Of a stretch of DNA of 64,000 bases, positions 1-64,000 are shown piece after piece. Source of the stretch: Crystallibacter degradans (GTDB taxonomy: Bacteria; Actinomycetota; Actinomycetes; Actinomycetales; Micrococcaceae). Location: assembly GCF_012952295.1 (NCBI RefSeq), contig NZ_JABBCH010000001.1:1-64000 (forward strand). The letters run 5' to 3'. The first letter of the stretch is position 1; each line of letters opens with the position of its first letter. A program made the translations under genes and the position numbers. The notes under the pieces were generated by a model. The model saw only the letters and a list, made by a program, of their open reading frames with translations. It was not told the DNA's origin and ran no database searches.

Positions 1-478
1 CGCGCAACTTGGGTAGGTTCAGGGTTTCTGTGGCGTTAATCGTTGTGCCGTTACCAGCTGCATCGGCAGCCCGGATACTAAGATGCCAATCACCAGGCAA
101 CGCACCCCGAGGAATAGCAGCCGATCCCGTATAAACACCGTCCAGTTCATCACCGGACTGAAGATAAAGGTTCCCTAAGAAGTATTCATCCGTGGCATCG
201 TTTCTAAAAGTCACATACGGCCACTTAACGCCCGAGATGTCATCAGTAATCCGCGCACGAACCTGGACCGTCGCCGGACCATCGGAAACATCCACCGACT
301 CAGGAGAGAAACTCAGCTCCTCAACCACAGGCGCGGTCAAATCCGTGCCAACGTTTGCCGATGCCTGTTGGGCTGGCAGGACGATTATCACGAGAATGAC
401 CACCATGGCAATGGCGATGGCTGCAGCGATAGGTTTGGAAAGGCTATCGGGCAAGCGGAACGACGGCGTGGACTTCAA
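1..478 (-). CDS. Secreted Ig-like-domain protein, 3' end outside window
   Basis: The minus strand is open from about 478 to the left edge. It begins with a basic segment, then a hydrophobic stretch (AAAIAIAMVVILVIIVLP) and an AxA-type signal peptidase site (QQASA|NVG). The exported part reads TAPVVEELSFSPESVDV then ITDDISGVKW and LSIRAADAAGN, the pattern of bacterial Ig-like/cadherin-like beta-sandwich domains of surface proteins. No ATG exists; I chose TTG at 476-478, preceded by a GGGGG run, because an in-frame TAA lies just upstream. The start is uncertain. The gene lies downstream of mfd on the same strand. Function unknown; adhesion or carbohydrate binding is only a guess. Confidence 0.6.
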   Translation of the reverse strand, partial: MKSTPSFRLPDSLSKPIAAAIAIAMVVILVIIVLPAQQASANVGTDLTAPVVEELSFSPESVDVSDGPATVQVRARITDDISGVKWPYVTFRNDATDEYFLGNLYLQSGDELDGVYTGSAAIPRGALPGDWHLSIRAADAAGNGTTINATETLNLPKLR

Positions 479-631
479 AGATCCCCCAACTTATGACGAT
501 TTCAAGCAGCGCGAACTCGGCCTACAAGAACTCAAGATTCTCCAACTACGGAGCCAAGAATGACCCCAAAAGATTCTACACATCACGGATGCAAGATTTA
601 GGTCGGGAAAATCGTTTTCACAAGTAGTTAT

Positions 632-663
632 GGAACCGATGCAAGGGGTGTCGTATCGGTTCC
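632..663 (-). terminator. Hairpin downstream of mfd
   Basis: Perfect 9-bp inverted repeat GGAACCGAT / ATCGGTTCC with a 14-nt loop, about 40 bp beyond the mfd stop. No clear T-run follows on the minus strand, so it may be a weak or factor-assisted terminator. Confidence 0.35.
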
Positions 664-703
664 GTCAAGACACCGGGACCGCGTGAGGACCCGACCAAAT
701 CCG

Positions 704-3700
704 CTACCCCTTAAACACCGCGTCGATGACGCCTTGGGCCCATTCGAGGACGGCTTGGTCGGAGAGATCGCGGCCGCCGATGCGTGAGGTTTTGGGCTTG
801 GGGATGAGGATGAAGTCCAGGTTGGGTTTGACCTGGGAGCCGGGGTACATGCGGTTCAGGCGCATGGTCTTGGACTCGGGCAGGGAGGCCGGGGCGAACT
901 TGATGAAGTTGCCCTGCAGCGCCACGTCGGTCAGGCCGACCTCGCGGGCACCAACCCGGAACCGTGCCACGGCGATGAGGTTCTGCACGGGCAGGGGCGG
1001 TTCGCCGTAGCGGTCGGTCAGTTCCTCGACCACCTCGTCGATACCCTCTAGCGTTGTCGCAGAGGCAAGCTTCCGGTAGGCCTCCAGGCGCAGCCGCTCC
1101 CCCGGGACGTAGTCGTGCGGGAGGTGGGCGTTAACAGGCAGCTCGATCTTCATCTCGGCGGCCTTCTCTTCGGCTTCGCCGCGGTAGTCCGCCACGGCTT
1201 CGCCGACCAGCCGGATGTAGAGGTCGAACCCGACGCCCTGGATGTGCCCGGACTGCTCCCCGCCCAGGAGGTTGCCGGCGCCACGGATCTCCAGGTCCTT
1301 CAGGGCCAGCTGCATGCCGGCGCCCAGCTCGTTGTGGGAGGCCACGGCCTTCAACCGCTCCAGCGCGACCTCGCCCAACGGCTTCTCCGCCGGGTAGAGG
1401 AAGTAGGCATAGGCCCGCTCGCGCCCACGGCCCACACGGCCACGCAGCTGGTGCAGCTGGGACAGGCCATAGTTATCGGCCCGGTCCACAATTAGCGTGT
1501 TGGCGTTGGAGATGTCCAGGCCGGTTTCGATGATGGTGGTGCAGACCAGCACGTCGAAGCGCTTCTCCCAGAAGTCCACGATGATCTGCTCGAGCTTGGA
1601 TTCGCTCATCCGCCCGTGCGCTACTTCCACCCGGGCCTCGGGTATCAGCTCGCGGATGTGGGCCGCGGTCGCATCAATCGAGGAGACCCGGTTATGCACG
1701 AAGAACACCTGGCCCTCGCGCATCAGCTCGCGCCGGATGGCGGCCGAGGCCTGCTTGTCCGTGTACCCGCCCACGTAGGTCAATACAGGGTGCCGCTCTT
1801 CCGGGGGCGTGGCCAAAGTGGAGGTCTCGCGGATCCCGGTCAGCGACATCTCCAAGGTCCGTGGAATCGGCGTCGCACTCATGGCCAGGACGTCCACATT
1901 GGTGCGCATCTTTTTCAGCGCCTCCTTGTGCTCCACGCCGAAGCGCTGCTCCTCGTCCACGACGACCAGGCCCAGATCCTTGAAGTCCACTTCCTTGGAC
2001 AGCAGCCGGTGCGTGCCGATGACCACGTCCACCGTGCCGTTCTTCACGCCCTCGATGGTCTCCTTGGATTCCTTGGCGGTCTGGAAGCGGGAGAGCGCCT
2101 TGACCCGGATGGGGAAGCCGCTGAACCTTTCGGAGAACGTCTCGTAGTGCTGCTGCGAGAGCAGGGTGGTGGGCACCAGCAGCGCCACCTGCTTGCCGTC
2201 CTGCACCGCCTTGAACGCGGCGCGCACGGCGATCTCGGTCTTGCCGTAGCCCACGTCGCCGGAGACCAGTCGGTCCATGGGGATCTCGCGCTCCATGTCC
2301 TGCTTGACCTCGTTGATGGTGGTCAGCTGGTCCGGCGTCTCGATGTACGGGAACGCCTCCTCCAGCTCGCGCTGCCACGGGGTGTCCGGGGCGAAGGCGT
2401 GCCCGCGCGAGGCCATCCGCGCCGAGTACAGCCGGATGAGCTCGCCGGCGATCTCCTTGACTGCCTTGCGCGCCTTGTTCTTGGTGTTGGCCCAGTCCGA
2501 GCCGCCCATCTTGGACAGTGCGGGCGCCTCGCCGCCGACGTAGCGGGTGACCTGGTCCAGCTGGTCCGTGGGCACAAACAGCCGGTCCCCCGGCGCCCCG
2601 CGCTTGGACGGCGCGTACTCCAGCACCAGGTATTCGCGCATGGTCTTGGTGGGTCCGGCCCCGGAGGAGCGCTGCAGGAGCTCGATGAACTTGCCCACGC
2701 CGTGCTGCTCGTGCACCACGAAGTCACCCGCGGTCAGCTGCAGAGGATCGACGGCGTTGCGGCGCTTCGAGGGCATCTTGCGCATGTCGCGGGTGCCGGC
2801 AGCGGAGGTCCGGCCCAGCAGGTCCGCCTCGGTGAGCAGGCCGAGTTTCAACCCGTCGAAGACGAACCCCTTGCCCGCACTCGCCGTCGTAATTTCGATG
2901 ATGCCCGGCTGCGGCTGGTCCTCGAGGGAGTCGACGCGGGTGGCGGGAATGTCATTGTCGTGGAAGAGCTCGGCCAGGCGCTGTGCGGGGCCGGGGCCTT
3001 CGGTGGCGACGACGACGCGCCACTGGTCGCGGACGCGGGAGCCGATGAACTCCATCATTTCGGCCACGTCGCCCTGGTAGCCGCGGGGTTCGCGCGCGCT
3101 GACGGTCAGCGTGTCCACGTCCAGCACGGTTTCATCGTCCGGGTTGAAGGAGGTGATGGACCACCAGGAGACCTTGCGGTCCAGCGCGGTGGTGCGGGTG
3201 TCGGCCAGGGAGCGGAAGCTCGCCTCGTCCAGGTCCCCCTGCAGCGCCAGGTCCAGCGGGGCGTCGCCGCCGTCGGACGCCGTGGCCCACGCCGCGGCGA
3301 GGAACTCCGCGTTGGTCGCTTCGAGATCGTGGGCGCGGGCGCGCACCTTTTCCGGCTCAATAACGACGGCGAGGGAGCCTTCCGGCAGCTCGCCCAGGAA
3401 CGGGACCATGGCGTCCACCAGCACCGGGGCCAGCGACTCCATGCCCTCGACGGCGATGCCGCCGGCTATCTTTTCCAGCATGTCCGCCGCGGCTGGCATC
3501 TGGGATTTCAGCCTCGCCGCCCGGCTCATCACGTCCGGGGTGATCAGCAGCTCGCGGCACGGCGGGGCGTACAGCGCGCTGGGGTGCTTGACGTTCTCGC
3601 CCGAGAGGCTGCGCTGGTCGGCCACGGCGAACCAGCGCATCTGGTCCACCTCGTCGCCGAAGAAATCGATGCGCACCGGATGGTCCTCAGTGGGCGGGAA

Positions 3701-4276
3701 GACATCCAGGATCCCGCCGCGCACCGCGAATTCACCCCGGTGCGTGACCATGTCCACCCGCGCGTAGGCGGCATCGGCCAGCTGCCGGACCACGGACTCG
3801 AAGGAGACCTCGTCCCCCACCTTCAGCGACACCGGCTTGAGCTCGCCCAGGCCCTTGACCAGCGGCTGCAGCACCGCGCGCACGGGCGCGATCACCACAC
3901 GCAACGGGCTGGCGGCGTCGTCGTACTTGAGCCGGCGCAGCACGGACAAACGCCGGCCCACCGTGTCCGAACGCGGGGAAAGCCGCTCGTGCGGGAGTGT
4001 TTCCCAGCTCGGGAACTCCTCGATGGACTCGGCCGGCAGGTAGCAGCGCAGCGCCGTGGCCAGATCCTCGGTCTCGCGCCCGGTAGCCGTAACCGCAAGA
4101 ACGACGCCGGAATCCTGCCCCTCGACCATCTCCGCCAGCAACGCCGCGCGCAGCCCGGGAGGCGCGCCGATCTGCAGATCCTCGCTGCGCTCCCCCGCTG
4201 GCCGGGACGCGTAAAGCCGTACCCGCTCGAAGGACTTATCTTCAGCGAGGGCAGTCCGCAGTCCGTTCAGGCTCAT
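704..4276 (-). CDS. mfd: Transcription-repair coupling factor Mfd
   Basis: Full-length 1190-aa Mfd. This SF2 translocase removes RNA polymerase stalled at lesions and recruits UvrA. Visible in order: the N-terminal UvrB-like module, the CarD-like RNAP-interaction domain (GDFVVHEQHGVGKF), the RecG-like helicase with Walker A GDVGYGKTE, DEEQ box (VVDEEQRFG), motif III MSATPIPRT, motif VI QLRGRVGRG, and the C-terminal TRCF domain (LPHDYVPGERLRLEAYRK). The length is normal for actinobacteria. The ATG is preceded by AAGGA at a somewhat long spacing. In relatives mfd commonly lies near pth/rplY; here about 56 kb separates them. A decayed copy of codons ~9-47 lies at 14.74-14.87 kb. Confidence 0.98.
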   Translation of the reverse strand: MSLNGLRTALAEDKSFERVRLYASRPAGERSEDLQIGAPPGLRAALLAEMVEGQDSGVVLAVTATGRETEDLATALRCYLPAESIEEFPSWETLPHERLSPRSDTVGRRLSVLRRLKYDDAASPLRVVIAPVRAVLQPLVKGLGELKPVSLKVGDEVSFESVVRQLADAAYARVDMVTHRGEFAVRGGILDVFPPTEDHPVRIDFFGDEVDQMRWFAVADQRSLSGENVKHPSALYAPPCRELLITPDVMSRAARLKSQMPAAADMLEKIAGGIAVEGMESLAPVLVDAMVPFLGELPEGSLAVVIEPEKVRARAHDLEATNAEFLAAAWATASDGGDAPLDLALQGDLDEASFRSLADTRTTALDRKVSWWSITSFNPDDETVLDVDTLTVSAREPRGYQGDVAEMMEFIGSRVRDQWRVVVATEGPGPAQRLAELFHDNDIPATRVDSLEDQPQPGIIEITTASAGKGFVFDGLKLGLLTEADLLGRTSAAGTRDMRKMPSKRRNAVDPLQLTAGDFVVHEQHGVGKFIELLQRSSGAGPTKTMREYLVLEYAPSKRGAPGDRLFVPTDQLDQVTRYVGGEAPALSKMGGSDWANTKNKARKAVKEIAGELIRLYSARMASRGHAFAPDTPWQRELEEAFPYIETPDQLTTINEVKQDMEREIPMDRLVSGDVGYGKTEIAVRAAFKAVQDGKQVALLVPTTLLSQQHYETFSERFSGFPIRVKALSRFQTAKESKETIEGVKNGTVDVVIGTHRLLSKEVDFKDLGLVVVDEEQRFGVEHKEALKKMRTNVDVLAMSATPIPRTLEMSLTGIRETSTLATPPEERHPVLTYVGGYTDKQASAAIRRELMREGQVFFVHNRVSSIDATAAHIRELIPEARVEVAHGRMSESKLEQIIVDFWEKRFDVLVCTTIIETGLDISNANTLIVDRADNYGLSQLHQLRGRVGRGRERAYAYFLYPAEKPLGEVALERLKAVASHNELGAGMQLALKDLEIRGAGNLLGGEQSGHIQGVGFDLYIRLVGEAVADYRGEAEEKAAEMKIELPVNAHLPHDYVPGERLRLEAYRKLASATTLEGIDEVVEELTDRYGEPPLPVQNLIAVARFRVGAREVGLTDVALQGNFIKFAPASLPESKTMRLNRMYPGSQVKPNLDFILIPKPKTSRIGGRDLSDQAVLEWAQGVIDAVFKG

Positions 4277-4526
4277 GGTCTTTCATCCTTCTCTTCCCCG
4301 GCAGGGCGCAACACGAATACCCGAAGTTCAGCAGAACTCCGGGGTCACGGATAAAAGTTTACCGCCAACGACTGACGTTCTGAGCCGGGAACCGGACCGG
4401 GAATCAACGGGCAAGTTCGGCATCGATCGACAGACCCTTGTTGGAATCCCTGGGTCGGCACCTGCTCGCTTATGCACGCTATTACCGACACATGTCTCGG
4501 TCCTCCTGCCCGGCGATCAAATATCT
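4277..4526. other. Intergenic region upstream of mfd
   Basis: About 250 bp without a credible gene. It must hold the mfd leader and presumably a promoter, but I could not fix -35/-10 boxes. Similarity to the decayed mfd copy stops at about 4265, just inside the mfd start, so this may be the edge of a replaced segment. Confidence 0.3.
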
Positions 4527-4952
4527 CTAGACGTTTGCCCTGGTGCTCTTCGAAGGATGCTGCTTCGATTCTTCGGGAACGAGCTGAGAAATGCGCTGAG
4601 GGCTAAGACCAAGCATGAACCCGATGTCCCGCACTGTCAGGCCTGATGCTTTGAGATCTTTGATGGCTCGACGAGACAGGAGCAATGCTTCAAAGCGTGA
4701 CTCTTCTGCCTGCTTGGCCATTTGACGTGACGCCTCAACGACATCCAACTGGGCCTGAGGCAAATCTGGAATGACGGTAACTTCGATCGACTTCGGATCG
4801 ACGCCCTTTATTACCGCAACAGCATCGGCGGCCATCTCGGCTACCTGGTCGAGTCGTTTTGCTTGGCTAAATACGCCCGCAACTTCCGGCACTTCGATAG
4901 CCCACCAATTGCCCGAACGGAACGCCTTTGCAGTGACTTTCAATGCGATCAC
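4527..4952 (-). CDS. hicB: HicB-family antitoxin
   Basis: 141 aa. The N-terminal half is the HicB partial RNase-H-like fold (KVTAKAFRSGNWWAIEVPEV then VFSQAKRLDQVAEMAADAV). The C-terminal half carries a helix-turn-helix (LTVRDIGFMLGLSPQRISQLV) that would bind the operator. HicB neutralises the HicA mRNA interferase and represses the operon. The GTG start overlaps the TGA of the upstream hicA remnant. Because that toxin is gutted, this antitoxin appears to be an orphan. Confidence 0.85.
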   Translation of the reverse strand: MIALKVTAKAFRSGNWWAIEVPEVAGVFSQAKRLDQVAEMAADAVAVIKGVDPKSIEVTVIPDLPQAQLDVVEASRQMAKQAEESRFEALLLSRRAIKDLKASGLTVRDIGFMLGLSPQRISQLVPEESKQHPSKSTRANV

Positions 4953-5049
4953 TTCCCTAACTGCTTACGGATCGAGTCCGCCGTGTGGTTGAAGTCTTCT
5001 CTTTGGCAAACCTCTTCAGCTCCCTCAGCAGCATTCGACGTTTGACCAC
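4949..5049 (-). pseudogene. hicA: hicA toxin remnant with internal deletion
   Basis: From a GTG at 5049 the frame reads VVKRRMLLRELKRFAKEK, the typical HicA N-terminus. In the next frame, DFNHTADSIRKQLGK then stop matches the typical HicA C-terminal helix and ends in a TGA overlapping the hicB GTG. About 100 bp remain, against roughly 240 for a normal hicA. The central part with the catalytic histidine (G-x-x-H) and the PRH segment is missing and the two ends are out of frame. The toxin should be inactive. Identification rests on recognising both termini plus the position directly before hicB. Confidence 0.65.
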
Positions 5050-5077
5050 ACAATCCACCCTAGGCCCGAAACCCCTT

Positions 5078-5122
5078 CTTGTCTAGGAGGCTAGACAAGA
5101 GTTATCTAGGCGCGTAGACAAG
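5078..5122 (-). promoter_or_regulatory. Probable hicAB operator repeats
   Basis: CTTGTCTAG-GAGG-CTAGACAAG (5078-5099) is a perfect 9-bp palindrome with 4-nt spacer. A third related half-site GTAGACAAG follows at 5114-5122. The repeats sit just upstream of the hicA remnant, where HicB or the HicAB complex normally binds for autorepression. Binding is inferred. Confidence 0.55.
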
Positions 5123-5161
5123 TTCAATTGGCACCCGAAAAAGCGAACCTTGGGACCAGCT

Positions 5162-5707
5162 TCACCATTCGGCGGAGAAAGACTCGCCGGCTGCATCGAC
5201 GACAGCTTCCGGATCGTCGGTCAGCCGGTCGACAGGGCGGTCTCCGTCAAGGTATCCGGTCGGGGCGACCATCCACAGAGCCAGGCTGGCATCCGTGCGG
5301 CCGGCTGTGCGTGCCGTCCGGATCAGCTCCCTTATGACCGGGCGGACGGCATGCGTTTCCCGATCAAACTGAAAACCGGGATAGCGCAGACCACCGGGGC
5401 GTTCGATGGCGATCAGCTTCCCGGCCTTCCGCTGGTCGGAGGCGAAGCTGCGGTTAGGTGTAGATGAGCCGACCGCAGCAGAGACTTGCGTGCTTGTGAG
5501 CAAGCCGAATTCAGCCTCGATCGCTCGCCACACATTCTCGGTTGCCTGGACACTCCTGGCAACCTGCGGGGAGACCGGGGTCTCCACGGCTGCAGCGGCG
5601 GCGCCCAAGGCCTTCATGCTTCGATGCATGTTGACTGCGGCCGAGACCAGCTCAGGTTCAGGAGGCAGCTTGTCCTGCGAGTCGCCTCGAAAGCTTCTAT
5701 CCGCCAT
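5162..5707 (-). CDS. Orphan Xre/MbcA/ParS-like toxin-binding-domain protein
   Basis: 181 aa, no signal peptide. The middle (EFGLLTSTQVSAAVGSS then RKAGKLIAIERPGGLRYPGFQF) looks like a winged helix/HTH segment. The C-terminal part (LWMVAPTGYLDGDRPVDRL then DPEAVVDAA) resembles the toxin-binding domain of antitoxins paired with RES-type NAD-degrading toxins. AGAGG precedes the ATG. No RES-domain gene is visible on either side, so the partner is lost, encoded elsewhere, or never existed. Assignment is by motif resemblance only. Confidence 0.5.
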   Translation of the reverse strand: MADRSFRGDSQDKLPPEPELVSAAVNMHRSMKALGAAAAAVETPVSPQVARSVQATENVWRAIEAEFGLLTSTQVSAAVGSSTPNRSFASDQRKAGKLIAIERPGGLRYPGFQFDRETHAVRPVIRELIRTARTAGRTDASLALWMVAPTGYLDGDRPVDRLTDDPEAVVDAAGESFSAEW

Positions 5708-5844
5708 GGCACCTCTCTGCCCACGCTTCCTACCATCAAGTCTATCCGTCAGTGTCGTCGGGGCGACACGGCCCCCTTCAGGATTCCCACCGGATTACTG
5801 GCCTGAGAGGACCGCGCGGCTATTCGGAACGCGTTCCGAGACCA

Positions 5845-6234
5845 TCAGTCGTCCGGCTCGTAATGCGATTCGAACTTCTCCGCGCTCATCGCGTAGCCGT
5901 CCGTGCCGTCCTCGTTGTTGTAAACCAGATAGTCGCCCCTGTTGTAATGGGTGCGGCCTTCCTTGGTGGCCACGCTGCCGGCTTCCCGAGCAACCTCAGC
6001 CCAGACCGGGGTGGATTTCACGTAGGCCCCCCGCCGGACCTGGCGGTAGGTGGCGGTGAAGACGTCGGCATCGACCGTGTAGATGTCGCCGTCGTTATCT
6101 ACTAACCAGTCTCCGGGTTTGCCGTGCTGCTCTGCACCCCACTTGCGGTAGGTAAGCCCCTGGGTCTCCAGGTGCAGCGGAACGGCAACGACGTACTGGT
6201 CCGGCCGGCGTCGGTAACGGCGGAGTTCACTCAC
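5845..6234 (-). CDS. Small protein with two GDWLV-type repeats
   Basis: 129 aa, not a named family to me. Two similar units are visible: KPGDWLVDNDGDIYTVDADVF (~39-59) ending TATY, and NRGDYLVYNNEDGTDGYAM (~98-116) followed by SAEKFESHY. Each has a G-D-(W/Y)-L-V strand and ends in an aromatic-x-x-x-Y segment, suggesting an internally duplicated small beta domain. The GTG start has GAAGGGA at 5-nt spacing. It lies 15 bp after the patatin gene and is probably translated from the same message, suggesting a role alongside it as regulator, immunity or adaptor (inference). Confidence 0.7.
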   Translation of the reverse strand: MSELRRYRRRPDQYVVAVPLHLETQGLTYRKWGAEQHGKPGDWLVDNDGDIYTVDADVFTATYRQVRRGAYVKSTPVWAEVAREAGSVATKEGRTHYNRGDYLVYNNEDGTDGYAMSAEKFESHYEPDD

Positions 6235-6249
6235 AGCGGTCCCTTCGGA

Positions 6250-7419
6250 TCAGGCGTGCGGCAGGTCAAAGATGGCGCCGAAATCAGTGTCGCGCACATC
6301 CCGCTCCCCGGCCAGCCGGCCGAGCCGGTGCAGCGTTTCCATGTTTTCCGGGGCGTCCATGGCACTCAGCGAGCGGACCTTCTCCGTCTCAGCCAGGTCT
6401 GCGTCCAGGGTCCGGATGCTCTCAGGGCGCAGGTCAACGTTGTACCTCAGGTAGCTCATCAACGGCGTGCCGGCGAGCAGATCGCCGTCGAGCTCGCCCA
6501 CTTCCCGGTCCAGCACCCTGGCGGTGGGGCTGGCAGACATCCACTGGAGCATCGTCTCCTGCAGCACCGCGCAGTCCTGCATCACGGACATCAGCGCGCT
6601 GATGGCGTGGCTGGCGGCCAGTCTTGCCTTGCGAACCGAGGGATCCGACGCCCCGGTGCCGACAGAGACGATCAGGAGCTTGTCTGCGCCGGACTCCCAG
6701 CCCATCCCGTAGCCTTTGAGCGAGGCATACATGAATGCCTGCAGGGCGGGATTGTTGTACGGGCTGACACCGCCGTCCACAAAGTTGCCGGTAATAGACT
6801 CCCGACCAGACGCGCCCGTTATGGTGATGGTCTCCGGTTCAAAGTACGACGGCGCCGCAGTAGACGCGCGGACCACCCGCCACAGGTGATAATCACCGTT
6901 TCCCATCCTGCCGTTCTCCCCTGCCGCAAAATACCTGCCGCTGGGATTGTTGCTCACCGGCCAAGGACTCCCGGTATCCAGACGTTTGAGTACCACCAGC
7001 AGTCCGGTCAGCAGTTCAGAGCTGCACAAGGGGGTGTCCGCGCCGAACAACTGTTTCAACTCGTCAGTCAGCCTTGCCTCGCTGTACTTGGCCCGCAGCA
7101 GGCCCTGGCGGAACAGGCTCCGCTCAAACACGCGGTGCCCCAGGTTGAAGTACTTTTCCCGCAACTCTGCGACGCTCAGTCCCTGGGCCAGAGCCGCTGC
7201 GATGATCGCCCCGGTGGAGGTCCCGGCGATCAGGTCGAAGTAATGGCACAGCCGGAAGTCCTTCCCGCCGCCATGGCGGTCCCGGAGCAGGTCCTCGACC
7301 TTTTCCAGGATGCCGAGGCTCAGAATCCCGCGCAGGCCCCCGCCGTCGAGGGCGAGAATCCGCTTGGGCAGGCCGTCCGGATGGAAATGTTCGTCAAGAG
7401 TCAAAGTCTGGTATGCCAT
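6250..7419 (-). CDS. Patatin-like phospholipase
   Basis: 389 aa, cytosolic, no signal peptide. The oxyanion loop DGGGLRG (25-31), nucleophile elbow GTSTG (Ser68) and catalytic DGG (Asp215) are intact, so the Ser-Asp dyad for hydrolysing membrane phospholipids is present. The overall form (GGG-x-R-G near the start, LHRLGRLAGERDVRDTDF at the end) resembles bacterial effector patatins such as those used in anti-phage systems rather than secreted lipases. It follows the TIR-nSTAND-WD40 gene by 36 bp and precedes the small repeat protein by 15 bp, forming a probable three-gene operon. No CD-NTase is nearby, so this is not a standard CBASS locus. Confidence 0.92.
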   Translation of the reverse strand: MAYQTLTLDEHFHPDGLPKRILALDGGGLRGILSLGILEKVEDLLRDRHGGGKDFRLCHYFDLIAGTSTGAIIAAALAQGLSVAELREKYFNLGHRVFERSLFRQGLLRAKYSEARLTDELKQLFGADTPLCSSELLTGLLVVLKRLDTGSPWPVSNNPSGRYFAAGENGRMGNGDYHLWRVVRASTAAPSYFEPETITITGASGRESITGNFVDGGVSPYNNPALQAFMYASLKGYGMGWESGADKLLIVSVGTGASDPSVRKARLAASHAISALMSVMQDCAVLQETMLQWMSASPTARVLDREVGELDGDLLAGTPLMSYLRYNVDLRPESIRTLDADLAETEKVRSLSAMDAPENMETLHRLGRLAGERDVRDTDFGAIFDLPHA

Positions 7420-7455
7420 GGTCCTGGAGATCCTTCCTACCGCGTTGGTGTTGCG

Positions 7456-10400
7456 TCAGCCGGCTTTGCCGCCTGGGACCGGAAGCCCCGGGCAGGGCGG
7501 GTCATAATCGAAATCCGACGATATCCATTGGCCCCATTCCTGCTCGCTGATATTCCTGGTCAGCTTGGCGCACAAGGCTTTCGTCCAGTCTTCAGGGACC
7601 GGCCACACGCGCACACTGTTGTCCTGGCTGCCCGAGATGACCTGCCGGCTGTCATGACTGAAGGCAACAGTTTTCACTGCATCCCAGTGCCCCGCCATCG
7701 GATCACCAATCGACTTGCCGGTCGCATCCCACAGACGCACCATCCGGTCAGCGCCCCCGGACGCTAGATGCCGGCCGTCCCGGCTGAAAGCTACGTGGTT
7801 CACCGCGCTCTCATGTCCGCGCATAGGTTCCGCCGACGGCTCGCCGGTTTCCACCTCCCACAGACGTACCGTCTTGTCGCTGCTGCCCGAAGCAACTCGC
7901 TTTCCGTCGTGGCTGAATGCCACCCCGTTCACCGGTGCTTCATGCCCGGCAAGCGCATCGCCCCGTTGCTCTCCGGTCTTCGCGTCCCAGAGCCGCACCG
8001 ACTTGTCTTCGCCGCCGGAGGCTATCAGCTGCCCGTCAGGACTGAAGGCGACGCTGTTTACGTCGCCTTTATGGCCGGTCATCGGCTTCCCAACAGGCTC
8101 CCTGGTCTCCGCGTTCCACAGGCGCACTGAATCGTCCGCGCCGCCGGAGACCATCTGTTTTCCGTCGGGACTGAAGGCCACGCTCTTCACGGCGCCTTCA
8201 TTGCCGGTCATCGGCTCCCCTACCGGGTCGCCGGACTCCGCGTTCCACAGGCGCACGGTCCCATCCGCGCTGCCAGAGACCACTTGATTTCCATCCGGAC
8301 TGAAGGCAATCCCGAGCACCGGGCCCTGATGCCCGCTCATCTCCCCTTCGGCCTTTCTGGTGCCCAGGTTCCAGATCGTCATGCTGCCGTCACCACCGCC
8401 GGAAACGGCGCGGTCTGCTTCGGGGCTGATCCCGAGGCTCAGGACCCAGCTGGTCTGCTCCATTGGGACGCTGGCCGCGTTCCAGAGACGGATGGTGCCG
8501 TCACCCATGCCTGAAAGGATCCGCCGGCCGTTCGAACTGAAGTCCACGCTCCACACTTCCAGCCCGTGACCGGTCATCGCCGCGCCGGTCGGCTCGCCCG
8601 TTTCCACGTTCCACATTTGCAGGGTGTAGTCAGTGCTGCCGGAAACCAGCCGTTGCCCGTCCGGGCTGAAAGCGACACTTAGCACCCAGTTGGTGTGCCC
8701 GGTCATCGTCGCGGAAGGCAAGGCTGTAGTCAGATCCCACAGCATCACCGTGCGGTCGTTACTTGCCGACGCGATCCGGTTCCCATCGGGGCTGAACGCG
8801 ACGCCGTTGACCTGTCCGCCGTGCGCCTCCAGTACGAACAACTGCTGGCCGCTGATCGCGCCCCAGACACGGACCAGGTTGTCGGCCCCACCGGATGCAA
8901 CCCTCGACCCCGCTGGATCGAACGCGACACTCTTCACCGGGCTGCCGGGGACTCCCATCGGTTCCAGCAGCTGCTGACCGCTCTCCGCGCCCCACAGCCG
9001 CACTGTGCCGTCCTCGCCCCCGAAACAATGCGCGCGCCGCCGTCGTTGGGGCTGAAAGCAACACTGTTGATAAAGCCATCGTGCCCGGTCAGCGGCTCCC
9101 CTCGAGACTTGCCCGTCTCCGTGTCCCACAGCCGTATCGTCTCATCCTCGCCGCCGGAAACAATGCGCGCGCCGCCGTCGTCATCGGGGCTGAAAGCCAC
9201 GCTCTTCACTGCGCCCTCGTGCGCCTTCCCCTGCTCCCACAACTGCTCACCGGTCTCCGCGTCCCACAGCCGAATAGAGCCATCGGCGCTGCCGGAAACC
9301 GCCAGCTTTCCGTCCGGGCTGAACGCTGCACTGTTGACAGGAGATGCCGGCCTCTCCTCGGAGGCAGGAGTCACCTGCACCATCTTGTGGACATCGCGCT
9401 GGGCAACAACGGCGCCCACAATTACCCTCTCGCCTTCCGATGTTCGCACCAGCGACTGCGCGGCCAGCATTTGCTGCATCCCGCGAAGCTCACCGCCCGG
9501 GCGGGCCCCGGCCAGCATGGACTGCCCTTCGGCGGCCAGCTTTAGGGCGGTCGCCTCGCGACTGCGCTGATCTGCTTCATCAGCACTGCGAACAGCCTGG
9601 TCCTGTGCGAAGAAGGCGAGGACGAAGCCGAGCACCGCAACAAGTGCGATGACAGCCGTTACCGCCAGCACCATTCTGAGCACCTTCGATCGTTTCCGCA
9701 GCACCGCCGCGTGCGCCTCGGCTGCTTCCTGTTTCTCCCGGGCGGACTGCAGCTCGGCTTCCTTCCGCCGCTTCTCGGCAACACTCCGTTCCTCTTCCCG
9801 CGCACGTGACGCCAGGAGGAATTCGCGGTTCGGATCCAGCCGGTTCCGGAATCCGGGCCGAGCGGACAGCCGTTCGGCACCGATGAGTCTTCCCCCTTCG
9901 AAGAGCCACGCTTCGTTGCGGGAGCTGCGTTCCCAAGCGGCTGCCGCACGCTCAAGGTTGTCCGCCTCTTTGAGGTCCTCCCGCTCGGCGGCGAGCCACC
10001 CGGCCAGCTCGTCCCACTGGCGCAGGAGGCTCTCCAGCGCCACCTCGATAACGGTTTCCCCGCCGCGGTTGTCCTGAACCAGCAGGCGCTTCTCCACCAT
10101 TGCATCGACCAGCGGGCGGGCATCGCCCGGCAGGTCGGCCAGACTTGCCACTCGGCGGATGGGCTGATCGTTGTCCGGATTGATCGTCGCCAGCCACGGG
10201 ATGAAGGCCGACCGCAGGAGCGCCAGCTGCCGCTGCCGCTGCTCGGGGTGATGGGATAGCAGCGCGTCGACCTCCGTCTGCACCACGCGCTGCAACCCGC
10301 CCATCGCCTCGTACTCGGCAAGGGTAAGTTGGCCTCTGGCGCCATAGTCCTGATAGAGCCGCGCAAGGGTCAGGGCAAGCAGCGGCAGTGTGTCGGCCCC

Positions 10401-11717
10401 GGCAGTGCAGTCGGCCAACAGCCGGTCCACCAGGGCCGGCTCCAGCGTCAGCGGATGTCCGGCCGCCGTGGCTCGGGCAGCGGGTCCGAGGATGACCTCT
10501 TTGAATTGGACCACGGGCATCGGTTTGAGCTCGTCGAACACAACGCTTTTAATGCCGGCCAGTTGCGGGGCGGTCTGCAGCGCCTCGTAGAAATCGGCGC
10601 GGATGGTGCTGGCCACGATGAGCGCCGGCCCGGTGCCGTCGTCGTACTCAAGCAGCCGCGCCACCAAGTCCAGGAAGCCGGCTGCCTCGGGGCCCGCGTC
10701 CGCGTTGAAGAGTTCCTCGGCCTGGTCGAGCGGCAGCACAAGTGTGGGCGCCGGTGATTCCTCCAATGATTCAGGGTCCTCAGTTTCCTCCGGAGCCTCC
10801 TGCAGCCGTTCCGCAGCAACGTTCCGGGCTTCCATCAGCCATTCCCGGATGCGGTCGGTGTTGTTTCGCACGCAGGCTTCCTTGATTTGCCCCAGCGACG
10901 GATGCCTCAGCCCCAGCCCGGTGCGCAGCTCCTGTATGGCGCGGGCGAACCCCTGCTCTCCGGTGAGTGCGCTGCGCTCCGGACGCACTATCTCCAGCGG
11001 CAGGAAATGACGGTCCTCCCGCCGCAACCGCGGCAGCAGCCCCGCCCGCAGGAATGAGGACTTGCCTGTGCCGGAGGGGCCGAGGATCACGAACAGGGAC
11101 TCCACCCCGGAACTGCGCATCCCCCGCAGAGCGTCGAGACCCCGGACAATCTGCCCGTCCCTGCCGAAAAACACCGCCGCGTCCGTTTCCTGCAGCGGCT
11201 CCCATCCCCGATAGGGGGCCCGGTCCGGATCGCTCGACGGCGGCCAAGCGAAATGTTCCGCTCCGATCCCGGCCTTCCGCAACCCCCGTCGCAACTGTTG
11301 CAGCGCCTCTGTACGAAAGACGACGACGCCGGCCGTTCCGTTTGCTTCAATCGGGATCTCGGTAGCCGGACCATCACCGAACAGGTCGCAGCGCTGCCAC
11401 TCGCGGGTAATGCTCTCCACAGGTTCGAGCCGTGCGCACAGGATCAGCTTGCCGAGATTCTCCGCCGTCCGGTACTCGGTCAGGCATTCGCGCGAGGATT
11501 CCCAATGAGCCGAGATCAGGCAGATCACCACCTCGCAGCGCTCGTTGGCCCGACGCAGTGCCTCCTTCCAGCGCTCACCCGGTGCGATGCCTGTATAAGG
11601 GTCCAAGTCCAGGAAGATCTCGTCCTCCAGCCCCGGCACCTGCTCCACGAGCCAGCGTTTCAACGCGATGGCCTGGAGGCTGTCTCTGCTCGAATGGCTC
11701 AAGAAGACGCGAGACAT
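7456..11717 (-). pseudogene. TIR-nSTAND-WD40 protein, frameshifted in one WD repeat
   Basis: One gene split by a single-base loss near 9017-9021 (frame 1: 11717-8934; frame 2 continues to 7456). The joined product would be ~1420 aa. N-terminal TIR domain (SRVFLSHSSRD; Trp72, Cys78 and Glu81 fit the NADase W-x5-C-x2-E pattern); nSTAND ATPase with GRD entry motif, Walker A GPSGTGKSS (~211) and Walker B-like LVLPLDQAEELF; an alpha-helical region; one membrane helix (~680-704, VLRMVLAVTAVIALVAVLGF); then 14 WD40 repeats from ~790. The STAND/WD40 part would sense a trigger and the TIR part degrade NAD+ (family knowledge). As it stands translation ends after the second complete WD repeat, so it could be broken, a sequencing error, or reversible. 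First gene of the operon with patatin. Confidence 0.85.
9017..9021 (-). other. Frameshift site in the WD40 region
   Basis: A C5 run (plus strand) where the parallel repeat at ~9146-9156 has GCCGCCGG. Compare CTCGCCCCCGAAACAATG here with CTCGCCGCCGGAAACAATG there: one base is missing. Restoring it joins IVSG to GEDGTVRLWGAESG and rebuilds a perfect WD repeat. Confidence 0.8.
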
Positions 11718-11927
11718 GTTCTCACCCCTGGTTCCGTGCGCAGAAGCACTTCTAGCGGTGGCAACCGCGAGCGGGTACCACCGTTCAGTTCATCAGGGGA
11801 GCGTTACTGGGGCGTTACGGCCCCTCCTTGCACCAACATACGGTAGCGGTGAACAAGCGCGTCCTCGACAACGCCGGGCCCTCACGCACGCCTCGGCCGC
11901 CCAGTATGTTCCGGCTGGTGAGCCTGT
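11718..11927. other. Intergenic region between hipA and the TIR gene
   Basis: About 210 bp. Contains only a weak inverted repeat (CGGTGG / CCACCG around 11755-11785). It presumably carries the promoter for the minus-strand TIR-nSTAND-WD40 operon. Confidence 0.3.
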
Positions 11928-13184
11928 CTAGTCCTGCCGGAGCCGATCGATCTGGCCTTTGACCAGCGTGGGAATGTCCGCCGGTACGGACGGGAACCGC
12001 TCCGTCGCCGTGTCGAGCGCAGCGTCCAGCCGGTCAAGGGTCTCGTCGACCGTCTTTTCCGCCATCCGCCGCGGGATACCCCAGGCAGCCCCTTCATCGG
12101 CCAGATGGCTGCGGGTCATCCGCGTGATGTTCTCCATTCCGCCAACCCAGAGGCCCGCGGTCACGGTCGCGGGAAGGAAGGCCAGAGTGGGCACGACATC
12201 GTAAAGCGGTGAGACCGTCAGCCCACCCGGCGTCAAGAGAACAGAGGTGTTCTTGGCATGGGCATCGGCATTGCATAGTGCTATGTTGACGATGACCTGG
12301 CGCAGCAACACCTGCAGCTGTTCACGCGGGTTGCGGGCATACTGGCGCAGGACCCGTGAAATCTTGACCAGGGACGGCCGGACGGCCGGAGTCCCGTCCT
12401 CGTTTTTCACGCGCGAGTCCGAGTACTTGGCCAGCGGCGGTGAGCCGAGCATCTGGCAGCCGTCTTCCTGGTGGATCCGTCTGGTGCCCCCGTTCCCGGG
12501 TTCCCGGTCGTAGCGGGTGACCATCAACGCCGGCCTGCCTTGGGCGCTGGCTTGCAGGGAGACCTCGGCGGCCGGCGTTGCGGCGGACGCGACGGTCATC
12601 GCCCAGCCCTCTGCGGCGGCCATGCCCGGATACTCGATCTTCTCCGGCTTGATGATGTGGGTGGACAGCGCCCCTTCAAGCGGCAGTGCCCACCCCTCCA
12701 GTGTCCGGGCAAGCAGCAGCTTGGACTGGACCCCGCCGAGCGAGCTGCGGACCACGCCGCCACCGGCCACGGGCCACTGCGGCAGGGTATCCAGCCGTGC
12801 GGCCACCTCATCGTCGGTAAGGGGCTGGTAATGCCCGCCTCTGTTCGGCTTGAAGCCTTCCGGTCCGACGGCGACGGCGCCGGCACACTCCCAGCCGATG
12901 GCTTCCAACAGGGCGAAGTCATCGTAGGCGGGAACTCCTGCCGCTGCCGCTGCGGAAGCCCGCTGTTCGCCTTCAGGCAGCAGGTTCGCGAACCAGTTCC
13001 GCGTTGGCACGGGCCCGACTGGCTCGGCGGCCACCGGCAGGGAGCAGGAGAGCAGAGGCTGGCCGGCATGGCGGGTCACGGTTTCGGGAGTGTAGCTGAA
13101 GGTGGCGCTGCGGTTGCGGTGGATCTCGATGCGTCCGGTCAGCTGGCCGTGCAGGAGGACGTCGAGCCGGCGGACGGCAGGCAT
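11928..13184 (-). CDS. hipA: HipA-family serine/threonine kinase toxin
   Basis: 418 aa, the normal HipA length. N-subdomain (RRLDVLLHGQLTGRI, FANLLPEGEQR), the P-loop-like autophosphorylation segment SSLGGVQSKLLL, the HIIKP lysine strand, catalytic loop NADAHAKN and metal-binding SPLYDVVP are intact. HipA kinases phosphorylate tRNA synthetases and halt growth unless bound by HipB. The ATG overlaps the hipB stop (ATGA). No lesion is visible, so this is the one apparently functional toxin-antitoxin module in the island. Confidence 0.93.
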   Translation of the reverse strand: MPAVRRLDVLLHGQLTGRIEIHRNRSATFSYTPETVTRHAGQPLLSCSLPVAAEPVGPVPTRNWFANLLPEGEQRASAAAAAGVPAYDDFALLEAIGWECAGAVAVGPEGFKPNRGGHYQPLTDDEVAARLDTLPQWPVAGGGVVRSSLGGVQSKLLLARTLEGWALPLEGALSTHIIKPEKIEYPGMAAAEGWAMTVASAATPAAEVSLQASAQGRPALMVTRYDREPGNGGTRRIHQEDGCQMLGSPPLAKYSDSRVKNEDGTPAVRPSLVKISRVLRQYARNPREQLQVLLRQVIVNIALCNADAHAKNTSVLLTPGGLTVSPLYDVVPTLAFLPATVTAGLWVGGMENITRMTRSHLADEGAAWGIPRRMAEKTVDETLDRLDAALDTATERFPSVPADIPTLVKGQIDRLRQD

Positions 13185-13435
13185 CAGCTGCCCTCCGCTC
13201 CGTTGCCGGAGGCCGGCGTGCCTTTTGGAGCGAGGGCAAAGTAGCTGCCCAGGATCTCCAAGGCCTTCAGCGCAGTATCAAGGGAGACACTGCCGGATCC
13301 GTTCTCGAAAGCGATGATGGTTCCGCGCGAAACGCCTACCCATTCGGCCAGTTCGCCCTGGGTCATACCCTGCGCCTTGCGCTGCTGGCGCACGTAGCGG
13401 CCAAAATCGGCCGCACCGTAGCCCGGTACCCACAT
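13184..13435 (-). CDS. hipB: HipB-type HTH antitoxin/repressor
   Basis: 83 aa with a single Xre/HTH_3 domain (YVRQQRKAQGMTQGELAEWV, SRGTIIAFENGSG). It is expected to bind the palindrome upstream and to hold HipA inactive. AGAGGG precedes the ATG by 4 nt. Translation is coupled to hipA by the ATGA overlap. Confidence 0.9.
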   Translation of the reverse strand: MWVPGYGAADFGRYVRQQRKAQGMTQGELAEWVGVSRGTIIAFENGSGSVSLDTALKALEILGSYFALAPKGTPASGNGAEGS

Positions 13436-13448
13436 ACTGCCCTCTCAC

Positions 13449-13511
13449 TTTGTCGCCTATTTTGAACATTACGACAAAGAAGCGCGAATGTCCAAGATAA
13501 TGGACATTCGC
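13449..13511 (-). promoter_or_regulatory. hipBA promoter with palindromic operator
   Basis: GCGAATGTCC-N8-GGACATTCGC (13484-13511) is a perfect 10-bp inverted repeat. Its core TGTCC-N8-GGACA has the geometry of the E. coli HipB operator TATCC-N8-GGATA. Read on the minus strand, TTGGAC inside the palindrome is a good -35 and TAATGT 18 nt on a plausible -10. A second inverted repeat TTTGTCG/CGACAAA spans 13449-13478. Autorepression by HipB is inferred. Confidence 0.65.
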
Positions 13512-13588
13512 TGGTGTGGACCTAAATGCCCAACATTATGAGCATCGCACCGAGTTCCTGGCACACCGGCAGGAACTCCTGCCCGGCC

Positions 13589-14629
13589 CTATTCCGTATG
13601 TCTTTTACCGCCATCTCCTGCGGAGTCGCGCTCCGGCGGCCGGTAGCCGGCGACAGCGGCGCGGATATCGCCCTCTTCGTGCCCGCCCTTCTTCTTGCCG
13701 AACGGCAGCACCTTCAGCAGCGGGTGCAGGATGGCCATGATAACGAGGCCCCACGCGAGTCCGAGGACAGCCGAGCACAGGGTGTTCACGAGCCAGGCTA
13801 GGAAGCCACCGGCCACCGGGATCCCGGCGAACGGGCCCTCGAGGACGTGGACCAGGTCGTACGGCGCGTGCCAGCCGAGGGAATATACCCCCTGGAGCAT
13901 GATGTGCCCACCAACCCAGAGCATGGCAATCGTCCCGACGAAGGTGATCGCAGCGAGCACGGCGGGCATGCCCTTGACGAGCAGCGCGCCAAAGCGTTTC
14001 GCGCCCGCGGAGTTTTTGGTGGTCAGGTGCAGGCCGATGTCGTCCATCTTGACGATGAGCCCGACGGCGCCGTAAACGATCGCCGTAATCGCAATCGCCA
14101 CGACAACCAGGATGAACGCCCGGACCCACAGCGACTCGGTGGCTACCTCGTTCATCGAGATGACCATGATCTCGCAGGACAGGATGAAGTCGGTGGTGAT
14201 CGCGCCCTTGGTGACCTTAGCCTCCGCCTCAGGGCCCCGTTCGACCGCCGGCGTGTGCTCGGCCTCATGGTCACCACGGACCTTGTGCCAGACCTTCTCC
14301 GCACCCTCGTAGCAAAGGTAGGTGCCGCCCAGCATGAGGATGAACGGGATGATCACCGGGATGAAGGCGCTGATAAGCAGCAGCGCCGGAAGGATGATCA
14401 ACAGCTTGTTCCGGAGCGAGCCCCAGAAGATCTTTTTGATCATCGGCAGTTCGCGGGACGGGTCCGCCCCGGATACGTACTGCGGAGTCACAGCGGCGTC
14501 GTCGATCACCACACCGGCGGCCTTGGTCCCGGCCCTGGCGGCACCGGCAGCGACGTCGTCCACCGAGGCGGCCGCTATGCGGGCCAGGGCTGCGACGTCG
14601 TCCAGCAGGGCAACAAGGCCGCCGCTCAC
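13589..14629 (-). CDS. DUF808 (YedI-like) inner-membrane protein
   Basis: 346 aa. It begins SGGLVALLDDVAALARIA, the DUF808 signature, and carries several hydrophobic helices (LLIILPALLLISAFIPVII, AFILVVVAIAITAIVYGAV, AVLAAITFVGTIAML, LGLAWGLVIMAILHPLL) plus the conserved GAITTDFILSCEI segment. I placed the start at GTG 14629 because GGAGA lies 6 nt upstream. The family is widespread with no settled function. It sits between hipBA and the mfd fragment without an obvious operon partner. Confidence 0.85.
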   Translation of the reverse strand: MSGGLVALLDDVAALARIAAASVDDVAAGAARAGTKAAGVVIDDAAVTPQYVSGADPSRELPMIKKIFWGSLRNKLLIILPALLLISAFIPVIIPFILMLGGTYLCYEGAEKVWHKVRGDHEAEHTPAVERGPEAEAKVTKGAITTDFILSCEIMVISMNEVATESLWVRAFILVVVAIAITAIVYGAVGLIVKMDDIGLHLTTKNSAGAKRFGALLVKGMPAVLAAITFVGTIAMLWVGGHIMLQGVYSLGWHAPYDLVHVLEGPFAGIPVAGGFLAWLVNTLCSAVLGLAWGLVIMAILHPLLKVLPFGKKKGGHEEGDIRAAVAGYRPPERDSAGDGGKRHTE

Positions 14630-14735
14630 AGATCGTCTCCGCAATGCACGACGGCGGACTGATGGTCGTGGAGGTCACAGTTGACGCGCATGATCAGCAT
14701 GCTTTGAGTATATGACGGCGGGCGGCCCGGCTGGC

Positions 14736-14870
14736 AGCAACGCGGCGCGCAGTCCCGGACACGCGCCAAGCTGCGGATCCTCGCTGCGCTCGCACGCCGG
14801 CCGGAATGCGTAAAGCCGCACCCCCTCGAAGGACTTATCTTCACCGAGGGCAGCGTGCATTCCGCAGTCA
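14736..14870 (-). pseudogene. mfd: Decayed duplicate of the mfd 5' end
   Basis: The minus strand encodes LGEDKSFEGVRLYAFRPAC then ERSEDPQLGACPGLRAALLP, colinear with Mfd residues ~9-47 (LAEDKSFERVRLYASRPAG then ERSEDLQIGAPPGLRAALLA). By eye the DNA matches mfd over ~130 bp without gaps at about 85% identity, in the same orientation. It lies in a short ORF (14675-14881) that runs into unrelated sequence. It is a direct repeat with the true mfd 5' end 10.6 kb away. Confidence 0.85.
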
Positions 14871-14884
14871 CAGCCCTCCAACCG

Positions 14885-15095
14885 CAGCTACGGGGCTGCC
14901 TAAAAGACACCGAAACTGATTATTGACAGCGTCAGATGGGCGGCTGGACAATATGGGAACGAACGTAATCCATGTCTTTATTGAGCATTTCCCACTCTGT
15001 CAGGTGACCCGAACACGCCATCTGGTGATTGTGAAAGTCCCTGTATCCGGCAGCGGCCTTGCTGCACTTTATTTCGCTGAGTCCAGGGGAAAACT
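14885..15095. other. Intergenic region before the four-gene operon
   Basis: About 210 bp between the mfd fragment and the plus-strand operon. It should hold the operon promoter; no convincing boxes or hairpin found. Confidence 0.3.
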
Positions 15096-16013
15096 ATGCG
15101 TGCCAGCGTTCAAGATTATTGGTCCACTTTTAATGCTCCGCTCGAGGGCCGCGTTCCGTTCATGTACCTCGATGTCAAAGGGTTCGTCAGTACCGGCGTC
15201 GGGAACCTGATAGATGCCACTGCACGGGAACTCTCGCCACCGACACCGGCCGAACGTGAGGCATCGTTGCGAATTACCCGCGCTATAGCCTGGCAACGAA
15301 ACGGCAGCGGTCCGGCTGACCCTGCAGAGATCGATGCTGAGTGGGACAGAGTGAAGGCCCGAATGGATCTGGCACCTAGAGGCGGCGGGCATTTCGCTCC
15401 CCCAGTAACCACCCTGCACATCACGAACCAGGAAATTGATCGGATCGTGGATGAAAAGCTACATCAGATGGAGACCCTGCTCAAGGGCAGGTCGGATTTT
15501 GCCTCTTTCGATACCTGGCCTGCAGACGCGCAATTGGCCCTGCTCAGCATGTCCTGGGGCATGGGTCCCATGTTCAGATTTCCCAGGTTTCAAGCGTTTG
15601 TATCGCAGAGGAACTGGACGGGTGCTGAGGCCGAGTGCCGGTTCAACCCGGAAGTCGGAACAATTGTCACGCGTAACAACCTCAACCAACAATGTTTCCG
15701 GAACGCAGCCCGAGTAGATGCAGAAGGCCTTGATCCAGAAGTGCTGCTTATCAGCAACGGTTCGCAAGGGCCGGTGGTCCCCGACACTCTGATTGACTTG
15801 GCGACGGTAGCTGGAATCCAGTCGGCCCTCACAGCGCTCGGATACGATCCGGGTCCAATCGATGGCATCAGCGGCAGCCGGACCACCGCAGCTATCCGGC
15901 AATTCCAGACCGATCAGGGTCTGGCCTCAGACGGCATCGCCGGCCCTAATACGCGGGCCGCTTTGGCCGCAGCGCTTGGTCAGCTCGGCATTCAATCGGT
16001 AAATGGAGGTTGA
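15096..16013 (+). CDS. Lysozyme-like (GH24-type) protein with peptidoglycan-binding domain
   Basis: 305 aa, no signal peptide. The N-terminus (EGRVPFMYLDVKGFVSTGVG) matches the T4-lysozyme pattern: Glu17, Asp26 eight residues on, then Ser32/Thr33 in place of Thr26, so muramidase activity is plausible. The C-terminal ~60 residues (IQSALTALGYDPGPIDGISG, TTAAIRQFQTDQGLASDGI) are a PG_binding_1 domain. AGGGGA lies 5 nt before the ATG. It is the first gene of a tight plus-strand operon; the stop is 3 bp from the next start. Lack of an export signal suggests holin- or lysis-dependent release or an assembly role (inference). Confidence 0.8.
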   Translation: MRASVQDYWSTFNAPLEGRVPFMYLDVKGFVSTGVGNLIDATARELSPPTPAEREASLRITRAIAWQRNGSGPADPAEIDAEWDRVKARMDLAPRGGGHFAPPVTTLHITNQEIDRIVDEKLHQMETLLKGRSDFASFDTWPADAQLALLSMSWGMGPMFRFPRFQAFVSQRNWTGAEAECRFNPEVGTIVTRNNLNQQCFRNAARVDAEGLDPEVLLISNGSQGPVVPDTLIDLATVAGIQSALTALGYDPGPIDGISGSRTTAAIRQFQTDQGLASDGIAGPNTRAALAAALGQLGIQSVNGG

Positions 16014-16016
16014 AGG

Positions 16017-16775
16017 ATGAACGCCTTCGACTTGGAAGTGAGCAATCCCTTCCCTGCCGGATATGACCGCTCCTATGGAGGCCCGGGGCAGGGAGGACAT
16101 GTTTCGGAGCACTGGTACATTCAGTACGGCATGGATCTCGGCGCTCCGGGTGGCACCGGGGTACACGCGGCCTTCGGCGGACATATCACCAGATTGAATA
16201 CGCAGAATATCAATCTCTCAGCCGGCAAGGTCTATGGGGCGGAAATCTTTATGCGTTCCCATAACGATCGAATGGGAGCGTTCTTCACGCATCTGAACAG
16301 CCTGCCCACGGGTCTGTCACAAGGTTCGCAAGTCACCCGGGGACAGCCGCTGGGACAAGTCATCGCCACATCTACGCCCCACGTACATATGGCGCTGGTT
16401 GAGATCGTCAACGGCCAGTATGTGGGAGTCGATTTGTATCAGTTGTTCCAGTCGACGGCGAACACGACGGACACTTTCACCGTCACCTTCCACCAGGACG
16501 GCACAACGCCGCCTTCCTACGGAGGCGGCACCAACGGCGGAACCGGCGGATTCGGGGAGTTTGGCACACTATCCACTGTGTACGAGATTCAAGGTGCGCT
16601 GATCGCGCTCGGCTATGATCCCGGTACGCGGGACGGCATCAGCGGGCCCCGAACAACAGCGGCCATCATGCAATTCCAAACGGCCAACGGCCTCGTTGCC
16701 GATGGCCTGATAGGCCCGATAACCCGCGCAGCCATAGGCGCGGCTTTGGTTGCCGCAGGCCTGATCCCGGGCTGA
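16017..16775 (+). CDS. M23-like peptidase domain protein with peptidoglycan-binding domain
   Basis: 252 aa, no signal peptide. The M23/LytM-like core is visible: YGMDLGAPGGTGVHAAFGG then QVTRGQPLGQVIATSTPHVHMAL. The HxH zinc pair (PHVHM) and the metal-binding Asp are kept, but the first canonical histidine (H-G-x-D) is tyrosine here, so catalysis is doubtful. A glycine-rich linker leads to a PG_binding_1 domain (IQGALIALGYDPGTRDGISG) closely similar to that of the preceding gene, so the domain was probably duplicated within the operon. GGAGG overlaps the preceding gene's end. Confidence 0.8.
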   Translation: MNAFDLEVSNPFPAGYDRSYGGPGQGGHVSEHWYIQYGMDLGAPGGTGVHAAFGGHITRLNTQNINLSAGKVYGAEIFMRSHNDRMGAFFTHLNSLPTGLSQGSQVTRGQPLGQVIATSTPHVHMALVEIVNGQYVGVDLYQLFQSTANTTDTFTVTFHQDGTTPPSYGGGTNGGTGGFGEFGTLSTVYEIQGALIALGYDPGTRDGISGPRTTAAIMQFQTANGLVADGLIGPITRAAIGAALVAAGLIPG

Positions 16776-16860
16776 GCCTGGTTGCCGGTCCTTCCAGGAC
16801 TAGTCGACCTGGGTGAAAACGGCCGGAGAAACGCTTTCGCGACTATCCGAGGAGCGCATC

Positions 16861-19830
16861 ATGAGCGGCAGCTACCGTTTCGGTGTCTTTCGTCCCGACG
16901 ACCTGCTGGTGCTTGAATTCGAGTTCCATAACGTGGATGTGGCTGACGATGGCCGCGCGGTCGTACCCCGCCTGGACACGGGCGGTGCATTCGCCGTCGT
17001 ACGTTTTCCACCTCAGGCGATTGCCGAAGAGGTATGGGACGGACCTGTAGCCAGGCCGCCTATCCGCACCGCCCTTTCAGGTCCTACACGTTTGGTGTTC
17101 CGTTTGCCCGCAACCGGTACGCCGGTCCCGCTGACCGTCGAGGGACTGCTCGATTGGACAACCTGGGAGCCGGCACTCTCCGCGGCGGCGCTGCCGCGCG
17201 GAACAGCACCGGAGGAAGCAAGCCCGGAGTTGTCGCCACCGGATGATCTGGAAACGGCCATCGAGTTCCCCCATCGCCTGCTGCTCTCACCGGACGCTCT
17301 GGGGCGGTGGCGGACGCTGCGTGGCACTATCGAGGTCGGGGACACGCACCAACTGTGGAGTGCGGTGCTACATACAGTAGATAACGACGGCGATATCAGC
17401 CAGGGCGCCGACGTCCGCGCGCTTGCGGACCGCACCGGACCTACACCGTTCAACTCTTCACTGACGGACAACGAGCGGCACCAGATTGTTCAGCTCAGCT
17501 CCAACTTCCGAATTGCACTTCCCCCAGATGCCCGGTACACACCGGTTCCGATCAAGGCGAACAAACTGGAGCTGACCGCGCTGGGCGCAAACGCAGACCT
17601 CGAGAGCGAGTGGGATTTTCCCTTGCTACCGCCCGAAGAGTTGCAAGGCAGCGGCATCGAGCCGCTGGGGCTTCGTCAATACCAGCACGTTGCTGCCCTG
17701 GGCCGTGACCACGTCGTCCGGACGGTGAGGCTCGGCTTTCTATGCGGAACCGGACACCGGGCAGTACTGGTGAAAACCGTCGAACGGCTCCCGGACGGTA
17801 TTGAAGTAGTTGGACAGGCGCCGGGCGGCGGCGCGCTGTTCAGCTCCAGGGGCTACCTGCTGCGGAAATTCGAAGTGGTGGTCCAGGAACCCGTCATCAA
17901 CTACGGTCCATTGGCCAAGGCATATGCCTACGAAGGCCGCGAGTTTCCGCTGAACAGCATCCGCCTCACGACAACGTCTGCAGGAATTGATCCACCGCCG
18001 GAAGATTACGGACCGTTCTGGCTGCTGGATCCGGAGCGGAACCTGCTGCACTTCAATGCCACCGGCACTGATCTCACCGGCAATGCCCTGGATTTCACCC
18101 TTCCTTTGATGTTCGTCCCCTACGACAGGATTGACCGTCACCGGACCATCGCCGCCGTATTCCATAACCAGGATCCCAGCATTGTGGCCACCATCGGGTT
18201 TTCCGGTCGACCTCTGGCCGTTGCCCCACCCGGCGACAGGCCCGGTTCCACGGTCCTGAAGGTGGACACCGTCCGCTACGACATCGAGCAACCACCGCAC
18301 ACCGCCGACCCGGCACCCGCATTTCCCATGAACGCCGCCGGCGCTCCGCGGTCCTACATTCCGCGCTTCCTGCCCCGCATCGCCTCCATCGCCGCATCCA
18401 TCCCTGCCGTGGATGACCTCCTCGGAACGGGCACCGTATCCGAGCTCGTCCCCGACACGGACTACCTGAAGCAGGGGTTCGATAAAGCCGGCAACCCTGC
18501 ACAGACATTTGTGCGGATGCGTGACGAACTGCCGATCGCCCTTCCATCACAACGCGGCGGCGGTTTGGCCAGCCCCGCGCAGAATGCTCAAGCCCTATCC
18601 CGGACGCTCGGACCTGTCTCGTCCCCGGAACAACTGCAGCAGGGGAAACTGGATCTGTCTGCGTTCAAGGATACGAAGTTCCTGGGCACTATCCGGCTGC
18701 TGGACCTCCTACCGGCCGACCTTCCGTTCGATGCCTCCGCAGCCGTCGCGGCTGCCCCTCCAAGTCAGGCCGATCTTGATAACCCTCGGTTCAAGGTCAA
18801 TCCGCCCCGGCTCACCTCCCGCCGTCTTCCCGCAACAGCGGGCGCCGCCCCGGCTGTTGAGTCCAGGTTTATCTGGAAACCTACTCTGCTGCCGGAGTAT
18901 GATTTCGGCTTCCTCAAGATCGGTATGCAACAGGCGGATCTGCTGCTGGATGCCACCACCCGGCTTACCCAGGAAGGCGAGGGCGGCGCCGTCGTTATCG
19001 GGCGGCTGCGGAACATTGAGCTGATCTTCGCCGAGGCACTGAGCGCGGTATTCGGCACACTCTCCTTTCGTGCGGAAGCGGGCAGGAAGATGGAGGTCGG
19101 CGCCAAGGACGTCAAGATCGCCTTCGCCGGGCCATTGGAATTCGTTAACGCCCTGCAAAGTATCCTGCCCTCCGACGGCTTCGACGACCCTCCGTTCCTG
19201 ACCGTCGATTCGCAAGGGGTTGTGGCCGGATACACTCTCGGCGTGCCGAGCATCGGCGTGGGCATCTTCAGCATCCAGAACATCGCCCTTACCGCGGCCT
19301 TATCAATCCCCTTCACTGACCGTCCGGCCGGAGTGCGGTTTGCGGTCTGCGAGCGGCACAAGCCCTTCCTGCTCACTGTCAGCCTCTTCGGCGGGGGCGG
19401 GTTCTTCGCTGCCGGTGTGAGCGCCAACGGTCTGGAACAGGTCGAGGCGTCGCTGGAGTTCGGCGGCAATATCAGCCTGAATCTGGGAGTCGCTTCAGGC
19501 GGCGTCTCCGTGATGGCCGGAATTTACTTCGGACTGACCGGTACCAGCGTCACCCTCACCGGTTACCTCCGGTGCGGCGGGTATCTGGATGTGCTCGGAC
19601 TGATTTCCATCTCACTGGAGTTCTACCTGGCATTCACCTTCCGCAAGAAAGACCCTGGCAGCGAAGTTTGGGGCCAGGCGAGCCTGACCGTCAGCGTCAA
19701 GATCGCCTTCATCAGCAAGTCGATCACCTTATCGGTGGAACGCCGATTCGCCGGATCCGGCGGGGATCCAACGTTCGCCCAGTCTGTCCGGCCTTCCGAC
19801 TGGGTCGCTTATCTTCAGGCGTTCGCCTGA
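16861..19830 (+). CDS. Large beta-rich protein of unknown family (989 aa)
   Basis: No named domain recognised and no signal peptide. I placed the start at ATG 16861, where GAGGAG sits 6 nt upstream; an earlier in-frame start at 16813 lacks this. Notable segments: IEFPHRLLLSPDALGRWRTL near residue 145, FNSSLTDNERHQIVQLSSNF, ALGRDHVVRTVRLGFLCGTG, and a glycine/serine-rich C-terminal third with alternating hydrophobics (FGGGGFFAAGVSANGLEQVE, FGGNISLNLGVASGGVSVMA) that looks like a beta-solenoid or barrel. The FPHRLLLSP-type segment recurs, from memory, in uncharacterised large bacterial proteins. Third gene of the operon, 85 bp after the M23-like gene. Confidence 0.85.
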   Translation: MSGSYRFGVFRPDDLLVLEFEFHNVDVADDGRAVVPRLDTGGAFAVVRFPPQAIAEEVWDGPVARPPIRTALSGPTRLVFRLPATGTPVPLTVEGLLDWTTWEPALSAAALPRGTAPEEASPELSPPDDLETAIEFPHRLLLSPDALGRWRTLRGTIEVGDTHQLWSAVLHTVDNDGDISQGADVRALADRTGPTPFNSSLTDNERHQIVQLSSNFRIALPPDARYTPVPIKANKLELTALGANADLESEWDFPLLPPEELQGSGIEPLGLRQYQHVAALGRDHVVRTVRLGFLCGTGHRAVLVKTVERLPDGIEVVGQAPGGGALFSSRGYLLRKFEVVVQEPVINYGPLAKAYAYEGREFPLNSIRLTTTSAGIDPPPEDYGPFWLLDPERNLLHFNATGTDLTGNALDFTLPLMFVPYDRIDRHRTIAAVFHNQDPSIVATIGFSGRPLAVAPPGDRPGSTVLKVDTVRYDIEQPPHTADPAPAFPMNAAGAPRSYIPRFLPRIASIAASIPAVDDLLGTGTVSELVPDTDYLKQGFDKAGNPAQTFVRMRDELPIALPSQRGGGLASPAQNAQALSRTLGPVSSPEQLQQGKLDLSAFKDTKFLGTIRLLDLLPADLPFDASAAVAAAPPSQADLDNPRFKVNPPRLTSRRLPATAGAAPAVESRFIWKPTLLPEYDFGFLKIGMQQADLLLDATTRLTQEGEGGAVVIGRLRNIELIFAEALSAVFGTLSFRAEAGRKMEVGAKDVKIAFAGPLEFVNALQSILPSDGFDDPPFLTVDSQGVVAGYTLGVPSIGVGIFSIQNIALTAALSIPFTDRPAGVRFAVCERHKPFLLTVSLFGGGGFFAAGVSANGLEQVEASLEFGGNISLNLGVASGGVSVMAGIYFGLTGTSVTLTGYLRCGGYLDVLGLISISLEFYLAFTFRKKDPGSEVWGQASLTVSVKIAFISKSITLSVERRFAGSGGDPTFAQSVRPSDWVAYLQAFA

Positions 19831-19861
19831 ACCCGGCCCAGACGAATATTGGAGCCAGCAC

Positions 19862-22800
19862 ATGATCCGACACCAGCTCGTGCAGTGGATTCTGCTGCCT
19901 AACGGGCTTACCTCTGACGGCTTCCTGGCTGCATCGGTGTTTATTGCGCCAAGACTACGTCCAGGCCAGGCGGCCACCCTGGCTGATTTTCCGGACTTTG
20001 CAGACTGGCCGGACTTGCTCCGCGAATTAACTCTGAATCTGGAGCGGGGTGACGGGGCCACCACGGCACCGCGGCAAGTCATGGTCCAGGGAAGCAGCCA
20101 GCTATGGCAGGCGCTTTTCGTCCCGACAACCACTGTGCGGGCCTTCGCCTTCGACGACTTCGCGGACCGGCCACTGGTCAGCTATCCAGTGAAGGAAGTA
20201 CTGGGCCATTTACGCAACCGATGGGCAACCCTGGCGGCACGCACCGTGGACGACCTTCCGCTGACCAGTTCGAATGCCTCGCCGATGGATTCCGGCCAGG
20301 AACACCGGGACGCGCCCGTCCTCGCGGAACACTTTGAAGAGCTGCTCCACGTCGGCCGGATGGACGTTTTCGAAGGGGTCAGGAACGGCGAGCAGCTCTC
20401 GGCCAGACTGGAAGAGAGGCTCCGCGATTCTGCCGCCCAGGCCCGCGAACTGCGCCTTCAGCACAGCCACCAGCCGCAGGAGCTGATCCGTCCGTTCGGC
20501 AGCGGGGGAAGTCCGGCCGGAGCGTTTTATGCACTGGCCGGTTTCCATGCACGGCCGGCGAGAGAACCCGCAGACCTTCCGACGGACCGGGAACAGGCCA
20601 GAGCCGCGCTCGAAGAGAAGCTCGATTTCCACGATCATCTCTCCTCGCTGGGCGGCCACCCTGCGGTGCTCCGCGGCCTCGGCCTGGTGCTGGATCTTGT
20701 GGTCGACCCCGGTTTTGTGCCGGTGACCAGCGACAACGATCCGCCGACGATGCTCCGGCTAAGAGTGGAGCGGCCGTCTGCCTTTCCTGCAAGGGAAGAT
20801 CCGAATGCGGAATCATGGAACTGCGACGTCACCCCGTGGACCAGCTGCCAGTTAGCGGAAATCGAGGGCTCCGCTTTCTTCAACGCAGCCGAGCGGACCC
20901 AGCGCAGGGATTTCACCCACGGGTTCCTGCATCTAGACCCCCAGCGGTACGAAGCGGCGGCGGTGGATGTCGACGGCCTTGCGCTCAAAGCCCTGAAGAT
21001 GGCAGCCACCTTGCAGAACCAGGAGAACCGGGAGCAGCGGCCACTTGAAGAACCGGAGCGTGACGGCGTCCCCGCTGCCCGGACCGGCGGGGTCGCCCTG
21101 GTGCACGCCGGCCAGGCAGAGGACCTGCACAACGACTTCTATCAGGCCCGCGCAAACAACGACATCCTGGAGCAAGACCCGGACCACCCACCGGTCCTAG
21201 CCGCCGAGGACTTGATCCGCGGATACCGGATGGATATCTGGGCCGCCGGGCATTGGCGTTCCTTGCACCAGCGGCAAATGACCTACACCCCGGCGCGGGA
21301 TCCGGGCCTGTCCTTCGATACCGACGACGAGGGTAGCATCGAGCTCTCGCTGACCGGAGATATGGGCTCCACCGGCCAGCCTGCCGACCCTGATGGCGCG
21401 CTCTACGCTCATGAAACCCTGGTGACATGGGACGGCTGGAGCCTGTCGGTTCCGCGGCCCGGAGAGGCCGTCCTGCAGGAACCGCCGGCACCGGAGGCTG
21501 GGACGGATATTGGCAGCATGCAGCTGTCCATCTCCACTTCTCCGGCCCCTGAAACGCTGCCCCGGCTTCGGTTCCAGGACAGATACCGGACCCGGCTCCG
21601 GGTCGTGGATATGGCCGGCAACTCGTACAGCCTGCCGGACGCCAGCAGTTTCAGCGACATCCTGGACGGAACCGGGCGCCCGGAATACGTCACGACGGCC
21701 CCGTCCGACGCGTTGCCGTACCTCCGCTTCGAGCCGGTTCCACCGCCGGAACTTGTGCCCAGGCATCCGTTCAATCCCGGCGAAGGTCTGGAACGGCTGG
21801 TCATCCGCAGCACGCCCGGACAATCTGCCAGCGACTACGCGCGCTCCAGCGAAGCAGCCGCAGGCACGGCCTACAGCTTCCGTGACTTCTGCGACCGTCA
21901 CCTGGCTGCGGCGAAATCCTCCCTGCAAGTGTGGGAGACCCACGGCATGCTTGACGAGGCCATCGACGCCGCCCGCGGCATGCCCGCGCCCGAGGCCGAA
22001 TCACGGGTGCAAGGTTTTTATGACATTGCCGTCCGCGAGAGCGGCACGTTCCGGGACAGTCTGGGGGCAGAGTTCAACGCCACCGGAAGCCACAATGGGG
22101 AACCCCAGGGGTACGTCACGATCGACGCTGACGCGGTGGACCTTCCTTACCTGCCTGACCCGCTCTGTGCGGGTGCCAAGATCCGGGTACGGCTGCACCC
22201 CGGCGAAGCTGAAACTGTGCTTGACGTTCCCTTCAGCTTCGCCGCCGGAGCCGGCTTGCATCAGCCGTCGCCGTTGCGCCTGCGGCTGGAGGAAGGCGAT
22301 TACCATGCCGGCTATGACGGGAACCTGGTTACTGTCCGGCTTCCTGCTGGCCGTACATGCCGGCTTCGCCTGTCCTCGCTGCTTGGCGGAGACCCGGACT
22401 TGTTGGGGATCATGGGCTGGTGCCGCAGCGAGCTCGGACAAACCGAGTCCGACGTCGTGTACGAGGCGATACGGAACAGCACCCACTGGATGACAACCCC
22501 ATGGCGGGACCTGGTCCTGGTCCACGCCGTCCAGCGCCCGCTGGATCCCCCGTCCCTGGCCCTGAACGCAATTGATTTCCACGGATTCCGGGCCCTGGCA
22601 CGAAACAGAGGCGGCACGGCTGCGGATCTGGAAGGCGAACTGGACTTTGACCTGGCGTCCACGGCCCAGCTGGACCTCTTCGCCTCATGGGACGACGTTG
22701 TGGACGACCCGCAGAAAAAGTACCCAACCGCCCAGCACATGGTCCATTCGGTGCACCGGGATGTCTTCTCCCTCCCGGTACCCGAGCCGTTCGGCACTCC

Positions 22801-24058
22801 CTGGATCCCCGAAGTGGCGCCGCTGATCGAGCCGCGCGACGAACGTACTGTTGCCTTCCGGACCCGCGGATGGGAGAACGAATCCCCCGAGTCCCGACGC
22901 CTGCAGCTTCTCGCCGACAGCGCACAGCCGGGTCTGCCCGCCGTTGAACGGCGCAGGCTGGAAGCCGGCGCATCCCAGCTGGAGAAGTTGCGGTCCCACG
23001 AGTTCGGCGACCCCAGGTACCGGCGGGTCTCCTACTTGCCAACTGCCGCCACCCGCTTCCGCGAATACTTTGATCCGGCCATGCCTGCCGCAGACGGCCA
23101 GGCGGCCGGCGTGCCCGTGACCGTCGACATCCTCAACAGCGCGCCGCCGGCAAAGCCCGTGGTGCAGCAGGTCTTACCGCTCATGGGCTACGCCCAAACC
23201 CGGGAGAACGGCGATGGAATTACCAGCACGCGCAGCGCACTCGGCCTGCGTGTGTGGCTTGCACGCCCGTGGTTCTCCTCCGGCGCCGGCGAAAAGCTTG
23301 CCGTAGTCTGCAACGGCGGAGGACCGCTGACGTATGAAAGCGCCCAAGCACGCGAAATAACGTTCATAGCCCAAGACCCTGCCCATGGCTCGCCGATGCC
23401 GCAGCCACTGACTGCACGGTCTTTCCCCACCGCAGACGCACCACCCTGGGGACAGGTCATCGTGTCCGGCCATACCAGCGACACGGCGCTCTTCACCCCG
23501 CAGTGGGATGAAGACAGCGATGCCTGGTATTGCGACATCCAGTTCGACACCGGGACCGCCTACTTCCCGTTCGTCCGGCTGGGGCTGGCCAGATACCAGC
23601 CAATGTCAGTTCCCGGCTGCGAAATGTCCCCCATTATTCCCACCGCATTCGTCCAGACCGTGCCCAACCGGAGCCTCACCACCTTTCCAGCCGCAGACGG
23701 CACCATCGCCGTGTCATTGACCGGTCCGGCTCCGTCGTCATACCGCGACGCCCAGGGAAGCACTATTGCTGGGACAAACCTGGTAACGGCCGTTGTGGAG
23801 GAGCAGGATCTGCGCATCGAAGACCCGTACATCGGCTGGGAGCCTGTTGGCGCTGAAACCGAACTCGTCGCCCTCGTGAACCAGGACGGAACCACCACTT
23901 GGTCGGGCGCCGTACAGGTGCTGGACCCGGAGGAAAGGAAACTACGTCTGGCCGTTCACGAGTATGAACTGCACCCCGCCGACGACCTCAGCGCTGAACC
24001 GCCCGCCAACTTGGTCGCGAGCCGTCGGCTCGTCCATGCCGACGTTGTACCGCTGTAG
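19862..24058 (+). CDS. Very large protein of unknown family (1398 aa)
   Basis: Starts 31 bp after the 989-aa gene with GGAG 7 nt before the ATG. The N-terminus QLVQWILLPNGLTSDGFLAA then SVFIAPRLRPGQ is followed by DFPDFADWPDLL. No catalytic motif, transmembrane segment or signal peptide is obvious. It is rich in acidic residues, prolines and short beta-like segments. Middle region: RDFCDRHLAAAKSSLQVWET and PCAG-free beta stretches; later WVDVP-like repeats are absent, so it is not a simple repeat protein. Size and adjacency suggest it works with the 989-aa protein as a pair, perhaps as parts of a particle, scaffold or large effector. Function unknown. Confidence 0.85.
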   Translation: MIRHQLVQWILLPNGLTSDGFLAASVFIAPRLRPGQAATLADFPDFADWPDLLRELTLNLERGDGATTAPRQVMVQGSSQLWQALFVPTTTVRAFAFDDFADRPLVSYPVKEVLGHLRNRWATLAARTVDDLPLTSSNASPMDSGQEHRDAPVLAEHFEELLHVGRMDVFEGVRNGEQLSARLEERLRDSAAQARELRLQHSHQPQELIRPFGSGGSPAGAFYALAGFHARPAREPADLPTDREQARAALEEKLDFHDHLSSLGGHPAVLRGLGLVLDLVVDPGFVPVTSDNDPPTMLRLRVERPSAFPAREDPNAESWNCDVTPWTSCQLAEIEGSAFFNAAERTQRRDFTHGFLHLDPQRYEAAAVDVDGLALKALKMAATLQNQENREQRPLEEPERDGVPAARTGGVALVHAGQAEDLHNDFYQARANNDILEQDPDHPPVLAAEDLIRGYRMDIWAAGHWRSLHQRQMTYTPARDPGLSFDTDDEGSIELSLTGDMGSTGQPADPDGALYAHETLVTWDGWSLSVPRPGEAVLQEPPAPEAGTDIGSMQLSISTSPAPETLPRLRFQDRYRTRLRVVDMAGNSYSLPDASSFSDILDGTGRPEYVTTAPSDALPYLRFEPVPPPELVPRHPFNPGEGLERLVIRSTPGQSASDYARSSEAAAGTAYSFRDFCDRHLAAAKSSLQVWETHGMLDEAIDAARGMPAPEAESRVQGFYDIAVRESGTFRDSLGAEFNATGSHNGEPQGYVTIDADAVDLPYLPDPLCAGAKIRVRLHPGEAETVLDVPFSFAAGAGLHQPSPLRLRLEEGDYHAGYDGNLVTVRLPAGRTCRLRLSSLLGGDPDLLGIMGWCRSELGQTESDVVYEAIRNSTHWMTTPWRDLVLVHAVQRPLDPPSLALNAIDFHGFRALARNRGGTAADLEGELDFDLASTAQLDLFASWDDVVDDPQKKYPTAQHMVHSVHRDVFSLPVPEPFGTPWIPEVAPLIEPRDERTVAFRTRGWENESPESRRLQLLADSAQPGLPAVERRRLEAGASQLEKLRSHEFGDPRYRRVSYLPTAATRFREYFDPAMPAADGQAAGVPVTVDILNSAPPAKPVVQQVLPLMGYAQTRENGDGITSTRSALGLRVWLARPWFSSGAGEKLAVVCNGGGPLTYESAQAREITFIAQDPAHGSPMPQPLTARSFPTADAPPWGQVIVSGHTSDTALFTPQWDEDSDAWYCDIQFDTGTAYFPFVRLGLARYQPMSVPGCEMSPIIPTAFVQTVPNRSLTTFPAADGTIAVSLTGPAPSSYRDAQGSTIAGTNLVTAVVEEQDLRIEDPYIGWEPVGAETELVALVNQDGTTTWSGAVQVLDPEERKLRLAVHEYELHPADDLSAEPPANLVASRRLVHADVVPL

Positions 24059-24169
24059 CCGAACTAAACGAATGCGGAGCACCCGGTCATCGCCTGTGCC
24101 AGGATGAGCGAGTTGATATCGTAGCTGCCCAGGAGCGGCCTGCCCATCGGCACCGAGGAGCGTGCCAGC

Positions 24170-24440
24170 CAGGTGAAGGTTGACTTGGCCACGGGTGCCG
24201 GGCCATCTCCAGCTTCGTGCCCTCCTGGACCTGCCAAGATCTCCATCAAAATCGGGCTGCGGGTCATGCAGAACACGAACATTATTCTTGATGAGGTGCG
24301 CATCCCAGATACCAAACTGCTGCCCGGCGCCACCGGCTTCCCCGCTAGTCCAGCACGCGTGCTCGGAGCCTCCCAAGGTCAGCTCGGATTACCCGCCCAG
24401 CAAGCCGATCCGACAACTAGGCACAGCGCCTTTCGTTAGC
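24170..24440 (+). pseudogene. Acyl-CoA dehydrogenase fragment
   Basis: The plus strand reads KISIKIGLRVMQNTNIILDE then VRIPDTKLLPGATGF and ARVLG, which resembles the segment R-x-M-Q-N-A-D-I-V-L-D-x-V-R-V-P of glutaryl-CoA-type acyl-CoA dehydrogenases. Neither flank continues the family: no FAD or acyl-CoA site and no catalytic base region. It is about 60 recognisable residues of a ~390-residue enzyme. Confidence 0.5.
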
Positions 24441-24443
24441 TGA

Positions 24444-24743
24444 TCACCACGCTACGGTCGTATTCTCAACGATCTCCACAATCCTGGTTTCAGGCGTTCC
24501 CACCAGCGCCGGCGCAGCGGCGCCGCCTGTCTTCCAGACATCTTCTTCAAGCCTGGCCAGAAACATGACAGCCGCTTCCTGGGTCTCGAAGTCCAGTTCG
24601 ATCATGACGTAGTCGTCGCCCACGGGCCGATAGATCCTGTAGGCACGAACACCGGATCCTGCCCGGTCGAGCGGGTCGCTGTCGAAGGCTCGCCGCCACA
24701 TCGAGAAGTCCCGCACCTGATGCTCTATCTGCAAGGTATACAT
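24444..24743 (-). CDS. Small ABM-like (dimeric alpha/beta barrel) protein
   Basis: 99 aa. The pattern YTLQIEHQVRDFSMWRRAFD, then AYRIYRPVGDDYVMIELDF, then AAVMFLARLEEDVWK is that of ferredoxin-like dimeric barrels (antibiotic-biosynthesis-monooxygenase/cyclase-like). No active site is assignable. Adjacent to the PepSY lipoprotein gene on the same strand. Confidence 0.7.
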   Translation of the reverse strand: MYTLQIEHQVRDFSMWRRAFDSDPLDRAGSGVRAYRIYRPVGDDYVMIELDFETQEAAVMFLARLEEDVWKTGGAAAPALVGTPETRIVEIVENTTVAW

Positions 24744-24788
24744 GAGCCCACGCTCCTGCTCGTTTCAGAGGCTTGCAACTGGGTGGGG

Positions 24789-25424
24789 TCAGCGGATCTG
24801 CTCTCCGCTGACGGCGTCGATGACCACTTCCGTGAGTCCGCCGCCCTCAGCCCGGATTTCCACTTCCCACACCGGCTTGTCGCCCTCGTCCTCCAGCGAC
24901 GCTTCCTCGAGGTCGCCGGCGGCGGCCTGTTGCGCGGTCTGGATCGCCTCGGACAGGGAAACCGTTGCGGATTCGATAGCGAGCCGGTCTTCCTCGTCGG
25001 CCGGGCCCTTGTCCCGCTGATCCAGCACTTCGCTGCCGTCCGCCAGCACCAGTACCTCATGCTCCGTGCCACCGCTGATGAGCTCGACTTCCCAGCCCTG
25101 CCGATCGTCGCTGTAGTCGACGTCCACTGCGGCGCTGCCAGGCACGGCCGTTACCGCAGTTTCGACGGCGGCGCGACCGTTGGAATCTCCGGTCGGCGGA
25201 GTGCCGGTCGCTGCCCCGGCCGCCGGACTCGTTTGCCCGGGAGACGCACTCGCCGCGCCCGGTGAAGTAGCCCCAGGGGACGGACTGGTCGTCTCCGGAG
25301 CCACCTGCGTTTGCGTGCCTTCGCCCGTGGTCGCGGGCCCATCTTCCGCACCATCGCACCCTGTCGCGACCAAGACAACACCCGCAGCAACCGAAAATAA
25401 AGGAAGCAATCTTATCTTTTTCAT
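24789..25424 (-). CDS. PepSY-domain lipoprotein
   Basis: 211 aa. Lipoprotein signal (MKKIRLLPLFSVAAGVVLVATGC) with lipobox cysteine at ~23, then a low-complexity Thr/Ser/Pro/Gly linker to ~75. Two PepSY units follow: AAVETAVTAVPGSAAVDVDY then GWEVELI, and LSEAIQTAQQAAAGDLEEA then WEVEIRAEGGGLTEVVIDAV. Exposed on the outer face of the membrane; PepSY proteins often modulate proteases or sense the wall environment, but no partner is visible. Confidence 0.85.
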   Translation of the reverse strand: MKKIRLLPLFSVAAGVVLVATGCDGAEDGPATTGEGTQTQVAPETTSPSPGATSPGAASASPGQTSPAAGAATGTPPTGDSNGRAAVETAVTAVPGSAAVDVDYSDDRQGWEVELISGGTEHEVLVLADGSEVLDQRDKGPADEEDRLAIESATVSLSEAIQTAQQAAAGDLEEASLEDEGDKPVWEVEIRAEGGGLTEVVIDAVSGEQIR

Positions 25425-25522
25425 GGCTTCATTCTCCGACGGATCGCTCCCGTCGTCGAGGGGTCAAGCCGGTCGTTGATTCCCTAGGCCACGCGGGGTA
25501 TTGTGCACAGGTTCACCGGAAC

Positions 25523-26374
25523 CTAGCCGGAGTGGTGCGCGTCCTCCGGGTTCTCAGGTGCGTCATCGCGGCGTTCCTTCACCAGCTTGCTGGCGCTCAC
25601 CAGCCGCAACGCGGTCACCAGTACGATCCCGCCAAGCACGTTGAAGACCACTACATAGGAAAACCAGCCGAGCCACTCAAGGTAGTTGATTTCAGCACCC
25701 GCGTGGATGGCACCGAAGATCAGCAGCGAGTCCAGGATCGAGTGGAAGAGCTGCATCCCCGCGAGCAAGAAAGCCCCGACGACGGCGGCCGCGATCTTGC
25801 CGGTGACGCTGTCCGTCCCATGCTGCATGCGGGTCATCAATGTGATGGTGCTCCCACCTAGCACGGCAAGACACACGGTTTCCCAGTTGAATCCGGCGTC
25901 GAGAAAGTGGTTGGCTGCCGTCGTGATGGTCTCGCTCCACTGCGGGAACGCCGTCATGATCAGTGCCATGAACAGCCAGCCGCCTACCAGGTTGGCAATG
26001 AGGGTGCCGCCCCAGAGTTTCCCGAGCTGCGCGTAGCTTGCCTCCCGCGCGATGACCGCCGCAATGGGCACCAGGAAGCCCTCCGTGAACAGCTCGCTCT
26101 TGGCCAGCAGGAGGGCGATGAGGCCGGCACTGAACGCCAGCCCCGCGAGAAGGTGGCTCCCGGTCTCATGGAGCACGCCGAGGTAGGCCATAATGCCAAT
26201 GCCTATCTCAAACCCGCCGAACAGGCCGGTGATGAGCACGTCCCGAAAGGAGCGGTTCAGCCGCTGCGCGCCTTCCTCAACCGTGCGGTCGAAGGATTCC
26301 TCCACCTCCTCCTCCACCGGGCCTGAATTCTCGCCAAGTTCCCGCCGTCGTGCATCGCCTTCGGTGTCGCTCAT
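25523..26374 (-). CDS. Formate/nitrite transporter (FNT) family channel
   Basis: 283 aa with hydrophilic ends and six hydrophobic helices. Recognisable FNT signatures: SFRDVLITGLFGGFEIGIGI, LLLAKSELFTEGFLVPI, GKLWGGTLIANLVGGWLF, HSILDSLLIFGAIHAG. The long charged N-terminus and sequence type are closer to YfdC-like FNT members than to FocA/NirC, so substrate is unassigned. Monocistronic; a strong hairpin separates it from the agmatinase gene. Confidence 0.9.
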   Translation of the reverse strand: MSDTEGDARRRELGENSGPVEEEVEESFDRTVEEGAQRLNRSFRDVLITGLFGGFEIGIGIMAYLGVLHETGSHLLAGLAFSAGLIALLLAKSELFTEGFLVPIAAVIAREASYAQLGKLWGGTLIANLVGGWLFMALIMTAFPQWSETITTAANHFLDAGFNWETVCLAVLGGSTITLMTRMQHGTDSVTGKIAAAVVGAFLLAGMQLFHSILDSLLIFGAIHAGAEINYLEWLGWFSYVVVFNVLGGIVLVTALRLVSASKLVKERRDDAPENPEDAHHSG

Positions 26375-26438
26375 TCGTGTCGCCTATCCGCCGGAAAGTG
26401 TGTGGCCAGTCTACTGTCCCCATATTTACGACGACGAC

Positions 26439-26476
26439 GGCTGCGGGCCGGTGGGAAACCCCACCGGCCCGCAGCC
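26439..26476. terminator. Strong hairpin after the agmatinase gene
   Basis: Perfect 17-bp stem GGCTGCGGGCCGGTGGG with loop AAAC. It lies 22 bp past the agmatinase stop on the minus strand. No long T-run follows, so termination would rely on the stem strength. Confidence 0.6.
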
Positions 26477-26497
26477 AGCACTCAGAACACAAGCAGA

Positions 26498-27496
26498 TCA
26501 GACAGCAGCTGCCTGCAAATCCTCCTCGCCGACAAAGGAAGCGCCCTTGTCCCGGTTGACCATCAGCGCCAGCAGGTCGAAGACCACCGTCGCCGCCGCG
26601 AGGGTCGTAACATCCGCATGATCGTAAGCCGGGGCGACCTCAACCACATCGGCCCCCACAATGTTGATGCCGTTCAGCCCCCGCAGCAGGGCCAACAGCT
26701 CGCGTGAGTGCAGTCCCCCCATTTCCGGCGTCCCGGTCCCCGGCGCGAAGGCCGGATCCAGCACGTCGATGTCGATGGAGACGTAGACGGGAGTGTCCCC
26801 CAGCCTGTCCTTGACCCGCTGGATCGCAGCCGGCACCCCGATGACGTCCAGGTCCGAACAGCGCAGGATCTGGAAGCCGAACTCGTGGTCCCGCAGGAAA
26901 TCGTTCCGGTCGTACACCGGCCCGCGGATGCCCACGTGCATCGAGCTGTCCTCCACCAGCAGCCTTTCCTCGAAGGCCCGGCGGAACATGGTGCCGTGCG
27001 TGACCGGCTGGTCGAAGTAGGTATCCCAGGTGTCCAGGTGTGCGTCGAAATGCAGCAGCGCCACCGGTCCGTGCACCTTGTTCAGTGCCCGCAGCATGGG
27101 CAAGGCAATGGTGTGGTCCCCGCCGATCGAGATGAGCCGCTTGTCCAGCCCCAGCAGCGGTAGCGCCTGCTCTTCAATCTCGCGCACGGCCCGGGTGATG
27201 TCGTACGGGGTGCAGGCGATGTCGCCCGCATCCACTACCTGGGTTTCGTTCACCGGTTCGACGTCGAGCTCCACGTGGTAGCCCGGGCGCAGCAGCCGCG
27301 AGGCTTCGCGGACGCCGGCCGGACCAAAGCGGGCGCCGGGCCGGAAGGAGGTGCCGCCGTCGAACGGTACGCCGACAATGGCGATGTCGTAGTCGGGAAC
27401 GCGGTCGATCTGGGGCAGCCGGGCAAAGGTGCCAAGGCCTGCATAGCGCGGAACTTTGGTGGCGTCGACGGGTCCGATGGGATCGTGGGTGGTCAT
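26498..27496 (-). CDS. speB: Agmatinase/ureohydrolase family protein
   Basis: 332 aa. All ureohydrolase metal ligands are present: GGDHT, HFDAHLDTWD and SIDIDVLDPAFAPGTGTPE. The enzyme would hydrolyse a guanidino compound (agmatine or guanidinobutyrate) to urea plus amine. GTGTPE and DTYFDQPVTHGTMFRRAFEE are typical of agmatinase/guanidinobutyrase rather than arginase. Its ATG overlaps the end of the upstream transporter gene (ATGA), so uptake and hydrolysis are coupled; a divergent PucR regulator completes the unit. Exact substrate is not determinable, so the symbol is provisional. Confidence 0.88.
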   Translation of the reverse strand: MTTHDPIGPVDATKVPRYAGLGTFARLPQIDRVPDYDIAIVGVPFDGGTSFRPGARFGPAGVREASRLLRPGYHVELDVEPVNETQVVDAGDIACTPYDITRAVREIEEQALPLLGLDKRLISIGGDHTIALPMLRALNKVHGPVALLHFDAHLDTWDTYFDQPVTHGTMFRRAFEERLLVEDSSMHVGIRGPVYDRNDFLRDHEFGFQILRCSDLDVIGVPAAIQRVKDRLGDTPVYVSIDIDVLDPAFAPGTGTPEMGGLHSRELLALLRGLNGINIVGADVVEVAPAYDHADVTTLAAATVVFDLLALMVNRDKGASFVGEEDLQAAAV

Positions 27497-28872
27497 AGCG
27501 AGGATCCTTCCTTGGTACGTTCTGCCGGAAAGGCCGGCTTCTTGTCAGCGGTGAGTTCGGAAAGGGTCTTGTTGGCGGTTTCCGGCGCGAGCAGGAACGT
27601 GGCCACCAGCCCCACCAGGGAGATCACGGCCCCGATCAGCAGCGAGCCCGCGGCGCCGAAGCTGAGGATCGCTACCGGCATCAGGTACGTACTGGCGGCG
27701 GACCCCACCCGGCTGATCGCGGTGCCGAAGCCGACCGCCGTCGCCCGGATTTCCGTGGGGAAGAGTTCGTTCGGGTAGACCACCTCGAGGAAGCTGGAGG
27801 CACCCGAGGCTATGGCGAAGATGGCGAGCGCCAGGAACAGCGGGCCCGCCTGCACGTCCGGGATGAAGGCCGGGATGGCCAGCGCCACCGCGATGATCCC
27901 GAAGGACCCCAGCAGCAGCTTGCGCCGCCCGATCTTCTCCACCAGCCAGAGCCCCGGCACTCCCCCGATCACAAACAGCATGGAGATCAGGAAGGAGCCG
28001 CCGTAGAGGTTGGCATCGCCGGTCAGGCCGAAGGAGGCCAGCAGGTCCGGGGCGAAGGTGTAGACGGCGAAGAGCGGGATCACCTGGGCCGTCCAGAAGA
28101 TGGAGACGAACAGGGTGCGCTTCCACAACTGGCCCTTGAAGATATCGGTGAAGCTTGCCTTCTTGGCCCCTGCCTCGGCGTCGGAGGAGATGTCGCTGAT
28201 GTCGTACTGCTCGCCGTACACCTTCTTGATCACCGCACGGGCTTCGTCCTGCCGGCCGCGGGAGAGCAGCCAGCGCGGGGATTCCGGCGTTCCCAGCCGG
28301 CACAGCAAGGTAACGACGGCGAAGATCGCCGGGCTCGCCACCATGAACCGCCAGGCGTCCGGGCCCATGTCGCGCAGCAGGTAGCCCACGGCGAAGGCCG
28401 CTGCAGCACCAACGGCCCAAACCACAAACGTGGCGCCGAGCAGGCGGCCGCGTACCTTGCGGGGCAGGAATTCCGCCAGCAGTGAGGTGGCAATCGGGTA
28501 GTCCGCGCCGATGGCCATGCCGAGGAGGAACCGGCACAGGACAACCTGCCAGACCTCCGTGGCCAGGCCGTTCAGCAGCGAGAACAGCGCCAGCGCGATC
28601 AGGTCGGCGATGTACATCTTGTGCCGGCCGATTTTATCCGTCAGCCAGCCGAAGATGCCGCCGCCGAAGAAGATGCCGATCAGGCTCGCCGCGCCGATCA
28701 GTCCGATTTCCCCGGTACTCAGCTCCAGCCCCGGCGTCATCGTAATGAAGGCAATGCCGATGATAGACAGCGCATACCCGTCAATGAACGGACCGCCGGA
28801 GGCAAAAAAGGTCAGTTTCTTATGGAATGTGGTCAGCGGGGCATCGTCAATGAGATTGCTCGTTGCGCTCAT
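27493..28872 (-). CDS. MFS transporter, sugar-porter/AAHS-like
   Basis: 459 aa, 12 predicted helices. Family marks: GWLTDKIGRHKMYIADL (motif A), RFLLGMAIGADYPIATSLLAE, PESPRWLLSRGR after helix 6, EKIGRRKLLLGSFGI (second motif A), VYPNELFPTEIRATAVGFG. Upstream of and overlapping the agmatinase-like gene, so a guanidino compound or related amine acid is the likely substrate (inference from context). Confidence 0.92.
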   Translation of the reverse strand: MSATSNLIDDAPLTTFHKKLTFFASGGPFIDGYALSIIGIAFITMTPGLELSTGEIGLIGAASLIGIFFGGGIFGWLTDKIGRHKMYIADLIALALFSLLNGLATEVWQVVLCRFLLGMAIGADYPIATSLLAEFLPRKVRGRLLGATFVVWAVGAAAAFAVGYLLRDMGPDAWRFMVASPAIFAVVTLLCRLGTPESPRWLLSRGRQDEARAVIKKVYGEQYDISDISSDAEAGAKKASFTDIFKGQLWKRTLFVSIFWTAQVIPLFAVYTFAPDLLASFGLTGDANLYGGSFLISMLFVIGGVPGLWLVEKIGRRKLLLGSFGIIAVALAIPAFIPDVQAGPLFLALAIFAIASGASSFLEVVYPNELFPTEIRATAVGFGTAISRVGSAASTYLMPVAILSFGAAGSLLIGAVISLVGLVATFLLAPETANKTLSELTADKKPAFPAERTKEGSSL

Positions 28873-29044
28873 GGCCGCCCTCTCTCGTGAATGCTCATCG
28901 TTGAGCTGGGTCGTGATGGTTCAATCATTCGTGATCCGGCTCACTGCCAAAACCCATAGAATGACTACAAAGAAAGAGGACGCTTAGACATATGTATAAA
29001 AGCCACAAAGTACGACGGCGTTCTGCCCGCCTCCAGGAGTGCGC
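28873..29044. promoter_or_regulatory. Divergent promoter region, MFS operon and pucR gene
   Basis: 172 bp between divergent starts. AGGAG at 29035-29039 serves the regulator's ATG. The PucR protein would be expected to act here, but I see no clear palindrome. Confidence 0.4.
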
Positions 29045-30574
29045 ATGTCGATAACGGTCGCCGAACTGCTGGCCGAGCCGCAGCTGGGTCTGAGTTTGCT
29101 GGCCGGCTCCGACGGGCTGCAGCAGCGGATCACCTGGGCGCACACCTCGGACCTACCCAGGTTGTGGGAGTGGGTGACCGGCGGGGAGATCATGATGACC
29201 AACGGTCTCTCCATCCCGGCGGACGCCGCGGGCCAGGTCGCGCTGGCCGAGGCCTTGGTCGCCGCCGGGGCGAGCGCGCTGGCCATCGGCGAAAAGATGC
29301 ACGCCCCGGAACTCACGCCCGAATTCCTGGAGGCCTGCGACCGGCTGCCGCTGCCGGTGCTCAATGTGCCGTACCCGTTGCCGTTCATCTCCATCGCGCG
29401 GTCCGTCGCCGAGTCCTCCCTGCTGGAGGAATCGCGCCGGCTGCGGCAAACGGCGAGAATCTACGACCTGCTGCGGTTGGCCGGCCCGCTCGACGAGCAG
29501 TGGCAGGCCCTGGTCCACGGGGTGGCCGCCCAACTGGATGCCGAGCTTTATGTGGTGGACCGCCGGTGCCTCGACCCGTGGCACCCCGGCGGAGAAGCCC
29601 TGCCAGCCGGACTCGCCGGGCAATTGGAACCGCTGATCGCAGCCGCTCCGGCCTCGGGCAAGAAATTCCAGTGGCACCACGTAGACGGCAGCCACGTCCT
29701 GATGATGGACGTCCCCACCCATGACAACGCACTGCTGCTGGTCCTGCCGCGGTCCGAGCCGCACCCGGATGCGGTGGTGCTGCTGCACGCGGCTTCCGTC
29801 CTGGGCCTGGAGCTTTCCCGCACCATGCTCGCGCTGGAAGACCAGCGGCGTCTGGGCGCGGAGTTCCTAGCCCAAGCGCTCGAAGGCCGCTACGCTCTCG
29901 CGGATCTGGAAAGCCGCCTCAACAATTTCCAGCTGCCGTCCGAGAAGTTTGTCATCGTGTCCGTCTCGGGGCTGGATGAAGGAGTCTTCGCCACCATCCA
30001 TGCCGAGTTGTGGCGCCATGGTCTGGCGCATGTCAGTCTGCGCCAATTCAATACGCTGCACATCGTCCTGCCGCCCGAGTGCAGCGAGGACCACCTGCGG
30101 CACTCCCTTCCCCATGGCGCCAGAATCGGCATGAGCCGGCCCACCGGCCCAGCCGGCATGCAGCGCGCTCTGCAGGAATCGTTGTGGGCACTGGGCACCG
30201 CAGGCAGCACCGGCCAGACTCTGGTTCGCTACGGGGACGGCCCCTCATGGCTAGGCCTGACCAGCATGGAAGAAGGACAGGCGATGGTGCAGCGCCTGCT
30301 CGGACCGATTCTCGAGTATGAACGGGGCAGGCAGCCGGACCTGCTCAAGACCTTGAAGACTTACCTAAACCAACAACGGTCGTGGCAGAAGACCGCCGCG
30401 GCCCTGTTCACCCATCGGCAGACCGTCATTTACCGGATCCGGAAGATCAGCGAGCTGACCGGGCTGGACATGGCCGAGACATCGTCCCTGGCCCAGCTGT
30501 GGTTTGCGTTGCAGATCCACCAGACGATGGATTTGCAACATCACGCCATGGACCGGGCAGGCAACGGCGGTTAG
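29045..30574 (+). CDS. PucR-family transcriptional regulator
   Basis: 509 aa. N-terminal PucR domain (ITVAELLAEPQLGLSLLAGS, WAHTSDLPRLWEWVTGGEI), central GGDEF-like/degenerate sensor region, and C-terminal HTH_30 (KTLKTYLNQQRSWQKTAAAL, HRQTVIYRIRKISELTGLDM). I chose ATG 29045 with AGGAG 5 nt upstream over the GTG at 29039. PucR regulators usually control nitrogen-compound catabolism; divergent position implies control of the transporter-agmatinase operon. Confidence 0.92.
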   Translation: MSITVAELLAEPQLGLSLLAGSDGLQQRITWAHTSDLPRLWEWVTGGEIMMTNGLSIPADAAGQVALAEALVAAGASALAIGEKMHAPELTPEFLEACDRLPLPVLNVPYPLPFISIARSVAESSLLEESRRLRQTARIYDLLRLAGPLDEQWQALVHGVAAQLDAELYVVDRRCLDPWHPGGEALPAGLAGQLEPLIAAAPASGKKFQWHHVDGSHVLMMDVPTHDNALLLVLPRSEPHPDAVVLLHAASVLGLELSRTMLALEDQRRLGAEFLAQALEGRYALADLESRLNNFQLPSEKFVIVSVSGLDEGVFATIHAELWRHGLAHVSLRQFNTLHIVLPPECSEDHLRHSLPHGARIGMSRPTGPAGMQRALQESLWALGTAGSTGQTLVRYGDGPSWLGLTSMEEGQAMVQRLLGPILEYERGRQPDLLKTLKTYLNQQRSWQKTAAALFTHRQTVIYRIRKISELTGLDMAETSSLAQLWFALQIHQTMDLQHHAMDRAGNGG

Positions 30575-30789
30575 CTACGGTAGTCGCGCTGCTCCGTGTA
30601 ACCGTAAGGAACCGAGTCGCTGATCGCTACGGTGAACCGCCCGGGCTCGTGGCGGGTGACGAGGATGCCGCCGGTCCGGCACTGCAGGGCCAGGCCTTTC
30701 ATTTCCTCCACGGCCGCATTGATGCGCTCGTCCATGGCCGACCGACTCTCTACCTGCACTTCGATGGTGGCATCACAGGGAGCGTTCAT
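30571..30789 (-). CDS. Small conserved-looking hypothetical protein
   Basis: 72 aa (MNAPCDATIEVQVESRSAMD...). No recognised domain. Its start overlaps the stop of the upstream 74-aa gene (ATGA), so the two are co-translated. Its stop overlaps the pucR stop region by 4 bp in convergent orientation. Confidence 0.6.
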   Translation of the reverse strand: MNAPCDATIEVQVESRSAMDERINAAVEEMKGLALQCRTGGILVTRHEPGRFTVAISDSVPYGYTEQRDYRS

Positions 30790-31010
30790 CGCGCAACTAC
30801 TCCGGCGTCGCCGGTCAGCGGCCAGGCGGTATAGCCCTCCGCCTTCTCAAAAAGGGTCCGCAGCTGCGCCCCATGGTTTTCCAGCCACAGTGCATCGGCC
30901 CCACGGGTGACCGCACCAACGTGGCCGGTACGGATGCTCCGCCCGTCCTTCTTGATCTCGACGTCCAGACCGGTCAATTCGTTCCAGTCTGCGTACAGAA
31001 CGCTGCTCAT
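30786..31010 (-). CDS. Small hypothetical protein
   Basis: 74 aa from ATG 31010, which has AAAGG 7 nt upstream; a longer in-frame reading to 31076 lacks a ribosome site. Sequence (YADWNELTGLDVEIKKDGRS, RTGHVGAVTRGADALWLE) suggests a small beta-barrel-like fold. Function unknown. Paired with the 72-aa gene. Confidence 0.6.
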   Translation of the reverse strand: MSSVLYADWNELTGLDVEIKKDGRSIRTGHVGAVTRGADALWLENHGAQLRTLFEKAEGYTAWPLTGDAGVVAR

Positions 31011-31389
31011 AGTGGTGCCTTTCGTGCTGACATTGCTCTCCCCAATCGCTGTCCACCCCCGGGCCACACTGAACACTATTAGCCGCTCGCGGTTTCCCGA
31101 TATGTCCGGTGGAACGAAAACTCTCCATCCGCGCTGTACGGACGACCAGCCCTACCCAACTTTAGGTGCCCAATGGGGATTGATTATCCCTCGTATTGGT
31201 GACTCGGATTTTTCCAAGGAGCCCACGCCAGACTTGCTTCATCTTGATCGGCGGGACGCCCCCACCCGCTGGAGAACGATCAAGTTTGGTGCCCGGCCTT
31301 TCCCCAACGAGGCCGGGCACCCTCGCCCCGGACAGTCCGGTCCTGTCCGCGTGGATCCTGTATAAGAGTGAGCCGTTGCTGCAGCCGGT
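31011..31389. other. Intergenic region with one hairpin
   Basis: About 380 bp with no credible gene. A perfect 11-bp stem GTGCCCGGCCT/AGGCCGGGCAC with 10-nt loop occupies 31289-31320, about 70 bp beyond the recombinase stop. It lacks a T-run on either strand. It could be a terminator or a recombination-related structure. Confidence 0.45.
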
Positions 31390-32331
31390 TCACCCCGGCT
31401 GTTCCTCAGTGTTTTCGTCGGACAGGAACTCCATCAACGTGTGCACGGCATGGTCGTCGAGGTTCTTGCGGCCGCGGTCGTAGCCTGCGGTGAGCCGCGG
31501 ATCCGAGTGACGTGCCGCGACCTGCACGTCACGCAGCGGAATGCCTGCGTCCAGACAGACCGTCACGAACGTGTGGCGCAGCGACTGGGGCGTTATCGCC
31601 TTGTCGATGCCGGCTTGGCGCCGCAGGCGGGTTAGTGCCCAGTCCACAGCCTTCCTGTTCATCGGCAGTCCTGAGCGGGGCCGGAGCAGGAGCGCGCCTT
31701 CGGTCCTGTCCGCTGCCGCGGCTTCCAAAGTGGCCAGCACCTGACCGGGCAACGGAATAGTCGCCGGTTTCTTGCCCTTGCCCACCAGCCGGAGCACCCT
31801 ATGGCCGCGGACGGAACCGGCAAAATCCTCAATGTTGACACCGCATGCCTCCGACACGCGCAGGCCGAGCATACCCATCAATGCCACCATGGCCGCTTCC
31901 GCGGGCGACGATGCTTGGGCCCGTTGGAACAGCGCCAGCAGTTCGTCCTTGTCCAGCCCGAGCGATCGGGACTCGTCCCGGTACGCCCGGGGCATGCGCA
32001 CATGTTCCGCCGGCGATTTCTCCACGTAGCCGTCAATCTCTGCAAAGCGGTAGAAACAGCGCACGATGCTCAGCATGTTCTGCACGGTCTGTGGAGCGTT
32101 TCCGCGTTCGGTTTCCAGATAGCGCCCGAACATTTCCAGCAAAGAGCGCTTCATCTCCAGTACCGGGATCTGGTACCGGTAGCACCATCTGAACAGGATC
32201 CGCAGGGCGACTTCGTAGCGGTCACGCGAGCCTCCGGTGTACCGGGCAAGGAAGCCCACGGCAGCCAGCTCATCAGGAGAAAGCCGCCGGCCCTCGTTCC
32301 ATCCGACCAGAAATCCCGAAGAATCCTCCAC
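31390..32331 (-). CDS. Tyrosine recombinase/integrase, XerD-like
   Basis: 313 aa. SAM-like N-terminal core-binding domain (GSRDRYEVALRILFRWCYRY) then catalytic domain with the first Arg (MLGLRVSEACGV), beta-hairpin Lys (VGKGKKPATIPL), SLRHTF, ARHSDPRL and the nucleophile in TAGYDRGRKN. The histidine that normally begins H-x-L-R is Gln here (TPQSLRHTF), one base from a His codon. It may be active with reduced function or degenerate. Its neighbours are phage-tail-like remnants, so it may belong to a decayed integrated element; no att sites found. Confidence 0.9.
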   Translation of the reverse strand: MEDSSGFLVGWNEGRRLSPDELAAVGFLARYTGGSRDRYEVALRILFRWCYRYQIPVLEMKRSLLEMFGRYLETERGNAPQTVQNMLSIVRCFYRFAEIDGYVEKSPAEHVRMPRAYRDESRSLGLDKDELLALFQRAQASSPAEAAMVALMGMLGLRVSEACGVNIEDFAGSVRGHRVLRLVGKGKKPATIPLPGQVLATLEAAAADRTEGALLLRPRSGLPMNRKAVDWALTRLRRQAGIDKAITPQSLRHTFVTVCLDAGIPLRDVQVAARHSDPRLTAGYDRGRKNLDDHAVHTLMEFLSDENTEEQPG

Positions 32332-32582
32332 TTGTCCTCCTCCGCTGACCGGGCGGAATCCGCCCGCGGCCCCGTCCGTCGGCTACCTCCCGGCAGCCGG
32401 ACTTCAGTGTAGGCAGGCACCGGACCGCAGGGCAGCACTCCCCCGGCCGCTGTGGATATCTTTGCTATGCAGACCGTCGGCTGGCAGAGAATCCGCCTCA
32501 GGGCGGGGACGCCCTGACACGTCCAGAACGGAGGCCGGAAGCTCCGGCAGAAAACCGGGTGTTAGTTGCCCCTATTTGGGCA
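32332..32582. other. Intergenic region upstream of the recombinase
   Basis: About 250 bp without a credible gene; presumably the recombinase promoter. No attachment-site-like repeat recognised. Confidence 0.3.
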
Positions 32583-32583
32583 A

Positions 32584-32612
32584 AGAAAAAGCACCCTCAA
32601 AGGGGGGTGCTT
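32584..32612 (-). terminator. Rho-independent terminator of the acyltransferase gene
   Basis: GCACCC (32591-32596) pairs with GGGTGC (32605-32610), extended by AA/TT. On the minus strand the stem is followed by TTTTTCTTTG. It lies 18 bp past the acyltransferase stop. Confidence 0.8.
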
Positions 32613-32630
32613 CTCCTCCGTGCGGAGCGT

Positions 32631-33755
32631 TCAGTCCATGGCCGGGACGTTGCGCCTCTGGGGCTTAGCCTGCGGCCTGAGTCGGTTATGAAACTTGTTC
32701 AACACCGGCGATTCGAGGAACTTCGAAGACACTGCGGCGATCAAGTATGTGGCAACCAACGTGATCACCAGATCCACGTTCGGATCGAAGGCGAACTCGT
32801 TTCGCAGCATCATGCCGATCGGGTAGTGCCAGAGGTACATTCCGTAGGAGATGCGGCCCGTGTATGCCAAAGGTGCCCATGACATCACGGACACAAGGCG
32901 AGAGCCCTGATGGGTGAGCAGGAAACCGATAATGGAAACCGTGGACAATGCCACCAGTGGTAGCCCGTACGTGTAATAGATGCGTTCAAGTTCCTGTGCA
33001 CCGTCACGCCCGAACTCCGGGATGGTGATGGCGATGAACACAAGGAAAGCGAACGCCGGTGCGACCGAAATCCGCGAGAATTTACGGATCGCGTCTGTCC
33101 TGCCTGATTCATAGGCGACAGCCAGCAGCACGCCGGCCAGTATCATATCGACGCGGAAGTCCGTGCCGAAGGTCCGGTACAGGTCTGTCCCATCGAAGAT
33201 CACAAACCGGTTGACGATGGCCGCGACGCTCAATCCGCCAGCGATCCAGCCGAGGATCAAGTGAAGACGCTCACCCCGAAGGGCAAGCATCACCACCAGG
33301 GGCCACACCACATAGAACTGTTCCTCAACCGAGAGTGACCACAGAGGTCCGAACACGCCGAGCGCCGGGCTGTCCGTGAGCACGATCAACCAGTTGGACA
33401 CGTACAGAAGGATGGCCGGCGTTGCCGCCAGCCCCACCTCCCACGGGCTTCCCGGAGTCCGGGAGAAGACCAGCCCGACCACATTGATCACCAGGAGCAT
33501 GAGCAGTAGCGCAGGGAATAGGCGGAGCAGGCGCCGGCCCCAGAATCTGACCAGATCGATCCGGCCATTCTTGGCTGTTTCGCACAGCAGGAGCCAGGTG
33601 ATCAGGAACCCGCTGATGCCGAAGAAGATGTCCACTCCCACGCCACCGCCATGTAACCAAAAGACGTGCGCATGCGCCGCGATAACGGCGAGGACGGCGA
33701 ACGCTCGGAGTCCATCGATCCCCTCGACTCGGCTCGGCGCTTTAGACCCCGACAT
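32631..33755 (-). CDS. Acyltransferase-3 family membrane protein (OafA-like)
   Basis: 374 aa with about ten hydrophobic helices. Family marks: VEGIDGLRAFAVLAVIAAHA, the R/K-x10-H type start, GGGVGVDIFFGISGFLITW, RFWGRRLLRLFPALLLML, and GPLWSLSVEEQFYVVWPLVV. These proteins O-acylate surface polysaccharides from the membrane. It fits the neighbouring polymerase and rhamnose genes. Confidence 0.93.
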   Translation of the reverse strand: MSGSKAPSRVEGIDGLRAFAVLAVIAAHAHVFWLHGGGVGVDIFFGISGFLITWLLLCETAKNGRIDLVRFWGRRLLRLFPALLLMLLVINVVGLVFSRTPGSPWEVGLAATPAILLYVSNWLIVLTDSPALGVFGPLWSLSVEEQFYVVWPLVVMLALRGERLHLILGWIAGGLSVAAIVNRFVIFDGTDLYRTFGTDFRVDMILAGVLLAVAYESGRTDAIRKFSRISVAPAFAFLVFIAITIPEFGRDGAQELERIYYTYGLPLVALSTVSIIGFLLTHQGSRLVSVMSWAPLAYTGRISYGMYLWHYPIGMMLRNEFAFDPNVDLVITLVATYLIAAVSSKFLESPVLNKFHNRLRPQAKPQRRNVPAMD

Positions 33756-33790
33756 GTATTCCCCCGTATTTAGTTGGCCAACCCCTGGAC

Positions 33791-34337
33791 CTATGAGACT
33801 CCATGCTCGGTTTTGAGCACGGCAAGAACAGCATTCTGTTCTGTATCAGTCAGTATCCTATCGGGCCAAAACACGAGTTCGAAAAACATGCCGCCAATGG
33901 CCGTGTTTCCCGCTTCCTTGCCGATCTGCAAGCCGGGCGACTGGAGCACCGATGTAGTGACTGCGCCCGCCACGGTGGATGCTTGCCCGCCTCCGACGAT
34001 GCGGAGAGTGTCGGCTGGAAACGAGCACCCCGATGAACAGGTAATCGGCCACCGCACTCATGTAGTCCGGGTGAACCATGCCGGGTGTTAGTAGCCCTGA
34101 ACTGGGGAGGGTATCGTTGCCGAAAGACTCTGCCTGATGCTTGCGCGATCTATGGAAGAGTGCCCCCAGTGCGGCCATCAAGCCGAAGGCATCCCTGCGG
34201 ACCTTGGCTACTTTCAACATTTGCATGAGTGGCTGTACCGGCGGTTCCGGGGTCGCCCATATGTGTACAAGTGCCAGACCGTAATTCGGGTTGAGTGGTT
34301 CATCCCGACGCACTGCAAGTGTCCGCACGCCTACCAT
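33791..34337 (-). pseudogene. Frameshifted tail-fibre/LamG-like protein remnant
   Basis: One frame carries MVHPDYMSAVADYLFIGVLVS to about 34035-34045. The next frame continues FPADTLRIVGGGQASTVAG and ends GGMFFELVFWPDRILTDTEQ then NAVLAVLKTEHGVS. That ending is typical of concanavalin/LamG-like C-termini (E-L-x-x-W-x-R-x-L-T-D-x-E). The upstream part is poorly recognisable. I read it as a remnant of a phage tail or surface protein. Confidence 0.5.
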
Positions 34338-34391
34338 CGCTACGCCTAAACATGCGAATCTTGGGCGCTGACTGCCGGTAGACTTCCCGGC

Positions 34392-35729
34392 ATGGGGATA
34401 TTCGAAATAGCAGCCCTAGCCCTTGCCGGACTCTGCATGCTGGTCTTCTTGTATACGTGGCGACACGGCGCTAGCGCCGCCGCTTGGCTGGTGGGCGCGG
34501 CCGCTGCCTTGCCCGTAGCTCAGGTGTCGAGCGTCCACCTATACACGATGCTCCTGGTCTTGTACTTGATCCTCAGGAGGGGCGGGTTCCGGTGTCCCAT
34601 GCGGCCTGCCATGCTGTGGTTGCTCGCCGGGTCGTTACTGGTCGCTCTCACAGCGACCTACGGCGAGTATGTGACCAATGGTGGCCTAGCCATCCAGTTG
34701 ACTGTTATGGCCGTGACTTCGATCCTCCTGGTATGGGCTGCCACGCCCCATCATCTGAGGTTGGCCGCATCCGGTTTCATCGCCTGCGCCTCAGCCTCGG
34801 CCGTAGCTGCGCTGGGGCAGGCCATTGGCGTCGTCCCTGAAGAACTATTCCAGCTCGAAGGTGCAGAGATGCACCGCCCCAGTGGATTCCACCCGGAACC
34901 GGACTGGCTCGGCCTATATTGCGCGGCAGCGATAGTCCTGTTGTTCGTCTACCCTTTCCGCAACCGGGTCCGCGTTCCGTTGATCCTGCTCAACGTTTTT
35001 GGCGTGGCTTTCGCCTCAGCCCGCGCTGCGATCTTGGGGCTGCTCGTGGTCCTGACGTTGGCTGCCTTGGCTTGGGTCGGAGGGAACCGGGGGCAGAAAC
35101 GGAGCAACCTCCGGCTAAAGCTGCCCGTCGCCGCATTGGTCGCATCAGTTACCGCTTTCGCATTTCTGCAGCCGGTCGCGATGGAACTGCTGCTGGAGCG
35201 GATCGGCGGTGCGATCAACCCTATGGAACGTGACCACGCTGTAGAGGTTCGCTTCTATCAGGTTGACGGACTGGTTGCGATGGGTGAGGATGCCCCGTGG
35301 TATGGGTTCGGCCTGAGTTCTGCCGGTCGCGTTTCCGGTTACGGTGACATCGTTTATAGCGGTGATGTTACGGGCTCCACCGCAAGCAACTGGCTTCTAG
35401 GGCTATGGGTCGATGCTCAAGCCCTAGCCATTCCGCTTATCCTCGTGCTGGTCTACCTGTCCATGTTGGGGCGGAAAGAGTACGGTGGCCGAGGGCTGCT
35501 GGCCCTCATCCTGGTCAACAGCTTGTTCTCCAACGCTTTGTTCTTCCCGATCACATGGTTCGCGATCGCCTTGGCTCTGACGCGGGTGCCGAGGCCATCA
35601 GCCCTCAGCACCCGCCGCAAGGCTAGACCACGCCCACTATTAAACGAGGAACGCCGCCAGATGATACGACGCCAAGTGGAGGCGAGGCAGGCAGCGCCCC
35701 AGTCATCCCGGACACCTGCGCCCCAATGA
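34392..35729 (+). CDS. O-antigen ligase/polymerase-like (Wzy) membrane protein
   Basis: 445 aa with roughly 10-11 hydrophobic helices. The loop RPSGFHPEPDWLGLYCAAAI and later NWLLGLWVDAQALAIPLILV fit Wzy/WaaL-type polymerases, which join lipid-linked oligosaccharides outside the membrane. The charged tail (RRKARPRPLLNEERRQMIRR) overlaps the convergent tailspike-like gene by 107 bp. The start lacks a good ribosome site. It is the only intact polymerase candidate in the window. Confidence 0.78.
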   Translation: MGIFEIAALALAGLCMLVFLYTWRHGASAAAWLVGAAAALPVAQVSSVHLYTMLLVLYLILRRGGFRCPMRPAMLWLLAGSLLVALTATYGEYVTNGGLAIQLTVMAVTSILLVWAATPHHLRLAASGFIACASASAVAALGQAIGVVPEELFQLEGAEMHRPSGFHPEPDWLGLYCAAAIVLLFVYPFRNRVRVPLILLNVFGVAFASARAAILGLLVVLTLAALAWVGGNRGQKRSNLRLKLPVAALVASVTAFAFLQPVAMELLLERIGGAINPMERDHAVEVRFYQVDGLVAMGEDAPWYGFGLSSAGRVSGYGDIVYSGDVTGSTASNWLLGLWVDAQALAIPLILVLVYLSMLGRKEYGGRGLLALILVNSLFSNALFFPITWFAIALALTRVPRPSALSTRRKARPRPLLNEERRQMIRRQVEARQAAPQSSRTPAPQ

Positions 35730-37372
35730 GGATAGCGACAGACATGGTTGCGGTGTCCACACCCCAGTAAGGGTCCGAACCCGTGTTGGTGCGGATTGTC
35801 GGCGCAGGGCTTGCTGCCCCCTGCGATGCGGCAGCCAATAGTAGTTGGTCGCCCGCTTTTACCGCCGAGTTGATTGCCAAGGTCTTGACGCCAGTCGTGG
35901 AAGCGTCAACAGTCCCCGCATCCAGCAGTAGGGTCGAGACGCCCGTCTCGTAGTTCAGCCGATAGATGCCTAGCCGAAGGACGGCCCCAGCGCCGCCAGC
36001 AGTAGTGACTTCCGGGCTGATGCTATTGAGCGTGCAGGAGCGCCCCACCACTAGCCGTCCCATCCGCAACCCGCCGTCACCGAACAGGAACGTGCTGGGA
36101 TTGTTGGTGCAGAAAGAGGCGTAGGACTTCCCCGACAGCATGGCAGCCGTGTCCGCCAGCACCCTTCCCTGGATAGCACCATCAATCTGCAAGTCGGAGT
36201 AAACGCGCTGAGGGTTGCGCGTTGCCCGGTTGTCGGTGACCACGGAGCCAATCTGAACCTGGATGGATGCAATGATCTGCACATCCGCGCCGAAGGTGGA
36301 GGCGATTAGTACCGCTGAACCCGTGCAGTTGTCCAGCCGGGTTCTCGACATGACGAATTGATTGCCGGACTTGAGGTGAACCAGATTGACGGGCTGATCT
36401 GCTCCGGCGTTGTGACCGAGCAGAGTTCCGCCGATAACTTCGAAGCCACCCAGTGCACCACCGACAGACCCGGCGGTGTTTTCGAACTCGATCAGCTACC
36501 CCGGCCCACCGAAAATAAACGGGTTGACCAAGGTGAGCGACCGGAAGTTCCTTACCCTCATCAACGGGACAGTGTTGGCCGAACCGCCGCTATCCTTTGC
36601 CGTCTCAATGTGCAGGTTTGTGATGCGGATGAACTCGGGGTAATTGTTTGTTGTTGCGTCCACATCGGGGCCAAGGTCGAGCGCCATCCCCGGCTGACGT
36701 TCGATAGTCAGTCCATAGAAGTCCAGCGTGTTGATCGTGCGCGGTGACGCGGGCATGGCCCTGACAGCAGGCAGGTCAACGGTTCCGCAGTTGTCCACGA
36801 ACACGTCATTGTAGGACGTGTTGCAGGAACCTCGAAGGTCTAGCCCGATGCCGGCGACGTAGGCGATGCGAACCTTATCTAGCCGGACCTCAAAGCCGTT
36901 GCTGATCTTGAGTCCGGCTTCCGGCGCACTGTTGCCATCCAGGTAGATGTTCTCTAGGGTGGCGCCGGTTGACTGGATGTCGAGCAGGGTTTTCGTGGAC
37001 CCTGAAACATGCTTGATCCTAACGCCCGCGTCGGCAACTGAGCCTGCCCCGAAGCGCAAGATGGAGCCACCAAGGCCAACCCATCGGGCGTCGCCGTTGC
37101 TGATGACCAACTGGTCGGCTAGGTAGGTTCCGGGCGGGAACCCTACAGAGCCCTTGACCGCGGCTGCGTCGGCTTGAGCAGCGTTGATCGCCGCAGTGTC
37201 GTCCGTGGTGCCGTCGCCCTTGGCGCCGTATGTCTTGACGTTGAAGATCTGCTCGCCTTCACCGACAAAGGTGGCAGTTACTTGCTCTAAAAGTTGGGCG
37301 GAAAATGGCTGGGGCTGACGGTCAATGGCAGCAACGGCTGGGGCTCCTGACGACCGAACCCTCTCATGCCCT
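35623..37372 (-). pseudogene. Tailspike-like beta-helix protein, no start and in-frame amber stop
   Basis: One continuous frame of ~583 codons. It opens after a TAA at ~37370 with no in-frame ATG/GTG/TTG before the pectate-lyase-3 motif FNVKTYGAKGDGTTDDTAAI. A parallel beta-helix follows (VRIKHVSGSTKTLLDIQSTG, LENIYLDGNS, LKISNGFEVRLDKVRIAYVA). A TAG at 36496-36498 interrupts it (FIFGGPG*LIEFENTAGSVG), then the same frame runs on to a tail-fibre-like C-terminal domain (LRLGIYRLNYETGVSTLLLD) ending RLIVGVV. Likely a phage tailspike or secreted polysaccharide lyase. Both lesions argue for a pseudogene; internal TTG/ATG starts could still give partial products. Confidence 0.75.
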
Positions 37373-37627
37373 TAGGCGACGGGCTGTGTCGCACCTTCGC
37401 CATGCAACTTTGTGAACCCATCGGGGACAGCCGTGGCGAACAGCTGCCCGGCCAGAGTTCAAAACGCATCGGTTAGCTGGATCCCCTCCATCGGGCTCTG
37501 CCTGCTCCAGTAATCGAGCGGACGGAGGCAGCACCCAACGTCCCACAACTGCAAGGTTGGACAGCGCTTCTTCCTTCACGGTTTCTCCACCAACTGGTTG
37601 ATTTGAGCTCAACTTGGGGATCCCCAT
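37370..37627 (-). pseudogene. Possible phage-tail gene remnant
   Basis: One frame begins MGIPKLSSNQPVGGETVKEE; another ends TLAGQLFATAVPDGFTKLHG then EGATQPVA and stop just before the tailspike frame. The ending looks like real coding sequence, the join is broken. I cannot name the family. Confidence 0.3.
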
Positions 37628-37647
37628 AATGAAGAACTCACCTTTGC

Positions 37648-41010
<3,363 letters not shown>

Positions 41011-41067
41011 CTATTCGCAGAAATAGAGACTCAGTGTTAGAGCCTTCTTATGCCGGCTACGATGACG

Positions 41068-42509
41068 GGCTCTTCGTCGTTTGTGGGAAAATGTCCTGTT
41101 AACTTGGTTAGCAAAAGGGCCCGTGGCCCAACTGGGATGACTGTATCTAAGCATTCACGGTGAAACAGGAACCACGAGCCTTTTTAGAGCCTACCCGCGT
41201 GGCAGTTGACGCTGCCATCGTATTGTTTCAACCTGCCCGATTTCCGAGTCATTTCCGTCGCTGTCCACGCCTTCGGCCAGCGACGAGTGCTGATCTCCAT
41301 CGACCTGCCGCCCGGCTGCCCGACGTGCGGAGTGATCTCTTCCCGCCGGAAGGAACGGCGCCTGCAGCGGCTGCGCGACATTCCCATGGCTGGTCGGCTA
41401 GAACTGATCTGGTCTAAGTACCGCTGGTTCTGTAACGAGGCGTTGTGTGAGCGATTGTCGTTCTTTGAATCCACCGCAGAAGTGCCCAGGTACGCCCGGA
41501 GCACCGGCTGGCTGCGGGAGCAGGTCATTTCGGCCATACTCGCATCCGGGAGGGCAGCCTCCGAGACCCCCGCAGCGTACGGGGTCTCGTGGCGGCCGGT
41601 CCGCAACGCGCTCAACTGTACCGCCGCGTGACGCTGCCCGATGTGAACAATATGGCTGCGGAAGCGTTCGGCATCGACGATGCACGTTACCGGTCCGTGC
41701 GCTACTTCCAGAATTCTCAGACGAACACCTGGATCCGATCCGGGCCTCGGATGACAACGATTGTGGATCTGGACAGCGGGCAGATGCTCGGGTGGTGGAT
41801 GGACGCGATTCCAAGGGCGTAGGTGACTGGCTCTTCGACCAGCAGCTGCAGTGGCGCCTCGGTGTTCGAGTGGTAGCGATCGATCTGACGGCGACGTTCC
41901 ACAAGACCTTCCAGATGTTACTGCTGCGCACCGCCGTGGCCGTGGACTACTTCCATCTGGTCGCGTTGGGCAACAGCATACTCATCGAGGTGCGCCAGCG
42001 CCTGACGCAGGAGACGAAGCGCCGCCGGCGGGCCACGGACCCGGACCCGGCCTGGGCGAGCCGCATGCTGCTGAAGGCGGATGAAAGCTCTCGGACCGAG
42101 CGCGGGACCGGCTGCAGGTCGTCTTCGACGTCGACGAGGCCAGCGGAAAGCTGCAAGCGGCCTGTCAGGTCACGGAACAACTGCGGCGTCCGCTGCGAAC
42201 CGCCTCACTCGCCGACACCGCTGCCACGAAAAACGAGCTGCCCAGACTCGTCGAGCGTGCCGGCCAGCCGGAGACGAACCGGCTTTGGCGCACGATCCAG
42301 CGCTGATGGAACGAGATCAAAGTCATGATCATCACCGCAGCGACGACGGGCAAGGTAGAAGCCGACAACACCGGCACCAACAACGTAAAGCGAAAGACGC
42401 GCGGCTACAAACTCCAGGACAACTACAAGTCGATTATCCTAATGAGCAGTGCGGTCAAAATTATGGCATGACTTTTCACCTCAGCGAACTCCCATTTTTC
42501 GCGAGAGCC
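41068..42509 (+). mobile_element. ISL3-family element, decayed
   Basis: Left end GGCTCTTCGTCGTTTGTGGG at 41068 and, inverted at the right, GGCTCTCGCGAAAAATGGGA ending at 42509 are ISL3-type imperfect terminal repeats. Between them lies a transposase readable only in several frames: CPTCGVISSRR zinc finger, then RYRSVRYF and WMTTIVDLD-like segment, then GVRVVAIDLTATFHKTFQML and VDYFHLVALGNSI, then RARDRLQVVFDVDEASGKLQ and QPETNRLWRTIQR stop. No clear target duplication. Confidence 0.75.
41206..42470 (+). pseudogene. ISL3-family transposase, multiple frameshifts
   Basis: At least three frame changes (~41630, ~41820, ~42085) and an in-frame stop near 42305. It ends NNVKRKTRGYKLQDNYKSII then LMSSAVK, the normal ISL3 C-terminus. 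Not expected to be active. Confidence 0.8.
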
Positions 42510-42726
42510 AGATATCGACCCCACCATGCCCGGGCAGCTGACCATTGGCCAGGACCCGCTGCCCACAGACCACGCAACCTATGCTGCCGCCTAGCTCTGC
42601 GAACACCTGACGAACACGAAACTCATTCCCCGGCCTCGACCGGATTCTGCGCTACGAAATCAAAAACCGCGCCTGAGCCTTACGCGAGCTACTGCGCCGC
42701 GTCAGGAGCCCTAGACGCTGCCGCCG

Positions 42727-42830
42727 GCGGAACGAAATTGAAGTCCTCATCGTTACCGGCCCCACTACCAGCATGGTTGCCGCGAGCAATACTGCGATCA
42801 AACAGATCAAATGTTCCTGCCAAGAGTTCG
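42727..42830 (+). repeat. Second ISL3 transposase C-terminal fragment
   Basis: Reads EIEVLIVTGPTTSMVAASNT then AIKQIKCSC, matching the ISL3 C-terminal motif (IEVLIVTGATT...NTAIKHIK). The flanking sequence from 42510 to 43030 is otherwise unassigned and looks like stacked element debris. Confidence 0.5.
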
Positions 42831-43030
42831 TTGATACACCAATTACACCGCGCGTACTAAACTCAGAAGCGTCGCCACAGCAGCCTGATTATGCATTACA
42901 GCAGTAGCGTTCGCCACGAATAGCGGAGAGCCGGGTGGTTGGCTGCGGACTTAACCCGTGTACCAATCACGACGTCGATCCCGTCGCGCCACAGGTGCTG
43001 CGCCAAGGGGGTTTCCTTATGGTTTTGGTC

Positions 43031-44415
43031 GGGACTGTCCGATAGACGGTGTGTGGGGTCCGGCGGTTTTCATTAGTGGGAGGTTCCCTCGAACCGACCG
43101 GCGAAGGTGATCGCGAACGCGTTGAGCGCAGGCTTCCACCTCATCACCCAGCGTGCCCGGCCTCCGCCGGTAGGGTCAAGAGACCTGGTGACCAGGTAGA
43201 GGCAATTCAGTGCAGCGGCCTCATTGGGGAAATGCCCGCGCGCCCTCACCGCCCGCCGGTAGCGGGCATTGATCGACTCGATCGCGTTCGTCGTGCAGAT
43301 CACCCGCCGGATCTCCACGTCGTACTCCAGGAACGGCACAAACTCCGCCCAGGAGGATTCCCAGAGCTGCACGATGGCTGGATACCGTTGGCCCCACTCG
43401 GCTTTGAATTCGTCGAACCTGTCCTTCGCGGCCTGCTCGCTCGGCGCGGTGTAGACCGGCTTGAGCGCCTTGACGATCCCATCGCGGTGCTGCCGGCCGG
43501 CGTACCGGAAGCTGTTGCGGATCAGGTGCACGATGCACTGCTGAACCACCGTTCGCTCCCAGGTGGTCGTGATCGGGCTCCGGCAGCCCTTTGAGCCCGT
43601 CGCAAACGGCGATGAGCACGTCTGCGACGCCCCGGTTCTTCAGTTCGGAGAAGACCTGCAGCCAGAACCGGGCGCCTTCGGCGCCGTCGCCGGCCCAGAT
43701 CCCGAGGATTTCCCGCTCCCCATTGGTGGTCACGCCCATGACGACTTAGAACGGGGTGTTGCGTACGTGGCCGTCACGGACCTTGACGGGCGATCGCGTC
43801 GACGAAGATCACCGGGTAGATCGGATCCAGCGGGGGGGGCGGACCATTCAGCGAGCTCACCGGCGACCTTCTCCGTGATCCGGCTGATGGTGTCCTTGGA
43901 GACTTTGGCCCCGTAGACCTCCTCGAAGTGCGCAGCGATCTCCCCGGTCGTCAAACCCCGGGCGCTCAGGGAGAGCACGATCTGATCGATCCCGTCCAAG
44001 CGCCGTTTCCGCTTGGGCACGATCACCGGCTCGAAGGATCCCTCGCGGTCCCGCGGCACCTCGATCTCCACCGGCCCGATCTCGGTCAACACGGTCTTGG
44101 ACCGGGTGCCATTGCGCATGTTGGCTGCGGTCGGAGTCTCGCCGTGCTCGTGGCCGAGGTGCTCGGTCAGTTCCGCTTCCAGCGCGGTCTCGAGCACGTT
44201 CTTCGTGAGCTGGTTCAGCAGCCCGCCGGGGCCCACCAGGCTCACGCCCTGTTCCTTGGCCTGCGAGAGCAACTGCTCGGCGAGCTCCTTCTGATCGATG
44301 ATCTCTCCCGTCACGGGATCGATCATCGCCTCTGTCATCTCGGTCGTGAACTCTGACACGCCCGTCTCCTTTCGGATCAGGCCGTACCGTCACACACCGT
44401 TCTTCTTACAGTCCC
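43031..44415 (-). mobile_element. IS256-family insertion sequence with 8-bp target duplication
   Basis: Terminal inverted repeats GGGACTGTCCGATAGACGGT (from 43031) and GGGACTGTAAGAAGAACGGT (inverted, ending 44415) share GGGACTGT and ACGGTGTGTG. TTTTGGTC at 43023-43030 and again at 44416-44423 is a perfect target duplication. The right copy lies in the last codons of an IS110 transposase gene, so this element jumped into that IS. Confidence 0.92.
43073..44359 (-). pseudogene. IS256 (Mutator-like) transposase, broken
   Basis: Readable in three pieces: 44359 to ~43850 (TEMTEAMIDPVTGEIIDQKE, VSKDTISRITEKVAGEL), ~43820-43570 (FVDAI; MGVTTNGEREILGIWAGDGA; VADVLIAVCDGLKGLPE) and 43549-43073 (QQCIVHLIRNSFRYAG, TTNAIESINARYRRAVRARG). 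Lesions: extra bases near the G8 run at ~43830, a disturbed stretch near 43790-43800, a TAA in place of a tyrosine codon at ~43747, and an extra base near 43572. The DDE aspartates (VDAI, CDGLKG) and the final E are recognisable. Confidence 0.85.
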
Positions 44416-44423
44416 TTTTGGTC

Positions 44424-45498
44424 AAGCGGCTTGGGGGGCTTTTGTGTTCGTAGAGGGTTCCGTTCTTGAGCATGGCGAAGATGACGTCGCAGCGGCGTCG
44501 GGCGAGGCAGATGACAGCGGCGTTGTGTTTCTTGCCTTGGGCCCGTTTCCGCTCGTAGTAGGCCTTGGAGAGCGGGGCGTGACAGGATGCGATCCACGCC
44601 GATCTGAAGAGGGCGTTCTTGAGCTGCTTGTTCCGGGAGCGGGCTGGGAACTCGCCGCGGATCGAGGTCCAGGAGCGTCGGGTTACCGGAGAGGGAAGTC
44701 GTCCAGGAGTTTTTCGACTTCCGCGGCGACGATGGCGCGCTGGTGTTTGAGTTCCGTGATTTGTCCGGCGACTCTGGGGATGACCAGTTCCACGGCTTCG
44801 GTGCCGGTCACTGTAACCGTCTGCTCATTCAGTGCCGTGAAGACTGCTTCGATGAGCTTTGCAGGGTCCTTGCGGCTATGGTTACGGGCCCAGCGCAGGA
44901 CGTTTGCCCGTCCGGCAGCGCGCAGGCCGGTCGGACCGGCGTACTTGATCAGCATGTCCAGCACCAGGGCCCGGGTCAACACGTCTCCGGGGAAAACGCG
45001 CTCCAGTGCCGGGAAGATCTGCAGCAGCAAGGACCGCAACCTGTTGATCGCCCTGGTGCACTCGTGCGTCAGATCCGCGTCAAAGCCGGAGAGGACCTTC
45101 AAGGCCGAGAGGACCTCGCTGTCCCGGTCCACCGCACGCAGGGTATGCGGCATCGACCGTGCCGTTTCAGCGATGATGAACGCGTCCCGGGCATCGGTCT
45201 TCGACTTCCCCGGATACAGATCCGCCGCCTTGCGCATCGCGAGACCGGGCAGGTAGGCGACTTCGCAGCCGCAGTCCCGGGCGACAGCGACCGGAAGAGC
45301 TCCGATCGTGTTCGGCTGATCCACGACCATGAGTACTTTGCCGTGCTGCTGCAGCCCGCTGAACAGTTCCCGCAGCTTGGCTTCGTCCTGTGGCAGCGGC
45401 CTGTCGAACAGCCGTTGCCCGGCACGGTCGAGGGCAGTGGCGTGGTGCTCGGACTTGCCGACATCCAGCCCGCAGTACACATCGAATCCCTGGTTCAT
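44424..45498 (-). pseudogene. IS110-family transposase with internal deletion
   Basis: Starts at ATG 45498 (MNQGFDVYCGLDVGKSEHHA). DEDD N-terminal domain is intact (GLDVGK, VDQPNT, YPGKSKTDARDAFII). After EVEKLLDDFPLR (44683) the normal helix-hairpin-helix part (about 50 residues) is missing. The C-terminal part resumes in another frame (GEFPARSRNKQLKNALFRSA, KAYYERKRAQGKKHNAAVIC, RCDVIFAMLKNGTLYEHKSP). The last codons are interrupted by the IS256. Inactive. Confidence 0.85.
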
Positions 45499-45943
45499 GG
45501 CGCTCCTTTGCACCACTATATGGCCGCCAGTCACGACACCTGATGCCGGCACCCACGTTACAAAGAGACCAGAACCTGCTTGTCCGGCCACGTCCCTATC
45601 AGCGGTCAGCAAGTGTCTCCGAACCCGGCGACAACACCCCCTGTGAGTATTGATGTGGCTGGTCCGGGACCGGCTGGCAGAGTAGGTACTGGCCGCCTCT
45701 CTAGGGTTGTGGCTCAACACCCCCTCGGCCTCACTGTGGGCCTTGAATCCGAATTGCCCGGCTTTGGAGATGGCGGCCGGCGCCTGCTCGGCCCGCACCG
45801 ACGGCTTGATCAGAAGACTGCCCAGCCCCTTTGCGGGTTGTGGCCCATCACAGGATTGCCTCGGAAGTGACCTTTCGCCCGGGCGGAGCCGGCCGTACCG
45901 CGGCCAACGTGCCCGTTCACGAGGAAGGAAATCCGTAATCGCG
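45499..45943. ncRNA. Noncoding ends of two divergent IS110 elements, candidate bridge RNAs
   Basis: About 445 bp between the two IS110 transposase starts with no credible gene. In IS110-family elements the region before the transposase encodes a bridge RNA that pairs with donor and target DNA. A short stem GCTGGTC/GACCGGC (one G-T pair) is near 45660-45675. The RNA itself is inferred from the family, not seen. Confidence 0.35.
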
Positions 45944-47029
45944 ATGACCACTGTCGCCCACAACTTCACATTCGTCATCGGCGTGGACACGCACGCCCGT
46001 ACCCACACCTACGCCGTGCTCGCCGCTAACGGCGAGCAGCTGGGCACAGAGTCGTTCCCCAATACGCACGCGGGCAGATCCCGCGCGATCGCATGGGCTG
46101 CCCGCCGAACGGGCGGAGACCTCGAAGCTCTCTGGGTCATCGAAGGGACCGGCAGCTACGGGGCGCTGCTGGCCGGTACCGTGATCCGCGCCGGCTACCG
46201 CGTCGTAGAAGCACCTAGGGTCAGGGCGTACGCGACGGCCCGGCACGGCGCAGGAAAATCCGATCCGCTGGACGCCGCCGCCATCGCTGCCGCAGCCCTA
46301 CCGCTCAAGGAATCCCACCTGCGCATCCCGCGCCAGGACGAGGGAGTCCGAGCCGCCCTGCGCGTTCTCGTGACAGCCAGAGAACAGATCACAGACGAGC
46401 GCACCGCGAAAGTCAACGCTCTGACCGCACTGCTGCGCAGCGTCGACCTCGGCGTGGACGCCCGCAAGCCCCTGACGGACACCCAGATCGCCGAGATCAC
46501 CCGGTGGCGCCAACGCGACGAGGAACTGTCCGCGGCGACCGCCCGCACCGAGGCGATCCGTCTCGCCAAACGCATAGTTGTCCTTGACGCCGAGCTCAAG
46601 GACAACGAGAAGCGTACCGTAGAGCTCATCCAGGCTAGCCCCGTCGCGCCCCTGTTGGAGGAGACCGGGGTCGGACCCGTAACTGCCGCAGTGGTCTACA
46701 CCGCGTGGTCCCATCTGGGTCGGGTTCGCTCCGAGGCCGCCTTCGCCGCCCTCGCCGGCGTCAATCCCATCCCCGCCTCATCCGGGAACACCGTCCGACA
46801 CCGGCTCAACCGCGGCGGCGACAGGCGCTTGAACAGCGCCCTGCATATGGCCACCGTCGTTAGAATGGTCCACGATCCGGCGACCCGAGCCTACGCCCAG
46901 CGCCGAACTGCCGAAGGGAAGACCTCGCGCGAGATCCGACGCTGCCTCAAGCGCTACCTCGCCCGACGCCTCTACCGCACTCTCAACGCGTTACACACGG
47001 CCCCTGCTACGCCTCCGCTAACTGTTTGA
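45944..47029 (+). CDS. IS110-family transposase, intact
   Basis: 361 aa from ATG 45944 (TTVAHNFTFVIGVDTHARTH). The DEDD RuvC-like domain is complete: FVIGVDTH, VIEGTGSYG, GKSDPLDAAAIA. The C-terminal Tnp_20 part is also complete (EETGVGPVTAAVVYTAWSHL, SEAAFAALAGVNPIPASSGN). An in-frame reading to 45707 includes noncoding sequence. Only apparently functional transposase in the cluster; element ends not defined. Confidence 0.9.
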   Translation: MTTVAHNFTFVIGVDTHARTHTYAVLAANGEQLGTESFPNTHAGRSRAIAWAARRTGGDLEALWVIEGTGSYGALLAGTVIRAGYRVVEAPRVRAYATARHGAGKSDPLDAAAIAAAALPLKESHLRIPRQDEGVRAALRVLVTAREQITDERTAKVNALTALLRSVDLGVDARKPLTDTQIAEITRWRQRDEELSAATARTEAIRLAKRIVVLDAELKDNEKRTVELIQASPVAPLLEETGVGPVTAAVVYTAWSHLGRVRSEAAFAALAGVNPIPASSGNTVRHRLNRGGDRRLNSALHMATVVRMVHDPATRAYAQRRTAEGKTSREIRRCLKRYLARRLYRTLNALHTAPATPPLTV

Positions 47030-47296
47030 CAGATATAGAAGATTCGGATTATCAATAAAAGGGCGAGAAAGTCATACCGGGTCCATCGACAATATCCCCG
47101 GCTTTCGGGAACTAAATAAATGCAACGGGGATCACCGTCTCATCTCAGCGATCCGAGGACCGGATAGCCATGGATGAACGACCGCGACCGTAGTCCGGTT
47201 GGTGCGCGCCTGCACCGACGGGGCTTAGAAGGTTGGCCGTACATAGCCAGCAGAACATTCCGCGCGCCGTATGAGCCGAAATGCATGGCAGTGTGA
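47030..47296. other. Intergenic region at the IS/polysaccharide junction
   Basis: About 270 bp, no gene seen. Base composition shifts here towards AT as the glycosyltransferase cluster begins. Confidence 0.3.
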
Positions 47297-48337
47297 TTAC
47301 ACAATGTCCGAAATAGCATTTCTAAGTTCTTGAAATTTCGATTCGACATACCGTTCCAGCTCGGCGTGTGCGCCATTAAACGTTAGCGGAGTTGACGCAA
47401 TCTCTCGAATCGCAATGGCCAAACCGAATGGATCCTCAATGTCCACCGCCTTTATTTGAGCACCCACAATATCCTGAACTTCCGATAAGGCCTCGGAGGT
47501 CCTCGTGACGACGTAGCGTCCAGCTGCCAACCCTTGCCATACCTTGTTGGCGAGGACGGTGGCCGCTTTTTCGGAATCGCCAAATACGCCCAATACGACA
47601 TCAGAATCATGAATTTCTTGAATTAGATCAGATTCCGGAATGTTCCCCCGAAATTCAATACTCGAAATTCCGGCACCATTGGCAAGGATCTCGATTGGCG
47701 GCCGCCCCTCTCCATCACCGATAAATACGATCTCCATATTTACATCGTTCAATATGGCGAGATTCGCAACGACATATTCCAATCCATGAAGTGGGATATA
47801 GTTTCCATAATATAGGAGCCGGAACCGGCCGCTCCTCGGCTGGGCGGGGGCCGGCTTTGCCCAACCGGGAGCCCCGACGGGGCACGACACAACCTTATCA
47901 GCGCCGTCTCGTTCCAGGCGTTTCATGCGAACGTTAGTGTCCACTAGCGCTATGTTACTCAATTGCGCAGACAACCAGTCAAAGAGGCGATAAATTCTAC
48001 CTCGAACCGATTTCGCGCCTACGCGAGCCCAATCCTCCACATTCGTTTCATACATACCAACAAATGCGTCGACAACGAGGGGGGCACGATTGTAAATTGC
48101 CACAATTTTTGCAACCCATGCGTATTGAACCCCCAATTCCGACAATATAACTAGGTCAAAGGGGCCACTAATGCGAAGGGTTCGAAAGAGCATCGTTAGG
48201 CACGTGATTATATAACTGGCGTGGTCTTCGCGATAATCTTCAGTTACGTCGTGCCCCCAAGCACGTAAGTAACCGCGAATACGCTTATTACGAGGGTAAT
48301 CAGAATCATGGATATTCAAATAAAGTACTCTTGCCAC
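47297..48337 (-). CDS. Glycosyltransferase family 4 protein
   Basis: About 346 aa from a GTG at 48337 (VARVLYLNIHDSDYPRNKRI); a reading from 48433 adds atypical sequence. GT-B fold: RFRLLYYGNYIPLHGLEYVV, IEFRGNIPESDLIQEIHDSD, and NKVWQGLAAGRYVVTRTSEA (usual E-x7-E partly degenerate). Cytosolic transferase for repeat-unit assembly; sugar unknown. Start is uncertain. Confidence 0.82.
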   Translation of the reverse strand: MARVLYLNIHDSDYPRNKRIRGYLRAWGHDVTEDYREDHASYIITCLTMLFRTLRISGPFDLVILSELGVQYAWVAKIVAIYNRAPLVVDAFVGMYETNVEDWARVGAKSVRGRIYRLFDWLSAQLSNIALVDTNVRMKRLERDGADKVVSCPVGAPGWAKPAPAQPRSGRFRLLYYGNYIPLHGLEYVVANLAILNDVNMEIVFIGDGEGRPPIEILANGAGISSIEFRGNIPESDLIQEIHDSDVVLGVFGDSEKAATVLANKVWQGLAAGRYVVTRTSEALSEVQDIVGAQIKAVDIEDPFGLAIAIREIASTPLTFNGAHAELERYVESKFQELRNAISDIV

Positions 48338-48560
48338 GCGTACATCATCCCACGCTTGACGCAGGTTTGCGAAAGTGCCAGCATGCCCGTTGCAGCGTTG
48401 CGTGGAGGGTGCGCTGTGTTCTTTGGGCGACACACAACAGGTGCCCGTCGCCCCTCAGCCCTAAAGCGGTTAAGGTTGATCTGGGCATCGAAAGGACACA
48501 GACACCTATTCACCTGTCCGTCATTTTATCGAAACGGCCTACATTTGAAGGGACATTTGC

Positions 48561-49661
48561 GTGAACGCGCGTTATTATCACACAGCCCGGACTGCCCATC
48601 TTGAGCGTTTGGCCTTTTATGCGCCTGGGGTCTTCTACTACACCCATACCCGCGCGGATTTCGACACGAAACTTGCTCGCCAAATGGGCGCGAAGAAGTC
48701 CTCAGCTCTGGGTGTCGTAATAGACGTTCTGCGGAAGCGTATCGACACGTTGGAAGTCCCTGAACCATTCGCGGTTAAGTTGTGGCCACAACTAAGCGTG
48801 ATTCATGCCGTACTGGTTGTCACGAATTTTCTGGGCATTTCTAGGACCAAGATCAGGTCATATGCAATCGAAAATTATCCTGTGGACGCCAAGCTCCATG
48901 AGTTCCTTCGCTTGCCTCGAAATGTAACCAGCTTCATCGCTAAGTGCGTGGGCGGCTTCCTTGTAAGAAGTTCAGATAAGGTCGTGTTTGGAACTGCCGA
49001 GGCCCGCGACGTATATATGACACTATTGGGAGCTCCAGCCTTTCGCAATACTCACTGGGAGTTAATATGGCACATTCCCTCTCCCCGACCTTCGGTAGAC
49101 TTCGCCTCACCACGAGCTCGAAATTTGATTTTCCTAGGAACTTTCGAAGAGCGTAAGGGGATAGCAGAAATGCTCAAAGCCTGGAGCATTATTCGGGATC
49201 GCCTACCTGATGCGCAACTAACAATTGTTGGGAAGGGGCACCTGCAACATGAAATAGAAGCAGTTGCACAACGCGATCAGAGGATGGAGATTGTGCTCGA
49301 CCCGAGCCGGGACGAGATATTCAAGTATCTAGCCCGGAGCAAGGCATTAATTTTGTTTTCGAAACCGTCTCCTGGTTGGAAGGAACAGGTGGGACTGCCC
49401 ATAGTCGAGGGCCTTTCTGCTGGCTGTGAGATCGTGACTTCGGACGAGACCGGTATTCGCGATTGGTTAGCAACACATGAACATAACGTAGTCCCGGTGA
49501 CGGCACAGATCCCCGAAATCGCAGAAGCAACGGTCCGAGCTCTAACTTCTGAAAGAGGGCCGGCGGACATAGTGGGGCATCTTCCTACAGAAGACGGGAG
49601 AAGGACAGCAGACTCATTGATATTTGCTTCGAATCAGGATAAGAGTTGGAAACTGCGATAG
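48561..49661 (+). CDS. Glycosyltransferase family 4 protein
   Basis: 366 aa from GTG 48561. GT1/GT4 C-terminal domain: LIFLGTFEERKGIAEMLKAW, LTIVGKGHLQHEIEA, and SPGWKEQVGLPIVEGLSAGC for nucleotide-sugar binding (E-x7-E). Divergent from the preceding glycosyltransferase. AT-rich codon use compared with the flanks. Substrate unknown. Confidence 0.85.
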   Translation: MNARYYHTARTAHLERLAFYAPGVFYYTHTRADFDTKLARQMGAKKSSALGVVIDVLRKRIDTLEVPEPFAVKLWPQLSVIHAVLVVTNFLGISRTKIRSYAIENYPVDAKLHEFLRLPRNVTSFIAKCVGGFLVRSSDKVVFGTAEARDVYMTLLGAPAFRNTHWELIWHIPSPRPSVDFASPRARNLIFLGTFEERKGIAEMLKAWSIIRDRLPDAQLTIVGKGHLQHEIEAVAQRDQRMEIVLDPSRDEIFKYLARSKALILFSKPSPGWKEQVGLPIVEGLSAGCEIVTSDETGIRDWLATHEHNVVPVTAQIPEIAEATVRALTSERGPADIVGHLPTEDGRRTADSLIFASNQDKSWKLR

Positions 49662-50340
49662 TGGGCCTAGGCTTAGGCCGATGTTGTACTGCCTGAACGG
49701 CATAACAACGCACCTTCTGCCGCCAGGGAAGAGGAATGATGTCCGCACAGCGATTTGAATGGGTGACACGGCAAAAGGCATATCCATATTCTGAGTCGTC
49801 CACTCGCACGCATACTATTGGCTTGGAAACTGAGTTCCCATATGGTCGCCCTACGACCTCAACAGTACTCTCGCGGAATTAACAAGCCTCCTTTTTGTAC
49901 GGCCGGGTTGTTCGCTGTCAAGTTCATAAAAGGATCTGGGCAACAGATCGTAACAGCGAAGATCACCCCTTAGTATGGGTTTTCTGCTTTGGCAGGTTTT
50001 GGGAATCGTTTATTCCATCGTCGCGGGGCTCCTGATTCAGAACCAAAGCATCGTGAAATCTCTTGCTAAACCGACGGCTTCCATACTCCGCTCATCAAAC
50101 GAATTGTGGTTCCTTTGGGCGCTTGCACTGATGTTCGTTATTCGTTGCCGACTCAGTTGGATTGACTCCAGGGAAATTTCCCGCTCCTTCGTTCAAACGC
50201 TCGGCCTGATCTCAGTGATAGGCCAGCTCACTCTTCCTGTTTAGGTTATGCACTCAACTCGGTTGGTATTATTTGGTTTGATCATAAAGGCCCTTGGGCT
50301 GGTACATATCGAGATATCGGTCGGATGCCGGTTTGAATTG
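49662..50340 (+). other. Degraded stretch with an 89-codon membrane-protein ORF
   Basis: 49975-50244 encodes an 89-aa hydrophobic ORF (MGFLLWQVLGIVYSIVAGLL, ELWFLWALALMFVIRCRLSW) without a ribosome site. It could be a remnant of a polymerase-like membrane protein cut by the adjacent ISL3 fragment. A 46-codon ORF at ~49737 has AGAGGA upstream but no recognisable product. Confidence 0.3.
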
Positions 50341-50545
50341 GCTTACCGCTGGTTCTGTGACGAGGCGTTGTGTGAGCGCTTGTCGTTCTTTGAGTCCACG
50401 GCAGAAGTGTCCAGGCACGCCCGGAGCACCGGCAGGCCGCGGGAGCAGGTTAGGTCGTCTCGGCCGTGCTCGCATCCGGGAGGACGGTCTCGGAGACGGC
50501 CTCGGCGTACGCGGTCTCATGATGGCTGGTCCGCAAGGCGCTTAA
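50341..50545 (+). repeat. ISL3 transposase fragment, copy of 41418-41615
   Basis: TACCGCTGGTTCTGTGACGA and following ~200 bp closely match the ISL3 gene at 41.42-41.62 kb, including WFCDEALCERLSFFESTAEV. It is truncated on both sides with no terminal repeat: a partial copy or recombination scar. Confidence 0.85.
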
Positions 50546-50607
50546 TACCAGGACAAACAAACTCATCACACTTTAATGCCAAGGCCCAGTAATGGCGCCA
50601 TGCGTTG

Positions 50608-51909
50608 TCAGAGGTCGAGTTGCTGTGCTTCTGAATTCCTTGTCCGCCTCTGAGCAGGATCAGCTATAGACCGAGAGGACGCGGCCTCGTGTTTTCCCTT
50701 CCGCAGCCAGCGGTGCCCATAATGAAGGATCACTGCTTGCGTCGCCAGCCCTGTTACTTCTGCCAGCAGTTCACCTACAATTGCGCCCCTGACACCCCAA
50801 GCGGCAGCCAGACTAAGCGTACACGTGACCCCGACAATAGCGGCGCAAATATTCGCCGCTGCAATCCAGTTCGCTCTGCCCTCGGCCACCATAGACAGAC
50901 CGTACCCCCTTGATACGCACACTATAAATAGCACGCATGCGGATAACGAAGATATCTCTAGTGGGATCTCGACAGCGTTGGAGAATATAAAGGGGGCCAC
51001 AATTGGGGCAAGAGCTGCGAATCCGATCGCGCTGACCAGTCCGAGTAATAAGTTGTAGAAAAGCGATTTCCTACTCCGAGCAAGTAGGTTATGACCGCGC
51101 GCAACCCCTACCCAACTCTGCAGCCTACTTGGTACTCCACCTAGTACGCTGAGGGCCATCCTCATCAGCCGCTCGACGGCCGCAAATGTCGCGACTGAAT
51201 TAGGACTAACAGCACTGACCAAAGCAATGGGTAGAGAAGTGTAAATTACGCTGACTATCCTTCCGCCTGTCAAAGGAAGGTGTTCCTTAATCTGACGCGG
51301 ACCCGCTCTGAAGGCTGCCCATTTGGGCCAAACCCTTTCGTGCAAGAGTACGGCCGCGAGAAACATTGTAAGCACGGAGCTGAGTACCATTGCCAAACCG
51401 TAGAGTTCCAGTGCTCCTCCCCCAAAAATTAGGATGGCAGCCACCGCGGATAAGATCATTCTTGGGAGGCCTTCTACTCCAAGAACGGCGAAAGGACGAT
51501 TGCATCCGATCAGAAACCAACTCGGACTAAGCGCGATAAAGGAGAACGCTAAGCCCGTCAGGCCTGCTGCCAGTTTGTGTTCTTGCACCAGCATTGCCGA
51601 GAAAATGAAGGATAGAGGCGAAATTATGGCCAGAGACGATAATTTTGTCGCCAGTGAGGACTGATACAGATGCGTACGTTCGCCAGGGCTCGCACCTGCA
51701 ACGCGTTGTGGACCGACAACGCTCCAACCAAGTTCCGCTACAATGGCTGCCGATGTGCCGACGGATTGAGCCACAGCGATCGATGCCCATCCGTCAGCAC
51801 CATAAGAACTCGTCAAGGCAGGTATCACTAAAAGCGGCGTAACGGCGCTAATACCTGGAATGAGAAAATACGGCAACACGGACAACAGTCGCCTTATTCG
51901 TGTCCGCAT
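50608..51909 (-). CDS. Wzx-like polysaccharide flippase
   Basis: 433 aa with about 12-14 hydrophobic helices; MATE/MVF-like start (LPYFLIPGISAVTPLLVIPA, SYGADGWASIAVAQSVGTSA) and VPSRLQSWVGVARGHN. It would flip lipid-linked repeat units across the membrane. Sits amid the glycosyltransferases, as usual for Wzx. Low sequence conservation of the family limits certainty. Confidence 0.8.
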   Translation of the reverse strand: MRTRIRRLLSVLPYFLIPGISAVTPLLVIPALTSSYGADGWASIAVAQSVGTSAAIVAELGWSVVGPQRVAGASPGERTHLYQSSLATKLSSLAIISPLSFIFSAMLVQEHKLAAGLTGLAFSFIALSPSWFLIGCNRPFAVLGVEGLPRMILSAVAAILIFGGGALELYGLAMVLSSVLTMFLAAVLLHERVWPKWAAFRAGPRQIKEHLPLTGGRIVSVIYTSLPIALVSAVSPNSVATFAAVERLMRMALSVLGGVPSRLQSWVGVARGHNLLARSRKSLFYNLLLGLVSAIGFAALAPIVAPFIFSNAVEIPLEISSLSACVLFIVCVSRGYGLSMVAEGRANWIAAANICAAIVGVTCTLSLAAAWGVRGAIVGELLAEVTGLATQAVILHYGHRWLRKGKHEAASSRSIADPAQRRTRNSEAQQLDL

Positions 51910-51957
51910 GATCGAACATCCTTTACTGGTAAACTCCGAGTTTCGTCCACTACTGAA

Positions 51958-53223
51958 CTAACTGAGTTTTGTCGCGAGATAGGAAATCGTGGATGACATT
52001 TCAACCCCAAGTGTACTAACGAAATGGGGGTCGAAGGATCCTGTCTCTCCACTGACAGCACTATCGATAGCGGAAATTATCTGGTTTGATAGTGCTTCAG
52101 GCGTTGGTTCTGCCACAAGCAATCGAGGATGAATCCCTGACCGCGTATTACCCAACTCGTTAGTTACAGCTCTCGCTCCCGAAATCACAGCGTCTAGTGG
52201 TGGATGAGAAGGGTGGGGGCTATGCTGCAGTGACAAAACCACATCCGAACAGCCCATGACCCTAAAGTAATCGTCCCAAGAAAGCTTTCCTAGAGAGCGC
52301 AAACTGTGTGCTTCCGACAATTGCACGTCGTCATGCTTTTCGCCGGCAGAAACAAAGGTGACGTCTATCGCACGTTCGCTAAGTTGCCCTGATGCAAGAC
52401 GCAACGCTGCTACCCCGATGTCATAGAGATTGCGAGGCTTGCTGGGTCGAGCATAAAAAAGAACCTGAAATGAAGTTTTTACTGTCCTGGCCTCTGCGGC
52501 ACCTTGTAGTCGCATCAGATCTACACTCGGCGCAAAAATCATTTCGTTTTCGATGCGTAATTCCTCGGCCCCTACGAGATAAGCCGCCAACAGAGAGGAA
52601 TTTACAACATGATGAAAACCGGCTCGATAAGTCGACCGAGCGATCGCGAATTCAACAGACCAAGGATGAAATCCCGGCTCATAATCTTGTATTAGATAAA
52701 CGATGCGTCGTGCATCCAAGGTCCCGAGACGGCTCGCGACGTCAAGCGCATGAGCGGTTGTCCAGTGCGTGGCTATCCAGTAGTCGCGAATGTGTGTTTG
52801 CATACTGATGACTTCACGTCTGCTGGCGAACTCCACAGTTACCTCTTCAGGCCATGCAAACTCTTGAACTAAGTACTCGATAACCTCGTCCTTCTCCGCC
52901 CCCTTCGGACCATGATCGAGTGCGATAATCCGCAAAGGCCGTTTCATTTCCTGAGCAAGGCCTTGAGCGAACTCAAGTCCGGTCTTGATCCCGGCGAATA
53001 TCGCATGTGGATCTAGTTCTGGCAATACAACGTTGATGAACGGTTGTTGACCGCCAGTTGTTTCGACTGAAGTTAAAGCGAGGCTAAGCCGATGAAGATC
53101 CGAATACCCCAATGCACCTGGCGTTTCCCTAGCAGCTAAACGCAAGGCGGACGCCAGTGTTCGTGAGCGATGGTGGCCCCATGCTTTTATCGCGACGGAC
53201 AAGGCGGAGCGGATTGGTCGCAA
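51958..53223 (-). CDS. WsaF-like rhamnosyltransferase
   Basis: 421 aa. Signature stretch WIATHWTTAHALDVASRLGT then VYLIQDYEPGFHPWSVEFA resembles WsaF-type GT-B rhamnosyltransferases, as does the C-terminal SDVVLSLQHSPHPSHPPLDA. It would transfer rhamnose from dTDP-rhamnose, fitting the rml genes 12-15 kb away. Same orientation as the genes on both sides. Confidence 0.82.
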   Translation of the reverse strand: MRPIRSALSVAIKAWGHHRSRTLASALRLAARETPGALGYSDLHRLSLALTSVETTGGQQPFINVVLPELDPHAIFAGIKTGLEFAQGLAQEMKRPLRIIALDHGPKGAEKDEVIEYLVQEFAWPEEVTVEFASRREVISMQTHIRDYWIATHWTTAHALDVASRLGTLDARRIVYLIQDYEPGFHPWSVEFAIARSTYRAGFHHVVNSSLLAAYLVGAEELRIENEMIFAPSVDLMRLQGAAEARTVKTSFQVLFYARPSKPRNLYDIGVAALRLASGQLSERAIDVTFVSAGEKHDDVQLSEAHSLRSLGKLSWDDYFRVMGCSDVVLSLQHSPHPSHPPLDAVISGARAVTNELGNTRSGIHPRLLVAEPTPEALSNQIISAIDSAVSGETGSFDPHFVSTLGVEMSSTISYLATKLS

Positions 53224-53441
53224 AACTTTTACCTCATTCTACTATTTGAAAACCGCAGCAGTAGTCGCACGTGTTGGATGGCAGACTCGAAGGCCGCAAA
53301 TAGTCACCGCACCACTCTGTCATATCAGGAACTCTGCAAACACTATTCTCGTTGTGGTCCTGCACCTACTAGCGCTTTCACGGAACCATCAAACGATGGA
53401 GAATTCATCTGCAGACGCATTCTCCCGGGACGTGTGCCCGT
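53224..53441. other. Intergenic region
   Basis: About 220 bp, AT-rich, no gene seen on either strand. Confidence 0.3.
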
Positions 53442-54404
53442 TCAATTGCTCAGGGAAGTCACTGATCCAGGGATCGGAATCCACTTAAAGAGATCAATTC
53501 GATATCGCCGGTAGCGTTGCACGTGATATTCATACCCCGTTGCTCGATCAGGTCTTAGCCACATCAATAGTCTGAAACAGACTTCTCGCAGATAGAAGCC
53601 AGCGCCAACAACGAGCTTCCACGATCTCGCCCGGAAAGTACCTGCACCGGTCCTTAGAACATAAAGTTCAAATAGGTGCCTTATCCACAAAGTACTCACT
53701 TGCCCATCGATCCCCGATGTGCTGCCACCAATTGCATGAACTCCTGTTACAGATGGAATAAATTTCACACCCCACCCGCGGTCCTTCGCTCTAAGACAAA
53801 ATTCGATGTCTTCGGCGTACATGAACCAACGCTCGGTAAGTCCATTTAATTGCGTCCATACTTCCCGTCGAACAAGGAGGCAACCGCCTGTAACCCAATC
53901 CACATCCATATCCCTATTAGTCAATCCGGGCATGACCACATAGTGGCCGGCTAGCGCCGGGATCCGGTTGCCGAGTCGCGAAAGGCCGGTTGAATGAGTG
54001 GCCATCCTCCAAATCGTAGGTGCGTGCCCAGCATTCGCGGTGAAAAGCCCCTTGCCTGGACTCTCGAGCAAGGGTGCGACAATGCCAACGTTGTCTTGAG
54101 CAAGCCCGCGAGTGAGTACCTGCAGTGACCTGTATGTGAGGCGTGCATCAGGGTTCAAAAGCAAGATCGCATCATGATAAGCGTTGGATGCGCCGCGATT
54201 GACTGCTGCAGCGAAGCCTACGTTTTTTTTGTTGCGGAGAAGCTTCACGGACGGGAATTCGGACTCCAACCAATCTGCGGTTCCATCAGTAGACGCGTTA
54301 TCGACAACGATCACCTGTAGATCTGCTCTCGAGACCAGGTCTCTAAGGGCTTCGCCGACAATTTCGCGACTATTGAAAGTCACAAGAACCACGGAAACAG
54401 TCAT
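53442..54404 (-). CDS. Glycosyltransferase family 2 (WbbL-like)
   Basis: 320 aa. GT-A fold: VSVVLVTFNSREIVGEALRD, IVVDNASTDGTADWLE, NKKNVGFAAAVNRGA, LLLNPDARL (D-x-D-like), VTGGCLLVRREVW, FMYAEDIEFCLRAKDRGW (ED catalytic base). Resembles rhamnosyltransferases of the WbbL group. Its ATG overlaps the TGA of the upstream glycosyltransferase gene (ATGA). Confidence 0.9.
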   Translation of the reverse strand: MTVSVVLVTFNSREIVGEALRDLVSRADLQVIVVDNASTDGTADWLESEFPSVKLLRNKKNVGFAAAVNRGASNAYHDAILLLNPDARLTYRSLQVLTRGLAQDNVGIVAPLLESPGKGLFTANAGHAPTIWRMATHSTGLSRLGNRIPALAGHYVVMPGLTNRDMDVDWVTGGCLLVRREVWTQLNGLTERWFMYAEDIEFCLRAKDRGWGVKFIPSVTGVHAIGGSTSGIDGQVSTLWIRHLFELYVLRTGAGTFRARSWKLVVGAGFYLREVCFRLLMWLRPDRATGYEYHVQRYRRYRIDLFKWIPIPGSVTSLSN

Positions 54405-55489
54405 AATCGCTCCAAATCAGAATCTGTAGTCATCGCTTCCCTAATTCTTCGAACAGAATTCGACCAAGAATAGCGAGTGGAAGTGGACGCCCTGCCGTCT
54501 CGGCCTACTTTCGATAATTCGGCAGGTGTTATTCGAGTCAAGATATCCGCAGCTTCATCGAGCGCGTCTAGCGGCAGGTAAATCGCCTTGCCCCCAGTCA
54601 CTTCGCGCATAACGTCGATGTCGCTGACTATGACCGGACATCCGAAGTTCATTGCTTCTACGGGGGGTAGTCCAAAACCTTCGCCCCGGGACAGGAACAT
54701 GAATGCCCGTGCATTTAGATACAACCATGCTAATTCGTCCGTAGCCACGAAACCTGTAAATACTACTTCCCCTGATTCAACCAGCGGTTGAATCAGAGAG
54801 AGATCATCGCCGCGCCCCTCCCGCTCGCCAACGATCAGCATTGGCCTGTCCGGGCTAATGAACCCTGACATATGGGCGACCTGAATCGAATAGGACAAGT
54901 TCTTGCGAACATTCAATCTGCCAACGGTCAGGACGAATTGTTTCAAAGACTGCGCGGAATTTGGCCGCGAGGGTCTGACCTCCTCGAGATTTGTTGGAAT
55001 CGCTAAACCGCTGGACGACACAATCCTATCCGGCTGAATTTTTCGGATGGCAGCCGCTTCATTTTCAGAAGACGTCACAACAGCAATCGACCGTCGCAGA
55101 AACAGAGTCATCAATTTGAAATACATCAACTCCATCCGAGTGAACCACTCAGGGTTGGATTCGAATAACCTGTCATGCAGAAATACGTATGAACGTCGGC
55201 CCCAAGCAGTTGCAAAATTTTGCGTGAGGATTTTTTCCGCATCTATTCTTCGTGCAATCAATGGGATCTCAAAAAAGCATGAAAGTGCATGTTGGGAAAA
55301 AATCGTGCCGTGGAGATGAATGCCACTGGGCATACATACCGAAGTCGCCTTCATGTCCTTGCGCGGCACTGTTATGTGAATCTCATCACCGGGAAAATCT
55401 GCATTCCAGGCCGTGACTATTTCCCTAAGTACTTGTCGGTTCGAAACTGGTCCTTCAACCCACCAGTTTGCGTCAAAAAGAACACGCAT
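54401..55489 (-). CDS. Glycosyltransferase family 4 protein
   Basis: 362 aa from ATG 55489 (MRVLFDANWWVEGPVSNRQV); an ATG three codons earlier is possible. C-terminal GT4 domain is clear: VLTVGRLNVRKNLSYSIQVA, MLIVGEREGRGD, VVFTGFVATDELAWLY, FMFLSRGEGFGLPPVEAMNF (E-x7-E). Coupled to the GT2 gene. Confidence 0.9.
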   Translation of the reverse strand: MRVLFDANWWVEGPVSNRQVLREIVTAWNADFPGDEIHITVPRKDMKATSVCMPSGIHLHGTIFSQHALSCFFEIPLIARRIDAEKILTQNFATAWGRRSYVFLHDRLFESNPEWFTRMELMYFKLMTLFLRRSIAVVTSSENEAAAIRKIQPDRIVSSSGLAIPTNLEEVRPSRPNSAQSLKQFVLTVGRLNVRKNLSYSIQVAHMSGFISPDRPMLIVGEREGRGDDLSLIQPLVESGEVVFTGFVATDELAWLYLNARAFMFLSRGEGFGLPPVEAMNFGCPVIVSDIDVMREVTGGKAIYLPLDALDEAADILTRITPAELSKVGRDGRASTSTRYSWSNSVRRIREAMTTDSDLERL

Positions 55490-56128
55490 ACTACACATCG
55501 CTTTCAGATATTCGTGCCATCTTAATCAGCCTAACCCTGCGACGCACCAAGATCTTCGAGTATACGATTTCATTTACTGACTGGCACAATGTAAGACTCC
55601 TATGACCACTGCACGGCGAGGCACAGATCGTCCGAGGGGCGCCAGCATGTTGGCACCGATTGTATAGCGGCTGCAGTTGCTGGAGTGGCTAATTATCCAG
55701 GACCACCCGCCGATGACGTACACATGACATGCACCGACCTCGTTACATATAAACTCTAACCGTGGTTTCACATCAGTTCAGATTGAGGGCGGATGCATGT
55801 CCCCGACGATTGCTTGGTCTGCAAATAGGGCGGTCTCGATAACAAAGTTGTTTTGACTCGACAAGTGTCAGCCCTCCGCGCTCAGGGGCGGCAGCAATGC
55901 AGGTGACAGCGGTGGCCCACAAGCTGCGCGTTGACCAATTGGTCTCGGTAATCATGAGACACGTCAGCGAAGGACGGCATTGCTAACGATTCTTCGCCAG
56001 TGCTTGAAGTCATCTATCAGGCCAGGTTAGATGATTCACTGGTTCGTACTTCTGCTCGGCTGTACTCCCTGACCGACATCCCCCCTTAGTGATCAGCTTC
56101 ATGAAAAACGACATCAGAAAGGACCCAA
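55490..56128. other. Intergenic region between divergent glycosyltransferases
   Basis: About 640 bp. Only short unconvincing ORFs. Must hold promoters in both directions; AAAGGA 6 nt before the GTG at 56129 is visible. No repeat or hairpin of note. Confidence 0.35.
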
Positions 56129-57232
56129 GTGACAAAGTCCGTTGCGATCATCGGAACGCGAGGTTATCCCAGCTACTACGGAGGCTTCGAGACTGCTGTG
56201 AGGAAACTGGCGCCGTACCTAGTAAGTTTGGGGTGGGATGTCACGGTTTATGGACGCCCAAACGGGGTACGCGCAAACGACGCTTCTCGCGATACACGTG
56301 TAACGAACGTCAATACTGCGGGAATCGAAACCAAGCAACTCAGCACCCTTTCCTTTGGCTTGATGTCCTGCCTTGCAGCGTGGAAGGCGAAACCCGACGT
56401 GGTACTCATAATGAACGTAGCCAACGGATTTTGGCTTCCGATACTGAAGGCGCGTGGAATCCCGACGGTCATCAACGTCGACGGGATGGAGTGGGAACGA
56501 GCAAAGTGGGGTAAGGCTGCAAAAAAGATGTTCCTGCTAGGTGCAAAGCTCACTGCCCGCCTAGGTGACGTGCTGATAGCCGATTCTATCGAAATCCAAC
56601 GACGCTGGAAGGACGAGTTTCGGCGAGATCTCGAATTCATTCCTTACGGGGGTGATGTACCTGAGATACTCCCGGTGCCTGAGGGAGTCATCCCTGGCAC
56701 TTATGCCCTGTTAGTGGCTCGGTTCGTTCCTGAAAACTCTGTCCACGAGTTCGTCGACGCATCCCGCCAAATAGGAAAGACCCACGATGTCATTCTGGTC
56801 GGCAGTGCTGGCTATGCAGACCCCATCGAAGCGAAGATTAAGTCACTGATCGCAACCGAACCGCGCGTCAAATGGCTAGGACACGTTAGTGACGACGTCC
56901 TGCTTCACGGTTTATGGCAAAATGCCGGTGTTTATTTCCACGGCCATAGTGTCGGAGGAACCAACCCTGCCCTAGTCCAGGCCATGGCATGCGGAACGCC
57001 GACCGTCGCGCGCGACACCGTGTATAACCGAGAAGTTCTCGGTAAAGGTGCCGTATTTGTTCCTCCCGAACCTACGCGCATAGCCGAAGCCTGCTTAACC
57101 GTCCTTACTGACAATGATAAACGACGAGAACTCGCCGCTACAGCTTTTGCCAGATCTCGCGAGCATTACAGTTGGGAAAGTGTCTGTGACAAGTACGCGG
57201 CGTTATTGAGAAAATCAGTTCGAAGTTCTTGA
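56129..57232 (+). CDS. DUF1972 glycosyltransferase (rhamnosyltransferase-like)
   Basis: 367 aa from GTG with AAAGGA upstream. N-terminus SVAIIGTRGYPSYYGGFETA is the DUF1972 signature; INVDGMEWERAKWG and the GT4 domain (YALLVARFVPENSVHEFVDA, VKWLGHVSDDVLLHGLWQNA, HSVGGTNPALVQAMACGTPT) follow. Such enzymes often add rhamnose or start exopolysaccharide chains. Confidence 0.9.
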   Translation: MTKSVAIIGTRGYPSYYGGFETAVRKLAPYLVSLGWDVTVYGRPNGVRANDASRDTRVTNVNTAGIETKQLSTLSFGLMSCLAAWKAKPDVVLIMNVANGFWLPILKARGIPTVINVDGMEWERAKWGKAAKKMFLLGAKLTARLGDVLIADSIEIQRRWKDEFRRDLEFIPYGGDVPEILPVPEGVIPGTYALLVARFVPENSVHEFVDASRQIGKTHDVILVGSAGYADPIEAKIKSLIATEPRVKWLGHVSDDVLLHGLWQNAGVYFHGHSVGGTNPALVQAMACGTPTVARDTVYNREVLGKGAVFVPPEPTRIAEACLTVLTDNDKRRELAATAFARSREHYSWESVCDKYAALLRKSVRSS

Positions 57233-57788
57233 TTAGTCCGTCGATAACGCTCGTCTCCATACTTCCTTACCGACTGGATCGAAAGGCTCGGCGCCCAGGA
57301 GATTCCACGTTCGAAATGCACATGATGTGAGTTTCCATACAGTATATATCGATATATATCGATATAATTTGGCCGTACTCATCGCACTCAGCCTGTGCGC
57401 CAGTGACGGAGCCGACGACGGGATCTAGGTTTTGGGCCGCACTATGTCTGGACCAAACACGACAGAACGTGAACGGACTGACGTAATCATCAGTTCCACC
57501 CTTCTCAGTCCAGGGGACCGCATCTGACGAGCTACCGTAGTGGGGCTCCTCTCGCAGAGTGACTCAGTGTAAATAGACTTCCATTCGCACTCACCTCGTG
57601 ATGAGAACTCACACAGAACTATTGACCACATCAAGGACCAGGACCAATGGATCAGGAAGCCTTTGAAGCCATCCGAACCTGTGGCGACGCCGACGCCTCT
57701 CTCACGGTTGCTCCCTGCAATTGGGAGCGGTGATCTCAGTTGGATAGCATTGTCGAGATTTCCACTCCCGCTTTCACGAAGGACGTTT
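57233..57788. other. Intergenic region with AT tandem palindromes
   Basis: About 555 bp without a credible gene. TATATATCGA occurs twice in tandem (57343-57362) followed by TATAA, forming overlapping palindromes in an otherwise mixed region. It may be a promoter/operator or a nucleoid-protein site for the DUF4012 gene; no proof. Confidence 0.4.
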
Positions 57789-59672
57789 ATGCCAGGCGCC
57801 GCAGATGCCACGACTGAAGCATGTCAAGAAGGCTCAACGGCTCCCCAACAGCGTCGACGGTCTGGGTCGGGGCGGAATCGCCCCAGACACAAGTTGGTGC
57901 GGGTAGTTCTTCCCGTTGCGGCGATCGCGCTCCTCTTGCTGTTAGCCGCTGCGTGGTTGTCATTCCGAGCAGTTCAAGTAAAAGACAATTTGGAAGCCAC
58001 CACGCGACTCCTGCCTACTATGCAAGTGGCAATTGCGGAGGGTGATATCGACAAAGCCACTGTGAGCCTCGAACAGATGAGTGCCCATACAGCAGAAGCA
58101 CGCAGTGCCGGCACTGATCCGCTTTGGAGAGCAGCGGCTATGTTGCCGCTGTTTGGTCAGAATTTCGCCGCGATAACCGATGTTACGGTATCGGCCGACG
58201 CTGTGGTTGCTGCTGCTGCTCCCCTTATGGATTCCATCGGCCCCGGTGGACTCAACGCCTTCGTCCCTAAAGATGGAAAAATAGCGTTACAGCCGCTCCA
58301 AGAACTTGCACCAAAGTTGACACGTGCTTCAGCCACGGTGTCTGCTGCCCATGAAAGCCTCGAGCAGATCGATGAGAATCAGCTCCTGCCACAACTGTCG
58401 GAACCGCTTGTTCAGGCCACGTCAGCGCTGGAAGTCCTCCAAGGAGCTTTAAATGGCGCGGCGTCCGCAGCGGGAATTCTCCCTGCAATGCTTGGAGGAG
58501 AAGGCGATCGCAACTATCTGGTTCTGGTACAGAACAATGCTGAAGTCCGTGCAACCGGCGGGATTCCCGGCGCCTTGGTTGTTCTCCAGACAAGTGACGG
58601 TCAAATCGAGTTCACGGACCACGACAGCGCGACAGACCTCGGCCGATTCAAGCCACCGTTCGAAGTAGATGAAGAACAGGAACGCATCTACACCACGCGT
58701 CTTGGCGGGTATATGCAGAACGTCAACCTCACCCCAGACTTCCCTACTGCAGCCTCTACTGCTCAAGCTATGTGGGAGAAGGAGAACCCGCAGAGCAAGA
58801 TCGACGGCGTGATTGCACTAGACGCCGTTGTCTTGTCCCATCTCTTAGTCGCCACCGGCCCAGTGGAACTGAGTTCTCTCGATTCTCTACCTGTAGATAC
58901 CGGAAAGTTGCCAACAACACTCAGCAGTGAAAATGTGGTCCAGACCTTGCTCTCAGATGTCTATCGGGAAATCAAAGAGCCGCAGATGCAAGACGCTTAT
59001 TTTGCCGCTGTAGCAAGTGATATTTTCTCAGCCCTAACCGATGGCAGCACAGACCCAGTAAAGATGTTCAACGCCGTGAAGAAGAGCTCGGAGGATCAGC
59101 GTTTATTCGCGTGGTCCGAGTACGAAAATGAGCAGGCAGTCATAGGTGCTTCGACTCTTGGTGGTTCCATCGTGACCGAGGAGCCGACAGTAGGGGTATA
59201 TTTCAACGACGGCACCGGCGCCAAAATGGATTATTACGTGGAGCGTGAAGTGCAACTCATTGAGCGCTGCCAGCCGGACGGATACTACCGGTATGCAGTG
59301 CAGGCAAAGTTGACCAACAAGGCCCCCGAGGACGCGGCGGATTCTCTGCCTGATTATGTAACAGGGGGAGGGCACTTTGGCGTTAGTCCAGGTACAGTCA
59401 GGACAAATGTTTACGCTTATGGTCCCACGGAATGGCTGCTTGAGTCAGCAAGTGTCGACGGCGAAACAGCACCATTCGGTTCCTACCGTCATGGCGAGAG
59501 TCCTGTGGCCGGGCAGACCGTCTCACTCAGTCCTGGAGAATCGACTACTGTTGAATTCGAATTCTCGACCTTGTACGAAACGGGCGAGCCACAACTGCGC
59601 GTAACACCCACTATCCAGACTCGATCTGAAGTGCTGCTTCCAACCGTCTCGGGACCAAATTGTGCGTCCTAG
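57789..59672 (+). CDS. DUF4012 membrane-anchored protein
   Basis: 627 aa from ATG 57789 with GAAGGA 5 nt upstream; the in-frame extension to 57663 has no ribosome site. A basic N-terminus (RRRSGSGRNRPRHKLVRVVL) is followed by one membrane helix (~40-60, LPVAAIALLLLLAAAWLSF), then a large extracytoplasmic domain (NYLVLVQNNAEVRATGGIPG, ALDAVVLSHLLVATGPVEL, FAWSEYENEQAVIGAS). DUF4012 proteins commonly sit in actinobacterial polysaccharide loci; the LytR-CpsA-Psr-like role sometimes suggested is unproven. Confidence 0.9.
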   Translation: MPGAADATTEACQEGSTAPQQRRRSGSGRNRPRHKLVRVVLPVAAIALLLLLAAAWLSFRAVQVKDNLEATTRLLPTMQVAIAEGDIDKATVSLEQMSAHTAEARSAGTDPLWRAAAMLPLFGQNFAAITDVTVSADAVVAAAAPLMDSIGPGGLNAFVPKDGKIALQPLQELAPKLTRASATVSAAHESLEQIDENQLLPQLSEPLVQATSALEVLQGALNGAASAAGILPAMLGGEGDRNYLVLVQNNAEVRATGGIPGALVVLQTSDGQIEFTDHDSATDLGRFKPPFEVDEEQERIYTTRLGGYMQNVNLTPDFPTAASTAQAMWEKENPQSKIDGVIALDAVVLSHLLVATGPVELSSLDSLPVDTGKLPTTLSSENVVQTLLSDVYREIKEPQMQDAYFAAVASDIFSALTDGSTDPVKMFNAVKKSSEDQRLFAWSEYENEQAVIGASTLGGSIVTEEPTVGVYFNDGTGAKMDYYVEREVQLIERCQPDGYYRYAVQAKLTNKAPEDAADSLPDYVTGGGHFGVSPGTVRTNVYAYGPTEWLLESASVDGETAPFGSYRHGESPVAGQTVSLSPGESTTVEFEFSTLYETGEPQLRVTPTIQTRSEVLLPTVSGPNCAS

Positions 59673-59811
59673 CGTTAACATAGGGTTAAACGTTGATCGG
59701 CTTGCTGATGCCGAGTTGCTTCAATCGTTTCATCGCTGTAGCGTCATACACGAATAAAGTTAGTCTGTCATTAAGCCTGCACCTATACATTTGACCCACG
59801 GGGGATCACAT

Positions 59812-60438
59812 ATGAAAAAGACCTTGACCGCATTGGCCATCGCCGGATCGCTGACCTTCCTGGGCGCCGGCGCTGCACAGGCCCGCGACGCCGCCTACCC
59901 GCAGCCTCCCGTTTCTGCCACCGTCACTGAAGGCCGCGTTGGCATCGGGGCAACCATTCTCTTCCAAGGAACCGGTTTTGCTCCCGGCTCACGTATCGGC
60001 ATCCTCGTTTCCAATGAGGCTCGGAATGGTGCCAGCGCAAGCTTCGGCCCGGGTGGCGCCTCAGCAGCAGTGAGTGGACCCATCATCTTCGCTGAGGTCC
60101 AGGAAGACTCCACCACAGCTGACGCAGAGGGCGCTTTCTCGGTGCCCGTTACCTTCAATGAGACCGGCACCTACACGTTGACCGCTAGCGGCGTTGATGT
60201 GAATGGCGATCCGGTTACCGTTGAGGCAACCGTAGTGGTTGAGGGCGACGTAGACGGTGCTGCTGGCGGTATCGGTGGCGGCGCTGACAATGCTGCAAAC
60301 GATGACGCTGTTGCCAATGGCGACCGCTTGGCTGACACCGGTCTAGACTCCAGCGCGCTCCTCTGGGGCGGCGCCGGCCTACTCGCCCTCGGCGCAGGTG
60401 CAACCGCAGTAGTAGTTTCCCGCCGCAAGAATGCCTAG
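59812..60438 (+). CDS. LADTG sortase-anchored surface protein
   Basis: 208 aa from ATG 59812 with GGGGGA upstream. Signal peptide MKKTLTALAIAGSLTFLGAG ending AQA. Ig-like beta domain (VSATVTEGRVGIGATILFQG, FSVPVTFNETGTYTLTASGV), a Gly/Asp/Asn-rich spacer, then LADTG, a membrane helix (LLWGGAGLLALGAGATAVVV) and RRK. LAxTG is typical of class E sortase substrates in high-G+C actinobacteria. No sortase gene in the window. Confidence 0.92.
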   Translation: MKKTLTALAIAGSLTFLGAGAAQARDAAYPQPPVSATVTEGRVGIGATILFQGTGFAPGSRIGILVSNEARNGASASFGPGGASAAVSGPIIFAEVQEDSTTADAEGAFSVPVTFNETGTYTLTASGVDVNGDPVTVEATVVVEGDVDGAAGGIGGGADNAANDDAVANGDRLADTGLDSSALLWGGAGLLALGAGATAVVVSRRKNA

Positions 60439-60454
60439 TCGAACCTGAGTTAGC

Positions 60455-60490
60455 AAGAATGCCCGCAACCCTAAGGTTGCGGGCATTCTT
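60455..60490. terminator. Bidirectional terminator between surface protein and sufU
   Basis: Perfect 16-bp stem AAGAATGCCCGCAACC / GGTTGCGGGCATTCTT with loop CTAA. Short T-stretches form on both strands. It lies between the convergent surface-protein gene and sufU. Confidence 0.9.
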
Positions 60491-60504
60491 TATGTCCGCG
60501 CTTC

Positions 60505-60966
60505 TTAGTTGGCAGCTAGAAGAGCTTCCTCCAGTGCCACCCAGGCGAGCATTGCGCACTTGACGCGTGCCGGGTATTTCGACACGCCTGAGAAAGCAGC
60601 AGCATCACCAAGGATCTCTTCGTCCGCCTCAAGACTGCCGCGGGAACGCATGACCTCACGGAACTGATCTACGAGCTTCATGAGCTCATCTCTTTCCATG
60701 GAGCGGGCCATCTCGGAAAGGACTGACGCGGATGCCATGGAGATGGAACAACCTTGCCCTTCCCAGCTGATGCTCGACAGCGTCCGCTCATCACCGTCGC
60801 TATGTACGGAGGCGCGCAGGGTAATTTCATCGCCGCAGGTGGGGTTAAGCTGATGAGACTCCCCCACCGCATCCCCGTTCGGCGCCTCCGCGAGCCCGGC
60901 TCCATGCTTGAGCTTTGCGTGCTCAAGAATAATCTGCTGGTACAGCTGCTGCAGCTCGGAACTCAC
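60505..60966 (-). CDS. sufU: Fe-S assembly scaffold/sulfurtransferase SufU
   Basis: 153 aa. The three zinc/sulfur cysteines are present: NPTCGD, GQGCSIS and RVKCAML. SufU accepts sulfur from SufS for Fe-S cluster assembly. Directly follows sufS with abutting stop and start. Confidence 0.95.
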   Translation of the reverse strand: MSSELQQLYQQIILEHAKLKHGAGLAEAPNGDAVGESHQLNPTCGDEITLRASVHSDGDERTLSSISWEGQGCSISMASASVLSEMARSMERDELMKLVDQFREVMRSRGSLEADEEILGDAAAFSGVSKYPARVKCAMLAWVALEEALLAAN

Positions 60967-62283
60967 TTACTTCACTCCAAAGAACGGGCGAACTCCGGCG
61001 ACAGCTTCCAGGAAAGCATCGACATCGTCCGTGGTGTTGTACAGGTAGGTGCTGGCCCGTGTGGTGGCTATCAGGCCAAGCCGGCGGTGCAGCGGCTGCG
61101 CACAGTGGTGGCCCACCCGCACGGCGATGCCCTTGTCGTCCAGAAACTGGCCGACGTCGTGGGCGTGGACACCGTCGACGTCGAAGGCTGCCAGGCCGAT
61201 CCTCTCGGAGCCTGCGCCCGGGCCAAGGACTCTGATGCCGTCTATTTGCTCCAGCCCGGTAACGAGGCGCTGGCCGAGCTCGACTTCCCACGCGTGGATA
61301 CGGTCCATACCGGTTTCCTGCAGGTAGTTCACAGCAGCCGCGAGTGCCACGGCCTGGGAGATACGCTGTGTTCCGGCTTCGAAACGTGTAGGTGAGGGGA
61401 GGTAGGCGGCGTGCTCCATGGTGACTGTAGTGATCATGGAGCCACCGGTCAGGAACGGCGGCATCGCATTGAGCAGCTCCGCCTTGCCGTAGAGCGCACC
61501 GATGCCGGTGGGGGCGAGCATTTTATGTCCCGAGAAAACTGCAAAGTCGACGTCGAGCGCCTTTACATCCACAGGCAGATGCGGCACGGACTGGCAAGCA
61601 TCGAGCACCACGAAGGCACCTACTTCACGGGCCATCGCCACTAACGTTTCGACCGGGTTGATTGTGCCCAGAACGTTGGACGCGTGCGTGAACGCCAGGA
61701 TCTTCGTCTGTGGGGTAATCACGGTATTGGCGCGCTCAAGCTGCAGGGCGCCGTCGTCGTCCACCGGCAAGTAGGTAAGGGTAGCACCGGTGCGGAACGC
61801 CAGCTCCTGCCACGGGATCAGGTTGGCATGGTGTTCCATCTCGGTTACGACAATCTCGTCTCCCTGCTTCAGTACGAAGGGCTCCGATTCCTCTCCCCCA
61901 CGACCCGCGGTGGCGTTGGAAAAGGCATAGGTAATGAGGTTGATCGCCTCGGTCGCGTTGGAAGTCCAGACCAATTCGTTGGTGCGGGCACCAATGAAGC
62001 CGGCGACAGTTTCACGCGCAGCCTCATAGACGTCGGTGGCTTCGACCGCAAGGCTATGCGCACCGCGGTGGACGGCGGCGTTCCTCTGCTCGTAGTACTC
62101 CTGCTCGGCTTCAATGACGCTCACCGGATTCTGTGAAGTGGCTCCGGAATCGAGGTAGACCAGAGGTCGTCCGTTGACTTCCCGATTCAGGATGGGGAAG
62201 TCATTACGGATGCGCAGGACTTCCGTATTGTCGATGGCGCCGGCAGAGTGCTTCAGCGTTGTTGGAGTGGAAACCACAGGCAC
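60967..62283 (-). CDS. sufS: Cysteine desulfurase SufS
   Basis: 438 aa. PLP-dependent fold with ATSQNP at the N-terminus, EMEHHANLIPW, the Schiff-base lysine in FAVFSGHKMLAPTGIGALYG, and the catalytic cysteine in VRVGHHCAQPLHRRLG. Supplies sulfur to SufU. The rest of a suf operon is not present here. Confidence 0.96.
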   Translation of the reverse strand: MPVVSTPTTLKHSAGAIDNTEVLRIRNDFPILNREVNGRPLVYLDSGATSQNPVSVIEAEQEYYEQRNAAVHRGAHSLAVEATDVYEAARETVAGFIGARTNELVWTSNATEAINLITYAFSNATAGRGGEESEPFVLKQGDEIVVTEMEHHANLIPWQELAFRTGATLTYLPVDDDGALQLERANTVITPQTKILAFTHASNVLGTINPVETLVAMAREVGAFVVLDACQSVPHLPVDVKALDVDFAVFSGHKMLAPTGIGALYGKAELLNAMPPFLTGGSMITTVTMEHAAYLPSPTRFEAGTQRISQAVALAAAVNYLQETGMDRIHAWEVELGQRLVTGLEQIDGIRVLGPGAGSERIGLAAFDVDGVHAHDVGQFLDDKGIAVRVGHHCAQPLHRRLGLIATTRASTYLYNTTDDVDAFLEAVAGVRPFFGVK

Positions 62284-62585
62284 TGCGGGAGCTCCTTGTT
62301 TGACTTGGCAGGATCAGCTGTCTGCAATACGCAAGACAACCCTGACCTAATCTTCCCACGCTCGACCCGTGGCGGTCATGTGAGTGGCGCCTAATTTGTC
62401 TCCAAGCAAATCGCACCCGGGCGTGAAAAAGGGACCGACGATGGGATGGGGGTGGCCCAGTCTCAGAGGCCGCCCATCGTCGGCCCCCGCTTTCGGAGCC
62501 ATTAAGGCTATGAGCGACAGACGCGCTCGGCAGGATGGCTTTCGCACTCCCGACAATTGATATTAGACGTTCAAGTCAGTTTCGT
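62284..62585. promoter_or_regulatory. sufS upstream region
   Basis: About 300 bp between pth and sufS. It contains the pth terminator (62426-62487) and, nearer sufS, presumably its promoter; no IscR/RirA-like box was recognised. Confidence 0.4.
62426..62487 (-). terminator. Rho-independent terminator of rplY-pth
   Basis: CCGACGATGGG (62435-62445) and CCCATCGTCGG (62473-62483) form a perfect 11-bp stem, extendable to 15 with one mismatch. On the minus strand it is followed by TTTTT (62426-62430). About 100 bp after the pth stop. Confidence 0.85.
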
Positions 62586-63173
62586 CTAGCTGATCTTCGC
62601 ATGGAACTGCTGCTGCGCTACCAGCAGCCCCTCATCCACCAGCAATTCGACCGCGTCAGCGGCGTCGTCGAGCAGGAACGGCAGTTCCTTCTTCTCCGCT
62701 GTGCCAAAATCCCGGAGGACATAGTCTGCCGTATCCATCCTGCCCGGTGGGCGACCTACACCGACGCGGACCCGATAATAATCCTTGGTTCCGAGTGCTT
62801 TGGACATATCGCGCAGGCCGTTGTGGCCTCCTTCTCCTCCGCCGATCTTGAGCTTGAGGGTGTTGAAGGGAATATCAATCTCGTCATGCACAGCTACGAT
62901 GTGGTAGGGCGCGATGTCGAAAAACTTCGATAACGCCGACACCGGACCACCGGACAAATTCATGAAGGTGAGCGGTTTGGCCAGAATGACCTTGGGGCCA
63001 CCTAGGCGGAGCCTGCCTTCGAGGACCTGGGCATGGGCCTTGTGGGACTTGAACGATCCGCCAATTCTCGAGGCGAGCTCGTCCAGCACCATCTGACCGA
63101 TATTGTGCCGGTTACGGCTGTAGCCGGGCCCGGGATTCCCGAGCCCGACTACAAGCCAGGTGTTGCTATTCAC
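62586..63173 (-). CDS. pth: Peptidyl-tRNA hydrolase
   Basis: 195 aa from GTG 63173. [17 protein letters not shown] contains the catalytic histidine, [10 protein letters not shown] the paired aspartate, LNLSGG-like [10 protein letters not shown], and [13 protein letters not shown] the tRNA-binding loop. Recycles stalled peptidyl-tRNA. Starts 9 bp after rplY, same transcript. Confidence 0.97.
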
Positions 63174-63182
63174 TGAAAGGAA

Positions 63183-63785
63183 TTACTCAGCGGATTCTTC
63201 AGCCGGAGTAGCAGCAGTCTCGCCAGCACCCTCTTCGGCCTCGGCTGCGACAGCCGGAGCCGAGACCGCAGCAATGAGGGTATCGCCCTCGATCAACAGC
63301 GTGGTGCCCTGCGGCAACTCAATGTCGCGAGCGTAGATGTGCTCGCCGACCTGGCGTCCCTCAACGTTGATGGTCAGTGTCTCCGGCAGAGCCGTGGCAT
63401 CTGCTTCAACAGCAACGGTGAACTCTTCCAGATCGAGGATGGCGCCGGGGGCGACTTCGCCTTCGATATGGATGTTGACGTCGACGTGAACCTTTTCGCC
63501 CTTGCGGACGGTGAGCAGGTCAACGTGCTCGATGATCTGCAGGAGCGGATCACGCTGGATGTCCTTGGCGAGCGCAAGGTGCTGTTCGCCATCCACGTCC
63601 AAGGTCAGCAGCGCGTTGGAGGTACGCAGCGCGAGGGTGGTGGCCTTGGCCGGCAGCAGGATGTGCATCGGCTCGGCACCGTGCCCGTAGATCACTGCGG
63701 GGATCTGCTCGTTGCGGCGGGCACGGCGCGCAGCGCCCTTGCCGAATTCGCTGCGGACTTCAGCAGCCAGTTTCTGGTCAGACAT
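63183..63785 (-). CDS. rplY: 50S ribosomal protein L25 (general stress protein Ctc type)
   Basis: 200 aa. N-terminal 5S-rRNA-binding domain (RSEFGKGAARRARRNEQIPA, VIYGHGAEPMHILLPAK, DIQRDPLLQIIEHVDLL), then TL5/CTC beta domain (IHIEGEVAPGAILDLEEFTV), and a long acidic alanine/glutamate tail. AGGAG precedes the ATG. Conserved pair with pth. Confidence 0.97.
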   Translation of the reverse strand: MSDQKLAAEVRSEFGKGAARRARRNEQIPAVIYGHGAEPMHILLPAKATTLALRTSNALLTLDVDGEQHLALAKDIQRDPLLQIIEHVDLLTVRKGEKVHVDVNIHIEGEVAPGAILDLEEFTVAVEADATALPETLTINVEGRQVGEHIYARDIELPQGTTLLIEGDTLIAAVSAPAVAAEAEEGAGETAATPAEESAE

Positions 63786-64000
63786 ATCTGTCTCCTCTTA
63801 GGAAGTAATAGGATTCTCAACGGTGCAATGGCCGGAGCTACAGGAAAATGTCTAGAAAGATCTCATCTAGCCACCGTCGATAACGGACACTCCACAAGAA
63901 CTGTGGAGCTCCCTCGCCTAGGCATCGTTGCACAGTCTATCAGCGGCCCCTTGAGTCACCGAATCCGCCAACGATAGCTCCAAGAATGAAATCTTTAACT
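63786..64000. other. Upstream region of rplY
   Basis: About 215 bp to the window edge, no gene seen. Contains an inverted repeat CCACAAGAACTGTGG at ~63892-63906. Confidence 0.3.

Follow-up and report, generated by a model that had tools for sequence, protein, structure and literature searches.

Two giant proteins encoded side by side in Crystallibacter degradans, here called A and B, are a near-obligate pair. The pair is conserved in about ten phyla, as judged by named records, and has no match among Pfam or NCBIfam families. We consider it an even call that A and B form a two-subunit complex located outside the membrane, which is exported by the Tat pathway in part of the family and which in Arthrobacter is aided in its release or wall contact by a wall-directed pair of proteins (PG1 and PG2). 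This reading draws on what is seen at the level of sequence: the pairing of A and B and their inheritance together, Tat-like signals on the A proteins of some lineages, tatA genes adjacent to the pair, and a linkage to hydrolases. We infer from there to a physical complex, hitchhiking of B on A, a role for the hydrolases, and contact with a membrane or cargo. Both protein families and their pairing matched no known system in our searches, while the proposed export logic is of a known kind.

A four-gene module in Crystallibacter degradans

The window, a 64,000-nucleotide stretch of the C. degradans genome, contains four plus-strand genes (Table 1). Reading of the open reading frames confirmed their predicted coordinates, along with the predicted spacings of 3, 85, and 31 bp between PG1, PG2, A, and B. 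A Shine-Dalgarno-like purine-rich stretch precedes all four starts. An alternative GTG start for A, at position 16813 upstream of the ATG, would yield a protein of 1005 amino acids. Compared with the other Arthrobacter copy (L053, the same as G004/L039; L039 and L053 are one strain), PG1, PG2, A, and B have amino acid identities of 94, 93, 92, and 90% and dN/dS values of 0.08, 0.13, 0.14, and 0.23, respectively. The low dN/dS values and the Shine-Dalgarno-like stretches indicate that all four are real genes.

Table 1. Features of the module, in window positions.
Feature	Positions	Strand	Length	Description
PG1	15096-16013	+	305 aa	T4-lysozyme-like N-terminal domain and PG_binding_1
PG2	16017-16775	+	252 aa	M23-like domain (first zinc ligand Gln/Glu for His) and PG_binding_1
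A	16861-19830	+	989 aa (from ATG)	Beta-rich giant; residues ~776-964 predicted as amphipathic strand meander
B	19862-24058	+	1398 aa	Giant; residues 199-1398 modelled as successive Ig-like sandwiches plus helical inserts
Module (approximate extent)	14736-24439			Same flanks without module in two genomes of the genus

Of the nine other genomes of the genus, eight have the left-hand flanking gene (13592-14626, probably DUF808-like) and three have the right-hand one (25526-26374); B was found in one (G004). In two of these genomes, G002 and G007, the match to the flanks runs to window positions 14735 and 14721 and resumes from 24446 and 24440, respectively. The same flanks enclose 1384 bp in G002 and 1438 bp in G007; these stretches are 80% alike and consist of other DNA than the module. 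Thus, a ~9.7-kb unit, composed of the four genes and little else, occupies the site of a short stretch that these two genomes conserve. The Arthrobacter module is a compact operon for asking whether wall-directed enzymes substitute for a signal peptide.

Pairing, distribution, and predicted structures of A and B

In 98 of the 99 loci that have enough upstream DNA, the gene immediately upstream of B on its strand is A, in agreement with the original prediction that the two giants belong together. For this count, A was considered present if whole, cut by a contig end, or split. The full set consists of 102 loci (L032-L132 and the window), of which three (L044, L050, and L058) end within 20 bp of B and fall outside the 99. 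The match-to-match gap between A and B has a median of 19.5 bp (range, -31 to 315). The single exception, L117, has B without A in ~10 kb upstream, also by tblastn with 61 A proteins. The distance matrices of A and B are correlated (r=0.90 over 55 loci; reached in none of 2000 permutations), a correlation that can be explained by shared descent alone. Apparent A-B fusions in L047, L049, and L052 were rejected, as the long N-terminus of B in these comes from reading the A gene in the wrong frame.

Relatives of B occur in 12 of 396 actinobacterial genomes (the window's own genome included) and in 10 of 72,556 plasmid records. A collection of 84,980 species genomes yielded 365 B-related stretches confirmed by tblastn, the best 80 of which are the 80 named loci. 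By record names, these best 80 of 365 represent about ten phyla, and include Actinomycetota, Chloroflexota, Acidobacteriota/Aminicenantes, Bacteroidota, Balneolales/Rhodothermales, and Armatimonadota, as well as Zipacnadia, Pseudomonadota, Bacillota, Verrucomicrobiota-type, and Kapaibacterium/Chlorobiota bins. B was not found among 50,697 phage records, and a search of viral contigs with a single pattern gave four pattern matches but no relative.

A had no Pfam match up to an E-value of 1, and the N-terminal extensions of ten A relatives had none over the curated cut-off. For B, Pfam gave a single Ig-like match, which fell below threshold (E 0.031). Neither giant had a match in PHROGs, NCBIfam, PADLOC (no match up to E 0.1 for any of the four proteins), or PDB sequences, nor did profile searches of the PDB with A or with B produce one. 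Our search of the literature found no description of the A-B pair.

The original prediction had raised the possibility of a released assembly, though not of a standard injection system, and we find a tail-derived or contractile particle of unrecognized type highly improbable. In keeping with such a particle, PG1 and PG2 lack obvious signals and in this resemble the muramidase-like and M23-like modules found in phage lysis cassettes and in extracellular contractile injection systems, and PG1 has a relative in one phage record. Unlike in those systems, neither A nor B matches a PHROGs family; B is missing from the phage records and, by the one pattern, from the viral contigs; and the matches of A among viral predicted structures, for which A was the only query, are weak and add nothing clear. 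PHROGs searches identified no sheath, tube, or baseplate gene among the four proteins, none of which looks like a part of an injection machine.

The structural model of A (mean pLDDT 86.2, built from 61 sequences) has lower pLDDT values (~56-88) after residue 760 and closes with amphipathic beta hairpins; its residues 843-964 are modelled as seven strands of 12-18 residues each. For B, residues 199-1398 were modelled with a mean pLDDT of 86.0. Foldseek returned 27 matches to B below E 0.001, to Ig/FnIII ectodomains, alpha-2-macroglobulins, complement, and similar proteins; with low TM-scores and a generic Ig/FnIII character, these were not accepted as a specific structural identity. The best PDB structure match to A was the PapC usher (E 1.6e-4), which was rejected as a relative at a TM-score of ~0.1. 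The models support nothing beyond an amphipathic beta meander for A and a string of Ig-like sandwiches for B.

The predicted fold of A also bears on a rather doubtful alternative, in which A and B would act together in the envelope to move lipid or other hydrophobic cargo, with the C-terminal sheet of A as a groove or barrel and B as a spacer. Consecutive strands of residues 776-964 have a sharp alternation of hydrophobic and polar faces, and Foldseek weakly matched A to LptD, porins, ushers, OrfX, and lipid-transfer proteins, with microsomal triglyceride transfer protein, LBP, CETP, and lipovitellin among the matches. However, TM-scores were low throughout (~0.04-0.31) and E-values were above 0.001 for all but the PapC usher, which indicates no more than a long beta meander, and several N-terminal strands of A alternate too.

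Tat-like signals and adjacent tatA genes

In the window, A has no hydrophobic N-terminal stretch and no Tat motif, and B has no Tat-like motif. The earlier description of the window proteins as having no signal peptide is therefore accurate, but it does not extend to the whole family, as 16 of the 91 A relatives with a covered N-terminus have a strict Tat-like pattern (RR, two hydrophobic residues, and then a hydrophobic stretch without charges). The same pattern was found in one of 99 B proteins, on an out-of-frame leader in L052, such that none is genuine. These are pattern calls rather than the output of a trained predictor, and the gene starts are our own calls. A looser motif search flags further A proteins. 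In the larger rhizobial/roseobacterial branch of A, all three members read have, by inspection, a twin-arginine signal. These members of the giant branch are three of the four weak plasmid matches of A (the fourth, from Agrobacterium vitis, was left out), namely Sinorhizobium meliloti HM006 (A 2277 aa, B 1560 aa), Ruegeria THAF33 (A 3311 aa, B 1899 aa), and S. meliloti LMB1 (A 3052 aa, B 1766 aa). Their profile matches have E-values of 1e-111 to 1e-132 for A and 1e-39 to 1e-70 for B.

A tatA gene (PF02416) adjoins the pair in two loci, 49 bp after B in S. meliloti LMB1 and 227 bp upstream of A in L065; L063, with a TatA match near the pair by phmmer alone, is perhaps a third. These genes suggest dedicated translocation. 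Together, the Tat-like signals and adjacent tatA genes in relatives point to work outside the cytoplasm, as had been predicted. They also speak against A and B being cytoplasmic proteins with the PG genes as chance neighbors or transfer passengers. That alternative would be in line with the lack of an export signal on A and B of the window and with the scarcity of PG1/PG2-type genes at most loci. It is further disfavored by the rarity of PG1 as against its linkage to A-B, and by the PG1/PG2 relatives near a second giant-gene operon (see below), and we regard it as unlikely.

Our preferred reading is that A and B are two subunits of one large complex that would be active outside the cytoplasmic membrane. 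Because some lineages have a twin-arginine signal on A and none on B, their complex would fold first and then leave through Tat, B being carried along by A as a hitchhiker, and a few loci would bring their own tatA for export. Once outside, the Ig-like string of B could serve as a scaffold or binding arm, and the amphipathic C-terminal sheet of A might touch the membrane or hold hydrophobic cargo. In the Arthrobacter module, the signal would have been lost or never present, and a muramidase-like and an M23-like protein are found instead. The most likely role of these two is to open the wall or mark it, so that the complex could leave or reach the wall.

A-B resembles Tat hitchhiker complexes, as described for E. 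coli PaoABC (PMC4273604), in having, in part of the family, a Tat-like signal on one subunit (A), and in having a partner without its own (B) and adjacent genes. Unlike PaoABC, A and B showed no resemblance to cofactor enzymes, the window member has no signal, and the pairs are large, at ~260-570 kDa. The predicted masses are ~106 kDa (A) and ~153 kDa (B) in the window, 114-209 kDa (A) and 142-202 kDa (B) in members with a strict Tat pattern (as longest ORFs), and 246-363 kDa for A in the giant branch. Tat cargo is given as "of up to 150 kDa" in PMC6708511, a figure smaller than the A-B pairs, which counts against Tat export of the pair. Should A and B truly leave together through Tat, a natural cargo of more than 250 kDa would allow a direct test of the pathway's size limit.

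A broader version of this reading is tentative, and we lean toward doubting it: A-B would be a new, widespread class of giant folded-export pairs, providing Tat cargo far above 150 kDa (A reaching 3311 aa or 363 kDa, and the pair ~570 kDa), in some cases accompanied by a TatA of its own, and with a lysozyme-like and M23-like pair handling exit in lineages without a signal. Strict Tat signals are absent from the six hydrolase-linked lineages (Arthrobacter, Georgenia, Actinoplanes, Methylobacter, Streptomyces, and Kitasatospora), a number too small for significance. As 75 of the 91 A proteins show no strict Tat pattern and 75 of the 80 named loci show no PG1/PG2-type gene, neither route would account for the export of most A-B members.

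PG1, PG2, and other neighbors of the pair

The Pfam scan detected PG_binding_1 at the C-terminus of PG1 but nothing over the cut-off, including Phage_lysozyme, in its N-terminal domain, and the best match among PDB sequences had an E-value of 1.5. Residues E17, D26, and S/T32 nonetheless have the spacing of the T4 lysozyme triad (E-x8-D-x5-S/T). E17 and D26 are invariant and position 32 is Ser or Thr in all eight aligned family members. PG1 thus shares its putative active-site spacing with T4-type lysozymes (GH24), and differs from these in having no Phage_lysozyme match and in having Ser rather than Thr in five of the eight. PG2 has a Peptidase_M23 match and a C-terminal PG_binding_1. Catalytic M23 enzymes bind zinc through H-x3-D and HxH motifs. 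The first His, a zinc ligand in these enzymes, is Gln or Glu in all five PG2 members that span it, including that of the window. The Asp is kept, and HxH is kept in the window, with one of its His residues lost in Georgenia (L054). Because of the replaced His, PG2 may be inactive or altered as an M23 enzyme. The term endopeptidase is therefore not secure for PG2. PHROGs matches of PG1 and PG2 were to endolysins, peptidases, and chitinases, along with one weak tape-measure match (E 0.037) on the M23 part of PG2. Neither protein has an obvious signal, as judged by reading of the N-termini.

Relatives of PG1 and PG2, sought by phmmer in all ORFs of at least 60 aa in L032-L132 and the window, occur near A-B in at least five of the 80 named loci, some contigs being short. 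Besides Arthrobacter, Georgenia (L054) has a PG2 relative alone on the opposite strand; Methylobacter luteus (L072) has a PG1-PG2 fusion downstream of B beyond two FG-GAP proteins; Streptomyces CB02058 (L073) has PG1 followed by an Amidase_2 gene, PG2, and an LGFP protein upstream of A; and Kitasatospora (L111) has PG1 directly after B in convergent orientation. In Actinoplanes (L055), a gene combining LGFP and Phage_lysozyme2 lies ~0.9 kb before A. The proposed hydrolase link thus recurs in Georgenia, Streptomyces, Kitasatospora, and Methylobacter. Linkage of PG1 by chance appears unlikely, judged from its rarity (two of 396 actinobacterial genomes, the window's own and G248). The original prediction had counted occurrence of the giants without each other, or without the hydrolase genes, against itself; most loci read do show no PG1/PG2-type genes, whereas just one of 99 has an unpaired giant.

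The variety of these enzymes raises the decidedly unlikely alternative that the PG proteins are a payload, with A-B a delivery or docking device that brings murein hydrolases to other cells as an antibacterial weapon. The hydrolase type varies by locus (lysozyme-like, M23-like, Amidase_2, Phage_lysozyme2) as would interchangeable cargo, PG1 and PG2 are fused in M. luteus, and a weak PG1 relative sits among T6SS and RHS genes in a Pseudoalteromonas plasmid. On the other hand, 75 of 80 named loci show no PG1/PG2-type gene, the M23 site of PG2 is altered in all five members, and no physical link of the PG proteins to A-B was seen. The Pseudoalteromonas relative, like those in two Klebsiella plasmids and a Rahnella plasmid, has 25-30% identity. 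Seven plasmid records have PG1 relatives, including that of Streptomyces NBC_01724; two from Streptomyces xanthophaeus have no A or B match (one was read over 24 kb). The PG1 relatives that occur away from A-B count against the link of PG1 to the pair.

PG1 or PG2 relatives also lie near the DUF6603 (PF20248) operon in three loci that were read. This operon consists of DUF6603 and genes for ~1180, 1550, and 560 aa, and like A-B encodes several large proteins without a described function. PG1 is ~22 kb from the DUF6603 gene and ~12.5 kb from the last recognized gene of the operon in G248, and ~9 kb from the DUF6603 gene in Streptomyces NBC_01724; an apparently split PG2 relative is ~2 kb from it in G342. 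With loci both having and lacking hydrolases, and with these DUF6603 neighborhoods, the hydrolase pair is a genuine partner, though an optional (accessory) one, and is common to two giant-protein systems. DUF6603 occurs in 11 of 396 actinobacterial genomes, and in none of the 12 with B as against nine of 50 named A-B genomes (representing 50 of the 80 loci), although genome size and kinship confound this comparison. HMM searches revealed no sequence relation of the DUF6603 operon proteins to A or B, and the Pfam scan of A gave no match to PF20248. A DUF6603 profile matched the A C-terminus with 37-48% probability when built from nine sequences (reversed controls, 3-4%; ten column shuffles, 0.1-0.3%) and 18-25% with 22.

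Clustering of neighboring genes produced larger clusters that, by reading, resemble common families, along with PG, BTAD, and LGFP clusters; one cluster was rejected as an antisense shadow of A. Beta-propeller or wall-binding neighbors of A-B recur, these being Hemopexin, LGFP, and FG-GAP. Hemopexin overlaps the A start by 4 bp in L054 by our own gene call, and is borderline and on the opposite strand in L038. In L118, A itself has an N-terminal extension that is propeller-like by reading.

N-terminal extension and flanks of the A/B pair

Among 23 long ORFs for A, the beta-rich giant, 18 match one another over about 400 residues preceding the A core (L062, L063, L065, L066, L076, L078, L082, L083, L086, L088, L090-L092, L098, L112, L115, L126, and L132). 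A Pfam scan of six of these 18 extensions returned no match above the curated cut-off. Georgenia, Thiothrix, and an Anaerolineae bin carry, upstream of A and on the same strand, large genes that form one cluster; a BTAD, AAA, and TPR make-up was confirmed by Pfam in L095 only. The B of L117 is the sole one among the loci compared that has no A despite ample DNA upstream.

Features in the window and at related loci
Feature	Locus	Coordinates	Strand	Remark
Large gene upstream of A	L054	1938-4625	as A	neighbour cluster
Large gene upstream of A	L088		as A	neighbour cluster
Large gene upstream of A	L095	2132-6739	as A	neighbour cluster, Pfam
AIM24-family protein gene	L054 (Georgenia)	14336-15115		directly downstream of B
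B without A	L117	9995-14233
Stretch left of module	window	6250-13184	-	opposite strand to module
Patatin-like phospholipase gene	window	within 6250-13184	-	Patatin by Pfam
TIR-nSTAND1-WD40 protein gene	window	within 6250-13184	-	by Pfam
Further protein gene	window	7456-9003	-	
DUF6603 operon	L138	7873-20142
DUF6603 operon	L156	332-10810
DUF6603 operon	L158	3-12122
DUF6603 operon	L143/L140
Weak PG1 relative	L136 (Pseudoalteromonas plasmid)	11650-12519

Minus-strand genes beside the module

The minus-strand stretch left of the module, which presumably also encodes a HipA-like protein, resembles a conflict or defence island.

Other settings of the peptidoglycan-hydrolase-like genes

A second conserved set of giant genes, having no name for its function, comprises DUF6603 and genes of about 1180, 1550, and 560 amino acids. 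Relatives of PG1 (lysozyme-like) or PG2 (M23-like) lie near this operon at three of four loci; near that of L158, the sole exception, none was found. The weak PG1 relative of L136 sits among VgrG, PAAR, and RHS genes, and the lysozyme-like fold may therefore be used there as a T6SS effector.
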